A stretch of 64,000 nucleotides of DNA from Prosopocoilus inquinatus (Eukaryota; Arthropoda; Insecta; Coleoptera; Lucanidae). A model generated the notes under the pieces. It made no database searches, had not been told where the DNA came from, and worked only from the letters and a program-made list of their open reading frames with translations. Position numbers and translations under genes: made by a program. The first letter of the stretch is position 1; every line of letters begins with the position of its first letter. The DNA lies in contig CM069871.1 in NCBI GenBank assembly GCA_036172665.1, forward strand, positions 3,534,001-3,598,000. Reading direction: 5' to 3'. Positions 1 to 64,000 of this stretch are shown piece by piece.

Positions 1-780
1 ATCTTAATTAATTAAGTTTCGATTGTTTTAATTCTTTTGCATTTCGAGCTTTAATTTTTTAAAGTTTTATACTTGACTTTCGAGCTTTCTTGAGTGTTTG
101 AGTTTTAAATTTTAATTTTTCCTTTTATTATTTCTTGTCTCTCATTTGGTCTTGAGTATTAATTGTGGTTTTAATTTCTTACTCTGATTGAATCGAGCTA
201 GACTGTGTTCGAATACTTTTCGATTTTCAATTTTTTAAAGTTTTAAACATTTCTAACTCTCGATTAACGTGTATTTAGTTGGAGTTGAGTGGGCTTGGAC
301 TGTTTTGGGTTGGACGTAATTATTTTCCTGAATTTAGGATTTTTTAAATACCCACTTGAATTTTGAGATTTAACTTTTTATTTTTACGTTTTCGTCTTAT
401 TTTTTTGAGTATTCCCTAAATTTCGTTTTAAGTTCTTTTCAGTTGGCTTGTTCTGTCTTGGGTTGTTGAACTTAATTTCAATTAAATTTTTATCTTAGTT
501 TTTGTGAGTTTGGTTTTTAATTTTTGCAGTTTTGAATATCAGTTTTTTTTTTTAGTTTCTAGCTTTAATTTATCTTCTTGACTCGGGTAAAGTTAGAGTG
601 AGCTGAGTTGAGTTGACATTGAGTTAATTTTTACAAGTTTTAATTTTTTAAAGATTAAAAAAAAGAAACATTTTATTTATGTCCTCCTAAAGTGTTTCGA
701 TCCTGAAAAGAAGTGAGTTGAAATTAATTTTTGTTAATTTTAAAATCGATCAAGTTCTTTTTTCTTATAAAAAGCAAACT
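1..780. repeat. T-rich low-complexity DNA with GAGTTGAGT words
   Basis: This stretch is built from T runs and recurring words such as GAGTTGAGT, GGGCTTGGACTG and TTTTAATTTTT. The complements of these words (ACTCAACTC, CAGTCCAAC) are common on the plus strand near 13060-13220 and 25480-26180. I read it as one diffuse low-complexity family present in both orientations. There is no sustained reading frame. Confidence 0.5.
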
Positions 781-1584
781 TTTGATTTTAAATTTTGATA
801 ATTGCCCGCCTTCAAGTTCTTTCGGCAGAAACGACGTGACACGACGACGGCGAAGTTTTCCCAACCGGAATTCGCCGGAAAAAACTTTCTACACCGCACA
901 CGGTAAATAAGCAATTAGTTTCTTAATTTCCATTTCGCACACACTGTCAGTTATTAAATACTTTTAAAACACTTTATTTCACGTTAAATTATTTCCAATC
1001 AAAGACGACGCGCAGGTGTTCCAAATGCTTCGGCTAATAATGTTTTTGTTCGTCCTTAACACAGGTTTTATGTACCATACGTGCTTCTAATATTCCTTAA
1101 ATTCCTCTTAAAAAAAAGAAAAAAAAAATTAAACAACTTTCAACGTTCCCGTGGTACGTGTAAGAGAAATAAGAAAAATAATTAATGGCGGGGGGAGAAG
1201 AGTTAAAGAGAATTAAAAATTGTATGGTTTACTATCAATATGAGTAGAAGTAGATTAATAAAAAAAATTGTTTTGTCAATTAGGTGATTAGCACAGTCCG
1301 GGAAATTCCGGACAATCCTAGAAAGTACATAAATTTTTAGGAAGATGCGGTGCGTCAAATCGAACTAAATACGAGTGTCCATGTCCGGTCGAATGTATTC
1401 GACTTTTATGGATTACCGCATTAAAAAAAAAAGTGAGACTGCGGTTTCTAATTAAAGGAAATTTACGAGATTTATTGCCGAGCGCTCGTATTTCTTGCAG
1501 CCAAACAAACATAAAAATTAAATCAGACTTCAAGAGCAGGGGGAGCACGGGGAAATAATAAATAGGTTTACGCATTTAATAAAT
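781..1584. other. gene-free unique AT-rich sequence
   Basis: No gene is supported here. A CG-richer patch lies at about 805-920. An imperfect palindrome at 1296-1313 (GTCCGG...CCGGAC) contains GGGAAATTCC, which fits a Rel/kappaB-type site, but a single match is expected by chance often enough to carry little weight. Confidence 0.4.
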
Positions 1585-1870
1585 CTTACGCTAAATTCAG
1601 CAGTGTTAATCGCACATATACCAATTAAAAACTAATGCAGATATTTGTGGGTTTACAGTTTAAATAAATGGGAATATTCCATTAGAATGTATGAATGTAA
1701 CACTTCTGATTTTACAAAATTAATGTATTGTAGGATGTCCAGGCTTGTCTGGAATGTCCTTGGCTGTGGTGATAACATTTTGTTATATTCTTTTCCTTTA
1801 TAGTTTATCTCGTAATCTTAATCACATGATCACAGGCGTGTCAGGAATGTTTCTGGTTTTGGTGATATAA
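1585..1870. repeat. left copy of a duplicated block next to the 93-bp repeats
   Basis: The sequence from GCTAAATTCAGCAGTG through the first 93-bp repeat unit is repeated almost unchanged from 2361. This left copy holds about one and a half 93-bp units (from about 1740) and then stops at the satellite segment 1871-2360. Two copies flanking an unrelated segment suggest that the satellite piece entered an older, longer block. Confidence 0.75.
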
Positions 1871-2360
1871 CATAACACAAAAAAAAAATGTCCTGCTATT
1901 TGAAATTAGCATAAAATAGAATTTTTGGTCAAGAGATGGCGCTCCCAGTCAAAAGATAATGGCAAAAGCAGAAAATGTTAAAATGAATGCGACATCCTGC
2001 TATTTAAAATTACAATAAAATAGCTTTCATTTTAGTTCAAGAGGTGGCGCTCTTAATAATCTCACTGTGCCGTTTTGACTTTACGTATTCAATTTAATTT
2101 TGAAACTAAAATCATTATCAGATTAGAATGAGCGATAACTGGAAGAGCAGAAAATGTCAAAGTGAAAATATTATAAGTATTTGAAATTAGACTAAAATAA
2201 CTTTCATTTCTGATCAAGAGATGGCGCTCTTAGCCATGAGATAATGGAAAAAGCAGAAAGTGTCAAAAATGAATGCGAAATCCTGCTATTTAAAATTAGC
2301 ATAAAACAGCTTCCATTTTTGATCAAGAGATGGCGCTCTTAACCATGAGATAAGAGAGCT
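1871..2360. repeat. displaced piece of the GATGGCGCT satellite
   Basis: Four GATGGCGCT-type boxes lie at about 1935, 2043, 2220 and 2329, with spacings of about 108, 177 and 109 bp. The same spacing and closely matching sequence occur at about 6086, 6195, 6376 and 6485 in the large array. Even the unusual spacer with GATTAGAATGAGCGATAA is shared. This is a paralogous copy of that particular segment, about 4.15 kb away. Confidence 0.8.
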
Positions 2361-2510
2361 AAATTACGCTAAATTCAGCAGTGTTAATCGCACATATACA
2401 AATTCAAAACAAATCCAGACATTTATGGGTTTACAGTTTAAATAAATGGGAATATTCCATTAGAATGTATCACTTCTGATTTTACAAAATTAATGTATTG
2501 TAGGATGCCC
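2361..2510. repeat. right copy of the duplicated flank
   Basis: This matches 1590-1739 with few changes, including the words AATGGGAATATTCCATTAG and AATGTATTGTAGGATG. It leads directly into the 93-bp tandem array. Confidence 0.75.
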
Positions 2511-2975
2511 AGGCTTGTCTGGAATGTCCCTGGCTATGGTGATAACATTTTGTTATATTCTTTTCCTTTATAGTTTATCTCGTAATCTTAATCACATGAT
2601 CACAGGCGTGACAGGAATGTCTCTGGCTTTGGTGCTAACATTTTCTTATTTTCTTTTCCTTTGTAGTTTATCTCGTAATAATAATCATATGATCACAGAC
2701 TTGTCTGGAATAGCTCTGGCTTTGGTAATAACATTTTGTTATATTCTTTCCTTTGTAGTATATCTCGTAATCATAATCACATAATCATAGGCTTGTCTGG
2801 AATGTTTCTGGCTTTGGTGATATAACATTTTGTTATTTTCTTTTACTATATAGTTTATCTCTTAATCATAATCACATAATCACAGGCTTGCTTGTCTGGA
2901 ATGTCTCTGGCTTTGGTGATATACCATTTTGTTATTTTATTTTCCTTTGTAGTTTATCTCGTAATAATAAAATCA
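2511..2975. repeat. 93-bp tandem repeat, five units
   Basis: Units begin with AGGCTTGTCTGGAATG at about 2511, 2604, 2698, 2789 and 2884, giving a period of 91-95 bp. Each contains CTCTGGCTTTGGTGATA, then TTTTCCTTTGTAG, then TTTATCTCGTAATC. A frame that stays open across three units (2515-2784) repeats the same hydrophobic peptide. It is a by-product of the near multiple-of-three period, not evidence of a gene. Confidence 0.85.
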
Positions 2976-4228
2976 GAGAGGTAGACCGACTATGCAAGTG
3001 ATAGGTTGATCGCCCGAAATTAATTAGAGAAGGAGAGAATATTAGAGAAAAAAAAAGAACGTCACTTTCAAGGGCTTTCGTGATTAATGCGACTGCTACT
3101 TGACTTTGCGGATTTATTAATAAATATTTTTTGCCCGGGCCGAACGACTCTCAACCATAAACAAATTTCAGATCGCTTAATTAATTAATCGATTAATTTA
3201 ACGGATTTTTTTTCTCGTAAAGTTCCTGCTGGCAATGAAGATGTGCACGTACCCTCCTCGGAGATGACGATTGAATATTTAAAAATCACTCACCGAGCGG
3301 TAGCTGGCGCTGCCAACATAAGAAATTCAAATATAAACAGCGGCGGCTATAATTCAGAGGTTTATAATCCGCTGGAGAAATATATATGTAATTTTCGGAT
3401 TTTATTGTGCATTAAAATACATGAAGCCATAACCATAAAGAAAAACATTAAATTTGTCTATGGGATAATGCGAGGAGGAAGAGAGAGCTATTCTCCTCGC
3501 ACTTCGACCGAACTCGTGAGATCGTATATCATCGAAACATATTTCTTTAGCACAAGGGGATTGATATTTAAAGGACGATTCGTTTTTAAAATGCACCCAC
3601 CCAATTCGTTGGGAAGCTTTTAAACCAAATTAAAGAAAAAATGTCGACATTACTTCCCAAAAAATTCTTACAAATGTTTAGACAGCAAGACCTTAAAAAT
3701 TAAAGCTTAATATTATTATATTTACTTTATTAAAAACCTTAACAAATCAAAAAAGTATGCGAAGGTCTAAATAAACAGCAATAATAACAGTAATACTACA
3801 TTTAATACAGTAATAATCAGGGAAAAGAATTCAGACCACATAGCGTTTACGTCAAATGAACTATTTACTCCTACCACCTTTCTGCGGCCCCCCTGATGTA
3901 TCGAATTATTATTGAGTAGGAGGCATTCGCACTTCGCAGAAATTATTGTAGGCGAGGCTGATACAGTCCGAGTTACTAAATTTTCATACCGTTCGCCAAA
4001 CAAGTGGTCCTAATTCTTTCCCCTGGTTATAATACATACCGATTGTTTCATTGAAACTTGAAAACACCCGAAGACAAGCAGCCAAGAAACGGCTGTTGTT
4101 ACTGATTTGGCCAACTACACCTGCCTTGATTTAATTATGGGGCAGCGTTCTACTTTCACCGCATTTAATTTAATTTAAAAAAAAACATGTAAACCAAGTT
4201 TAACCAATAAAAAAATTAAATAAATTAA
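2976..4228. other. unique sequence, possible cis-regulatory island
   Basis: No repeat is evident between about 3060 and 3620, and base composition is more balanced than in the surroundings. The stretch at 3176-3200 is dense in TAATTAAT and ATCGATTAAT words, typical homeodomain targets. Open frames occur on both strands (3243-3623 plus, 3402-3596 minus) but neither resembles a known protein. A regulatory role is only a guess. Confidence 0.2.
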
Positions 4229-4230
4229 AC

Positions 4231-4280
4231 AGCGACATCCTACGATCGCTTTTTGACCTGTACAGAGGTTGCTCGAAATT
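4231..4280 (+). mobile_element. fragment of the hammerhead-element family
   Basis: The module AGCGACATCCTACGATCGCT is followed by TTTTTGACC and then, after a deletion, by CAGAGGTTGCTCGA. That last word matches the 3' stem I strand of the hammerhead motif at 30642-30657 (read on the minus strand). The ribozyme core itself is missing. Confidence 0.6.
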
Positions 4281-4889
4281 TTTTTTAAAAAAATTAAACA
4301 AAAATAGTAATAATAATATGAAATAAAAGAGAATGTCTGGCTTATGAATTTAGAACCTTCCACGGAACGATTAGGTACCATCATCTCGGCAGTTACGGAA
4401 ACGAATTACACTTGCGCACATTCAACATCTTAAATAAAGCGCTGCGTTAATAAAGGGTAAAAGGCTTCATTAGAGGTAATAACGGCTGAAAGTAAAAACA
4501 CAAACAATCTTCCTCAATTACGGTCGAGGAGAGCCTGAATAAGATTAAATTTGATTCGAAAAGAAACGAGGAAAATCATGAATCCATTGACTGTGGGACG
4601 TAATCCGATCGTACAAAATTACTTCAATTAAATTAAGAAAAGAGAAACATTATTAAACATGATTCTGTGAGGGATTAGGCGAACGTATCCAACTAAAAAA
4701 AAAGAAAGAAAAGATGAGAATATGGAAATACGGGATCCTTCGTAACAGAGAGAGCTCCTCATCGAAGGTGAAGAGGTTAAGCGGCTGGAGGAGGTCATAA
4801 CAAAGACTGTCAGTGAAGGATGAGGTCTAACAAAGGAAGAGGAGACTTAAATGATGACATGACCAAGTCAACATACCTAATCGGTGATG
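4281..4889. other. gene-free sequence
   Basis: I see no gene and no clear repeat. A G-rich patch lies at about 4740-4840. Confidence 0.35.
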
Positions 4890-5146
4890 ACTGCTGTCAC
4901 AAACTATTAAACCAGGGGTTTCCAACAGGGTCGATACCCTCAAGGAATCGATGATATGTCGATAATATCGATGTACAAATCTATTACCGAATACCGATAA
5001 CAAAAATAAAAATGATCGATGTAACAATTAATCGATACATCGATAATATTAATACATCGATAATAATAATGTATCGATTAATTTATTCATCACAAAATCG
5101 ATTAATCGATGCATCGACTATTTCGATTAATCGATATTATGCTGAA
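4890..5146. repeat. ATCGAT-rich patch
   Basis: ATCGAT, TCGATAAT and TAATCGAT words recur many times. The start (CAGGGGTTTCCAAC, near 4914) looks like a hAT-type terminal sequence, but no matching opposite end was found. The patch directly precedes the foldback at 5151-5398. Confidence 0.55.
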
Positions 5147-5150
5147 TAAA

Positions 5151-5398
5151 TGAATTGAATCGATGAGTGCATAACCGTGTTCAGTCCAAATTTACTGTGT
5201 TTAGTAAACAACAAATAACTTCTTCTAGATTTTTATTTTAAGTGAATTATTGGCTTCATATTCTTTCAGATAAGGATAGCCGAAGTCTCCTGAAGCCAAT
5301 AATTGCTTAAAATAAAAATCTAGAGGACGTCAATTTGTTGTTTTCTCAACGCAGAAAATTTGGACTGAACACGGTTATGCACTCATCGATTCAATTGA
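5151..5398. repeat. foldback element, about 108-bp arms
   Basis: The left arm (about 5151-5259) and right arm (about 5292-5398) are inverted copies. Shared words include CGATGAGTGCATAACCGTG, TAGATTTTTATTTTAAG and ATTATTGGCTTCA. The loop is about 32 bp. Arm identity looks high, with a few substitutions around CTGTGTTTAG. It is probably a MITE-like foldback. No clear target-site duplication was found because the flanks are repetitive ATCGAT DNA. Confidence 0.75.
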
Positions 5399-5639
5399 TA
5401 TATCTTTATTATCGATGTTTTTATTTTGAGTCAAATAACTCGCAATGACCTTGTAAGGTTCGACGTACAGTTAGTAGTCGATTAAATAAATAAAATGTAT
5501 TTTCTGTTATTTTATTTAATTTCTTTATATTACAGAGGCCGAGCGTTTCTCTTTAAAAATTCTTTTGGTGCCGTTGAATATAGTTGGTTATTCAAAAAAT
5601 GTTTGAAGACCCGTTTTTGATGATGAGAGAATTTAGTTT
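5399..5639. other. gene-free AT-rich sequence
   Basis: No gene, repeat or structure was recognised. Confidence 0.3.
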
Positions 5640-8460
5640 TTAGCCTGAAGTTCGAAAAGTAGGTCTGTTGGCCGAGAGACGGCGCTCTGACCGATTTCTA
5701 TCTCAATTCCTATCGCGCTTTGAATGCATACTTCCGTTTTCGCAATTTTTTCGAGCATATTCAATTCAATGTTTTTGCGTTTTTGAAATTAGTTTAGTCA
5801 TGAGCGAAAAGATGGCGCTTTAAATAATTCGTCGCTCAGTTTTCATTCAACTCGATATCCATAAAAAAATAATGAAAAAAGAAAGCAATGAAAATGTCAA
5901 AGTGATTACGATATCCTGCTATTTGAAAATTAGAACAAAATAGTTTTCTTTTTTGGTCAAGAGATGGCGCTCTTATCCGTATGGTAATGGAAAAAACAGA
6001 AAATGTCTTGCTACTTGAAATCAGCGTAAAATAGAATTCTATCCGGATACTTGAAATTAGCATAAAATAAAATTTTTGGTCGAGAGATGGCACTCCTAGC
6101 CAAAAGGTAATGGAAAAAGCAGAAAATGTTAAAATGAACGCGACGTCCTGTTATTTAAAAAATTAGAATAAAATAGTTTTCATTTTAGTTCAAAAGGTGG
6201 CGCTCTTAATAATCTCACTGTGCCGCCCTTACGTATTCAATTTAATTTTGAAATTAAAATCATTTCCAGATTAGAATGAGCGATAACTTTAAGATAATTG
6301 GAAGAGCAGAAAATGTAAAAGTGAAAATATAAGTATTTGAAATTAGATTAAAATAGCTTTCATTCTTGATCAAGAGATGGCGCTTTTAGCCATGAGATAA
6401 TGGAAAAAGCAGAAAGTGTAAAAAATGAATGCGAAATCCTGCTATTTGAAATTAGCACAAAATAGCTTTCATTTTTGGTCAAGCGATGGCGCTCTTAAAA
6501 ATCTCACTGCGCGCCTGGACTTTACATTTTCCATTTAATTTTTAAATTAAAATCATTCTTTTGGAAAAACAGGAAACGTCAAAGTGAATACGACATCCTG
6601 CTATTAGAAATTAGACTAAAATAGCTTCCATTTTTGATCAAGAGATGGCGCTCTTAACCATGAGATAAGGGAAAAAAAACAGAAAATGTCAAAAGTGAAT
6701 GCGAAATCCTGCTATTTGAAATTAGCACAAAATAGCTTTCATTTTTGGTCAAGCGATGGCGCTCTTAAAAATCTCACTGCGCGCCTGGACTTTACATTTT
6801 CCATTTAATTTTTAAATTAAAATCATTCTTTTGGAAAAGCAGGAACCGTCAAAGTGAATAGGACATCCTGCTATTTGAAATTTGACTAAAATAGCTTCCA
6901 TTTTTGATCAAGAGATGGTGCTCTTAACCATGAGATAAGGGAAAGAAACAGAAAATGTCAAAAGTGAATGCGAAATCCTGCTATTTGAAATTAGCACAAA
7001 ATAGCTTTCATTTTTGGTCAAGCGATGGCGCTCTTAAAATTCTCACTGCGCGCCTTGACTTTCCATTTTCCATTTAATTTTTAAATTAAAATCATTCGTT
7101 TGGAAAAGCAGGAAACGTCAAAGTGAATACGACATCCTGCTATTTGAAATTAGACTAAAATAGCTTCCATTTTTGATCAAGAGATGGCGCTCTTATCCAT
7201 GAGATAAGGGAAAAAAACAGAAAATGTCAAAAATGAATGCGAAATCCTGCTATTTAAAATTATCATGAAATAGCTTTCATTTTTGGTCAAGCGATGGCGC
7301 TCTCAAAAATCTCATTGCGCGGCTTGTCTTTGTATTTTCCATTTAATTTTAGAATTAAAATCAATCAGTTGGAAAAGCAGAACATATTAAAATGAACACG
7401 ACATCCTGCTATTTGAAATTAGACTAAAATAGATTCCATTTTTGGTCAAGAGATGGCGCTCTTAACCACGAGATAAAAGAAAAAAAAAAGAAAATGTCAA
7501 AAGTGATTGCGAAATCTTGCTATTTTAAATTAGCACAAAATAGCTTTCATTTTTGGTCAAGCGATGGCGCTCTTAAAAATCGCACCGCGCACCCTAACTT
7601 TGTATTTTCCATTTAATTTTGAAAGTAAAATATTTCGATTGGAGAAGCAGACAATGTCAAAGTGAATACGACATCCTGCTATTTAAAGTTAGACTAAAAT
7701 AGCTTTCATTCTTGATCAAGAGATGGCGCTGCTGGCCATGAGATAATGGAAAAAGTAAAAAGTGTCAAAAGTGAATGCGAAATCTTGCTACTTAAAATTA
7801 TACTAAAATAGCTTTCATTTTTGGTCAAGCGATGGCGCTCTTAAAAATCTCACTGCGCGCCTTGACTTTCCATTTCCATTTAATTTTGAAATTAAAATCA
7901 TTCGATTGGAGAAGCAGAAAATGTCAAAGTGAATACGACATCTTGCTATTTGAAATTAGACTAAAATAGCTTTAATTTTTGATCAAGAGATGGCGCTGTT
8001 GGCCATGACGTAATGGAAAAAGCAAAAAGTGTCAAAAGTGAATGCGAAATCCTGCTATTTGAAATTAGCATAAAATAGCTTTCATTTTTGGTCAAGCGAT
8101 GGCGCTCTTAAAAACCTCACTGCGCGCCTTGCCTTTACGTTTTCCAATTAATTTTTAAATTAAAATCATTCGATTGGAAAAGCAGAAAATATCAAAGTGA
8201 ATGAGGCATCCTGCTATTTGAAATTAGCGCAAAATGACTTTCATTTTTGGTCAAGAGATGGCGTTCTGAATGAGTCCCAGTGCGCCGCCTTGTCTTTACA
8301 TTTCCAATTTAATTCTGAAATTAAAATCGTTGTTGGATTAGAAGGGGTATTGCTGAGAAGGTCGCGTCACGTCGGCGTGAGGTTCATGTACTGTCATAGG
8401 AACTTCGATTAAACTAGTTTTTTTCTTTTAAACAACAGATGGCGACGGCGTCGGCGCTCT
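5640..8460. repeat. GATGGCGCT satellite with alternating 110/159-bp spacing
   Basis: The shared 60-bp core reads ATCCTGCTATTTGAAATTAG, then a TAGCTTTCATTTTTGGTCAA stretch, then the GATGGCGCTCTTA box. Boxes lie at about 6376, 6485, 6644, 6755, 6914, 7024, 7183, 7293, 7452, 7563, 7722, 7831, 7989, 8098 and 8257. Spacings alternate 109-111 and 158-159. The short spacer carries CCATGAGATAA; the long spacer carries CTCACTGCGCGCC. This makes a dimeric higher-order unit of about 269 bp, about seven copies. The part before about 6376 is irregular and more diverged. Confidence 0.9.
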
Positions 8461-8829
8461 GAATAACACACCCGTACAAAGTTTTTATATTATCGATTTA
8501 AAAAAAAATAAAATACTAACAGAAAGGAAAAGGTTGTTAACAAGGGGAAAAAAGAGTAAGTGAATTACGACCTTGAGAAAAGACAAAAACGTTCCAGAAG
8601 TCATCCGAAGCATCCCGAGTACGTACAACGCCGTAAATTTTGCCGCCCAATGATCGCGTTGGGCGCCAAATAGAAATCAACAGAGTAACTAACACAAGCC
8701 GTTTGTGAAAATTAGAGAAAGCAGTGGTCTCAAGTTTGATCCTTGAAGCGCTTCAGAATTGACAGGATAAGAAAGTGAAGCTGCATTACATTTGTTTTGC
8801 TGTATGTATAGGAACGAAATAACGAAGAA
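8461..8829. other. gene-free sequence
   Basis: No gene is supported. A 10-base word at 8659-8668 (minus strand TGGCGCCCAA) resembles a lysine-tRNA primer-binding site of LTR elements. No LTR end lies beside it. Confidence 0.3.
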
Positions 8830-8895
8830 CAGATAAAATAGCGACATCTTACGATCACTGCAATCAAAAACGATTTGCACAAAAAAATTTTTTTC
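8830..8895 (+). mobile_element. deleted fragment of the hammerhead-element family
   Basis: AGATAAAATAGCGACATCTT is joined to CACTGCAATCAAAAACGATT and TGCACAAAA. These are the two ends of the arrangement seen on the minus strand at 24236-24378, with the ribozyme middle deleted. Confidence 0.6.
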
Positions 8896-9055
8896 TAAGA
8901 ACGAAATAACGTTTGTTCACTAATTATTACATCGTTGTACTCATGAGTGGCTGTGGAATTAATCATTTTTAAATAATTATTGTTTCAAATTGTCATGAAA
9001 CATTAAATTTGTTGTTCGACTGTTAATATATCAGCCAATATCAATTGGACGATAC

Positions 9056-9446
9056 TGTTACGACTTCGAGGTTAGAAAATAATACTCGTGACTCATCATC
9101 TTAATAAACACTTTATTAAAAACACAATCGTCTACACAAGAAATACTCTACAACACTTATTTTAACAAATAGCACTTCTAAGTATACGTCGCTGTTTTTT
9201 TATAGTTCCTTATATTCTTCCCTTCTAAATAAGAACTGTTCCGGCAGTGCCGGAACTTCGTTTTTATAGTGAATGCACTCGCTTTCAGAGACACGCGCGG
9301 AAAAGTCCGAGGAGTTTTCGCGTACGCACGGGAATGCTCCGCAGCTTTCTCGAAGCTATCTGCGGTATTAATCGCGAGCGCTACCGGCAACCCTTCTCAC
9401 AAAGGCCGGCGAAGTACCTGGGCGCCCCGAGCCCAACGCTGTAACA
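9056..9446. mobile_element. candidate solo LTR
   Basis: The block starts TGTTACGACTTCGAGG and ends AACGCTGTAACA, so the termini are the perfect inverted hexamer TGTTAC/GTAACA. Length is 391 bp, within the usual LTR range. Flanking tetramers are ATAC before and GTAC after, a one-mismatch candidate target-site duplication. A perfect 8-bp hairpin (GTTCCGGC/GCCGGAAC) lies at 9238-9256. A related start occurs at 34905. An alternative end at about 9497 repeats CCCAAAGCTGTAACA. No retroviral-type coding sequence is nearby. Confidence 0.5.
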
Positions 9447-10143
9447 GTACATTTGATTTGATTTGAACCTAATCAAACTCAACCCAAAGCTGTAACAATG
9501 CCAAGAATCTGTTTACGTTTGATTTCACAGTCGTCCAGGACTACAATAATCGTTGGACACCCGTTAGATTACATTATACAGAATTTAAAAAGCAAAGAGA
9601 ATGTACAGTGAAGTCTCTGCAAGGCAGACGCTTTTTTTAAGCCGCGGACATTCTTTTCCTATTCTGTTCTGTGTCTTAGAGAGATTTGACTGTATTAAAA
9701 AAATCTACAATTTTTGTTAAATACTTTCACATCGACGAAGCGCCGTTTTCGCTTCAAAAACAAACAAAAAAAAAAACGTATCAGGGGGTGTTCGACAAAA
9801 AGTTCGCAGCGCAAAAAAATTTAATTAACGTCGACATTTTTCATACGCTTTTTTGGGGTCCGCTAATAGGACGGAAAATACAGTCGCGATTTTTTCCGCT
9901 CCTTTTTTTTTGCGAATAATTGGAGATTTGTAAACTTGTTTCGCTTTTCAATTGCCGGATGGCGACACAGCTATTTCTGGCCGGGCGCTAAAAACCGCCG
10001 CCTGATAGACTTCGATGATTGTGCCATCCACATTCAATTCAGCCGGCTGCAGTTTGTGCCGGAGTGTTTATTTTTCAGCTTTACGTTTTCGTTCCTAATT
10101 ATTTAATTTTAGAGCTTTCAATAAATACATATACACACACGCT
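9447..10143. other. gene-free sequence
   Basis: Mostly unique, with poly-T and poly-A runs. The open frame at 9686-9919 is not recognised and looks incidental. Confidence 0.3.
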
Positions 10144-11918
10144 CGTGCCAGTTTTCTTTTTTTACGGCGCAAACATACAGTATTGGTAAAGGTCTAACTG
10201 AACACACTGAATGATGGTGTGCGACAGGAAACGAACGCACTATAAAAATAAAGAAGGAACGCCTCCCGTGTGTGTGTATTGGATGAGGCCTGGGGCACGA
10301 ACGCTTACGACATCAATCGAAGATATAAGATATGTTTAAAAGCCCACTGGCCAATGATGCATACCAATTGTATCTGAAAGTCATGTTAATATTATTGCTT
10401 TTATACAACTCTTATAAAATAGGTTTACAGTAACTATTTTGTTGTCTAATTACTGTGGACTTCTTTTAGGTATACCTTTTATAAAAAAAAAAAAAACTAT
10501 TTCGTTGGATAACAGTTACCAATAGTGGAGTTTCATTTTAAGGTCACAAAATATCTTCTTAAGTACACCATCCAATTTAGTTTTCGTTTTCGTGCCAGTT
10601 TTTTTTTTTTACGGCGCAAACATACAGTATTGGTAAAGGTCTAACTGAACACACTGAATGATGGTGTGCGACAGGAAACGAACGCACTATAAAAATAAAG
10701 AAGGAACGCCTCCCGTGTGTGTGTATTGGATGACGCCTGGGGCACGAACGCTTACGACATCAATCGAAGATATAAGATATGTTTAAAAGCCAACTGGCCA
10801 ATGCTGCATACCAATTGTATCTGAAAGTCATGTTAATATTATTGCTTTTATACAACTCTTATAAAATAGGTTTACTGTAACTATTTTGTTGTCTAATTAC
10901 TGTGGACTTCTTTTAGGTATACCTTTTATAAAAAAAAAACTATTTCGTTGGATAACAGTTACCAATAGTGGAGTTTCATTTTAAGGTCACAAAATATCTT
11001 CTTAAGTACACCATCCAATTTAGTTTTCGTTTTCGTGCCAGCTTGTTTTTTACGGCGCAAACATACAGTATTGGTAAAGGTCTAACTGAACACACTGAAT
11101 GATGGTGTGCGACAGGAAACGAACGCACTATAAAAATAAAGAAGGAACGCCTCCCGCGTGTGTGTATTGGATGACGCCTGGGGCACGAACGCTTACGACA
11201 TCAATCGAAGATATAAGATATGTTTAAAAGCCAACTGGCCAATGCTGCATACCAATTGTATCTGAAAGTCATGTTAATATTATTGCTTTTATACAACTCT
11301 TATAAAATAGGTTTACAGTAACTATTTTGTTGTCTAATTACTGTGGACTTCTTTTAGGTATACTTTTTATAACAAAAAAAAACTATTTCGTTGGATAACA
11401 GTTACCAATAGTGGAGTTTCATTTTAAGGTCACAAAATATCTTCTTAAGTACACCATCCGATTTAGTTTTCGTTTTCGTGCCAGTTCTTTTTTTACGGCG
11501 CAAACATACAGTATTGGTAAAGGTCTAACTGAACACAATGAATGATGGTGTGCGACAGGAAACGAACGCACTATAAAAATAAAGAAGGAACGCCTCCCGC
11601 GTGTGTGTATTGGATGAGGCCTGGGGCACGAACGCTTACGACATCAATCGAAGATATAAGATATGTTTAAAAGCCAACTGGCCAATGCTGCATGCCAATT
11701 GTATCTGAAAGTCATGTTAATATTATTGCTTTTATACAACTCTTATAAAATAGGTTTACAGTAACTATTTTGTTGCCTAATTACTGTGGACTTCTTTTAG
11801 GTATACCTTTTATAAAAAAAAAAAAAACTATTTCGTTTGATAACAGTTATCAATAGTGGAGTTTCATTTTATTAAGGTCACAAAATATCTTCTTAAGTAT
11901 ACCATCCAATTTAGTCTT
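10144..11918. repeat. 443-bp tandem repeat, four units
   Basis: Units begin at CGTGCCAG at about 10144, 10591, 11034 and 11477 (periods 447, 443, 443). The copies differ at only a few positions and in homopolymer length, so amplification was recent or the array is homogenised. Each unit carries GAACGCACTATAAAAATA, a TATA-like word about 40 bp before a GTGTGTGTATTGG stretch, and CTTCTTTTAGGTATA. Whether these words have promoter activity is unknown. Confidence 0.92.
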
Positions 11919-13570
11919 CAGTACAACATGAAATACTCGAATTGCCGTTAGGAGGCTTCGCCGACTTAGTTTTTTTATGCAAATCAAAATTCATCGTCAG
12001 AGTTGTCTCGATATTTTTAAGAACTTTACGCGCCACGTGAAATACATAAATTTATTGCACATAAATATTTATTAAAAAAAAAGTTATTGTTATATTTACT
12101 TTAATTACCTTGTTATTGATTTATAGATAATTGAATTTTATAATTTTTTATGCGAAATAATAATAATTGTATTATTCCATATGTGTTTTAGAACAATGGA
12201 TGCTGGCATTCTATCAGCCCATTAGCGATTATAAAACCTATAAAAAGCTGCAATATCAACATGTTTTTCTAAAGATATTTATTATGCGACACATTGCAAC
12301 CTTTATAAGAGTGAATTATTATATTAATACTCTCACTAAGACTTACTGTTGTGTCTGTGTAACACAATTCAAACGATTCTCCTCCAAATCCTGTATAAAT
12401 TCTTTTAGTTACGTCTTCTATGGGGTAATATGTGCCCGATACACGTTTGAAATTACCTTTATTTGTTGTTATCATATATTTTAAACATAACAAAAATACT
12501 CTGCAGCTCACAAAATATGTAATTATAAGCATAACTTCCAAATCATCGTTAGAAATTATTTCAAGAGCGACTCAATGTAACGCAGAAGAAGGCTTTTCAG
12601 TAGTGCTTGACGTATATGGTCTATCAAAAAAAAAAGAAAGACCGTTTTTTCGGCCTCCTTCAGTACTTCTACAAAAATTCAAAATTTTAAGGAAATTCGA
12701 AAAAAAAAATGAGGATTGATGCTTGAAAGACAAAAAATATTGAATCAACTATTTTGAAAACGAAAAAAAAAAGTAAAAATCGCAAAGAATTTAAACACGA
12801 TATTTCAAAGAAGAAGTAAAGAAGAAAATAGATAAAAAAAAACGTCAGAAATTATCATTAATAATGAAAATTAAATAAAAATAAAATAATAATAATAATA
12901 TATTTAAAATAAAACATTTTATTGAGTCCTTTATTGAGTATTATTGAGAAACTAAACATTTTAAAATGAAAATCGATCGAAATAAGATATCTTAAAAATG
13001 AAAAAGATAAAAATTTTAGAAAATTTATGCACAATATTTTTAAATATTAAGAAATATTTTAAAGTCAACTCAAATCCAGTCCAACTAAACTGAAGCTAAG
13101 CGAACCCAACCCTACTAAACTAAACCAAAACCCAAACGAACTCAGTTCCTTTTAAGCACAAAATTTGAGGCCTTAAAACGTTTCAAGGGTTAATCAATCC
13201 GACCAGACTGAACCTAAGTGCATCCAAGCCAAGGATGGAATTTTACAACAGATAAAAAAAAAAGTAAGAAATTATCAAGAATCGAAACAAAAACGTTAAA
13301 CAAAGTAAGAAATTGTTAAAAATCGAAACAAAAATGTCAAACATAAAAAATTTTAAGGAAATTCGAAAAAAAAACTGTAGAAGACTGAAATAAGAAACGT
13401 TAAACTTAAAAATTAAAAAAAAATAAAAAATCCAAAAAATAAAATAAACGGAAAAAACTTTTCGAAGTCAACCCAACCCAATTAAACTGAACCAACCAAA
13501 GAAAAGAATTCAGAACTTTATTTATTACAAGAGCGTTTTTATGCTGTCTTTTCTTTTGATTTTTTTTGTT
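11919..13570. other. AT-rich, partly low-complexity sequence without a supported gene
   Basis: From about 12700 the sequence is A-rich with AAATTTTAAGGAAATTCGAA repeated near 12678 and 13347. TCAACTC/CCAAC-type words recur at 13060-13220 and 13470-13500. Overlapping open frames at 12167-12541 occur on both strands; neither is recognised. Confidence 0.35.
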
Positions 13571-15725
13571 TTTTCTCAATTTTATTTTCTCTACATTTTC
13601 CTCATTCATTTGCTTTCTCCGTTTTCTCTTTCACCCCGCCATCACTGACTTTCTGCGATTTTCATTTATCCTTCGTTTCCTATTTACAGATAGAAATGAA
13701 CTAGTTTTTTATCGCTCCGTGAGCCAGGGGTGGGCAATTGCCACCCCCTTTGCCTCACCTTGGCTAAGCCCACGTTCACAACTAAAAAAAATTGCATCAA
13801 AATATTTTGTAAAATGACAAATAACTGTCGGAACATGGGCGTAACCAGACATTTTTCTAAACAGGGGCTTATTTAAAAAAAAATTATTAAAACAATCTGT
13901 AATTATTATTACATGTTTAATAGTATAGGTATAGATATATTGGTTTAAGAAAATCATAATTTATTTTTTAAACATTTGAAAAGTGACTTGTCTCGATTGT
14001 AAAATTTTATTTTCTCTACATTTTCCTCATTCACTTGTTTTCTCCGTTTTTTTTCTCGCCTCGCCGTCACTGACTTTCTGCGATTTTCATTTATCTTTCG
14101 TTTCCTATTTACAGATAGAAATGAAATAATTTTTTATCGCTCCGTGAGCCAGGGGTGGGCAACTGCCGCCCCCTTTGTCTCACTTTGGCTAAGCCCACGT
14201 TCGCAACAAAAGAAAAAAACTGCATCAAAACATTTGGTAAATTGACAAACAGCTGTCGGAACATGGGCGTAACCAGACTTTTTTCTAAGCAGGGGCATGT
14301 TTTAAAAATTATTAAAACAATCTGTAATTATTATTACATGTTTAAAAGTATAGGTATAGATATATTGGTTTAAGAAAATCATAACCTATTTTTTAAACAT
14401 TTGAAAAGTGAGTTGTCTCTATTGTAAAATTTTATTTTCTCTACATTTTCCTCTGATATTTTATTCATGCGCTTTCTCCGTTTTTTCTCTCACCTCGCCG
14501 TCACTGACTTTCTGCGCTTTTCATTTATCCTTCGTTTCCCATTTACAGATAGAAATGAAATAATTTTTTATCGCTCCTTGAGCCAGGGATGGGCAATTGC
14601 CGCCCCCTTTGTCTCACCTTGGCTAAGCCGACGTTCGCAGCTAAAAAAAAAACTGCATCAAAACATTTGGTAAATTGACAAACTGCTGTCGGAACATAGG
14701 CGTAACCAGACTTTTTTCTAAACAGGGGCATATTTTAAAAATTATTAAAACAATCTATAATTATTATTACATGTTTAATAGTATAGGTATAGATATATTG
14801 GTTTAAGAAAATCATAACTTATTTTTTAAACATTTGAAAAGTAAGTTGTCTCTATTGCAAAATTTTATTTTCTCTACATTTTCCTCATTCGTTTGCTTTC
14901 TCCGTTTTTTTTTTCTCACCTCGCCGTCACTAACTTTCTGCGCTTTTCATTTATCCTTTGTCTCCTATTTACAGATGGAAATGAAATAATTTTTTATCGC
15001 TCCATGAGCCAGGGTGGGCAACTGTCGCCCCCTTTGTCTCACCTTGGCTAAGCCCACGTTCGCAGCTAAAGAAAAAAGCTGCATCAATACATTTGGTAAA
15101 TTGATAAGCAGCTGTCGGAACATGGGCGTAACCAGACTTTTTTCTAAACAGGGGCATATTTTAAAAATGATTAAAACAATCTGTAATTATTATTACATGT
15201 TTAATAGTATGGGTATAGATATATTGGTTTAAGAAAATCATAACTTATTTTTTAAACAGTTTAAAAGCGAGTTGTCTCTATTGTAAAATTTTATTTTCTC
15301 TAGATTTTCCTCTGATGTTTTATTCATTTCCTTTCGCCGTTTTTTCTCTCGCCTCGCCGTCACTGACTTTCTGCGCTTTTCATTTATCCTTCGTTTCCTA
15401 TTTACATAAATGAAATAATTCTTTATCGCCCCGTGAACCAAGGGTGGGCAACTGCCGCCCCCTTTGTCTCCCCTTGGCTAAGCCCACGTTCGCAACAAAA
15501 AAAAAACTACATCAAAACATTTGGTAAATTGACGAACAACTGTCGGAACATGGGCGTAACCAGACTTTTTTCTAAACAGGGGCTTATTTAAAAAAAAATT
15601 ATTAAAACAATCTGTAATTATTATTACATGTTTAATAGTATAGGTATAGATATATTGGTTTAGGAAAATCATAATTTATTTTTTAAACATTTGAAAAGTG
15701 AGTTGTTTGTATTGTAAAATTTTTA
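13571..15725. repeat. 428-bp tandem repeat, five units
   Basis: The anchor GAGCCAGGGGTGGGCAA recurs at about 13721, 14146, 14580, 15006 and 15435 (periods 425-434). Each unit contains CACCTTGGCTAAGCCCACG, ATGGGCGTAACCAGAC and AAACAGGGGC. A plus-strand frame of about 72 residues recurs in units 2 and 4, but other units disrupt it. GGGCGTAACCAGAC resembles the terminal region of hAT-like elements, which suggests the satellite grew from a transposon end. Confidence 0.92.
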
Positions 15726-16420
15726 GTAAGTATCAACTTTTTTTTCGTTTAGAATATCAACCCAGGGCAAGTGCCCAGGCTTGCCCATACTTGGCTATGC
15801 TATATTTATCGATTAATTTTGTAAATGCCTCTGTTGCACAAAGTATGTAATGAGCAAATAGCTTAATTTTATATAAACGTCATTTACATTCTACTGTAGC
15901 AACTTTCCATGTTTGGATTTGCAGAATGTTATTTAACACAATCAGTTAAATAGAACCTGCACTAGAAAATGACATTTTCGCATTGTTGGTAAAACAGATT
16001 TTGTATGTACATTTACAGTCTTATACCGTATAATACTGTGGTTTACGTATAATTTGGATAAGTGAGTATGTATATATGTATTATATGTTTTGTAAGTTTT
16101 ATATGTACGTACATATAACGCACGTAACGTATAACATGCAAATGTCACGTATTATATCATCCCTGGGGTCCCGAACGTATGTACACTCACATACACACGT
16201 TTCAAATAAAAGTGTACATGTAATATACTAAGTGTGTACTTTATATAATAACTTTTTGCCCATGGTGACTCACAAAAACAATTTTTTGCAAAAGCATTTT
16301 AGAAATTACCGAAGCATTCCAGTCGGAAGAAAAAAAAAATCGAACGCCTCAAAGAGCGCCAAAAGAGAGGCCAGCCAGAGTCCCCGGCATTCGCCCGTCC
16401 ATTTCGTATACCTATAATAA
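15726..16420. other. gene-free AT-rich sequence
   Basis: CCAGGGCAAGTGCCCAGGCT at 15769-15788 looks like the edge of an old transposon. The rest holds no recognised gene. Confidence 0.3.
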
Positions 16421-16800
16421 ACATGTATCCAATCTGTTATTAAGCAGAAAAACGCACCGTGTTTGTGTTGGCCGTCCTAGCCGACTAGATGTAACCTTGA
16501 GACGGTCAGTCCCAACCGAAATGCGTGCATAATGAATACTTGTTATGCGCCGGTGACCAAACACTTCGTCTCAGCCGCGAATAGGACGCACAAAAAATGC
16601 AAATGACGGTTGGGATGGTCAAGGTTGCCGGAATTTGCGAACGTTAATCGAGATAGTTTGCATTTTTTTACGGCACGAAGCGTATCCAAGAGCGTCTCGC
16701 CTGGCCCACAATACAACAAAGACAATGGACATTCGACCTTACGTCATTCAACATTAACCAAAAGTTTGGTTATGAGTTATGACGACTTATGGGTATGACG
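16421..16800. other. unique GC-balanced island
   Basis: Non-repetitive sequence of nearly balanced composition inside AT-rich DNA. It contains an octamer-type word ATGCAAAT at 16597-16604. Open frames on both strands (16543-16725 minus, 16610-16798 plus) are not recognised. It could be regulatory; this is inference. Confidence 0.2.
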
Positions 16801-17760
16801 TATGTGACATTTTATGAGATTCATATAAGTATAATAATGATAATAATACATCGGTTTATTTAAACATTTTGGCCTTTGCGCAACACAATTTACCGATTTT
16901 GCAGGCAATGCCGCGCCAACTTGTTGATAAAATGTTGCCAAAAAAAAAACACCAATTTTTTCTAAAGTCCATATACGATGCGGTCGAAAACAAAAAAAAA
17001 AGTAGCAGACAATTACGGTTTCCTGTAATTTTTTTTTCTCCGAAATGGTACGGTTTATTCATAAATTTTACAAAAGTTTTGAGGTTATCAAATCCGACAG
17101 CTTTCAAAATTTCTAAGTACTTTGACATCAAACATTATTTTTTGGTCAAGGGTAGGTAATCATAGATCTTAAAATTATTGACGAAGCCTTGGCTTTACTT
17201 GCTGTTAAAAGACAGTCGCTTTCCATTAATGTCATGACTCCCCCTGACCAAAATCATTTTTGATGTCTCTGTACTATTGCGGCCTCTGACAAGTAGTCCG
17301 ATTTTGTTGAAATATTTGTAGTTTTGACAACCAACACACTACTGAATATGACACTAATGACATAACATTGAAAAGTCATTCGGTTCTAAGATTAAGATTG
17401 TTCGGTTATAACGTTTTTTTTTTTTTTTTAATTTGACGTCGAAGTTGGCGGTGACGTGTATATTGTCAATGCAGCACAATTTTTGAAACACCTGACATAT
17501 CTGTCATTTGCTTTGTGACTTGAAATAAAGATTGTTTTTTTTTTCCGAATAAAATGGCATTCTTGCAAGGACAGAAAGTTTTTGTGATTGATTGAGTCGA
17601 AGCCGCAATGGTTTCACCTGTGAAATCGCATTTAAACAGAAACATTTTGAAAAAAAAAAAAATGAAAAATTACAGGAAACTGTAATTTTTTACAGGGAAC
17701 TGTAATTTTTACAAAAACTGTTTTATTTAAAAACAAAACGTCGCATTTTCTTCGTTGGAA
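16801..17760. other. gene-free sequence with poly-A/T runs
   Basis: Two overlapping frames on opposite strands at 16856-17159 are not recognised. The word TTACAGGAAACTGTAATTTT recurs in partial form near 17670-17710 and, inverted, near 17015-17035. No gene is supported. Confidence 0.3.
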
Positions 17761-19370
17761 ATGTAGCAAGAAAGGAACAAAAGAAAATTCGAGCGAAGAA
17801 CAAAGATAATGCGAAGCAAGGATTAGAAAAAAAAATCAAAAATAAATTTAAAAAAACACACACATAAAAAATAAGCCAAAAAATGAAATCTGCAAAAAAT
17901 CAAACAAAAAAACAGAGAAATGAAAGAAACAGTTTAACAAAATACAAGGGAACAAGTGAACAAAAAAGAAAAACCAAAAGAAAATTGACAACACCAAGCT
18001 TAACGAAAAACGACATTTTTCCGGACGAATAAAAAATTCGTAAAAAATAAAAGAGTCGATAATAAGATTGAAAAAAAAGTACGGGTTAGGAAAAAATCAA
18101 AAACAAATGAAAAACACCGATTTGCAATATCAAAAACTAGAACAGATAAAAAATAAACAAAAAAATGGAACCTGCAATAAATGAAACAAAAACAGAAAAA
18201 TTAAAGAAAGTGTTCAACAAAATACAAGGTAATAAGTGAGAAAAAAAAAGGAAAACAAAAGAAGATTGACAACAACAAGCTGAACGAAAAATAGCATTTT
18301 TAGGGACGAATCAAAAATTCGTAGATAAAAGCAAACTGTACGAAAATCGATAATACGATTAAAAATGAAAGAAAAAAAAAACGGAATGACGAAATAATCA
18401 TAAAGATCGCAATTCTGACGAAAAAAAATTGTGCTGTAAAAAAAGCGTCAATGAACAAAAGATGAAAAATCAGTTCGATAAAAATAAACAAAAGAGATAT
18501 ACGAAAGCATAAAATGAATTTAGAAAAATTCGATGAAAATTAGAAGAACAAAAAAATGAAAGTTTTTGCAAATAAAAGCAAATTCGCAGAAAGTCAAAGA
18601 AAACTGAGAAAAGAATATAAACAAAATGCGAAAACCAAATCGATTAAAGAGAGGAGAAATACGAAAAAGACCGGAAAAAAAAACAAAAGAAAACTGGCCA
18701 GACAAAATAAATAAATGAAAAAGTATTATTGGGCCAAAAACGTTTGCAATTCAATGAAACAAAAAAGATAAAATAAAATAAATGAACCGTGAATTAAATG
18801 CAAAACATCAATTCTTTGGAAGAAAACAGAAACAAATTAAAAGAACAAAAGACAAAAGAAAAAGAAAACAAAAGAAAAATGACTAGACAAGAGAAATAAA
18901 TGAAGAAGTATTATTGGGCCGAAAACGTTTACAAGGCAAGGAAACAAAAAAGATAAAATAAAACAAATGAACCGTGAATTAAATGCAAAACATCAATTCC
19001 TTAGAAGAAAAGACGAACAAATTAAATGAACAAAAGACAAAAGAAAAATGGCTAGACAAAATAAATAAATGAGGAAGTATTATTGGTCCGAAAACGTTTG
19101 CAAGTCAAGGAAACAGAAAAGATAAAATAAAACAAATGAACCCTGAATTAAATGCAAAACATCAATTCTTTGGAAGAAAACAGAAACAAATTAAAAGAAC
19201 AAAAGACAAAAGAAGAGAAACACAAAAGAAAAATGGCCAGACGAAAGAAATAAATGAAAAAGTATTACTGGGCCGAAAACGTTTGCGAATCAAGGAAACA
19301 AAAAAGATAAAATAACACAAATGAACCGTGAAATAAATGAACAAAAGACAAAAGAAAATGATTCTCTAAA
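17761..19370. repeat. A-rich tandem repeats, including about 180-bp units
   Basis: GTATTATTGGGCC recurs at about 18723, 18908, 19077 and 19262 (periods 185, 169, 185) with GAACCGTGAATTAAATGCAA in each unit. An older pair of related units covers about 17930-18365, sharing ACAAAATACAAGG and GACGAAT..AAAATTCGTA. The minus-strand frames here encode low-complexity Phe/Ile/Leu-rich peptides and are artefacts of the A-rich strand. Confidence 0.75.
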
Positions 19371-19750
19371 TATTCTCGTCTCGATTAACGATTGAGTGTT
19401 ATTTAGAAAAAATATGAAAAACAAATGAATATCGCAGTAAGATTTTCTGCTGCTTTATGAAACGTGAAGAAAAATTAAAGTAAGGTTATGTTTTGATATA
19501 CTTTGAAAAATTTCGCTCACATTTTATTCCTTTTCTACGAATTTATTTTTTTCGATGTCGATTCATAAATTCAAACGAATCTGAGGAACGACTAGATGGT
19601 GTGAATCATGCTAAACTGTATATTTATATTGAAGATTTCTTAATCTTGGCCTTGGCTCAACCTGTTAAAGAAAAAGCTGTCAAAGTTTTAGGTGGAATAC
19701 CCTTCAACTGTTTCTCTATCCAGATGTTAAGACGCCCACAATTATGCGAA
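19371..19750. other. unique sequence with an unrecognised open frame
   Basis: The frame 19493-19795 (100 codons, plus) is open but matches nothing I know. Its last 15 codons lie inside the MITE that starts at 19751. I do not call it a gene. Confidence 0.25.
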
Positions 19751-19904
19751 TTAAGGTCCGATTCCATAATCGAAGTAAAGGAGACTTTAAAATAAAAGTC
19801 ACAGTCATATATCCAAACAGATGCGGAAACATAGTTAATTATACATTAGAATGTGACTTTTATTTTAAAATCTCCTTTAGTTCGATTATGAAATCGGTCC
19901 TTAA
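19751..19904. mobile_element. 154-bp MITE flanked by TTAA
   Basis: Both ends carry TTAA, followed by GGTCCGATTCCATAATCGAA on the left and its near-complement on the right (TTCGATTATGAAATCGGTCC). Arms are about 55 bp, loop about 30 bp. TTAA target sites are used by piggyBac-type transposases, so it may be a non-autonomous piggyBac-like element. The terminal bases are not the classical piggyBac CCY, so assignment is uncertain. Confidence 0.65.
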
Positions 19905-21120
19905 ATATAAGATCGATAATAAAAATTAGTTATGCCAGAATATTTTGCTTGTGAACAAACATTTTAGTTTTTTAGACTGGGGCAGGCGCCTAAGAAACTA
20001 AAACCTTTTGCTACGCCACTGGTTGAATTGATACAACTCTATCACTTTGCCCAAGAAATTGTAACAAATCTTGTTGCTGGGAAGTTTTTCATTTATATTT
20101 ACAGCAGTAAATTATTTTCATAAATTTGATATTGGGAACACGCAGACAGCGTAAAATAACTCGATTCAAATGAGCAACGGAGAAAAAAATAATTAACTTA
20201 ATTCGCGGAAAGAGCAAAAGAAATTTACAATTCTGACGGTCACTAGAATCAATCGAAAACCGATTGATTCCGCGAAACTTTTAATAAAATTATTCTGTCC
20301 AATTATTTGTTTATTTATTTTTTTCAAATAGAAAGTTTGCGACAATCTTAGCGAATAATTATTATTCAAGTAAAAAAAGGATAGCGAATGTAAACTATGT
20401 TAAAAAAAAAATAAAAATATTCAAGCGCTCTTGAAAAAAACTTTTTATTTACATATGTACATTTCTCATCGGACAAGAAACAACTTCATTTAAAAATATC
20501 AACGTTAATAATTGTATTATCATTTCGTCTCTTTTTGTTTTTTTATCTTGCGTTTGTCATTTGTTTCCATTTTTAAATACTTCTGTCACTTTCTGACTTT
20601 TTTGTTGTTGTTGCCGTTGTTGTTTGAAAAACGATTGTCTGGTATTAGTTGTTTTTCTTTTCTTTTTTTGTTAATCTCATAAATTTTTTTTCTTTTCATA
20701 AATATTACGATCGTTTTTTGTTTTTCGTTGTTAAATGCATCGTATTTATCGTCATCTGTTTTTCGTTCTGAAATTAATTAATCAAGAAATGTTTGCGCTT
20801 CTTTCTTCTTCGCAAATAATTACGATTGTCATTTATTTTCTTCCTGCTTGCTTTCGTAAATAAATATTATGATAGTGTTTTGTTTTCGTTTGTTGGTTTT
20901 TGTGAAATTCGAATTATTATTAGCCTTGAACGGTTATTATGTTTTTTTTTTTAAATTTTAATTATACAATTAGTTTTGAGTCTTTTTCTTCTAAACGTAT
21001 GATCATTTGTTTTTCTTGCTTTTGTCAGAAGATAGTGTTTTGTTTTTATTTGTTGGTTTTTGTGAAATGCAAATTATTAATAGTCTTGAACTATTTTTTA
21101 GTTTTAATTCCACAATTCGT
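19905..21120. other. gene-free T-rich sequence
   Basis: GGCGCCTAAGAAAC followed by TTTTGCTACGCCACTGG at about 19988-20022 resembles a transposon terminus. From about 20500 the strand is T-rich low complexity with a repeated GTTTTGTTTT..TTGTTGGTTTTTGTGAAAT word (about 20877 and 21037). No gene is seen. Confidence 0.35.
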
Positions 21121-21718
21121 TTTGCAAAAGCAAAAAATATTTAGTTTCATCCGAAAAATTTCAACTAAGTCGAAAAATTCCTCAGATTTTAACGAGTTTT
21201 TGCAATTATTCCTTTTTCGTTTGTGAAATTATCCCTAGGTTTAACGACTTTTTCCCTGAGTTGGCAACACTGTTAATACCGCGACGTACCCCGTCATGTT
21301 CCCCTACCATGCTCACGCCTGCTTTAATTACTGTACTTACAACTTGTTTCCTCTTCGTCGCTTGTGGATTCATCGCATCTTATTACGCAGTCATTGTTTT
21401 TTTTTTGCTTTCGTCAGCAGAACTTTTGACAAAAGCAAAAAATATTTAGTTTCATTCGAAAAATTTCAACTGAGTTGAAAAATTCCCCAGATTTTAAAGA
21501 GTCTTTACAATTATTCTTTTTCCTTTATGAAATTGTCCCTAGATTTAATGGCTTTTTCTCTGAGTTGGCAACAGTGCTAATACTGCAAAGTATCCCGTTA
21601 TGTTCCCCTACTACGCCCACGCCTGTTTTAATTTTTGTACTTACAACTTCTTTCCTCTTTGTCGCTTGTGGATTCATCTCATCTTATTACGCAGTTCCTT
21701 CTGCTTCTTGTTGTTAAG
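21121..21718. repeat. 305-bp tandem duplication
   Basis: AAAAGCAAAAAATATTTAG recurs at 21126 and 21431. Both copies contain GAGTTGGCAACA, CCCCTACCATGCTCACGCC (diverged in copy 2) and CGCTTGTGGATTCATC. The second copy ends about 20 bp early. Confidence 0.8.
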
Positions 21719-21763
21719 TGATCAGTTTCAATTAATTTTTTTTTCCTTCTAATATTATGTATA

Positions 21764-22339
21764 CAGGGTGCTGCTGCATTTTGAAACGCAACATAGGAAA
21801 TCCCATGTTAATTTAAAGGTTGTCTAATATTGGCTTCCCTAATTATTTTACAGCAAAATTCCATTTAGGTTTCTTAAAGTACTCTTTAAGACGAATCTGT
21901 CTGTGAAGTTTGATGATCTTTCGTACGCCCAATTTTAAGATATTAAAAAAAAAGATTCTGTAACTAAGTTCAATTTATACCAAACTGTCTCAGCACAGCC
22001 TTAATCGATAATAATAAAAACTGGAGAGATAATAAATAACTTTACTCATTTTTGATTGATGGAAAAAGCTTTTCCAGTAATTTGTTTTAACATTTACTGA
22101 CGACCAAGGCCGTGCTGATAGTTCGGTAGATACTGGATTTCGTTAGTGATCTTTTTTAAATATCTCGAAACTGAGTGCATGAAAAATTGTCAAGCTTCGC
22201 AGACAGATTCATCTTGAAGAGTACTTTAAGAAACCTAAATGGAATTTTGCTGTAAAATAATTAGGAAAGACAATATTCAAGCAATTTTAAATTAGCATGG
22301 GATTTCCTATGTTGCGTCGTTGCAAAATGCAGCACCCTG
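21764..22339. mobile_element. palindromic MITE with TA target site, Tc1/mariner-like
   Basis: The element starts CAGGGTGCTGCTGCATTTTG and ends CAAAATGCAGCACCCTG, with TA directly on each side (21762-21763 and 22340-22341). Inverted similarity continues inward almost to the centre. Left 21764-22003 pairs with right about 22105-22339, sharing GGAAATCCCATG, CCATTTAGGTTTCTTAAAGT and CAGCACGGCCTT-type words. TA duplication and CAGGGTG ends fit non-autonomous Tc1/mariner-superfamily elements. There is no transposase frame. Confidence 0.85.
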
Positions 22340-24235
22340 TAGAATAATAATGATGATAATATCGAATCGAAATCATCAAATTTTTTGCGTTAACTTTTAC
22401 AACACACTTCATTCTGCAATGTCATTTCAACCAGCTGTACAGTCAAACCATTTGGGATTTTCAATACGATAAATGCACCTCACCTACCAATTTAATTTAT
22501 TTGTAAGTGTTTTTTTTATTATTTTATTATTTAACGTAATTTTAATGGTCCAAATTCTCGATGGCTGTTTCAAAAACGTGTCCACGTGTGTGGTGGAGCT
22601 TTTTGTCCACAGCTTTGTGATTGCTGGCAGAATGTGCGGAACGTCGCCGATCGGCGTGGAGGCTCGAACTTGCTTTCTTTCTTTCTTTCTTTGGACTGTC
22701 TGTATATATATATTGTTTCAAATATAATTGGATTTACAATTCAAAGTAATGGAAGTCAGTGCGCAGAAAAAAGCGAGCCCGTTAATCCGAACGAAATGAA
22801 TTATTACGGTTCACGGTGATGGACAAGGCGATCTCGAAAAAGTTTGTCAGCACTTTTACCGGAATTTCCATACGTTTCCTCTCGCAGGCCGGCCAACGAT
22901 TTTGAAAGTCGTGGCGAAGAAGTGGGAAAACCTACGTCGGCACCACAAATAATTACCGGCAAATGCACCGTTAGACTCACGGTAAAACATTTGGATGTGC
23001 TCTGCTTGAACGCTTTTATGCACTCATTTTATTGGCCTCTATGAAATCTAAAAGTAATAATGGTTTATTTTCATTAACAGGTTCTCAAGCTCTTTGGGGC
23101 TTGATTGCATTCTACTGTACAAGAGTACATACCTACTCATCATACGACGAAATCAGGGCGAAAGAAGTTGGCCTTCCTCTCTTTTAAGTAACGTAACTAC
23201 TCGATCGTCTAGTCAATCCAGGGAAAAGAAAAAAAAGGTTTCAGTTTTTCAACCAAACTAAAAAATGCGAAAGCTATTTTCACAATAATTAAAAGCACGC
23301 CTTAAGAATTTATACTGAAGGAAGTTTTAAAAGAGCGTGACCCACGCTATTGCGCTATTTCCTTGCAACGATTAACAGAAAGAACTGTCGTTATGAAAAA
23401 CGAAAAGAAAAAGAAAACGCAAAGACATTCTTAACCTCTCGATTGCGGGGTCGTTAATAAGCGATTTCAAAAGTGGGAGGTTCCCTTAGAAACCCGCACA
23501 CTGCAATCGTAAACCAATGAAATCCCTTTGTCGTCACTCGCACTGAGGTCTAAATGAATTAAATTTAAAACAGCTGGTTTAAAAAAAGCCAATGTATGAG
23601 TTCTGAAACTGGGAAACTTGCGCCGTGCACATTTGCGCCACCGATACATTTGCGCCATTCTAACTTAAAGTTGAACATTTGCGCTTGGATTTTGGCAAAT
23701 TACCTTTTTCTTGCATGGACGAAAATTTACCTGAAAATTTGTTCCGTGAGAAAATTTGTCCGAAAACTTATTTCTTGTGAATCAAAAATTTGCCACCTCC
23801 TACGGCTCCCTCCCACCTGTCACCTGTACGACTTTCCGTTCTTCATTGATAATACACTGCTAAATAATAAAACATGAAAATGGAAAACATGAAACGATTA
23901 ATTTTGTGTCCATCTATTCTCAATTCTCTCGAACTACAAAAAAAAAAAAAACTGTCCGTAGCGCCAATTAAATGTCAGCATTAGCTTAATTTTAATAAAC
24001 GAGTAAAAGGTAGCTCTTTTAGACACTTATGGCATACTCACAATCGGGACTGTTTATCAAAAGGTGAATGGAAATAATTCTTAAATATTCTCAATGCAAA
24101 GATCTGTTTTCGTTTTCGAGTTAAAAGTTGCAAAAAAATCTCCAAAAGCAATTATTTCCATATTTGTTAAATTTATATTTTGAAAGGCATTGCTAATTAA
24201 TTAAAATACTTTTGTAAAATAAATACTTTTTAGAA
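22340..24235. other. gene-free mixed sequence
   Basis: Largely unique. A (CTTT)n run lies at 22672-22693. Several short open frames (for example 22473-22727 plus and 22844-23044 plus) are not recognised and have no splice or homology support. GC content is moderately raised at 22560-23040. Confidence 0.3.
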
Positions 24236-24378
24236 AAATTTTGTCCAAATCGTTCTTGATTGCAGTGAAAACCTCGAGCAGCCTCTGGACAGCTGTTTCA
24301 GCCCTGCTTGGGGCTTCTTCTATCCTACTGCAATGTCAGGTCAAAAAGCGATAGTAAGATGTCGCTATTTTATCTGTT
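24236..24378 (-). mobile_element. rearranged hammerhead element, core broken
   Basis: Read on the minus strand: AGATAAAATAGCGACATCTT, the AGCGATAGT/ATCGCT hairpin, GCAGTAGGATA, then GAAGAAGCCCCAAGCAGGGC, TGAAACAGCTGTCCAGAGGC and TGCTCGAGG. Stem II, GAAAC, the palindromic stem III and the 3' stem I strand are intact. The conserved CTGAAGA is altered to TAGAAGA and the 5' stem I strand is replaced. It should therefore not self-cleave as a standard hammerhead. Compare 30642-30710. Confidence 0.75.
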
Positions 24379-24599
24379 TAAAATAAATACCTTTTGAGCT
24401 TGCTTTCAATAAATTGTAACGAATGTTTTTGTTTAATTTTGTTTTTTGCTTTTTGCTTTACTCAATTTTCTTGAGTCTTGTCTTCAATCATTTTTCTTCA
24501 TTTTGTTTTATTTTGTTTCTTTTTTTTTCGATTGTCGTTTAATAATTTTGTGGGGAGCGGTACATCGTTTACTCTCTATTAAATGGAGAAGAAAAAAGA
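24379..24599. other. T-rich spacer
   Basis: T-rich low complexity with no supported gene. Confidence 0.3.
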
Positions 24600-25440
24600 A
24601 GAATCGTCGACGATTTTTCTCTAATTTTTAATCCCGCAAAAAACAAAAAAAAAACAGAAATTGAATGAATTTGTTGAATTTTTTTTCAATCCAGCAAAAA
24701 GAATGTAATTGCCAAATAATTAAACAAAACTCAAATCGTCGACGATTTTTCTCCAAATTTTAATCCCGCAAGAAACAAAAAAAAAAACAGAAATTGAATG
24801 AATTTGATGAAATTTTTTTTCAACCCAGCAAAAAGACAAAAAGAGATGTAATTGCCAAAAAATTAAACAAAACCCAAATCGTCGACGATTTTTCTCCAAT
24901 TTTTAATCCCGCAAAAAACAAAAAAAAAACAGAAATTGAATGAATTTGTTGAATTTTTTTCAAGCCAGCAAAAGGACAAGAAAAAATTCAGTTGCCAAAA
25001 AATTAAACAAAACTCAAATCGTCGACGATTTTTCTCCAATTTTTAATCCCGCAAAAAACAAAAAAAAAACAGAAATTGAATGAATTTGTTGAAATTTTTT
25101 TTCAACTCAGCAAAAAGACAAAAAAATGTAATTGCCAAAAAATTAAACAAAACTCAAATCGTCGACGATTTTTCTCCAAATTCTAATCCCGCAAAAAAAA
25201 AAAAAAAAACAGAAATTGAATGAATTTGTTGAATTTTTTTTTCAACCCAGCAAAAAGGCAAGAAAAAGTGTAATTGCCAAAAAATTAAACAAAACTCAAA
25301 TCGTCGACGATTTTTCTCCGATTTTTAATCCCGCAAAAAAACAAAAAAAAAAACAGAAATTGAATGAATTTGTTGAATTTTTTTTCAACCCAGCAAAAAG
25401 ACAAAGAATGTAATTGCCAAAAAATTAAACAAAACTCAAG
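24600..25440. repeat. 140-bp tandem repeat, six units
   Basis: TCGTCGACGA recurs at 24604, 24736, 24879, 25019, 25159 and 25301 (periods 132-143). Five units hold the perfect 16-bp palindrome AAATCGTCGACGATTT, followed by TTCTCC and TTTTAATCCCGCAA. The frame at 25216-25413 arises because one unit is near 141 bp. It repeats a Lys/Phe-rich peptide and is not evidence of coding. Confidence 0.9.
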
Positions 25441-26239
25441 GCTTCAAAACACCAGAAAAACATTAGGTTCGATTAGGATTAAAGATTAAAGACTCAACCA
25501 AATCAAAAATTTTAAGACTTTATAAAATTGAAGCTGAAAAGGTTGGTACTCAAAAATATCAACAATCAAAAAATACTTAAAAGGAATTTATTTCAATCGC
25601 AGTCCAACTTAACTCAAGAAAAGCCCAACTCAACTTGTGTTACAAAGTGTTACAAAACAAAAAAAAATACTTATAACTCAATTATTAGAATTAATTCTCA
25701 ACAAAAACTATATTAAAAAAAAAATATTAACAAGTATTAAAAAAATCTCATGCCAAACGGCGAAAAGTTTAAACTCGATTAGAAAGTCACTCGAACTCAA
25801 CTCAACTCGATTCAACGCAAGCAAAATAAACTGAACTGAAAAAGTGAAAAATAAAGAACTAAAGATGAAAACCTCAATACTCAAAAAATAAACTTAAATA
25901 ATTCTCAAAAAAAGCTGACTCATCCTTTTTTGAGAATTATTCCTGATTAACTTTTGTTTTAAGGATTTTGTTTAATTTATTTTATTTTTAATTGATTTTT
26001 TTAAGTTTATTTTTTGAGTATTGGGGTTTCCATCTTTAATTCTTTATATAATTCTCAATATTAAAATTACCGAAGATTAAGAAAAAATTCAAGGAGCTAC
26101 GAAAGAAAAGTCAAAACTCAATCGGATTTAAATCCGACACAATAAGCCCGATCAGCCCAACTCAACTCAATCCAGAAAACAAGAAGAAAAATAAAAATTA
26201 AGGAAAAGATTTAAAACTCAGACAAATGAAAGTTTGATT
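25441..26239. repeat. low-complexity TCAAC/AACTC-rich DNA with an inverted repeat
   Basis: AACTCAACTC, CCAACTCAACTTG and CTCGATT words recur without a fixed period. An inverted repeat pairs about 25849-25911 with about 25987-26045 (shared AATACTCAAAAAATAAACTT). This family corresponds to the complementary T-rich block at 1-780. Confidence 0.55.
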
Positions 26240-26830
26240 TGCGAAAAGCTTTGCGCCGGAAATCTCGGTTCGGATTTTTTAATTTGTTTTCAGCGTCTTT
26301 GACATTTCTTTTCTTTCTTGAGTTGTTTACCAGACGAACAACAGTTACCGACGATCGTCTTCTGTTTGTCAGTTTATTTTATTATGCGTTTTGTCGTTTT
26401 TTTTTTTTTTTTTGATTCTTTTCATCTAATTAATTTTTGTCTTTCTTTATGCAGTATTTCTTTTGTTATTTTTTTTTAATTTTTCCTCGTGTTTCATTTC
26501 GTTTAAATTGCGAAACCCGAGGAAATGTGAAACAGTAAAGAGAAAAGAAACCGAAGAAGACTTTATTTGCAAAAGCTCTGCGCCGGAAATCGTCGGTTTT
26601 TCGTTTGTTCTCAGCACCTTTGACTTTCTTTGCTTACTTCAATTGTTCCTGGACGAATCAGAATCGACAATGGTCTTTTGTTTTTGCATTCAACCTAACC
26701 TGCGTTTTATCGTCGTTCGTTCCAGGCGTTTTCTGTCAAATTTTTAAGGAAATGTGAAACACAGTGAAAATAAAATAATCAAATGAGAGCTTTGAGCTTG
26801 AGATGCGGAAGCTTTGCGCCGAAAACCGTA
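26240..26830. repeat. three diverged repeats around AGCTTTGCGCCGG
   Basis: AGCTTTGCGCCGGAAA or close variants occur at about 26247, 26574 and 26810, followed by TCGGTT-type words and TCAGC..CTTTGAC. Copies are diverged and unevenly spaced (327 and 236 bp). Confidence 0.55.
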
Positions 26831-27239
26831 GATTTGTCGTTAGTTTCTTTCTATTTAATTATTTTTTGTATTTTGCATTTGTATTGACATATTTATTTAT
26901 GCATTATTTTTTAGTTAATTTTTAAATTTTGTAAAACTGGAAAAACTAAATTGTGAAGCCGTTATTTCTAAGGAAATGCAAAGGGCTGACACTCTTTGGA
27001 AAATGCCAAATATTTCTTAATTTTTTATAAAAAAAAATTCTCAATTTATTCGCAGACCATTTTCGTAATTTAATTAATAATATCTTCCACGCATATTTTA
27101 AAATTGATTTCTTAAATACTGATTTCTATTTTATTTTGTAATGTAAATTAATTATGAGACGCCATTTAATGCAAAAATACTAAATTAATTTCCAATTTGT
27201 TTTAAATTAAAATGTTAGATTTTTTTTTTAAATGTAGAA

Positions 27240-28720
27240 TTGCGATATTAGATAATGTTTCACAGATGGCGTTACTAAACGAACGAATGCTAAATTAGTA
27301 GTTTTTTTTTCTCTTTTGAATTAAATTAAAAACTTTTATAATTTTTTTCACTTTAATTTTATAGTTTTAAATTTGGCACACCTTAATTTCCGATTCTAAT
27401 AACGATTTATAGATGTCGCTAATAAGCGAGAGAAATATTTTTAAAACCGATACGCCGGAAAAAATCAAGTAATTTTTTGTATTTTTTCTGCATTTTTGTA
27501 TTTGTCGCATTCTAAACTTGAGTTCACATAGTGCTTCAGATATGGCTTTGCTAAAAATAAAAGCAAAAATATTATCAAAATATTTTTTAAATTGATTTTA
27601 TTTTTTTTTAAATAATATTACGAGTTTCAAGTCGGTGCGATTACATTGGTGGCAAAAAGTCATCTGTAAGTTGAAAACATGTAGGAGAATAAATTTTGAA
27701 TTTTGTGGTTTTAAATTTTTTTTTATTTTAAAGTACGATTCAGATAATATTTCATAGATGGCACCACCGGACATAAAAATGTCAGTTCTTTTTTTTTCAA
27801 CCGAAACTAAGATTTTAAATTTACCGCGCTTTGCTCTGTTATTTAGATAAGGTTTCACATTTGACACACCTTAAATTGCGATTTTTATAACAATTCATAG
27901 ATGGCGCTGGTAACTGTAAGAAAATGTTAAAAGGCTTTAAACCAATACGCTGGAAAAAATCAAGTCATTTTTTGTATTTTTTTGCATGTTTGAATTATGC
28001 CCGATTTCCTCACCTGATAAATTTATCTGCCTGGTAATATCCTTGGAAACCATTGTATCGATAATAGTTTCCGAGGATATTACCTGGCAGATAAATTTAT
28101 CAAGCGGTGAAGAAATCGGGCATCATTCAAACATGGAAAAAAAATACAAAAAAGTTTGTGTGGTTTAAAGTCTTTTAACATTTTCTTACACTTACTAGCG
28201 CCATCTATGAATTGTTAAAGAAATCGCAATTTAAGGTGTGTCAAACGTGAAATCTTATCTAAATAACAGAGTAAAGCGCGGGAAATTTAAAATCTTAGTT
28301 CCGGTTGAAAAAAAGAACTGACATTTTTATGTGTGGTGGTGCCATCTATGAAATATTATCTGAATCGTACTTTAAAATAAACAGAATTTAAAATCACAAA
28401 ATTCAAAATTTATTCTCCTACATGTTTTCAATTTACGGATGACTTTTTGCAATTATTAACGCCATTAATGGAATAAAGTCGTTTAACATTTTCTTACACT
28501 TACTAGCGCCATCTATGAATTGTTATAATATATAGTCGCATTCTAAGTTGCAGTTCACATCGCGCTTCAGAGATGGCGTTGCTAAATATAAAAGCAAAAA
28601 TGCAAGTCCATCATATTTTTTAAATCGGTTTTAGTTTTTTTTTTTCTTTTTTAAACAAATTTTGCGAGTTTAAGCCTGCGCGATTCAAATAACTCCATAG
28701 ATGGCATTAAGGCCCAAAGC
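27240..28720. repeat. diverged repeats carrying (A/C)AGATGGCG boxes around a long palindrome
   Basis: AGATGGC-type boxes lie at about 27263, 27411, 27755 and 27898, inverted near 28200, 28350 and 28507, and again direct near 28570 and 28697. A unit with TTTGACACACCTTAAATTGC upstream of the box occurs at about 27370, 27857 and inverted at about 28225. Direct repeats of GTCGCATTCTAA...AGCAAAAAT flank the palindrome (about 27505 and 28530). Confidence 0.75.
27651..28450. repeat. 800-bp near-perfect palindrome
   Basis: The left arm 27651-28050 is the inverted complement of the right arm 28068-28450, with a 17-bp centre (CATTGTATCGATAATAG). Paired words include CCTGGTAATATCC/GGATATTACCTGG, GATAAATTTATC and TCCTACATGTTTTCAA. 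Differences are scattered substitutions and a few small indels. A transcript through it would fold into a hairpin with arms near 390 bp. Confidence 0.88.
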
Positions 28721-30254
28721 CCGAACTAAAGGAGGAAATAATAAATACAATATGGTTTAGTGTAATACTGCTCTCGATGGGAGAAGTAATTTCAATAAAC
28801 TTTATTCTGCCATCAGCATTTGTAACATAACAACAAATCCGTGCTTTGGTAATAAAATTAATTAAAACTGGTAAAACTGAATATATTTTGAAATGAATCG
28901 AATTTAAACGCCGAAAAAAAAATAATAATTTAAAAACAGTAGCGCATTCTCCCACGTTTACATAATATGTAAGCAAGTAAGTACATACGTAGGTATTCAT
29001 ACTGAGATGATTTGCATCTCTTCTTCTTATTAGTAATGAATGAAATGTACGTACATCGAAGTCATTTCACACCTTTGTGAGCATGCTGTTGTATTTATTC
29101 AGAATGCCATTTCGAGAATACCTAACAACTCTGTGTGATAGATAATTTAAATAAATGATTTAACCCCCCTGCAAAAAGAATGGATACCACTACATTCTTA
29201 CATCGTTCTTTTCACTGATTCTGTACATTGGAATGCTTACATACATAAATCATTTCGCTCTAGTTTCTACTATTATTAATATTAAAGGTAACCAACTCAA
29301 TTAAACAGTCTGTATATAGAAATCTGTGTTGCATCCCAAATTTAAGGCCATTGAAATATTATTACGAAGTTGTTTAAATATGAATATAAGTCTTAACGTA
29401 CTTTTATACTTTATTGTTACATTAACAAAATGGTGGTTAAGTTTACCCCCCAAAGAAAAAAAAAGTTATAATCAGAGTATATACAAAATGATTTCTTTTC
29501 GTGGAACACCTTGTATATTATTCTTCCAATCTAAATTCTTTCACTTTGCGTAGATAGCCTTTTACATCGGTTACATCTATACACAATTGATCCTGCGAGT
29601 CTGTACGACGACGTACGCGATTTAATGAAATTCAGCTATTCCAACGATTCTGAAGTTCACATTCTCAACTCACCTATTTTGTAAGTGGGATTTAATTAAT
29701 TAAAAGTTTCTTTTTCTACACATTCCGGTGATAAAGCGTGCAAAGCAAGTAACACTATCTAGAATGTCAATCTCTTCTTACTTTTGCTTTGCTTTTGAAT
29801 AGAAAAAATTTTTTAGCCAACTATTAAAAAAAAAAAAAAACAAAAATAAAATGTAGGTACATAGGTATTATTGTAAAAGTAGAACTAACTCGCCAGTGAT
29901 GACTGTCCTGGACAAGAATAAGAAAGTGCTGCTGTCTCTCTTCGCGGTACACACTTATTAACGCCAAATTAAACGAGAAAGACGATTAACGTAAATATTG
30001 AATGCGTAAATAACTCGTAACTTCCATGGAGAGCAAGTTATTGTGCTCGTCACGACCGGCACAGAAATACTATTCACGGGTTTACTCTCTTGTAAAATTG
30101 TTTAAAAATCGTACGCCGAAGAGAGACTCTGATGGTTACAAAGGAGCTAATCCGAAATCCAAGTCCTTTTTTTGGGCTAATTATTTTCTGACAATGAACC
30201 CTCGCAGTATTTCGGGATTTCCTTGTCTTCACATTTTTTTTTTTTGCTCACTTT
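28721..30254. other. gene-free, mostly unique sequence
   Basis: No repeat array and no recognised gene. Open frames at 28707-29000 (minus), 29326-29553 and 30026-30256 (plus) are short and unrecognised. The last frame runs into the LINE remnant. Confidence 0.35.
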
Positions 30255-30257
30255 AAG

Positions 30258-30434
30258 GAACCAACTAGAATTAATGTGAATAGCGCAACATTAATTGACT
30301 TTGTTATTACTAATAATAAAAACATTGACTGTAAAGTTTGCCATACACCAAGAATCAGTGACCACTCTATTATTACAGTGAATATTCATATTTTAAGACC
30401 TAATAATAAAAAAAATCATATTTCAAAAGCGTAG
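30258..30434 (+). pseudogene. endonuclease C-terminal fragment of the LINE
   Basis: The frame from 30258 gives TRINVNSATLIDFVIT and then PRISDHSIITV. The Leu-Ile-Asp and Ser-Asp-His signatures are the last conserved blocks of the LINE apurinic-like (EEP) endonuclease that nicks target DNA. The upstream catalytic part is absent. The frame ends at TAG 30432. The expected continuation (FQKRSYKNYN) is in the next frame from about 30421, so a frameshift lies there. Confidence 0.8.
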
Positions 30435-30450
30435 CTATAAAAATTATAAT

Positions 30451-30600
30451 GTGGCTAAATTTCAAGAAAACCCAAGAAATCTGAAATGGAATAATAGTAA
30501 AACAAATGTTGAGGAATTAGCTAATAACATTATAAATGACATATCTAATGTATTTAATTCAATGTGTCCTTTAATGAGTAGTGAGATACCTAAAAGATTT
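30451..30600 (+). pseudogene. linker region of the LINE polyprotein
   Basis: The open frame gives FQENPRNLKWNN and then VEELANNIINDISNVF, a helical segment typical of the linker between endonuclease and reverse transcriptase. It runs into the inserted hammerhead element at about 30592-30608. The LINE resumes near 30986 as KWINYEIISAMRERDYKL, then shifts frame again at about 31055-31090. Confidence 0.7.
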
Positions 30601-30985
30601 CAGAAAAATTTTGTGCAAATCGTTTTTGATTGCAGTGAGAACCTCGAGCAGCCTCTGGACAGCTGTTTCAGCCCTGCTTGGGGCTTCTTCAGCAGAAACG
30701 TAGCTCGACATTCCCACTGCAGACCAAAAACGACTTGCACAATTTATTCGCAAATGCGATGTAAGAATGATGAACATATAAAGTAGCGACATCTTACTAT
30801 CGCTTTTTGACCTAACATTGCAGTAGGATAGACAAATTGAAGCGGGATTTGCTCCTAATGAGTCCCCCATGCAAGGCGGCCATGCTTGCTGTCAAAGCAT
30901 AATGAAAGATTTTAGAAAAATTTTGTGCAAATCGTTTTTGATTGCAGTGAGAACCTCGAGCAGCCTCTGGACAGCTGTTTCAGCA
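30592..30985 (-). mobile_element. retrozyme-like hammerhead element inserted in the LINE
   Basis: On the minus strand the element begins at GCTGAAACAGCTGTCC (30985) inside a truncated ribozyme. It runs one monomer to a complete hammerhead and ends about 65 bp into a second monomer. The sequence 30904-30984 repeats 30592-30672 at an offset of 312 bp. LINE sequence flanks both sides (..MSSEIPK before, KWINYEI after). No reverse transcriptase or other frame is present, so it would depend on enzymes in trans. Retrozymes and Penelope-like termini are known to carry type I hammerheads in tandem units; assignment here is by structure only. A 47-bp module (30784-30830) also occurs in the relatives near 4.2, 8.8 and 24.3 kb. 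Confidence 0.7.
30642..30710 (-). ncRNA. type I hammerhead ribozyme
   Basis: Minus strand 5' to 3'. The stem I 5' strand has an outer helix TCGAGC (30708-30703) and an inner helix TCTG (30696-30693). Then comes core CTGAAGA (30692-30686), fitting CUGANGA. Stem II is AGCCC/GGGCT with loop CAAGCA (30685-30670). Core GAAA is at 30669-30666. Stem III is the palindrome ACAGCTGT (30666-30659). Predicted cleavage is after C at 30658 (context GTC). The stem I 3' strand CAGA (30657-30654) pairs with TCTG, and GCTCGA (30649-30644) pairs with TCGAGC. An internal loop in stem I (TACGT opposite about GGCT) could contact loop II. A very short palindromic stem III is known from Penelope-like and retrozyme hammerheads, which may act as dimers. 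Activity is inferred, not shown. Confidence 0.82.
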
Positions 30986-31053
30986 TAATAAATGGATCAA
31001 TTATGAAATTATTTCAGCAATGAGAGAACGAGACTACAAGTTACCAAGAGGCA

Positions 31054-32290
31054 ATGATAACAAAAGTAACCGGAGTGTGGGAAGAATTTAAACTACAAAG
31101 AAATAAAGTTAATGCAATGATAAGGCGAGCAAAAGAAGAATATCTACATAGTGTAATTGATGCTAACAAAAATAATAGTAAAGAAATGTGGAAAAATATA
31201 AGAAATGTCTTGGGAAATAAAAAAATATCTGTAAATGATAGTGTAATATTTGATGGTAGTGAAATAAATACATCTGAAATGATTGCAAATAAGTTTAATG
31301 CATATTTCTTAGACAGTATAAGTGATATAATAAATATGATTCCTAAATTCAATATAACAACTGAAATTAATGAATGCTTTTCTAAAATGAAAAAATTTAA
31401 GAAAATGGAAATGAAGGCCTTGAGATCAATTGTGACTGTTCTTAAAAATACTAATGGACACGAAGATGGAATTTCTACAGTGGTTTTCAAAGATGCATGT
31501 GAGGTTGTGGGTGATCGTATTTTGGACATGATAAATACATCATTGGAATATGGTGTGTTTCCCAGCAAATGGAAAATAACATATGTTACCCCAATTCCAA
31601 AAGTGACGAACTCAAATCGTTGTGAAAACTTTAGACCCATAAATACAGTACCTCCCTATGAAAAAATAATTGAAATGTTTGTGAAAGAGCAATTGAAAAA
31701 CTATTGTGATGAAAATAATATCATAACCGAAAAACAATCGCGACTCCGCAAACAACATTCTTGTGAATCAGTAATTATAAGTGTATGTGATAAATGGTTG
31801 AAAAAGATTGACGATGGTAGTATTGTCCTAGCTGTGCTCTTAGATTTTAGAAGAGCATTTGAAACTGTTAATAGAAATTTGTTGTTGGAGAAACTGAGAC
31901 ATTATGGAATAAGTGATACGGTGTAGGAATGGCTTCGTTCATACTTAAGTGACAGGAAGCAAAAAGTTAAATTCAAGGATTACGTTTCCAATGACCTTGA
32001 AATTAAGCATGGTGTTCCGCAGGGAACAATTTTGGGACCACTTCTTTTCATATTGTACATTAATGATATGGTAAAAGTTGTAAAAGATTGTGAAATTTGC
32101 TTGTTTGCTGATGATACAATGCTATATATAAGAGGTGATAACAAAGGTACTATGATCGATACTATAAATATAGAATTGGATCATGTTTATAGATGGTTAT
32201 GTAATAATAATTTGTGTGCAAATATGAGTAAAACAAAGTTTATGATTATCGGCAACAATTATAAATTAAATAACTTGAAAATAGATAAAG
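31054..32290 (+). pseudogene. reverse transcriptase of the LINE, one stop codon
   Basis: The frame encodes WEEFKLQRNKVNAMIRRAKE near the start, VTPIPK and FRPINTVPPYEKI (finger region), then palm motif A LLDFRRAF with the catalytic Asp at codon 31843 (residue 264). A TAG at 31924-31926 interrupts it. The same frame continues with EWLRSYLSD, GVPQGTILGPLLF (32011-32049) and FADDT, whose two catalytic Asp codons lie at 32110-32115. A frameshift near 32290 moves the rest into the next frame. All palm catalytic residues are kept, but the stop makes the copy inactive. Confidence 0.92.
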
Positions 32291-32941
32291 ATGTACTTAA
32301 TAAACAATATAAGAGTTGAAAGAGTTAATGAAATTAAATATTTAGGTATCATAATCGATTGTAACTTAAATTTTAAAAGTCATGCAAATTATGTAATGCG
32401 AAAAATGTCACAAAAATTAAATTTTATGTATAGAGTAGGAAAATCATTAAGCATGTATACTAGAAGTTTATTATATAAAGCTTTTATTGCTCCTCATTTA
32501 GAATTTTGCTCCACGGTACTTTTCCACTTAAATAAAAATGAAATACAGCAATTACAAAAAATACAAAATAGAGCGATGCGACAAATTTTAAAATGTAGTA
32601 TATACACTCCAGTTGAAAAGATGTTAATGAGTCTAAATTTAATGAGTGTTGAGCAGAGAATTATTTATAAAACAATGATTTCTATTTACAAAATGAAGCA
32701 CAAACAATTGTCGTTTTACATATGCGAGCGACTTATATATGCCAGTGATATACATAGTTATCCGACAAGAAGTGCAAGTAATTTCTTTGTTGGTAAATGC
32801 ACTAAAAGTAAAACAAATAAATCATTGTTTTATAAAGGGCTGCGAATATTTAATGATTTACCAAGCGAAATCAAAACTTATAATTTAAGTAATTTTAAAA
32901 AGGAGTTAATTAATTTTGTTAGAACTAATTTTAAAATATGA
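32291..32941 (+). pseudogene. C-terminal domain of the LINE polyprotein
   Basis: In the frame after the shift the product reads VNEIKYLGIIID, then LLYKAFIAPHLEFCSTVLF, IQNRAMRQIL and finally KGLRIFNDLPSEIK with FKKELINFV. These are the usual blocks after the reverse transcriptase in CR1/Jockey-type elements (thumb and C-terminal tail). It ends at TGA 32939. A 3' UTR of about 115 bp follows. Confidence 0.88.
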
Positions 32942-33060
32942 AATGGGTATACTGTAAATATATATTAACTGTAATTTACTTTTTACTTTTAGTATAGTTT
33001 AGAAGGTAAACATATAATTGTAAATTAATAGCTTGAGCTAATAAAGACGTATTATTATTA

Positions 33061-34335
33061 TATACTTTACTAAAACGCCTGGCTCTAATAATTATCACGT
33101 GGTAAGTATCTATCAGTATTTACCAATAGATCGTGTACAACAAACGAGCAAAACGTGCCATGAATCTCAATTGCTTACATCAGCGTTTCCAAAACTGTGA
33201 GTCGCGCCCCCTTGAGGAGGGGGCGCTTAAGTCTTCAAAGTGGGCGCTGCAGAATAAATATAAAAAAATTGAACGCAAATTGCAACTAATTTATCAAATA
33301 ATTCTTTACAAGAAATTGTTATGCACCCCTTCCCACCCCCTCTAACTTCTTTATTTTTTTACTTTAGAAAGAAGTCTTTATTATAGAACTTACGTAGACT
33401 AATTCAAAGTTTTTGCTGATATTTGCAGAAAAACAAATGAACATCGCATAACTGCGATATAAACAGAAATTTTAATTTTTTAATCGGAAAACTTGGTATT
33501 TTTTTTTTAATTATTTGGTATCTCAAAATAAAAATCGCCTTTCTTTTTCTTAAACAAATTTTATCTTTTAAAACTTTGTTTAATTAAAACGTAACATTGT
33601 GTCTAAGAGACGATTATTCGTATTCTATAGCACGGGTATATCGACCCTGTGGACGTCGATGAAGACTTGAAAGGGGTCGATGAATCTTCATTAAGGGTCC
33701 GCTGGGCGACTTTCAGGATGTCGGAGTTGTTAAGTCTTGCGTAATGAAGGTCTTGTTGAATAGTTTATAAAAAAAGTAAAAAGAAAATACATATAATATT
33801 AAAAGAATTTGAATTAGCTCGTACGAAGGAGAAAAAAAAAGACGCTCAATTGATTATCAAAATCAAGACACTCCTAAAATACGAATAAAATCGAACGAAA
33901 TAAAAACAAAAGACAATCGTCAAACAAGACAATTCAATTAATTCAGTTAGTTAGTCATCAATTAATCAGGACAGTTAATTAATTAGTCGGTCAGTCGGTG
34001 AGTTAGTCAATTTATTTGTTTTTTTTTTTATTTTTTCCTTCGGATGTCACGCCCCTGCAGCTCGTAACGTTTTTTTTTTATCCGTGACTTATATTTTTAA
34101 TGTGACATGTAGGAAACGTATTTTAACAAAGAAGGATTTAAATACCGCAAAATATAACTAACTTTTCTCTTTCGTTTCAATTCAATTCAATTTATTATTC
34201 TCGTATTATTATTAGTTGACAAATTTAGAGATTTGGAGTTTCTTTGCAGAAATCCAGTCTAGTTTCAAGGTCGTCAAGGAGCCCCGACTTTATAATTTTG
34301 GGATTTATTTTTGTGGGGGCCATTTAAAGCAAATT
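33061..34335. other. gene-free sequence
   Basis: A perfect GC hairpin (GCGCCCCC/GGGGGCGC) lies at about 33204-33227, next to GCGTTTCCAAAACTGTGAG, a hAT-like terminal word without a partner. GGGTCGAT words recur at 33640-33690. The frame at 33133-33345 spans the hairpin and is not supported. Confidence 0.35.
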
Positions 34336-34560
34336 ATTTACAAGGAATATTTTTTGCAAGAAACGTCGCATGACAGGGCCGTCGCCGAACTGACGCGATG
34401 CAAAACTAATAAAAAAATATCATGGCCTACTGCATGTTTAAAACAATCGTGAACCGTGTATAGGAAGGAGCGGTTAACACCCTGCGGTTGACCAGCAGAA
34501 TGCTTACTGGGAAGGAACGGCGAGTTGACCTCGCCAGGTAGTGTTAGGTTATGACATATA
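34336..34560. repeat. dispersed repeat, copy A (partial)
   Basis: Matches 46800-47025: CTACTGCATGTTTAAAACAA, GAACCGTGTATAGGAAGGA, CGGTTGACCAGCAGAAT, GGAACGGCG and CTCGCCAGGT. It represents the 3' half of the family best seen at 46065-47105. Function and class are unknown. Confidence 0.75.
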
Positions 34561-34904
34561 TTTAATAATCCACGATTACTTGAATATTTTATTAAATAAA
34601 CTATTGATAAAAAGAATTATTTAAACACTGAATCCGTATTGATTTGTGTAAAATACGAAACTATAAATTGGTAGATACATATTTACAGTGATGTCGAAAA
34701 CTAAGGAACAAATTCATTTTTTTCTTTCTTTACTTTTTTTCGCTGTTTATTTTAGAAACGCTTTGTATTATACAGATTTTAGGAATGCTTTGTATTCATT
34801 GTTAAAAAAAAGAGAAAAATCGGCCGAAATCGACCGACTTTGTTTTTTGGAAACCCATAATTTAATCACTCTGTCGAATTTGCAGCAACATTTTTTTGTA
34901 TTAT
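34561..34904. other. gene-free sequence
   Basis: AT-rich. A short frame at 34688-34945 is not recognised. Confidence 0.3.
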
Positions 34905-35245
34905 TGTTACGAATTCGAGGTTCGCAAGTAATAATCGTCTCTTGATTTAAAACTTTAATTAAACAGTTATTTTGATAAATAGCACTTAAATATTTCAGCG
35001 TCTATTTCGATAGTTGCTCACACTATCGCTGGCTTGATGTAAACTGTTTTAAATCGAGCGCCATCCTCCATTTTATTTCCATCCGGCTGTTAGTGGAAAC
35101 GCCTGGAATGCCATGGAACTAACGCGAACTTTCTCGAAAATTCCAGACTTCAACTGCCAACCCGCGACATTGGTCGGTTGAGTAATAGATGGCGCCACTC
35201 ATCTGAAAAAAAATATTATCGTCCGGTTTAAACATTATGTTATCC
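34905..35245. mobile_element. LTR-like end related to 9056-9446
   Basis: Starts TGTTACGAATTCGAGGTT, matching the 9056 element, and shares ATAATCGT/ATACTCGT-type words, TTAATTAAAC and ATAAATAGCACTT in the same order over about 130 bp. Beyond that the two diverge. No matching GTAACA end was found before the hAT element at 35246, so the copy may be truncated or split. Confidence 0.4.
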
Positions 35246-36057
35246 CAGGGCCGTAACCAAAATAATATTCAGGAAAGGCTTATTATCGTAGTGTAGGATA
35301 GGCTCTATACGTTTTTATTCACATTTTTTCAACACTTTTTCGAATTAAAAAAAATAAAATAAAAGATAAAGAACTATCGCATTAAATAATAACATCAAAA
35401 TAATTGCAGTTTCTGTGTTGTTTGAAATAAATTTTGTTTAGATTCTTTTTGTACATTTAAATTACTCAATAGATATTATCTGTTCGCAAATGGAAAGATC
35501 ACTTCCAGTGTTTGTTGCCTCCCGAAACATTAAACTGGCAACAGTGTGATCGAAGAAAAAACAAAAGGAACGCATTGCGTGTAAATAAAATCAAAACTCG
35601 CTCGTTTCAACTTCAACAATTAAACAGCGTTTAGTTTCTTCGACGCGCGGAATTCGTGTAAAATACAAACAACCACGCAACCGGGTTGTCAAACGCAACA
35701 ATCTACAAAGTCTGAGGTAATGGGCGTCAGCGCGTCTTAGCGGGAGTACTCACGCATGGCTTACACCAGCGACGGGGACTAGCGGGAAAACGTACTCCCA
35801 CCACCCATCTGCGACAGTTGTATTTATTTTTTATGAATGAAATTACGATTCTCTTAAGAAATCGAGAGTGGGGAGAGCGCGATTGTGTTTTATTAAAGTG
35901 TTTCGAAATAATTTGGCTTATAAGTTTATTTCTGAACCCCGAAGTCGTAACAGTGTGTATTATTTCATGTCAGGTTAGACCGTCGCGTCGTAGGGCGGGC
36001 TTCAAACTTTCCAGGGCTGGCTCAGCCTCCCCTGGCGCTCCTCCAGCTACGGCCCTG
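35246..36057. mobile_element. 812-bp non-autonomous hAT-like element
   Basis: The left end is CAGGGCCGTAACC and the right end, inverted, is CAGGGCCGTAGCTGG (11 of the first 12 bases match). Sub-terminal AGGAAAGGCT/AGGGGAGGCT also pair. Flanking octamers TGTTATCC (35238-35245) and TGTTACCC (36058-36065) match at 7 of 8 positions, as expected of a hAT 8-bp duplication. No transposase is encoded. A CG-rich patch at about 35700-35815 contains an internal inverted repeat (GGGAGTAC/GTACTCCC). Confidence 0.82.
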
Positions 36058-36065
36058 TGTTACCC

Positions 36066-37061
36066 TACGCCTAGTAGCAGCAGATATCCTCTAAATACAT
36101 ACATATTTACTCGTATTATGCGAGAGGGAAAGAAATTGTGACAGGTTCACGTACCTACGGAAACATATCACAATCCGCGGCGTGGTTATCATTTTATTTA
36201 AACAACTGAATCGGGCAATCATGGGCACTTATTTAACAGTATTTGGTCTTCTTATTAATTAATGAATAGTTGAGGAAATCCAAGCAGAGAAATTTTTTAG
36301 TAATTCATAATTTGTTTTTGTTACGAAACAACAAGGCCGGCTTAATTTATGAGACGGAAGATTTCTGTCGTAACGAATACAACGTTTGGCAACGCAGGTA
36401 TATATTTGGAGGTCTGCGTGGACGCCTCTGCGTTTAGCTCGGATGTTGAAAATAAAAATAAAATTAAGAAGAAAAAAAAAACTCGTAACGTAATTCCCCT
36501 TGTAGAAGTAGAACTAGTTTCGGACGGCCTGTCTGGGGGGCACACGGTGTGACCGAACACTTCCTTGATCTAACAAAAAAAAAAAAAAGGCCGCTGGTCC
36601 TACTCTCGCAAGTGCATGGGATTTCAAGCGTGAAATGGCATATTCACCCCGCCAGTGGCGCACACGCAGCATTTAATGGGTGCCATGAACTCCGCAGTCA
36701 CAATGCAAATAGAGCCGGAGCCCGCGTAGGTTCGCATGGTTAATGCACGGAGATCACCATTACACATTTATGCGCATGTAGAATGTCGCTATTATATCGC
36801 AAGGAAGATTCTGCTGCATCTACCTCACTCGTAAACATCCAATAAACCATATAATCGCAGCCCAACGTTGCCTGCCCGTACACTCCAGATAAAGAGAAGA
36901 AACTTTCTAATCCGCAAGAAGTTGAAGAGCCAAGGCACATTTTATGTAATCCATTCATTCATAAAAGGCATGACATGCAGTAAATGCGTAGTAAACATTT
37001 TTTTCTTTGCTCCTTGCTCGTTGTGTTTGTTTGTTTTGTTTTGAATTGTTTCTTCGTCCTA
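36066..37061. other. unique island with possible regulatory content
   Basis: Sequence at about 36590-36970 is non-repetitive and GC-balanced, with an octamer-type ATGCAAAT at 36703-36710. Frames on both strands (36342-36560, 36549-36743, 36740-36958) overlap one another and are not recognised. A regulatory role is inference only. Confidence 0.22.
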
Positions 37062-37136
37062 AAACTTTTGCCGCGGCAACAAACGCCAATCACCTGGGAT
37101 CCCGTGATTGGTTTGTTTGATGTTGCAGCAAAAGTT
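37062..37136. repeat. 31-bp inverted repeat forming a hairpin
   Basis: Left arm 37062-37092 (AACTTTTGCCGCGG...CCAATCA) pairs with right arm 37105-37136 (TGATTGG...TTGCAGCAAAAGTT) around CACCTGGGATCCCG, with a few mismatches in the middle. Size is in the range of a miRNA precursor or a tiny foldback. Nothing else decides between them. Confidence 0.6.
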
Positions 37137-37539
37137 CCAGCGAGCATGAACAATGAGGAATGTTGCACCGTAAGGGTAATTAGACAGTAATAAGGAAAGT
37201 GTGTTGTAATAATAACTGGACGCTTTTTGAAACGGCCGATTTTATTGCAGCAGAATGCCTATTTTTATATCGTCAGTTTAGCGTTCATTATTGACTCATT
37301 AAAACAGGCGAGCTATTCTTAGCACAGCAAATTTCTTCACGCTTATTATACGGCTCTCTTATATTGTTCCACAGAGAAAAACAACTTTACAATATTAATA
37401 TAACATAATATCTGCGAAGGTTTTTTTTTTTAATTGATTTGGTCTTGGTCTGGGCACGCCACTGGCTCAATTATTTTTTATCGCTCAAGTGAATTTAAAC
37501 ATGTGATGATTACAATCGTTTCCTTTCAACATATAAATA
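37137..37539. other. gene-free sequence
   Basis: AT-rich with no recognised gene. GGGCACGCCACTGGCTC at about 37452 resembles the edge of an old transposon. Confidence 0.3.
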
Positions 37540-39115
37540 AACGAATCGGAAACAGCAGAAGAGGAGAGAAAGAAAGGAAAATATGTCAAAGTGGGGTTCC
37601 AAAAAATTACGATTGATCAAGAGCAAGCATGGAAATGGAAAGAGAAGAAGGAAGGGGGATAGAATTGAGCAGTTCAAAAAACTAATGATATCGAAAGGCG
37701 ATAGGCAACCAAGAAAACAACAAAAAGGCATGATGAAAGAGCAGAAGGAATGGAACGGTAAAACAGGAGAGAAAGAAAAGAAAATATGTCAAAATGGGAT
37801 TCCAAAAAATGACGATTGATCAACAACAAGCATGGAAATGGAATGACAACGAAAAGGCACGATGTGGAAAAGGAGAAGAAATGGAACGAATCGGAAACGG
37901 CAAAACAGGAGAGAAAGAAAGGAAAAAATGTCAAATTGGAGTTCCCAAAAATAACGATTGATCAACAACAAGCATGAAAATGGAATGAGAGGAAGGAGGA
38001 GCGAATAAAACTGAACAATTCAAAGAACTAATGATATGAAAAGACGATAGGCTATCAAGAAACAATAAAAAGGCACGATAAAAAGGAGAAGAAATGGAAC
38101 GAATCGGAAATAGCAAAAGAGGAAAGAGAGAAAGGAAAGAATGTCAAAATGGGGTTCCAAAAAGAGACCATTGACCAACAACACGTATGGGAATGAAATG
38201 AGGAGAAGGAGGAGGGGTAGAACTGAACAGTTCAAAACTAATGATATGGAAGGGCGCCAGGGAATCAAAAAAACAACGAAAAGGCACGATGAAAAAGGAG
38301 AAGAAATGGCACGAATCAGAAACGGCGAGATAGGAGAGAAAGAAAGGAAAAAGTTGGAAGTTTGGAGTTCCAAAAAATGACGATTGATCAACAACAAGCA
38401 ATGGAACGAGAAGAAGGAGGAGGAGGGGATAGAACTGGACAGTTCAAAAAACCAATGATATGGAAAGACGACAGGCAATAAAAAAAATATAACGAAAAGG
38501 CATGATGAAAAAGGAGAAGGAATGGAACGAATCGGAAGCAGAAAAACAGAGGAGGAAGAAAGGAAAAAATCTCAAATTGAGAAGAAGGAGTAGGGGATAG
38601 AACTGCATCGTTCAAAAAATCAATGATATGGAAAGACGACAGGCAATCAAAAAAAGCAACGAAAAGGCACGATGAAAAAGGAGAAGAAATGGAACGAATC
38701 GGAAACGGCAAAACAGGAGAGAAAGAAAGGAAAAAATGTCAAATTGGGGTTCCCAAAAATGACGATTGATCAACAACAAGCATGGAAATGGAATGAGAAG
38801 AAGAATGAGGGGATAGAACAGAGCAGTTCAAAATACTAAAGATACGGAAAGATGATAGGGAATCAAAAAGAAAAAACAACGAAAAGACATGATGAAAAAG
38901 GAGAAGAAATGGAACGAGGAAGAAAAGAAAAAATGTCAAATTGGAGTTCCAACATGTGACGATTGATCAACAACAAGCATGGAAATGGAATGAGAAGAAG
39001 AATGAGGGGATGGAACTGAACAGTCCAAAAATCTAATGATAGGGAATCAAAAAGAAAAAAACAACGAAAAGACATGACAAAGGAGAAGGAACGAGGAAGA
39101 TTCAAAAAATAAGTA
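37540..39115. repeat. purine-rich tandem repeat, period about 200 bp
   Basis: CGATTGATCAACAACAAGCA or variants recur at about 37610, 37813, 37955, 38168, 38381, 38763 and 38960. Units also share GAGAGAAAGAAAGGAAAA, TGTCAAATTGGAGTTCC and AACTAATGATATGGAAAG. The plus strand is overwhelmingly A and G. Minus-strand frames (many Phe/Ser/Leu) are by-products of this bias. Confidence 0.85.
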
Positions 39116-39284
39116 AGATTTGGAAGCAATGTCCTTCCTCCTCCCCCTTGATTTTCACGTTGTTTACTCTCTTCTTTGCTGTTCTCTTACCACCTACTTC
39201 TTTTCTCGACTTATTTTTAAAATGCTTTCCTAAATTTTAATTTGGCATTTTATTAAAATGCCTTAACATCTTGATAGTTGATCT
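39116..39284. other. short pyrimidine-rich spacer
   Basis: No gene seen. Confidence 0.3.
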
Positions 39285-39850
39285 TACTTTCAGTTTTCCC
39301 CTTTTGAATATCTTGGAATTCCTGTCTATCTTTCTGTTCAATGTGATTACGAACAACGGGGGCGGGGCGCTGTATACAGACGACGTTGCCCACCTTAAGA
39401 CGAAAACGGAGTTGACAGGAAGACCTCAAAAGGGGAACGGTCCATATCCTGCGGATGACCAGCAGAATATACTAGAGGAGAGCGGTTCATACCCCGTGGA
39501 TGACCAACAGAATACTTTCCAGGGTGGAACGGTTAATACCCTGCGGTTGACCAGCAGAATACTTGCTATACACCTTTTACGATTGTTTTAAATTCGCACT
39601 CTCTATTGAAATCTGACATTTTAGTAAGCCTAGGCAATAATTGTTATTCCATATCATAATAAATTTATTTTAGGTTAGAGTCGATGACAACCGAATCTTT
39701 CTTATATTCTCAAAACATCTTTTAGTGTACACTTTCTTGTCGGCAGAAATTGTTTTCGGCATGTTGAATTATTAACAAGAAGCTGAAGAACGAAGTGCCA
39801 GCAGTAAATTAATTAATTCAATGACCGTATTGACAAGGCAAATATTATTT
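39285..39850. repeat. dispersed repeat, copy B, with a 45-bp minisatellite
   Basis: Begins TTTTGAATATCTTGGAATTCC and TTCAATGTGATTACGAACAA. Three 45-50-bp modules follow at about 39436-39560: CCTGCGGATGACCAGCAGAAT, CCCGTGGATGACCAACAGAAT and CCTGCGGTTGACCAGCAGAAT. The 3' part (TTATTTTAGGTTAGAGTCGATGACAACCGA and on) matches 46632-46810. A frame over the modules repeats a PYPADDQQN-like peptide but shifts after the second module. Confidence 0.8.
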
Positions 39851-39980
39851 GAAAGAAAGATATAAGATAAGATATAAAAAATGGAATGCCTTCGATTGGG
39901 AGTGTTTGATCGAAGTTGAAAACAAATATTTCAACAATCTTGGGTTTCTTCCAAGAATAATTTCATACCTGCGCACTCAC
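39851..39980. other. putative intron start downstream of the candidate exon
   Basis: On the minus strand GTGAGT (39980-39975) follows the exon directly. A second usable donor, CAG/GTATGA, lies 12 bp further (39968-39963). The rest shows no further exon. Confidence 0.3.
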
Positions 39981-40283
39981 CATGTCACGCAGAAACTTTC
40001 GGGGTTGTAGGGGCGTAGGTAGAGCTTTTAAGCAATCGAATTGCAAAAATTTGTTGAGATTTAAGGTCTTCCGCCAGTCGTGGGTTTCCGGTTCGTCCAC
40101 GACGCAGACTGCGCAGGGGGTCGTGTGGGGTTTGACGTAAGTACCATCGGGTGCAAAGAAAAGTAAACTATTTTTTTCGCTATTGTATATCTGACTTTGA
40201 TTTTCCAATGCGTCGTAACGGACTAATGTTACTTGAATGTCACAAATAATTGTCCAAATTGTACTGGAACTGGTTTCACAAAA
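39981..40283 (-). CDS. candidate internal exon of an unrecognised host gene
   Basis: On the minus strand a tract TTTTTGTGTTGTTTTAG ends at 40284, a good 3' splice site. Exactly 303 bases (101 codons, phase 0 to 0) are then open, ending GAC-ATG at 39981 before a GTGAGT donor. The TAG of the acceptor is the upstream in-frame stop, so the open frame coincides with the predicted exon. The peptide includes TIICDIQVTLVRYD, LLFFAPDGTYVK, TPCAVCVVDEPETHDWRK, LNKFLQFDCLKALP and PLQPRKFLRDM. Composition is balanced, with four Cys and mixed hydrophobic and charged residues, unlike the repeat-derived frames elsewhere. I do not recognise the family. Partner exons were not found, so it could be an isolated or degenerate exon. 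Confidence 0.5.
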
Positions 40284-40317
40284 CTAAAACAACACAAAAA
40301 TTCCTTTAGGTGTCGTT

Positions 40318-40350
40318 TACTTACTTTTATTTGCACCCGATGGCACTTCG
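40318..40350 (+). repeat. inverted partial copy of the candidate exon
   Basis: The plus strand reads TTACTTTTATTTGCACCCGA then TGGCACTT. This closely matches the minus-strand exon around 40165-40135 (TTACTTTTCTTTGCACCCGA then TGGTACTT). The same frame gives LLLFAPDGTSV against LLFFAPDGTYV in the exon, then a stop. Confidence 0.65.
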
Positions 40351-40464
40351 GTGCTGTTGTAGGGAGGCAGATGGCCTTGAGGTGTTTCGCTGTGGTTTCT
40401 TGATGGCTTTGACTCTGACGGCGAGGTGACAACAGAAGTTGATTGTTGAATCGAGGTTCGATGG

Positions 40465-40556
40465 CGACGAGATTAAAGATCCAGGGCAACGACGGAGGCG
40501 TCCATTCCAACTCTGATCGACGCCTCCGTCGTTGCCCTGGATCTTTAAACTCGTCG
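40465..40556. repeat. GC-rich 38-bp hairpin
   Basis: Left arm 40465-40502 (CGACGAGATTAAAGATCCAG onward) and right arm 40519-40556 pair with only a small mismatch (ATTAA against TTTAA). The 16-base loop is CATTCCAACTCTGATC. A third, diverged copy of one arm (AAGATCCAGGACCAACGGCG) lies at about 40588-40616. The stem includes GGGCAACGACGGAGGCG. It would be very stable as RNA or as extruded DNA. Confidence 0.85.
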
Positions 40557-40619
40557 TCTTTAAGGTGAAATCGCTCTAACCGACTAAGATCCAGGACCAA
40601 CGGCGACGGCGTCCTTCGG

Positions 40620-41139
40620 GGGTGGAAATGGCAACGCCTCTCTATGGGTGAATCATAATCACGATTGAAGCTTCAAATTCGGCTCGGACCATTTAAACGA
40701 ATTTGTTTACAAAAAAATTTGCTTGCTTAACTAGGTCGCCAAATAACCCTGAGTGTGCGGAATACTTGTAATGCTCGCGTTCCAGTTTCATAACCCCAGC
40801 TGAGTCCTAGGGTTTCGTGAAACAGGAATGTGATTACGTACTGAGTATGCATAAAGTTTAATTGTGTCATTTAATTTTTTTTATACAGGGCGTTGGAAAA
40901 ATGGCGCGTCCGCATCACACTGCGGTATTTGGGCAAAAATTTTCTAAATACAAAAGAAGTTGGCATTTTTTACATATTTATTTCTTCTAAGGATAAAACT
41001 GCATCCAGTTTCATTTGTTTGCTTTGTTTCGCATATTCCAATTAGTCCTGCGTCCAACGTCGAATTAGCCATTCTGTTAATTCCATTCTTTTGCATTGCG
41101 TAACCCGCTTAACCACAGGCGTGGCATTTTTCAAACAAA
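40620..41139. other. gene-free sequence
   Basis: No gene or repeat recognised. Confidence 0.3.
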
Positions 41140-41720
41140 GCCGAATTAGTCATGTTTGTTGGGTCTGCGATAAATGGATGATGATGATTGCTCACCCCGC
41201 GGTGGTCTCTCCCCTATATTAAATAACGATTCTTTTTTATCGGGCATCTGAAAACTCTGTACAAACAAAGAATTATTATTGGAGCTTGTGGATGAGACGC
41301 TGAGTAGTTGGAGCATTACGGCGAGGATTAGAGCCAGGCGTGCAGAGCGTGACGGGGCCGGGATTACGAACGACGGTAACGCAGCCAGCCTCGATCCCCA
41401 CACTGGTAATTAGTGTCGATCGCCGCCGCTCGAGCGTGAAATGCAATCTCATTTTTGCGAGAGCTTTACGCTCACGTCCCGACCCATCGCGACGCCACTG
41501 GCCCGCTAATTGTATCGACGGTGTTAAATGACCGGGCCGGGGCTCGCAAGAAAATCGACCCAACCCTCCCCCTCTCGTCGTGATTTATCGCCGCACTAAT
41601 TAATATCCGCTAACGAGAATACTTCTCCGCCGACTATTAAGTAATAATTAACATAAGTCCGATGCATCACCTAGCCGCACATGTTCCGAGTTATGTTCTT
41701 ATTGTGATCGTTACCTTCGG
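41140..41720. other. CpG-rich unique island
   Basis: The strongest GC and CpG density in the window lies at about 41290-41640, in non-repetitive sequence with several TAATTA/CTAATT words. Minus-strand frames (41146-41403, with a hydrophobic LALILAVMLQLLSV stretch, and 41276-41563) are open mainly because stops are rare in GC-rich DNA. They overlap in different frames. Promoter, enhancer or first exon are all possible; nothing seen decides. Confidence 0.3.
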
Positions 41721-42479
41721 GTGCTTTGATGAAGCCAGAGCACACGCATACCTAATGTATGACGCATAAGAAACTTAATCTATACCATAAATTCTAATTA
41801 CTATTCCACACTTTACTTCCGCCATGCTATGAAAATTTATATTACCAACTCACGAGCGCTGCAAAAATATTTGACGCGATATGCCAACGTTAATCTATCA
41901 GCTAAAGCATTCTATCAATCTTATTATTTTCATTATAGCCAAAACATTTTTTTTTAAATAAAATTCTGCAGCGAATTAATATGTGTATGTATATTTTCTG
42001 CATTGTGTTGTTTTGTATTTATGTATAACCCTATTCTGAACGCGCGACTTGTGATAAATCTTTATATTTATGTATAACCCTATTCTGAACGCGCGACTTG
42101 TGATAAATCTTCTGGACGTTCAAGAACACCAGCGTCAGGCTTTGGGGCCTTGGGAAGAGGCTTCAAGTTAAGCTACGACGTCCCTTTAGGAAAACATTTT
42201 GTTTCCAAAACATATTTAAAAAAAAAATACCTACTAAAAAGAGGTTGATTCCCTTTATCTGTGAAAAGAGATAATCTCTTTCGGCTAGAGATGGCTAAAT
42301 GCAGAAATCGTCGATAATTTGAAGTACCAAATTGTGAATTCTGGTTCTCCTAACGAACAGTGACAATTGGAAAGTGTATCGGACTCAATCACATTCTGGA
42401 ATTACCTAATTCAAGAAAGCGAACGATTTATTTTGAACGAATCCGATCTTTTAATTTTGATTGAAAAGAAAATAAACTA
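41721..42479. other. gene-free sequence with a 50-bp direct duplication
   Basis: TATTTATGTATAACCCTATT followed by CTGAACGCGCGACTTGTGAT occurs twice in tandem, at about 42016-42060 and 42066-42110. The rest is unremarkable. Confidence 0.6.
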
Positions 42480-44900
42480 ATTAGGGGCTACCGCCCGTCC
42501 CTTCACAAACTAGATTTTAATTAAGAAAAATAATGGACTTTTAGAAATAAGGCAACAAATCCAGAGGGTTGCCGCCCTCAGTTTTGTGTCTCGTTTCGCT
42601 CTCCTATGCGAGTAGTTAGAAATTCGTCAACTTCCTTTGATATCAACGAATCAAATGGACTTGTTCCAGTCACAATCTTGTATGTGTGAAGTCTGCCAAT
42701 GCGTGATACACTTCGTCGCCATGGAAAATGTACACACTGACGCGTACTACGCGTTTATACTCGCAATAAAAAATGAAGTTCGCTCTCCTTGGGGAGAAAA
42801 TGGCAAGCATGAATCAAATGTTAAGATTTACAAGACTCTTATCTTTAATAACATAAAATAAATTAATTATAGCTATCGCCCCTTCACAAATTAGATTTTA
42901 ATTAAAAAAAACCGACTTTTAGAAATAAAGTAACGATCTAGAGGGTTGCCGCCTTCAGTTTTGCGTCTCGTCACGCTCTCCTACGCGAGTAGTTAGACAT
43001 GTCTCAACTCCCTTTGATATTAAAGAATCAAATGGACTTGTTCCAGTCACATTCTTATATACGTGAAGTCTGCCAATGCGTGATACACTAGCTCAGCATG
43101 GAAAAATGTACCCACTGATGCGTACTATGCGTTTACATTCGCATTAAAAAGTAAAATGTGCTCAAATGTACTCACATGTGATAGTTTCTTGTCAATGAGC
43201 AAAAAAATAAACTGCTCCCCTTTCTCTCTCTCTCTTTTTGGTGAGAAAATGGCAGATATAAATCAAATATTAAGATTTACAAGACTCTTATCTTCAATAA
43301 CAGAAAATAAATTAATTACAGCTACCAACCCTTCATTAATTAGATTTAAATTTAAAGTAATCGACTCTTAGAAATGAGATAACGACCTAGAGGGTTGCCG
43401 CCCTCAGATTTGTGCCCCGCTTCGCTCTCCTGCACGAGTAGTTAGATATTTCTCAACTTTCTTTGATATTAACACATCAAAGGGTAATGTTCCAGTCACC
43501 ACCTTGTACATGTGAAGTCTGCAAATGCGTGATACACTTCGCCGTCATGGAAACATGTACTCACTGACGCGTTTATACCCGCATTAAAAAGTAAAGAGCT
43601 CAAGTCAACATCTTCACATGTGACCTTTTTGTTAATGAGAGAAAAAGATAAACAGCTCGCGGGCTCCATCTCTCTTTCTATCTACGGTGAGAAAATGGCA
43701 AATATGAATCAAATGTTAAGATTTACAAGACTCTTATCTTCAATAACAGAAAATAAATTCATTACAGCTACCAACCGTTCCCAAATTAGATTTAAATTTA
43801 AAGAAATCGACTCTTAGAAATGAGATAACGACCTAGAGGGTTGCCGCCGTCAGTTTTGTGCCTCGCCTCGCTCTCCTGCGCGAGTAGTTAGAAATTTCTC
43901 AATTTCCTTTGATATTAACGAATCAAATGGACATGTTCCAGTTACTACTTCGTATATGTGAAGTTTGGAAATGCGTGATACACTTCGTCGGCATGGAAAA
44001 ATGTACCCACTGACGTGCTTATACCCGTATTAAAAAGTGAAGAGCTCAAATCAACATCTTCATATATGACCTTTTTGTTAATGAGAGAAAAGAATAAACA
44101 GCTCGCGGGCTCCTTCTCTCTCTCTTTCTTTCTTTGGTGAGAAAATGGCAAATATGAATCAAATATTAAGATTTACAGGACTCTTATCTTCAATAACAGA
44201 AAATAAATTAATTACAGCTACCAACCCTTCACAAATTAGATTTAACTTTAAAGAAATCGATTCTTAGAAATGAGGTAACGACCTAGAGTGTTGCCGCCCT
44301 CAGTTTTGTGTCTCGCCTCGCTCTCCTGCGCGAGCAATTAAATATTTTTCAACTTCCTTTGATATTAACGAATCAAATAGACAGACATGTTCCAGTTAAT
44401 ACTTCGTATATGTGAAGTTTGGAAATGCGTGATACACTTCGTCGGCATGGAAAAATGTACCCACTGACATGCTTATATCCGCATTAAAAAGTAAGGAGCT
44501 CAAGTTAACATTTTCAAATGTGACTGTTTTGTAAATGAGAGAAAAAATAAACAGCTCGCGGGCTCCATCTCTCTGTCTATCTACGGTGAGAAAATGGCAA
44601 ATATGAATCAAATATTAAGATTTACAAGACTCTTATCTTCAATAACAGAAAATAAATTAATTACAGCTAACAACCCTTTACTAATTAGATTTAAATTTAA
44701 AGAAATCGACTCTTAGAATTGAGGTAACGACCTAGAGGGTTGCCGCCTTCAGTTTTGTGCCTCACCTCCCTCTCCTGCACGAGTAGTTAGATATTTCTCA
44801 ACTTCCTTTGACTTTCAGGAATCAAAGGGACATGTTCCACTCACTACTTTGTATATGTGAAGTTTGGAAATGCGTGATACTCTTCGTCCGCATAGAAAAT
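42480..44900. repeat. 449-bp tandem repeat, six units
   Basis: GAGGGTTGCCGCC recurs at 42564, 42941, 43390, 43836, 44286 and 44735 (periods 377, then 446-450). Units share CGCTCTCCTGCGCGAGTAG, AATGCGTGATACACTTCGTC, AGAAAATGGCAAATATGAAT and ACAAGACTCTTATCTTCAAT. Four units keep a frame of about 41 codons from ATGGCAAATATG to a TAG. Nearly all differences among these frames change the amino acid, so purifying selection on a peptide is not indicated. Confidence 0.92.
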
Positions 44901-46064
44901 ATACCACCCGCTCTCAAAAAGATTAAACAAAAACATTTCTATAATTGTTTCAAATATATACTTGTCTACTTTCTTATTAACTAATGACTTGTTATTAGCG
45001 GAACAAAATCAATATGCGCATTTAAGTGCATCTCCTCGTAACCAGCGGGAGTTTCCTTTTTTTTCAGGAATAAAACACACAAACCAGTTTTCAACGTTGC
45101 GTTCTTGTACACACACCACACACACACATTAGTCATCTTAGGAGTTACATCCAGAAGAATGCTGCAAGATTTATGTGTAATAATTACATTCGTAATAGTA
45201 GGTGCTTCACTTGGTTCGTTAACTCCGTAAAATACGACAGCACGCATAGCGTTAACGCGGCGAAGCTTTGGTGCTTTCGAGTGGGTATTCTTCACGAGAG
45301 CAAAACAGAGCTCGCGAGTTCTGTGAAGTTATTTCCCTTTTTCTAAATTAATGCGTAACGCGTGACGAATGCGATCGGGAGTTTTAGTAACGCTCTAAAA
45401 ACCGTTGCGCCGTAAAAGATTTTCTTTTGTGGAAACTGATTGCACGCCAATACAAGAAGGAAATAACTGCTGGATTTTTTTTTGCCCGTGTGGCACGTTG
45501 TTGGTGATCTCGCCCGGAGCAATGAAAGGCATAAAGAGATTGTTGATAAAATTCTCTTTTTCGTCAGAAAGAAAATAATAAGGTAGTACCCAACTCATAC
45601 ACCTGTTCCATCCATCACGAAAATAAATAGGAATCAAAACGGAAAAAGCAATCAAAATATAATACGTAGAGGTATTGGAAATGTCAAATTTTTTAAAAAT
45701 AATTTTATTCAAGCAGAAACAGGACAGCGTCATCATAAGAATGAGGCTAAAGAACAGTTGCTGACATAAACGTGAGATGTTATGTCTTCCAATGGTGTTA
45801 AATGTGAGGCCCTATTGTTGGATGCAATAATGGGGACACTAAATAAACTTCATGTCCGTTTACCGTTCAAAGGGCAGCGAAAAAATGCCTAGAAGTGATC
45901 GAAGAAACCCTAACTACAACTCCAGAAAAGAAAAAAAAAATAACTTACCAAATCAATCCAAAAAATAAGCTAGAAGAGGATTATATATGGTAGTCAGATC
46001 GACTGGCTTTGACAGTAACAGTTTCCGAAGGGAGATAAAATTCGCATAACGTAATAAACAACGT
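44901..46064. other. gene-free sequence
   Basis: A CA-rich microsatellite lies at about 45109-45128. The minus-strand frame 45395-45736 (113 codons) has a hydrophobic stretch but matches nothing I know. No splice or start context supports it. Confidence 0.3.
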
Positions 46065-47105
46065 CGCCTCACGGAATGTTCCTTGTAGTGGCCTGGATTA
46101 TCGAGGACGCTGCGGGGCGGTTACTACGGACGACTGCGGGGCGATTATTACGTTCAATGTGATTATTGACGATTGCGGGGCGGTGTAGACAAACGGCGCT
46201 GGCTAACTTAAGTCGAAAACGGAGTTGGCGAGAAGACCTCATGAGAAAAACGGTCCACACCCTACGACTGACCAGCAAAATGCACTAGAGGAGAGCGGTT
46301 CATACCCCGTGGATGACCAACAGAATACCTTACCAGGGTGGAACGGTTAATGCCCCGCGATGGACCAGCAGAGCACTTACCATATACCGTTTGCGATTGT
46401 TTTCAATTCGCACTATCTATTAAAATATGACATTTTAGTAGACTTAGCGGCGTATTCAGTAATTTTCTAGCGGGTTGTTAAAATTTAGAGGCCGTTTAAA
46501 ATCTAAAATACAGTTCTACGATTAGTTGTAACCGTAGCAACAAAATTTAACAGCCCTTTAAATTTAACGGTTTTGATACGGATACGGTTTTGATACGCCC
46601 CTTTGGCAGTGTTGTTATTTTTCAATAATAAATTTACTTTAGGTTACAGTTGATGACAATCGAGTCTTTCTTATATTCTCAAAACATCTTTTTAAATACG
46701 TTTTCCTGTCAGCAGAAATTATTTTCGGCATGTTGAAGTAACCAGAAGTTGAAGAACAAAGTGCCAGGAGTAAATTAATTAAATCAATGACTGAATTGAC
46801 AAGGCGAATGTTTTTTTTTAAAGAAACGTCGTATGACAGGTCCGACATCAACCTGAGCTGACGCCAAACTAATTAAAAAAAAAGTATCATAGTCTACTGC
46901 ATGTTTAAAACAAACGCGAACCATGTGTAGAACGGAATGGTTAATACCTTGCGGTTGACCAGCAGAATACTTACTAGGGAGGAACGGCGGATTGAGCTCG
47001 CCAGGTCGGGTTAGGTTATGACTCCGCGGGAAACCAGCAGAATGATCTTTATCTTTTGACTTTCTTTCTTTTGAATATCTTGGAATTTCCATTCTCCCTG
47101 TTCAA
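46065..47105. repeat. dispersed repeat, copy C (fullest)
   Basis: This copy joins the 5' part seen at 39340-39850 (three minisatellite modules at about 46255-46370) to the 3' part seen at 34336-34560 (46840-47025). It ends with TTTTGAATATCTTGGAATTT, which begins copy B. CTGCGGGGCGG words recur at 46105-46185. A 165-bp insertion lies at about 46446-46612. The family has no recognisable protein; its class is unknown. Confidence 0.8.
46446..46612. mobile_element. MITE-like insertion inside copy C
   Basis: Copies B and C align on both sides: CATTTTAGTA... before and TTGTTATT...AATAAATTTA after. Only copy C holds the intervening segment, which begins CGGCGTATTCAGTAATTTTC. It has imperfect inverted ends (TTGTTAAAATTTAGAGGCCG against AACAAAATTTAACAGCCCTT). 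Copy B serves as the empty site. Confidence 0.65.
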
Positions 47106-47819
47106 TGTGATTCAACGTGTGTTTAGTTTTATTTGTGTGTTTCAAACCTATCTTCCCTACTCATCAGCACTTTTTAGATGTAGATTTAAATAAAATAAGT
47201 TTGAATAAAATTTTCGACGACTTCCTTTCGGCACATTAAATCGTTTTGGTTTTTTGTTTTCAATAATTCCCTTAATTATTTGAACTTTTGGCTTAAAACG
47301 GAAACATTTCGAGAATCAATTCAATTCAATTCAATCTTTATTCCCAACAGCTCAAGTTTTTCCAACAGAAATGCCAGTATGTCTTAGAGTTTCCGATAAT
47401 CATTTTTTTATTCTATATTTTAAAGAGTTACATTATGTAAAAATATTATTGTAAACAATAGGAGACGTCTCCGACAGTAAAAGAAATGCTTTTTCTCCAA
47501 AAAAAAAAAAAAAAAAGATTGTCAGATTTCCTTTTATAAACCATCTTGCCAGTTTTGCTTTTGTTAAATAAATTGTCCGTTTTGTCAAAATGATTAATTA
47601 ATGTTTTAATTGGTTAAAAATGTTTTTGATATTTCTACCGATTGAGTTTCTTGATGATGGAATTCCTTGTAAGATCATTTCAGTACCTTACGCTCTCTGA
47701 TTTTCGAAATCCAAACGTTTTCGTTTCTCTTTTCTTGCAAAGTTTATTATTATTTTAAATTAATTTCTTCATTTATTAATTTAAAATAATTCAAAATTTC
47801 CCATCCATTTTTTTTTTTT
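47106..47819. other. gene-free AT-rich sequence
   Basis: A TTCAATTCAATTCAATC run lies near 47323. No gene is seen. Confidence 0.3.
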
Positions 47820-47885
47820 CGCGGTTACCTCGTCAGGTAGAGTTAAGGTTATGACTCCGCGGAGGACCAGCAGAGTGATAGTTCC
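47820..47885. repeat. dispersed repeat, copy D (fragment)
   Basis: GGTTACCTCGTCAGGTAGAG, GGTTATGACTCCGCGGA and GACCAGCAGAGTGATA match 46998-47045. Confidence 0.7.
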
Positions 47886-49715
47886 GGGACAATGTCTTGG
47901 CTTTTATAACGGTTGCACCTCGTTCATCTGTGACGTCCAACGACCAACATCTGAAAAGAGCGTTAGCTCAAAGAAGGAATAGATTTCTTAGGCGAAATAT
48001 TAATCTTGTTTACAACTTTTATTGCTCTTTTGATGCTGGCGCGTCAAAATCTTTACTGGAATAAATAATTGCTTTTACCAAAGCAGCCAAAATAAAACCT
48101 TCTTAATCAAATTAAACTCGATTCCACAGCCAACTTTTTAATGTAAATAAAAAACTGCGTCATCAGAAAAGATTGTGAATGTGGCTTCTTCTTGTTTGGT
48201 TGGTTATTGCATATACGTCCACTGCATTTTTCCAGTTTTAATTAAATACTTGATCCTCTTTCCTTTTGATGTTAAGTGGGGTTGAGTTATGGCTTTTTTA
48301 CGAAATAATATTTCGTGCATTGCTAAGTCAGGGTACTTTTTTTTTAAAGTTTTTGGAATTGATTCTTACAGAAAGATGAATGCTTTATTTTTTAATCGCT
48401 TTGCACGAACCAGAAATTTCTTCGAAAGTTTTGTTTCTGCAGTGCTATGGAGCCTCTTGGCGACTGGAGATAGTTTAACAATCTTGACCAATAGTATAGC
48501 AGAAGGAGTGACCAGTGACTTAGCTGCGGTTTGTAGAGCTATCATTCATCATATCGCCCTCTTTCCTGTGCCAGTAGGTTTTTGTATAGCTTTCAGGTTT
48601 GGATTTTTCTAGGCCTAAGCTTCAGTTTTCAAAAGGTTTGGAGTTTTCTTGACGACGTTCTGCAATGAAATCCTTCATAGTTTATGAAACCATTCACATT
48701 TCCATGGAACCCATTCATCTAGATGAACCATGCCCTTAAATATATTTCTTCTTAACTTTCTTCCGACATTAATTTGGATGTCACAGATTCGTTCTGTTAA
48801 ACGCTTTATTAATAAATACACTTTGTAAAATAGCAACATTGTTTTCAGGAATATTTTTGCAAAAACTGAAAGCCCTCGTCTGTGACTGATGAACAATTGA
48901 TGTACACAAGTTAAGCCCGACCAGATCCGATTCCTGTCGACTTGTTCATCAGCTTATGACCATAAATAAGTGAGACATTAATTGCGTAGCTAAAAAGATC
49001 GTTACCTTTTTTTTGCGCTGCTCCGTCGAGAGCCGTAAAGCAAACTCCGGAGCTCAAGAAAAAGAACCGTGGTGCTCGACAATACGTGCTCTCTCCATCG
49101 AACGGATACGGCTGGCTAATCCTGTAAAAGAAGCCAGCGAGCGAGCGACCGATAAATATTCCTTCTTCTTCGCAGGTTTATTTGCCCAAGGAATATTTTC
49201 GACGACCTTCGTGGATTTTCAACAAAACGCCGGAGTTAATAATAAGGCAGGCCGGCTCGAACAACAACCAATCCAACTCAACCAACCAACATGTTTGTTT
49301 AGAGTCTGCTGCCTGATAAAATTCGCAGACTTGCGTGTTTATGAGTTAATAAATCAGATTTACGCAAAAAGCTAATCTAGTACATAATTAGCTAAATTAC
49401 GCCGACGTTTATGGGGAATTAAACTCGTGGTTTACCTCTTGCATTTCAGTTACCTATGATTTATTTTCAATTAACTTATTCCACAGAGGTTTTTCCCCCG
49501 GCCATCGAAACGGAATTTCAAACGTGGTGTGGTAAAAAAGGTTACGAACTGATTAATTACACCAATCAATCTACTTTTTACTTGTCCAAGTACTCGTTTA
49601 CTTAACAGCTGTGTATTTATGGGTGGAGGGGCTAATTAATTGATGCAGGTGTGCTTTCCAATTCAACCATAAAGGAATCAACAGGGATCTGAAACAAAAA
49701 GGCGAGCGAAAAACA
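47886..49715. other. gene-free, mostly unique sequence
   Basis: Open frames at 48289-48612 and 49013-49375 (plus) and 48675-48896 (minus) are not recognised. GC content is raised at about 49010-49280. No repeat array is present. Confidence 0.3.
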
Positions 49716-51085
49716 AAAAAAAGTCAGAGAAACCGCCAGGGTGTATCTTGAGTCCAATGTTTTTTATTACAGGCCAATTAAAGGTTTAAGAAAGAACGAC
49801 AAAATCAAGTGGTGACAAGGTTTACAGAAGATGAAGGGAAAGCCATTGTCCAGGAGATACATGAAGTTATAATTAAAGAAATTGAAAAAAAGAAGAAAAT
49901 TCCTCATTTCTTCTTCTTTTTGGACGCTTCTTCTCAAATCAAATCAAAGAATAGTAAACAGCTCCAAGAACTATAAAGAATGATTGCAAGAACTGAAGGA
50001 ACATCAGCCATCTCCAAAAGGTACATAAAGCTGAAGAAATCGGAAAAGAAGCTCAAGATTCAAACGGACCGAAAAACAAAACAAAAATTGGAATTTAAGA
50101 AAGTGTTTTGGCGAGAGTTTCCAATTTAGAAGAAGAATGGTACACCTTCAGCACCGTTCATCACGTACTTCAAAAAAGTCAGAGAAACCGTCAGGGTATA
50201 TCTTGAGTCCAATGTTTTTTTTATTACAGGCCAATTAGAGGTTTAAGAAATAACGACAAAATCAACTGGTGAGAAGGTATACGGCAGATGAAGGGAAAGC
50301 CATTGTCCAGGGGATGCATGAAGTTATAATTAAAGAAATTGAAAAAAAAAGAAGAAAATTCCTCATTTCTTCTTCTTTTTGGACGTTTGTTCCCAAATCA
50401 AATCAAAGAATAGTAAACAGCTCCAAGAACTATAAAGAATGATTGCAAGAACTGAAGAAACATCAGCCATCTCCAAAAGATACATAAAGCTGAAGAAATC
50501 GGAAAAGAAGCTCAAGATTCAAATGGACCGAAAAACAAAACAAAAATTGGAATTTAAGAAAGTGTCTTGGCGAGAGTTTCCAATTTAGAAGAAGAATGGT
50601 ACGCCTTCAGCACCGTTCATCACGTACTTCAAAAAAGTCAGAGAAACCGTCAGGGTATATCTTGAGTCCAATGTTTTTTATTAAAGGCCAATTAAAGGTT
50701 TAAGAAATAACGACAAAATCAACTGGTGAGAAGGTATACGGAAGATGAAGGGAAAGCCATTGTCCAGGAGATACATGAAGTTATAATTAAAGAAATTGAA
50801 AAAAAGAAGAAAATTCCTCATTTCTTCTTCTTTTTTGGACGTATGTTCCCAAATCAAATCAAAGAATGGTAAGCAGCTCCAAGAACTATAAAGAATGATT
50901 GCAAGAACTGAAGAAACATCAGCCATCTCCAAAAGGTACATAAAGCTGAAGAAATCGGAAAAGAAGCTCAAGATTCAAATGGACCGAAAAACAAAACAAA
51001 AATTGGAATTTAAGAAAGAGTCCTGGCGAGAGTTTCCAATTTAGAAGAAGAGTGGTACGCCTTCAGTACCATTCATCACGTATTT
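49716..51085. repeat. 457-bp tandem repeat, three units
   Basis: AAAAAAGTCAGAGAAACCG starts units at 49716, 50172 and 50632. The units are almost identical and end with CCGTTCATCACGTACTTC (third unit: ACCATTCATCACGTATTTC). Each contains an A/T hairpin (AAAAAGAAGAAA, ATTCCTCAT, TTCTTCTTCTTTTT) and a Lys/Glu-rich partly open frame that all three units interrupt with stops. Confidence 0.92.
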
Positions 51086-52099
51086 CTTGAGGGTTTCATT
51101 TTTCTCCATTAATGATATGAGCTTCCTCTTCAGTAAATCGTAGGCAACTTCAAAAAGCACGACGTAAAAATCATCAAAAGTCAAATCCGCAAGTTCTTCT
51201 GAGAAAAGGCGTAACAATAGTTTTGGTAGCGACGCAATTCAAGCCTCTTCAGCACCACTTGTGTATACACCAAGTCATACTTTTGTTTCATCACGAGGTG
51301 ACCTTGACATGACCATTGCCCCGTCAACTCAAAAGTTCTTCTCTGGCGAGATAATCCTTTCTTTGGTTGCCAATAACCAGCAAGTCTTCAAAGTTCTTTT
51401 TAAAAAGCTGACGTTTCTTCCTCATTCTAACCCATGCCCATGTTGCTCAAGCAAACCAAAAAAAGGTTTTTATTTCGCTCTTTCTGACCGGCGTCCAAGC
51501 ATTTTCAATTGCTGAGGAGGATAGGCCTAAGCATTTTTTTGATTTGCATAAAATCATTAATCTGTCATCCGCCAAACAAAAATTCCTCAACCAGGAAAGT
51601 GATACCTAAAGAAAAATCAGAAACTGTTCAGATCTAAGTCTGGGCTTACACAGAGAACGCAAAACCTTTTTTTTTTTTTTAGGATCAGTTTAAAGTCTGG
51701 GCTCCCGCACACAGAGAACGCAAAACCTTTTTTTTGGGAGCTTGGCAAATTTTTTTGACCTGGTCTTAATTAATGGATGGTTGGTCACTCTGGTCAGCGC
51801 GTGTAGTAGAATTCTGACCTAGTTCCTCAAATTGGTTTTCTGATAAACTTACAGACGACGACTTAAACAGCAGATTGAAGAATGCAAAGAAGAACTGTCA
51901 CCTTTACTTAATCTTCGTTTCTGCGGAGTTTGCCAAATATTCTTAGAGCTACCTGGTCTTGATGGTGGATGCCTGAACAATTCTCAACTAATTCCTTCCT
52001 TTCCTCTTGACGGATGAGTTTGCAGCTGACGAAGAAACTTAAAAGCTAAATACTGTCGCCATCACTTAAACCTCTTCTTCTCCTTCGTATCCACTAATC
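51086..52099. other. gene-free sequence with a local duplication
   Basis: GTCTGGGC...CACAGAGAACGCAAAACC occurs twice, at about 51638-51666 and 51695-51728. From about 51780 the first diverged units of the following array appear. The frame 51261-51515 is not recognised. Confidence 0.4.
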
Positions 52100-55000
52100 T
52101 TCTCTCTTCTCTGTTAAATTAGACTGGTCGTGATGGTGATTGGTCATAGAAACCGTTTAGAACCCTGCACTGGTTCCCCAAGTTATTTTGCCCATGAATT
52201 TGAAGATGACGAATCCTCAGCTGACGAAGGAACGTTAGAATAAGAATTGTGGTCATCATTTGACACACCTTCTTCTTTTTCTTCCTCTCCTTCTCGTCAT
52301 ATAACATTCACTGTCAAATTTGAGCTGGTGATGGTACGTGCATTTGAATTGGTGATGGTACGTGCAGACAGTCCTCTGAATTTAATCCCTAAACTTAATT
52401 TTCCAACCAACTTGGAAGGTGAGGTATCTGCCAAATATTCCTTGACCCACCTGGTATTGATGGTGGACGCCTTTCTTCTTGACGGATGAATCTGCAGCTG
52501 ACCAAGGAACTTAAAAGCTGATGTCATCATTGAAACTCCTCTTCTTCTCCTCCATTTCCACTAACCTTCTTCCTTCTCTGTCAAATTAGACTGGTCGTGA
52601 TGGTGAATGGTCAACAAAACCGTTTAGAACCCTGCACTGGTTCCCCAAGTTATTTTTCCGATGAACGTAAAGCTGACGAATCAAAAGTTCGCTAAGGAAC
52701 GTTAGAAGAACTGTTACGGTTAACATTCTAAACACCTTCTCCTTTTTCTTCTTCTCCTTTTTCTTCTTCTCATCATTTGACCTTCACTGTCAAATTTGAG
52801 TTGGTAATGATAGTAAATGGTTAGTCAAATTTCTGAATTAATCTATCTACTTATTTTTCCAACCAACTTGAAGGTGACGAATCTACAGCTGATGAAGGAA
52901 TGTTGGAACTAAGAGCTGCCATCACCTTTTTCTTCTTCTTCTTCTTCTTCTTCTTCATACCAATTAATCTTCTATTTTTCCTGTCAAAATTTGATCTGGC
53001 TATAATGGTCACTTAGGTCTAGTTTTACAAATGGGGCTCAACTTTGAGCTGAGGTTTAAACCCTTAGGCCCAGTTTTACAATGACGGTTTAATTTTGAGC
53101 CGAAGCTTAAACCCTTCACAACAATTGTTGAAACAATCGTTGCTAAGGGTTTAAGCCTCAGCTCAAAGTTGAGCCCCATTTGTAAAACTGGACCTTAGTC
53201 ACGATTATTTCAACAATTGTTATGAAGGATTTAAGCTTCGGCTCAATGTTGAGCCGTCATTGTGAAACTGGGCCTAAAACTGTCATCCCATAAACATCTT
53301 TCTTCTTTTTTTATCGCTTCCGCTTTCTGTCTTTTCTGTCAAAGTTATTCTCTGGCCAAGACCCTGAATGGTTAGTGGTTTGAATCTTTCAAACCGTTGT
53401 ACAATTCTGAATTGGTTCTTAAATTTTATTTTCCCATGAATCTGAGGGTGACGAATTTAGAACCGACAAAGTAAGAGGACTGTCGTCATCACCCAAACCC
53501 TTTCTTCTTCTTATTCTACTCAATTCATAATTTAATCCTTCTTTAGTCAGCCGTTAGTGAAACCTTCAAATTAGTTGTGTTCAACTTTCAATTGTCTCAC
53601 GAACTCGAAGGTGACGAAGAAACGTTAAAACTATGAATAGCCATCACCTAAACCTCTTCTTCGTATCACTTTCCCCTTCTATCTTCTCTGTCAAAATTGA
53701 TCTGATCGTGACGTTGAATGGTTAGTGTCAGATCTTGTACAATTCAGAATTAGTTCTTCAATTTTATTTTTCCATGAATCTGAGAGTGACGAATCTAGAA
53801 CCGACGAAGTAAGGACTGTCGCCATCACCCAAACCCTTTCTTCTTATTATTCTGCTCATCATTTAACCCTTCTTTAGTCAGCCGTTAGTGGAACCTTCGA
53901 ATTAGTTGCTCAACTTTCAATTTTCTCACGTACTCGAAGGTGATGAAGAAACGTTAAAACTAAGAATAGCCATCACCTAAACCTCTTCTTCCTACCACTT
54001 TCCCCTTTTGTCTTCTCTATCAAAATTGATCTGATCATGACGTTGAATGGTTAGTGTCAGATCTTGTACGATTCAGAATTACTTCTTCAATTTTATTTTC
54101 CCATAAATCTGAGGGTGACGAATCTAGAACCGACGAAGTAAGAGGACTGTCGTCATCACCCAAACCCTTTCTTCTTCTTCTTCTTCTTCTTATCAATTAA
54201 CCTTCTATTTTTTCTGTCAAATTTGATCTGGCCATAATGGTCATTAAAACTGTCTTCACAGAAACATCTTTCTTCTTCTTACCGCTTTCGCCTTCTGTCT
54301 TCTCTGTCAAAGTTGTTCTCTGGCCAAACCCTGAATGGTTAGTGGTTTGAATCTTTCAAACCGTTGTACAATTCTGAATTGGTTCTTAAATTTTATTTTC
54401 CCATGAATCTGAGGGTGACGAATCTAGAACCGACGAAGTAAGAGGACTGTCGTTATCACCCAAACCCTTTCTTCTTCTTATTCTACTCAACTCATCATTT
54501 AACACTTCTTTAGTCAGCCGTTAGTGGAACCTCCGAATTAGTTGCTCAACTTTCAATTTTCTGACGAACTTGAAGGTGACGCAGAAACGTTAAAACTAAG
54601 AATAGCCATCACCTAAACCTCTTCTTCGTATCACTTTCCCCTTCTATCTTCTCTGTCAAAATTGATCTGATCGTGACGTTGAATGGTTAGTGTCAGATCT
54701 TGTACGATTCAGAATTACTTCTTCAATTTTATTTTCCCATGAATCTGAGGGTGACGAATCTAGAACCGACGAAGTAAGAGGACTGTCGTCATCACCCAAA
54801 CCCTTTCTTCTTCTTCTTCTTCTTATCAATTAACCTTCTATTTTTTCTGTCAAATTTGATCTGGCCATAATGGTCATTAAAACTGTCTTCACAGAAACAT
54901 CTTTCTTCTTCTTACCGCTTTCGCCTTCTGTCTTCTCTGTCAAAGTTGTTCTCTGGCCAAGACCCTGAATGGTTAATGGTTTGAATCTTTCAAGCCGTTG

Positions 55001-55960
55001 TACAATTCTGAATTGGTTCTTCAATTTTATTTTCCCATGAATCTGAGGGTGACGAATTTAGAACCGACAAAGTAAGAGGACTGTCGTCATCACCCAAACC
55101 CTTTCTTCTTCTTATTCTACTCAACTCATCATTTAATTCTTCTTTAGTCAGCCGTTAGTGAAACCTTCAAATTAGTTGTGTTCAACTTTCGATTGTCTCA
55201 CGAACTCGAAGGTGACGAAGAAACGTTAAAACTAAGAAGAGCCATCACCTAAACCTCTTCTTCCTATCACTTTCCCTTCTATCTTCTCTGTCAAAATTGA
55301 TCTGATCTGACGTTGAATGGTTAGTGTCAGATCTTGTACAATTCAGAATTAATTCTTCAATTTTATTTTCCCTTGAATCTGAGGGTGACGAATCTAGAAC
55401 CAACGAGGCAAGAGGACTGTCGTCATCACCCAAACCCTTTCTTCTTCTTATTCTACTCAACTCATCATTTAATCCTTCTTTAGTCAGCCGTTAGTGAAAC
55501 ATTCAAATTAGTTGTGTTTAACTTTCGATTGTCTCACGAACTCGAAGGTGACGAAGAAACGTTAAAACTAAGAAGATCCATCACCTAAACCTCTTCTTCC
55601 TATCACTTTCCCTTCTATCTTCTCTGTCAAAATTGATCTGATCATGACGTTGAATGGTTACTGTCAGATCTTGTACAATTCAGAATTTGTTCTTCAATTT
55701 TATTTTCTCGTGAATTTAATTGAATTGAAAGGCCCCAAATCTATGGCTGACGAAGGGACGTTTAAACTAAGAATTGCCATCACCTAAACGTCTTCTTCTT
55801 CTTCTTCTTCATAGCACTTTCCCCTTCTTTTTTGTTTGTAAAATTTGATCTGCTCTTGACGCTGAATGGTCAGTTGGACCTAATACAATTCAGAACTGGT
55901 TTTTCAATTTTATTTTCTCAATTTGAATTTGAAGGAGGAGAATTTACAGCTAACGAACAG
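52100..55960. repeat. CTT-rich satellite with 330/635-bp higher-order units
   Basis: Monomers of about 160 bp contain TTCTCTGTCAAAATTGATCTG, GAATGGTTAGTG, TTCAATTTTATTTTCCCATG, AAGGTGACGAA and GCCATCACCTAAACC, with runs of CTT (for example 52929-52956, 54169-54191 and 54806-54826). GATCTGATC recurs at 53699, 54028, 54664, 55299 and 55634, giving spacings of 329, 636, 635 and 335. Units from 54061 and 54696 are nearly identical over about 635 bp. Early units (52100-53000) are more diverged. Confidence 0.85.
53013..53277. mobile_element. interleaved double inverted repeat (MITE pair)
   Basis: Four related arms lie in the order 1a (53013-53063), 2a (53064-53142), 1b inverted (about 53143-53198) and 2b inverted (53199-53277). 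Arm 1 carries CAAATGGGGCTCAACTTTGA; arm 2 carries CAATGACGG and GAGCCGAAGCTTAA. All ends read TTAGG(C/T)C(C/T)AGTTTTAC or its complement. Pairing is crossed (1a-1b and 2a-2b), so both stems cannot form as simple nested hairpins. It lies inside the CTT-rich satellite. Confidence 0.8.
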
Positions 55961-56503
55961 ACATTTTCCAACGATTTTTATGTAAAATCTGATCTGATCT
56001 TGATGGTGGATGGTTGGGTAGTCTTTGTAGAACCGAGAACTATTTTCTTCAGCTTCATTTTTTGGTTGAATTTGAAAGCGGATCTACAACTACCGAAGAA
56101 ATTTTGTAAAATTAAAAAAAAATACTTAAATTAAATATCAATATTTTCCCTTCTTCTGCCTTCAAAAAATTTTTTTTGGATCTCATTTTTCCCAAGTGAT
56201 GATGTGGCCTCCATCTTATTTCTTGAATTATACGATCGTAGATGCTAAGAGCTCCAAATGGTTCCAGGTCTTTTTCTGACAAAAAAATGTAAAGGATTCA
56301 GAGGAATGGGTTCAAGCAACGACAGTCCAATTCCGATTACATTCTCCCCAAGTATTTCAGATTAGATTGAGCTGGAAATTATTTGCAAAATAAAAAACCA
56401 ACTCTTAATTTAAGTTGTACTTCTAAAAGCAAGAATGGTAAAAGAATTTGGGCTTCGCGAATAGACTTCATTTCCTATTCCTACGTTTTCAAAACTTTCT
56501 GGT
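55961..56503. other. gene-free sequence
   Basis: Edge of the preceding array, then unique AT-rich DNA. The frame 55832-56134 is derived from satellite sequence. Confidence 0.35.
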
Positions 56504-56638
56504 TTTGTAAGTACAAAGTGTTTTTAGTCTCAAACCAATCACTCTTGACTAAGCTATAAATCTATAGCGAAACGTTGAGTGTCTTCCCTTCATTCTTCTA
56601 TCCGGTTTGACATTCAAAAAACTTTGTACTTACAATTT
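56504..56638. mobile_element. small foldback with a ribozyme-like central hairpin
   Basis: Arms TTTTGTAAGTACAAAGTGTT and AAAACTTTGTACTTACAA (about 56504-56540 and 56602-56638) are inverted. Between them CACTC/GAGTG encloses TTGACTAA, a perfect GCTATA/TATAGC stem and GAAACGTT. The TGAC-stem-GAAAC layout recalls a hammerhead core but lacks CUGANGA and a proper cleavage site. Confidence 0.55.
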
Positions 56639-57797
56639 TCATCGGACAAAAACCAACTTCAATTTCTGGTTTTGAATTTGTTACATCCTTTGATAATTGC
56701 AATAAGATTTGAATAAACCAGTTTTCCAAATATATATTTCAGCTTAACTCGTTAAAGCAACGTAATTAACTATTCCAATCCAAAGGAAATCACTTTACTT
56801 TCATTATCAGTATCTGCTGCGCTGTTTTTTTTTTCTTTTTAGCGCGGGGCTATTTGTTGTCGGTTTGTTTGTAAGATTATTTACACATTCACGCGCTACT
56901 TATACGAACCCCAATACAAACACAAATTAAACGTAATAAATGATCTCAATATTTATATTACCTATACGTACTAAATGCCTATAATTTACATACATAATAA
57001 TGATTTATAGTTGTTAGCTCATGATTTACATTAAGCGGTGGTAAAACAATTAAGTGGTTTTTCCTTGGGCCTGGTGGAATAGTTTCGAATCCAGGTTGGT
57101 TCCTTTCTAATCATCATTTTTCCGCCGCCGCCCGGAATCGTTCCACTAATGCGATTTAATTAAACTTTATGGAACTAAATAACACGTGTCGGGTCATGAA
57201 TTTAACATTAAAGTGAAAACGAACGAGGGAGTGAATGAATCCGTCTCCCAACTGGTTCGATGAATTTAATTATGCGTGAATTCCTCCTCACATCCACAGG
57301 TTTTTCTTTTTCTAAAAAAAAAAAAAATATGTATATATAATTGCGTTTTACATGAATGGGAAAAACAATAATTTACCTGTCGACGCCGCTCCGGCCGCCG
57401 CGTTACATAACTTGCGCAAATTATGAAGTATAATCGCGATTACTTTTCTGCGAAACACGCGGAATATTTTAGAAGCAAAGGCTTGAGCAATAACAAATAA
57501 TTATGCATCATTCAGTGTTGTTACTTTTTTTTTCTTTTTGTTTTTGTTTGCTATCAGAGAACGCTTCATCATACAACCGGCGCGGCGCGGCGACGATATA
57601 ATTATTTATTGCTCGGCGTAATGTATTCGCATTTGTTGAACGTTTATCAGCTTCAACGCACTTATTTAATCGTTTTTTCTTTAAAGCTCTAAGCGTTGTT
57701 GAAAAAGTTGTAAATGAATGCAGCTCTCCTACATATTAATCAGTTATTTGTTTTATTTATTTTTTATTTTATTAAAATAGCAGCTCGTGGAGATGCC
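56639..57797. other. unique island with possible regulatory content
   Basis: Sequence at about 57030-57660 is non-repetitive, with homeodomain-type TAATTAAA words, an ACACGTGT E-box (57183-57190) and CG-rich patches (57122-57140, 57380-57410, 57578-57600). No gene is seen. A regulatory role is inference. Confidence 0.22.
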
Positions 57798-60340
57798 TGA
57801 AAAACACCTCAAAAGACACGTAGAGCTTAATTCATTCCGAGAAAATTATATCACCATCACACCATTTTAGAAATTCTTTGATTCATTTCACGAAGGTTCT
57901 TCTTTGGCTAGAGCAGGATAACGCGCGCCATCTATGTTTTATGTACGCATTACAAAGGATATTACTGCCTAAAATATTCGTAAGTATGCTTTAAATTGGT
58001 TTCAATCGAAAAATAAAGATTGTAACCGCGTGCTCGCGCTTAATGATCGCCGTCGTACGCACATGCCTTCAGCTTATAGTAATTTTTCAACCCGTCGGCG
58101 GAAGATGCTTGAAAAACACCTCAAAAGACACATAGAGTTTAATTCATTCTAAGAAAATGATATCACTGTCATACCATATTCGAAATTGTTTGTTTAATTT
58201 TCGAAAGTTTCGAAAGTTTTTATTTGGTTAGGACAGGATGGCGCATACTATCTATGTATGTATTATAAAGCATATATTTTCAAAAATAATCGGAAATATA
58301 CCTCACAATGAAATGAATTTATTTCATTCGCAAAAATAAAGAGTGTAACCGCATGTTCACGCTTAATGATCGTTGTCGTACGCATGTGATTTCAGACTGT
58401 ACGAATCTACCTACCCGTTGGCAGAAGAAAAACACCTCGAAAGACGCGTAGAGCTCAATTCGTTCCAAAAAAAAAACCAGATATTTTCCTAATAAGAAAT
58501 AAAAATTATGATAGCATCACACAGCATTAGAAATTGTTTGATTAATTTCACGAAAGTTTTTATTTAGTTAGAGCAGGATAACGGATACCATCTGTGTGTA
58601 TGTGTATGGCAAAGAATACTGTTGTCTAAAATATACCCTGCAATGGAGTGGATCTATTTTAAAAAAATGAATAAAATAAAAAATATAACCTCGCGATTAC
58701 GCTTAATGATCGTACACACCTTCAGAATTCGTTCGACTCGAAGACGATGCTTGAAAAACACCCCAAAACACACGTAGAGCATTATTCTTTCCAAAAAAAA
58801 ACAGCTAATAAGAAATAAAAATTATGATTTTTTTAAGAAAAACGATACCGGTTATATCTGGTTGGCAGAGGATGCTTGTAAAACACCTCAAAAGACTCGT
58901 AGAGCTTAATTCGTTCCAAAAACAGTTTTTTTTTCAATTAAAAATAATTATGATAAAATTATTATTTTTTAAGGAAAACTATATCTGGTTATGACTAGTT
59001 GGTAGAAGATGCTTGAAAAACACCTCAAAGGACACGTAGAGCTTAATTCATTCTAAAAAAAATCCAGATATTGTTTCTTTTTAATAAAAAATAAAAATTG
59101 TGATAAAATTATTATTTTTTAAGATAAACGATATCCGGTTATATCTGGTTGGCACAAGGTGCTTGAGAAACTCCTCAAAAGACTCGCAGAGCTTAATTTG
59201 TTCCACAAGAACAGTTGTTTTCTTTTTAATAATAAAAATTATGATAAAATTATTATTTTTTAAGATAAACGATATCCGGTTATATCTGGTTGGCACAAGG
59301 TGCTTGAAAAACTCCTCAAAAGACTCGTAGAGCTTAATTCGTTCCAAAGGAACAGTTGTTTTTTTTAATTAAGAATAAAAATAATGATAAAATCATTATT
59401 TTTTAAGGAAAACGATATATGAATATGACTAGTTGGTAGAAGATACTTGAGAAACACCTCAAAGGACACGCAGAGCTTAATTCTTGACAAAAAAATCCAG
59501 ATATTGTTTCTTTTTAATAAAAAATAAAAATAATGATAAAATTATTATTTTAGGAAAAACTATATTTTGTTATTTCTTGGAAATTAATAATGGTTTTCGA
59601 ATAAGCAAAAAAAAAACTTTTATAAATAATAGGAGTAATACATATTTAATAAACTTTAACTCGAAGATGTTTGAAAAACACCGCGCAAAACACACATAGA
59701 GCATTATTCATTCCAACAAAACAGATATTTTCTAATAAGAAATAGAAATTATGATAAAATTATTATTTTTTAAGAAAAACGAAATCCGGTTATATCTGGT
59801 TGGCAGAAGATGCTTGTAAAACACCTCAAAAGACACGTATAGCTTAATTCGTTCCAAAAAATAGTTGTTTTTTTTTTATTAAAAATAAAAATTATAATAC
59901 TATTGTTATTTTTGAGCACATTTTGAGAGCATTATTCATTCAAAAAATAGACATTTTTCTAGTAAGAAATAAAAATTAAGATTATTTTTTAAGAAAAACG
60001 ATATCCGGTTATATCTGGTTGGCACAGAATTCTTAACAAACGCCTCAAAAGACACATAGAACTCCATTCGTTCGAAGAAAAAGTTGTTTTTTTAAATAAA
60101 AATAAAAATTGTGATAAAATTGTTATTTTTTAGGGAAAACGATATCTGGTTATGTCTACTTATCAGAAAGTGCTTGAAAAAAAAACACCTCAAAGGACAC
60201 GTAGAGCTTAATTCATTCCAAAAAATCCCGATATTGTTTTATTTTATCTTTAATAAAAAATGAAAATTATGATAAAATTATTATTTTAGGAAAAACTATA
60301 TTTAGATTTTCAAATTTCAAAAAAAAAAATCTGGCAACTA
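57798..60340. repeat. tandem repeat shifting from about 315-bp to about 140-bp units
   Basis: The core TGCTTGAAAAACACCTCAAA then GACACGTAGAGCTTAATTC recurs at about 57798, 58110, 58427, 58752, 58878, 59014, 59164, 59304, 59449, 59672, 59814, 60034 and 60174. Early units include a long segment with AGAGCAGGATAACG, GCCATCTATG and CTTAATGATCG. Later units replace it with ATCCGGTTATATCTGGTTGG and AATTATTATTTTTTAAG. The paired frames at 59081-59347 are repeat by-products. Confidence 0.85.
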
Positions 60341-61789
60341 CGGAAGTAGGTACTTTTTTTTCTGAAATCGATTTGATTGTCTGTAGGGACCAATATTGTC
60401 AGCTTATGAAGGAGGCATACCATTTTTAAGACATTTTGTTTTATTTTGCGTAAAAGCTCTGACTACCCTTCCTCCGGTTCTGATTATTGCAGTGGTCATA
60501 TCGTATGTTTATACATTAAAAAAAAAACAAACAAACAGAAGTGGTCTTATGATAAGACCCTGCGGAACGCTCGCCTTAATTTCCGTGCAGATTTCTCCGT
60601 ATTGCGATTTTTAAATTGAAGCCTGCGTAAATAAATCATCCAACTTTTACGTAATTAATTACGATTGCGTCTGCCGCGGAATAATTTTCGAAGATAAATT
60701 TCCGCACAAGAAAAATTATACATGTTTAGTTTATGTACTGAACATTCGTAATCACGTAATTCCAAATAATTTCTGTGTTGAAATGCGTAGCGCAGCGTTG
60801 AACTGTGAAAGCAAAAATTCCTTATCGCGAATGCGTTTCAAGAGCAGTTCATATTTGACATTGAACTTGGAATGTCTGCGCCGCAGGAGATAAAGCGTCC
60901 CTAATCAGTGCGGACGTTTTAATCAGCAAAAGCATACGTTTGGCAAGAGAGAAAAAGCGAGAAGCATTTCCTTATTTATAAGTCAAACACGGCGGCTTCT
61001 AATTTATTTGCTGGTGTTGCGTAATTAGCTCTGTACGTACGTAATTGTTTATTATTTTTTTTTCTTTTTGTTTTTTGTTTTTTCTATTTTACCGAGGAGG
61101 TATGTAAAACACCGTGAAACATCTGCTTTGTGTTCCAGTCGGCTGTTTTGAGACGTTTTGCATTGAAACTTTTGTGCCTACTCTGATAAAACAATGCCGT
61201 TTATTGACAATGGCAGGAAGTCACAGTGCAGCGTGAAAAATGCGGCAAGGATAGGCTCAGCAGGAGATTGTCTCGCAATAGATTTAAAACACCAAAAATG
61301 AGGTTCTATTTATTTACATTACACTTCTTCCTGCTAAGGGTATCTGATTTTTGGGTAGAAATCAATAAATCAATCTTGAATCTAAATTTTTTGTATCGAA
61401 CCTAGATTTCTTCTTTTTTACATCCCTTCCCCCTTACTTAAAGAGTTGGCAACCAGACCATCCTTTGCTTTGACATTACCCAACAAGATTTTCTATTTTT
61501 TTTTTAGTTTTGGTCTTTTAGTATTTTCTTTTACATCCACGTACATCTAGAAGGGTCGATCAATAAATAAAATGAATAATTACGAAGGAGGAATTCATTT
61601 TGATGTCAGGTAAGGTGGCCTCCACAACCCTTCCTACTTTATCCCTGCTTGGGTCTGGTAATGGTGTCAATCAGATGCTCTGAATACTGATACGCTGATT
61701 AATACTGATTAAACTGTAGCAATAACAACCATAAAAACAATCCAAAAATCAAATTTGTGTGGACGAGGAAAGGAGAATGGGCCAATCAC
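60341..61789. other. gene-free, mostly unique sequence
   Basis: Unique GC-balanced DNA lies at about 60640-61020. The frame 60396-60614 is unrecognised. From about 61420 the sequence resembles 63650-63760 (pyrimidine-rich). Confidence 0.3.
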
Positions 61790-61935
61790 GTAATCCAAGC
61801 AGGAACCAACAATCAAATCAAAGCGACAAAGGGTTAGAACTCGATTGGAAAGAGATAACCCAACAGGCAATGAAAATTAAGGGATGGATGTCAACTTCGA
61901 CGGAATAAAACTCGACCTAATCCTCGATAAAGGAA
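61790..61935. repeat. direct repeat, copy 1
   Basis: AGGAACCAACAATCAAATCA, TTAGAACTCGATTGGAA, GTCAACTTCGACGGAATAAA and CCTCGATAAA match 63507-63645 in the same order. The two copies bracket the purine-rich array and the LINE tail. Confidence 0.7.
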
Positions 61936-62019
61936 TAAGAAGGTGGAAGAACTTAGTTATTCCTCAATTCCTCAATTCAAACTGTAGAACTGAGCATGCC
62001 AAGAACGGAATGACCAAGA

Positions 62020-62760
62020 ATGTGACAGAATGAGGAGCAAACGCGTAAGACAGCAATCCAAAATAGTCGATGCGATTGAATTTGTAAGGAAGAGGAAAGG
62101 CGATTGGAAAAGGAAAGGAGAATGGAAGAGGGAAGAGGAAAGGAGAAGTCGAGAAGGTGAAAGAATGAGGGGACATTGCGTAAGACAGCAATCCAAAATA
62201 GACGCTGCGATTAAATTTGCAAGGAAGAGGAAAGGAGAATGGAAGAGGGAAGAGGAAAGAAGAAGTCGAAAAGGTGACAGAATGAGGAGCAAACGCGTAA
62301 GACAGCAATCCAAAATAGACGATGTGATTAAATTTGTAAGGAAGAGGAAAGGCGATTGGAAAAGGAAAGGAGAATGGAAGAGGGAAGAGGAAAGGAGAAG
62401 TCGAGAAGGTGAAAGAATGAGGGGACATTGCGTAAGACGCTGCGATTAAATTTGCAAGAAATAGGAAAGGAGAATGGAATAGGGAAGAGGAAACGAGAAG
62501 TCGAGAAGGTGACAGAACGAGGAGCAAACGCGTAAGATAGCAATCTAAAATAGACGCTGCGATTAAATTTATAAGGAAGAGGAAAGGAAAATGGAAGAGG
62601 GCAGAGGAAAGGAGAAGTCGAGAAGGTGACAGAATGCGGAGCAAACGTGAAAGACAGCAATCCAAAACAGACGATGAGATTAATTTTGTAAGGAAGAGGA
62701 TAGACGAATGGGAAAAGAAAGGAGAATGGAAGAGGTAAGAAGAGAAGTCGCGATCATTAA
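62020..62760. repeat. purine-rich tandem repeat, about 116-136-bp units
   Basis: GACAGCAATCCAAAATAG or variants recur at about 62050, 62186, 62302, 62537 and 62655. Units share AAGGAAGAGGAAAGGAGAAT and GAAGTCGAGAAGGTGA. Long frames on both strands (62030-62449 plus, Arg/Lys/Glu-rich; 61964-62665 minus, Leu/Ser/Phe-rich) exist because A/G-rich repeats seldom make stops. I do not call them genes. Confidence 0.88.
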
Positions 62761-62963
62761 ATTTTGATCGTCACTGTCAATCAAAAGGTCAGTTTCGTAA
62801 GGATGAGGAAAGGAGAATGGTACAGTGGCGAGTATTAAATTTTGATAGTCACTGTCCACTGAAAGGGCAGTTTTAATTCCAAAAGTTACAACAAATGTTA
62901 TCGTCTACCAAAAAAGGGTCGAAAATTTTTAAGAAATTACTCGCGGTACTCCAAATTAAGACG

Positions 62964-63449
62964 TCAATCTCCTTCCATCGCTTTAGCCCGAAAGTCCCTA
63001 GAGGCCCATGACTTGGTTATATATTGTCGCCACTTCTTTTTCTCTGCTGTTGGCTTTACCCAGTGCGGGATTCCCATCTCAAATCTTCTTCTACTGCCTG
63101 AAACTGTCCATGAAATTCGGGGTTCATCTTTGCCTTTTCTTCCAATCACTTCTCCAATCGTTCCCTTTACCACACGTCTCAACCATCTTAATGCTTGGCT
63201 TCTGATGATTTGGCTTATAAGGGCTTTCGTGTGTACAGGCATTTTAATTCGCAGTTTGTTCTTCTTCTCCACAGTCCTTCTTCTTTCTTCTCTTCGGATA
63301 TTCCTTTCAAAGCCTTTCTTATCCATATCTCTTTCTCTTTTTCTCTTACATTCAGTTTCCGTATTTTGCATCCATCTCACCGTGGGTCTAACGACTATCA
63401 TATCAATCTCCTTACTTACTTTTAGCAAAATACAAGTCAGGACAATCAA
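62964..63449 (-). pseudogene. C-terminal tail of a second non-LTR retrotransposon
   Basis: The minus-strand frame (161 codons) contains KGFERNIRRE, LRIKMPVHTKAL, IIRSQALRWLRRVVKG, then WTVSGSRRRFEMGIPHW and KKWRQYITKSW. This order matches the C-terminal tail common after the reverse transcriptase of many arthropod LINEs (the usual form is F-E-R-K-I-L-R, R-x-N-x-E-L, Q-R-L-R-W-L-G-H-V, G-R-P-x-x-R-W, then W-x-x-x-A-x-D-R-x-x-W-R). The catalytic domain is not found upstream (above 63449). The plus-strand frame 63013-63495 is its shadow. Confidence 0.7.
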
Positions 63450-63489
63450 TGACGATCAAAATGTGTTGCTCGCGACTGTACATGCAACC

Positions 63490-63645
63490 ACGTAGGCCAC
63501 CGAGTAGGAACCAGCAGTCAAATCAAAATTGCAAAGAGGTAGAAATCGATAGGAATGAGACCACCCCATAGAACTTGAACAGTTGGGTTCAACTTCGACA
63601 GAATAAAGCTAACATATGACAAGAATGGATCGAAGCCTCGACAAA
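63490..63645. repeat. direct repeat, copy 2
   Basis: Matches 61790-61935 (AGGAACCAGCAGTCAAATCA, GGTTCAACTTCGACAGAATA, GCCTCGACAAA) with moderate divergence. A pyrimidine-rich stretch resembling 61420-61520 follows. Confidence 0.65.
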
Positions 63646-64000
63646 ACAAACCCTTTCCCTTTTGGCATTAACCAATATGATTATTTTTAGTTTACCTCAC
63701 AACATCCTTTTCTTTTCCATCTTTCTTTATCTCTACTTGAAAACAGCCGGTGCTTGAAGAGAGGTGTCATTTCTAAGAAGGGTGCTTAAAACAATAGAAT
63801 CCCAAATCCTGCTTGAGACAATGGAATTCCCAAATAATTTTGTTGATGGTTAAATAAATTTGGTTGTCACGTCTTTGGTTATAATGATTATTGAAGGAGG
63901 ATCAACCAATCACAAATTGGTGAAAATTCTTTAAAGAAAAAGTGTTTCTTTTACGTTACATTTTTGACGACCTTGTTGGACTTTTGCAATTTCTTCCGAT
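63646..64000. other. gene-free sequence at the window edge
   Basis: Nothing recognised. Confidence 0.3.

Follow-up and report, generated by a model that had tools for sequence, protein, structure and literature searches.

The window (the whole stretch of 64,000 nucleotides of Prosopocoilus inquinatus DNA that was analysed) harbors a type I hammerhead ribozyme within a 312-nt repeat that we consider, with a probability of about 0.7, to be a non-coding, non-autonomous retrozyme of the metazoan type, inserted by a Penelope-type machinery that primes on one RNA circle from both cut ends of the target. Most of the copies examined carry their units in two opposite, head-to-head arms, and it is this two-armed architecture, together with the two start sites, that is new, membership in the metazoan non-LTR retrozymes being a known kind. 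The earlier note on this DNA, made from the letters alone, could see neither the two-armed relatives, nor the link to Penelope-like elements, nor that the window copy is a one-armed insertion in a LINE. Two-armed insertions bear on the open question of what moves retrozymes. The features of the window are collected in Table 1.

Table 1 Coordinates of the retrozyme copies, their parts and the interrupted LINE in the window
Feature	Position	Strand	Basis or remark
Type I hammerhead	30644..30708	-	Sequence; strict descriptor with shuffles; RF00163 23.8 bits (below cut-off 34)
One full 312-nt retrozyme unit	30658..30969	-	Position 1 = 30969, position 312 = 30658
Whole insertion, one arm of ~1.2 units	30604..30984	-	Comparison with uninterrupted LINE copy L057
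LINE junction at start site A	30598..30604	-	Unit positions ~54-60; bases below 30604 also LINE target
Predicted unpaired strand with start site A, internal copy	30901..30922	-	Unit positions 48-69, circular fold
Predicted unpaired strand with start site B	30760..30784	-	Unit positions 186-210, circular fold
Interrupted LINE	30978..32941	+	Open frames 31024-31926, 31927-32319, 32285-32941
Second retrozyme insertion, two-armed, short	24227..24378	-	Ends ~61 and ~197; 12-bp duplication 24215-24226 / 24379-24390
Third retrozyme insertion, two-armed, very short	8825..8898	+	13-bp duplication 8812-8824 / 8899-8911
Old, diverged retrozyme remnant	4208..4289	-	Pieces of both arms

All the hammerhead pieces named in the earlier note were located by sequence inspection at the minus-strand place it gave: CTGAAGA from 30692, then GAAA, a GTC ahead of the expected cut (which, from the sequence, would fall between 30658 and 30657 on the minus strand), a stem II of 5 bp (AGCCC/GGGCT) with the loop CAAGCA, a stem III formed by the self-complementary ACAGCTGT, i.e., a zero-loop palindrome, and a two-part stem I (TCTG/CAGA and TCGAGC/GCTCGA) around an internal loop. 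The motif spans positions 262-312 of one retrozyme unit and 1-14 of the next. A strict descriptor (the core, at least 4 bp per stem, type I order), applied to both strands of the 64 kb, had its sole match here and was matched in 0 of 200 dinucleotide shuffles of the window. The covariance check, which the same note had named as a way to refute its reading, came out below threshold for this copy, with RF00163 giving an 85-nt stretch 23.8 bits against a cut-off of 34 (E 3.4e-4); at the gathering threshold no Rfam family was matched, and on an 801-nt stretch the sole hammerhead listed was HH9 with 14.5 bits (cut-off 52). The minimum-energy fold of a 69-nt stretch, equalled by 9 of 200 shuffles, has the CUG of the core base-paired to the stem III CAG, a non-catalytic arrangement, and the same mispairing is seen in the predicted fold of the whole unit, both linear and circular. 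Given that the core is partly paired away in these predicted folds, the retrozyme monomer may be a poor ribozyme. Stem II of the window copy closes with A-U, several other copies having G-C there.

Scanning the genome assembly (650 Mb in 173 contigs) with RF00163 gave at least eight other hammerheads of 33.7-42.6 bits, a lower bound since 74 of 83220 candidates were scored, and seven of the eight pass the cut-off of 34. Outside the ribozyme, two of them (L003 and L008) are older and clearly related to the retrozyme unit, while for L001, L002, L004 and L007 such kinship is weak or non-significant. The hammerheads of L001, L002, L004, L005 and L007 have a different stem II (GGTCC type) and look like older retrozyme subfamilies; they stand above the Rfam cut-off and the young family below it. 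An alignment of 11 hammerheads, window copy included, keeps 88.9% of pair cells (9 of 500 shuffles as high), its covariation score is matched by 6 of 500 shuffles, and both-sided changes occur at three pairs in stems I and II; neither the number of pairs changed on both sides (417 of 500 as high) nor that of further pair types (491 of 500) rises above shuffles in this alignment. A chance match with no ribozyme behind it would suit both the sub-threshold RF00163 score and the partly mispaired core, but we give this reading next to no credence and reject it, since the descriptor is absent from all the shuffles; the genome matches that pass RF00163, the conserved pair cells and the both-sided changes argue against it as well.

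A partial second copy does lie 312 nt upstream, and the spacing to it gives the unit length. The unit has a GC content of 0.433 and is predicted to fold as a long rod, with z scores of -8.7 for the linear and -7.8 for the circular form; judging from the sequence, the retrozyme would cleave itself and give rise to circular RNA. In the predicted circle, no unpaired runs are longer than those at 48-69 and 186-210, which hold both of the regions where insertions end (start sites A and B, see below) and flank a domain (70-185) that caps the long stem 1-47/228-261, partly paired alternatives of the start-site regions being present in the circular-fold ensemble. The B region is internal and unused in the window copy, the two-armed copies being those with B ends at 191-200. 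No reading frame of at least 130 aa lies inside the window insertion, and with it none of the reverse transcriptase or GIY-YIG coding of Penelope-like elements. A 116-nt query of the central domain returned 0 candidates, possibly since its words are very common.

A search of the beetle's own genome, with 40 of 965 first-look candidates scored, returned at least 70 matches, among which the full-length ones are mostly 98-99% identical, and the family is young. The 30 loci taken from this search are biased to young insertions with arms of more than one unit. Counted per insertion over 169 segments of 32 insertions, divergence is lowest in the ribozyme (12/1627 vs 128/7630 elsewhere; Fisher p 0.0034, or 0.043 with the start-site loops omitted from the comparison). 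There is thus good support for the earlier reading of a type I hammerhead carried by a retrozyme-like element: in unit length, GC, folding and duplications the repeat family matches a retrozyme, and the low ribozyme divergence and the paired changes among the 11 hammerheads of the genome point the same way. Seven full-length matches plus fragments were seen within ~160 kb (C1:21446856-21604180), perhaps a hot spot or a segmental duplication.

The inner joints of the insertions are head-to-head in 29 of the 29 listed and differ in nearly every copy (an overlap of 0-6 bases in 19, 1-24 extra bases in eight, and overlaps of 20 and 46 bases in two), whereas the outer ends are fixed. Exact target-site duplications among 30 insertions were of 12-16 bp in 25, of 9 bp in one and of only 7 in four, and when the left flank of one insertion was paired with the right flank of another, a match of at least 12 bp was found in 4 of 870 mismatched pairs. 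The duplications have a GC content of 0.19 vs 0.345 for the window. All 26 insertions with a duplication of at least 9 bp have one A end and one B end, for which the probability would be 2^-26 if A and B fell at random with equal chance at each end. The B ends lie at unit positions 191-200 in 26/26, and the A ends at 54-61 in 22/26, the others being at 41, 46, 64 and 67, where A/T runs make the alignment uncertain. Four of the 30 insertions (L050, L009:5424, L039 and the window copy) are without clear duplication; L050 has ends A and B, and the right end of L039 is unclear. The insertion at L009:5424-5862, two-armed with ends at A and 46 and no clear duplication, is a clear exception to the A-plus-B layout. 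In seven old, diverged copies (six stretches), the opposite-strand piece ends at 189-208 in six and at 155 in L017.

Arm lengths of whole insertions range from ~0.1 to 3.3 units, and longer arms of 4.9, 5.88, 6.0 and 10.85 units either run off the examined stretch or have one end unclear. The 30-insertion table was made after duplicate removal, leaving out L021 and L056 (the window itself) and using one each from the pairs L023/L026, L045/L046, L035/L037, L039/L040 and L031/L034; L025, L027 and L041, which run off the examined stretch, and a piece at the end of L057 stand outside it, and a match table with many pieces of exactly 49 nt, which has the look of a windowing artefact, was left out of the end counts. 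By eye, GA or TGA is frequent at the start of the target sequence beside the A end, a hint that the endonuclease may favor certain cutting sites.

Tandem units and long inverted repeats are also what one would find in a satellite DNA amplified by recombination, or in a fold-back DNA transposon, with the hammerhead as a relic. However, what we see are dispersed insertions with duplications, fixed outer ends, varying inner joints and low ribozyme divergence, and owing to the duplications and to inner joints that vary between copies we reject such a DNA-level origin, the probability of which we hold to be negligible.

The variants carried by the arms point to a common template. The difference was 0.73% between opposite arms, 0.83% between units within one arm and 1.29% between different insertions (the allele tests used segments of at least 94% identity and 25 nt), and the opposite arm was closer than other insertions in 20 of 28 cases and not closer in 8 of 28. 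Minority alleles fixed in one arm were also fixed in the other in 30 of 59 cases, and in 20 of 23 where the arm has at least two units, vs a mean of 2.2% in a permutation control (0/1000 as high). Positions represented by four or more units, in 18 insertions, held 85 variant alleles, 67 of them in a single unit, 11 in all units and 7 intermediate. This is the pattern that would be expected from one short molecule copied repeatedly from both ends, with the single-unit mutations arising later, and both arms probably derive from one same template molecule; the junctions would preserve in the genome a record of a short template copied again and again.

The same machinery could instead have used as its template a linear multimeric transcript of an array, with internal starts and arms that end where the transcript ends, a reading that we regard as unlikely and still weigh seriously. 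Genomic arrays do exist (L025, at least 10.85 units), unprocessed RNA is described as the main in vitro substrate of the Anolis Penelope-like element (PMC11167929), some alleles are intermediate within an insertion (7/85), and a linear multimer from one homogeneous array would fit the allele pattern too. Against it, the predominance of single-unit (67/85) and all-unit (11/85) variants and the frequent sharing of alleles between arms are those of one short ring recopied, and the ribozyme is the least diverged region.

The window copy itself lies inside a LINE reading frame; the upstream part of this LINE (matched from 30253) sits before 30604, and its first two, adjoining frames carry RVT_1. 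In the empty site, i.e., the LINE of L057, the sequence reads through CCTAAAAGATTTCAGCATAATAAATGG uninterrupted. Here the left LINE part stops at TTTCAG (30603), the element starts at 30604, and the right LINE part resumes with TTTCAGC (30978-30984), bases common to element and target; apart from this repeated TTTCAG(C), the window copy has no target-site duplication. Comparison of these junctions with the empty site thus makes it a one-armed copy started at A, and, as read from the sequence, it is an exception in the family, with one arm from site A and a far end joined to the LINE target via a 7-nt microhomology. A duplication-free joint of this kind is known from a Penelope-like element that had entered a non-LTR retrotransposon (PMC3846280). 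The interrupted LINE (30253-32941) is fairly young: among the 34 candidates scored, ~15 cover the queried stretch almost completely, at 94-98% identity.

The genome also houses a Penelope-like element, which is abundant and very young, its copies being near-identical over the compared parts, with a tandem period of ~2604 bp in L051. Its GIY-YIG family has at least 150 genomic matches, most with identical score, among the 150 scored of 2232 candidates, and neighboring pairs within 10 kb among those scored are minus/plus, i.e., head-to-head, in 47 cases, minus/minus in one and plus/minus in none. Frames of 788 aa are found in L051, one of which, when scanned, carries RVT_1 and GIY-YIG; a minimal hammerhead core with stem II lies beside the frame in L051-L055 by pattern only, and Rfam lists no hammerhead in L052. 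All five Penelope-like insertions examined (L051-L055, four of them selected for short inverted pairs) have head-to-head arms, one of which reaches ~38 nt beyond the other at its outer end; their duplications measure 11-15 bp, the 15 being in a T run. The ~38-nt interval between the ends makes up most of a predicted hairpin, and the bases just before this hairpin are paired with sequence further on in the predicted fold. A PDB sequence search with the Penelope-like protein gave no match.

Given this layout, two fixed start sites with one of each per insertion provide a helper signature in the junctions, shared in layout with the resident Penelope-like element. The retrozyme and this element have no significant similarity around the ribozyme and the start sites (274 of 2000 shuffles as high); on this ground descent of the retrozyme from the element by sequence is rejected, and recognition would depend on shape or involve a helper of a different family. 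TCGAGG and TTCTCACT, a shared short motif near the ribozyme, proved not significant.

LINE-1 twin priming offers another way of obtaining inverted arms: there, too, reverse transcription is primed by either end of the cut target, which leaves the 5' part inverted and the target duplicated, with a start at the poly-A and a second site that varies. Classical twin priming of this sort could have moved the retrozyme, e.g., by the LINE that hosts the window copy, and LINEs are indeed present and fairly young. However, both outer ends of the retrozyme are fixed, the second at 191-200 in 26/26 where a variable site would be expected, no poly-A tail was found in the retrozyme junctions inspected, and the resident Penelope-like element has the same two-site layout. 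LINE mobilisation is rejected on account of the second site, which is not variable, and we consider it quite improbable.

Studies of Penelope-like elements provide a parallel. The purified Anolis protein cuts and extends both target strands, initiating within the RNA at two sites, the interval between which is the genomic tail, and in vitro the insertion is unaffected by hammerhead mutants (PMC11167929). Rotifer (A. vaga) families have inverted head-to-head ends with 8-10-bp duplications, for which the authors favored self-priming on an antisense template, taking palindromes at the inverted joints as a sign (PMC3846280). Self-priming or template jumping, rather than a second priming at the other target end, could likewise be invoked for the inverted arm of the retrozyme, as overlaps of 20 and 46 bases occur at two of the 29 joints and the rod has extensive self-complementarity. 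Yet fold-back alone gives no second fixed outer end beside the duplication, as seen in 26/26, and a Penelope-like protein that extends both target strands argues against it too; we assign this origin a very small chance.

Priming of one circle from both cut ends by Penelope-type machinery thus remains our preferred reading, and it would proceed as follows. Tandem genomic units would be transcribed, the hammerhead would cut the transcript into 312-nt monomers, and a cellular ligase would close these into rod-shaped circles. A Penelope-type machinery, i.e., a GIY-YIG endonuclease with a reverse transcriptase, would then cut AT-rich DNA with a stagger of mostly 12-14 bp, and each cut end would prime at its own fixed site, A at ~54-61 or B at 191-200, on either side of one folded domain. 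Both reverse transcripts would circle the ring, often for more than one round, and their 3' ends would then be joined. The motif, the family, the end pair, the duplications, the variable inner joint, the arms of more than one unit, the shared alleles and the Penelope-like parallel are seen directly in the sequences; cleavage, the circle, its ligation, the identity of the helper and a single template molecule for both arms are what we infer. Since the two strands did not differ in start site in the Anolis in vitro work (PMC11167929), a strict rule of one site per strand would be one that the genomic copies of the retrozyme suggest.

We postulate further, at slightly better than even odds, that one circle templates both cut ends at once, that a two-headed Penelope-type complex grips the domain flanked by the start sites, that the insertion consists of paired rolling-circle transcripts, and that the retrozyme is a shape mimic of the two-site hairpin of the Penelope-like element without any shared sequence. 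Helper, start sites and template form become testable with purified protein.

The retrozyme resembles the metazoan non-LTR retrozymes (Cervera and de la Pena 2020, PMC7229834) in its type I hammerhead, in tandem units, which are of ~170-400 nt in those described there, in a GC content below 50%, in duplications of more than 4 bp, in a highly self-paired predicted unit and in its coexistence with Penelope-like elements; found here are the hammerhead motif, the 312-nt tandem unit with a GC of 0.433, duplications of 9-16 bp in 26 of 30 insertions, a self-paired fold and a co-resident Penelope-like element. It differs from them in its zero-loop palindromic stem III, its two head-to-head arms and its two fixed start sites, and the words inverted, head-to-head and twin are absent from the main text of PMC7229834. 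A very short or palindromic stem III, suggesting dimer cleavage, is shared with the minimal hammerheads of Penelope-like elements, newt satellite and axolotl retrozymes (PMC7229834, PMC7761336), from which the retrozyme differs by the additional helix and the internal loop of its stem I.

With Penelope-like elements (PMC11167929, Anolis; PMC3846280, A. vaga) the retrozyme shares the head-to-head layout, the duplications, two internal starts and AT-rich targets. An optional tail of 30-40 nt is a feature of Penelope-like elements in the same two studies, and the resident element displays the layout, the duplications and the tail. However, those elements encode a reverse transcriptase and an endonuclease where the retrozyme has no long frame, and its start sites are ~139 nt apart as against ~38 in the resident element; the retrozyme works like a Penelope-like element and is not one. 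Penelope-like elements have been proposed as strong helper candidates for metazoan retrozymes (PMC7229834), and reviews of animal retrozymes state that no motif reveals the mobilising element, with Penelope-like elements or LINEs as candidates (PMC7761336, PMC7229834, PMC11722881). No report of two-armed retrozyme insertions was found in the literature searched, the coverage of which excludes most subscription journals. The junction signature suggests a way to scan other animal genomes.

Long tandem arrays are also present in the window at 6297-8267, 10143-11919, 13578-15723, 42794-44899 and 49717-51086, with periods of 269, 443, 425, 449 and 459 bp, respectively; BLAST with the retrozyme unit gave no match in these five arrays, and a distant search of phage records gave none either. 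A nuclear COX1 copy, translated with code 5, matches an entry labelled Lucaninae at 98% identity over 97% of its length, which makes a stag beetle or close kin the probable host. At least 42 COX1 matches occur in the nuclear assembly, one of them nearly complete with code 5.
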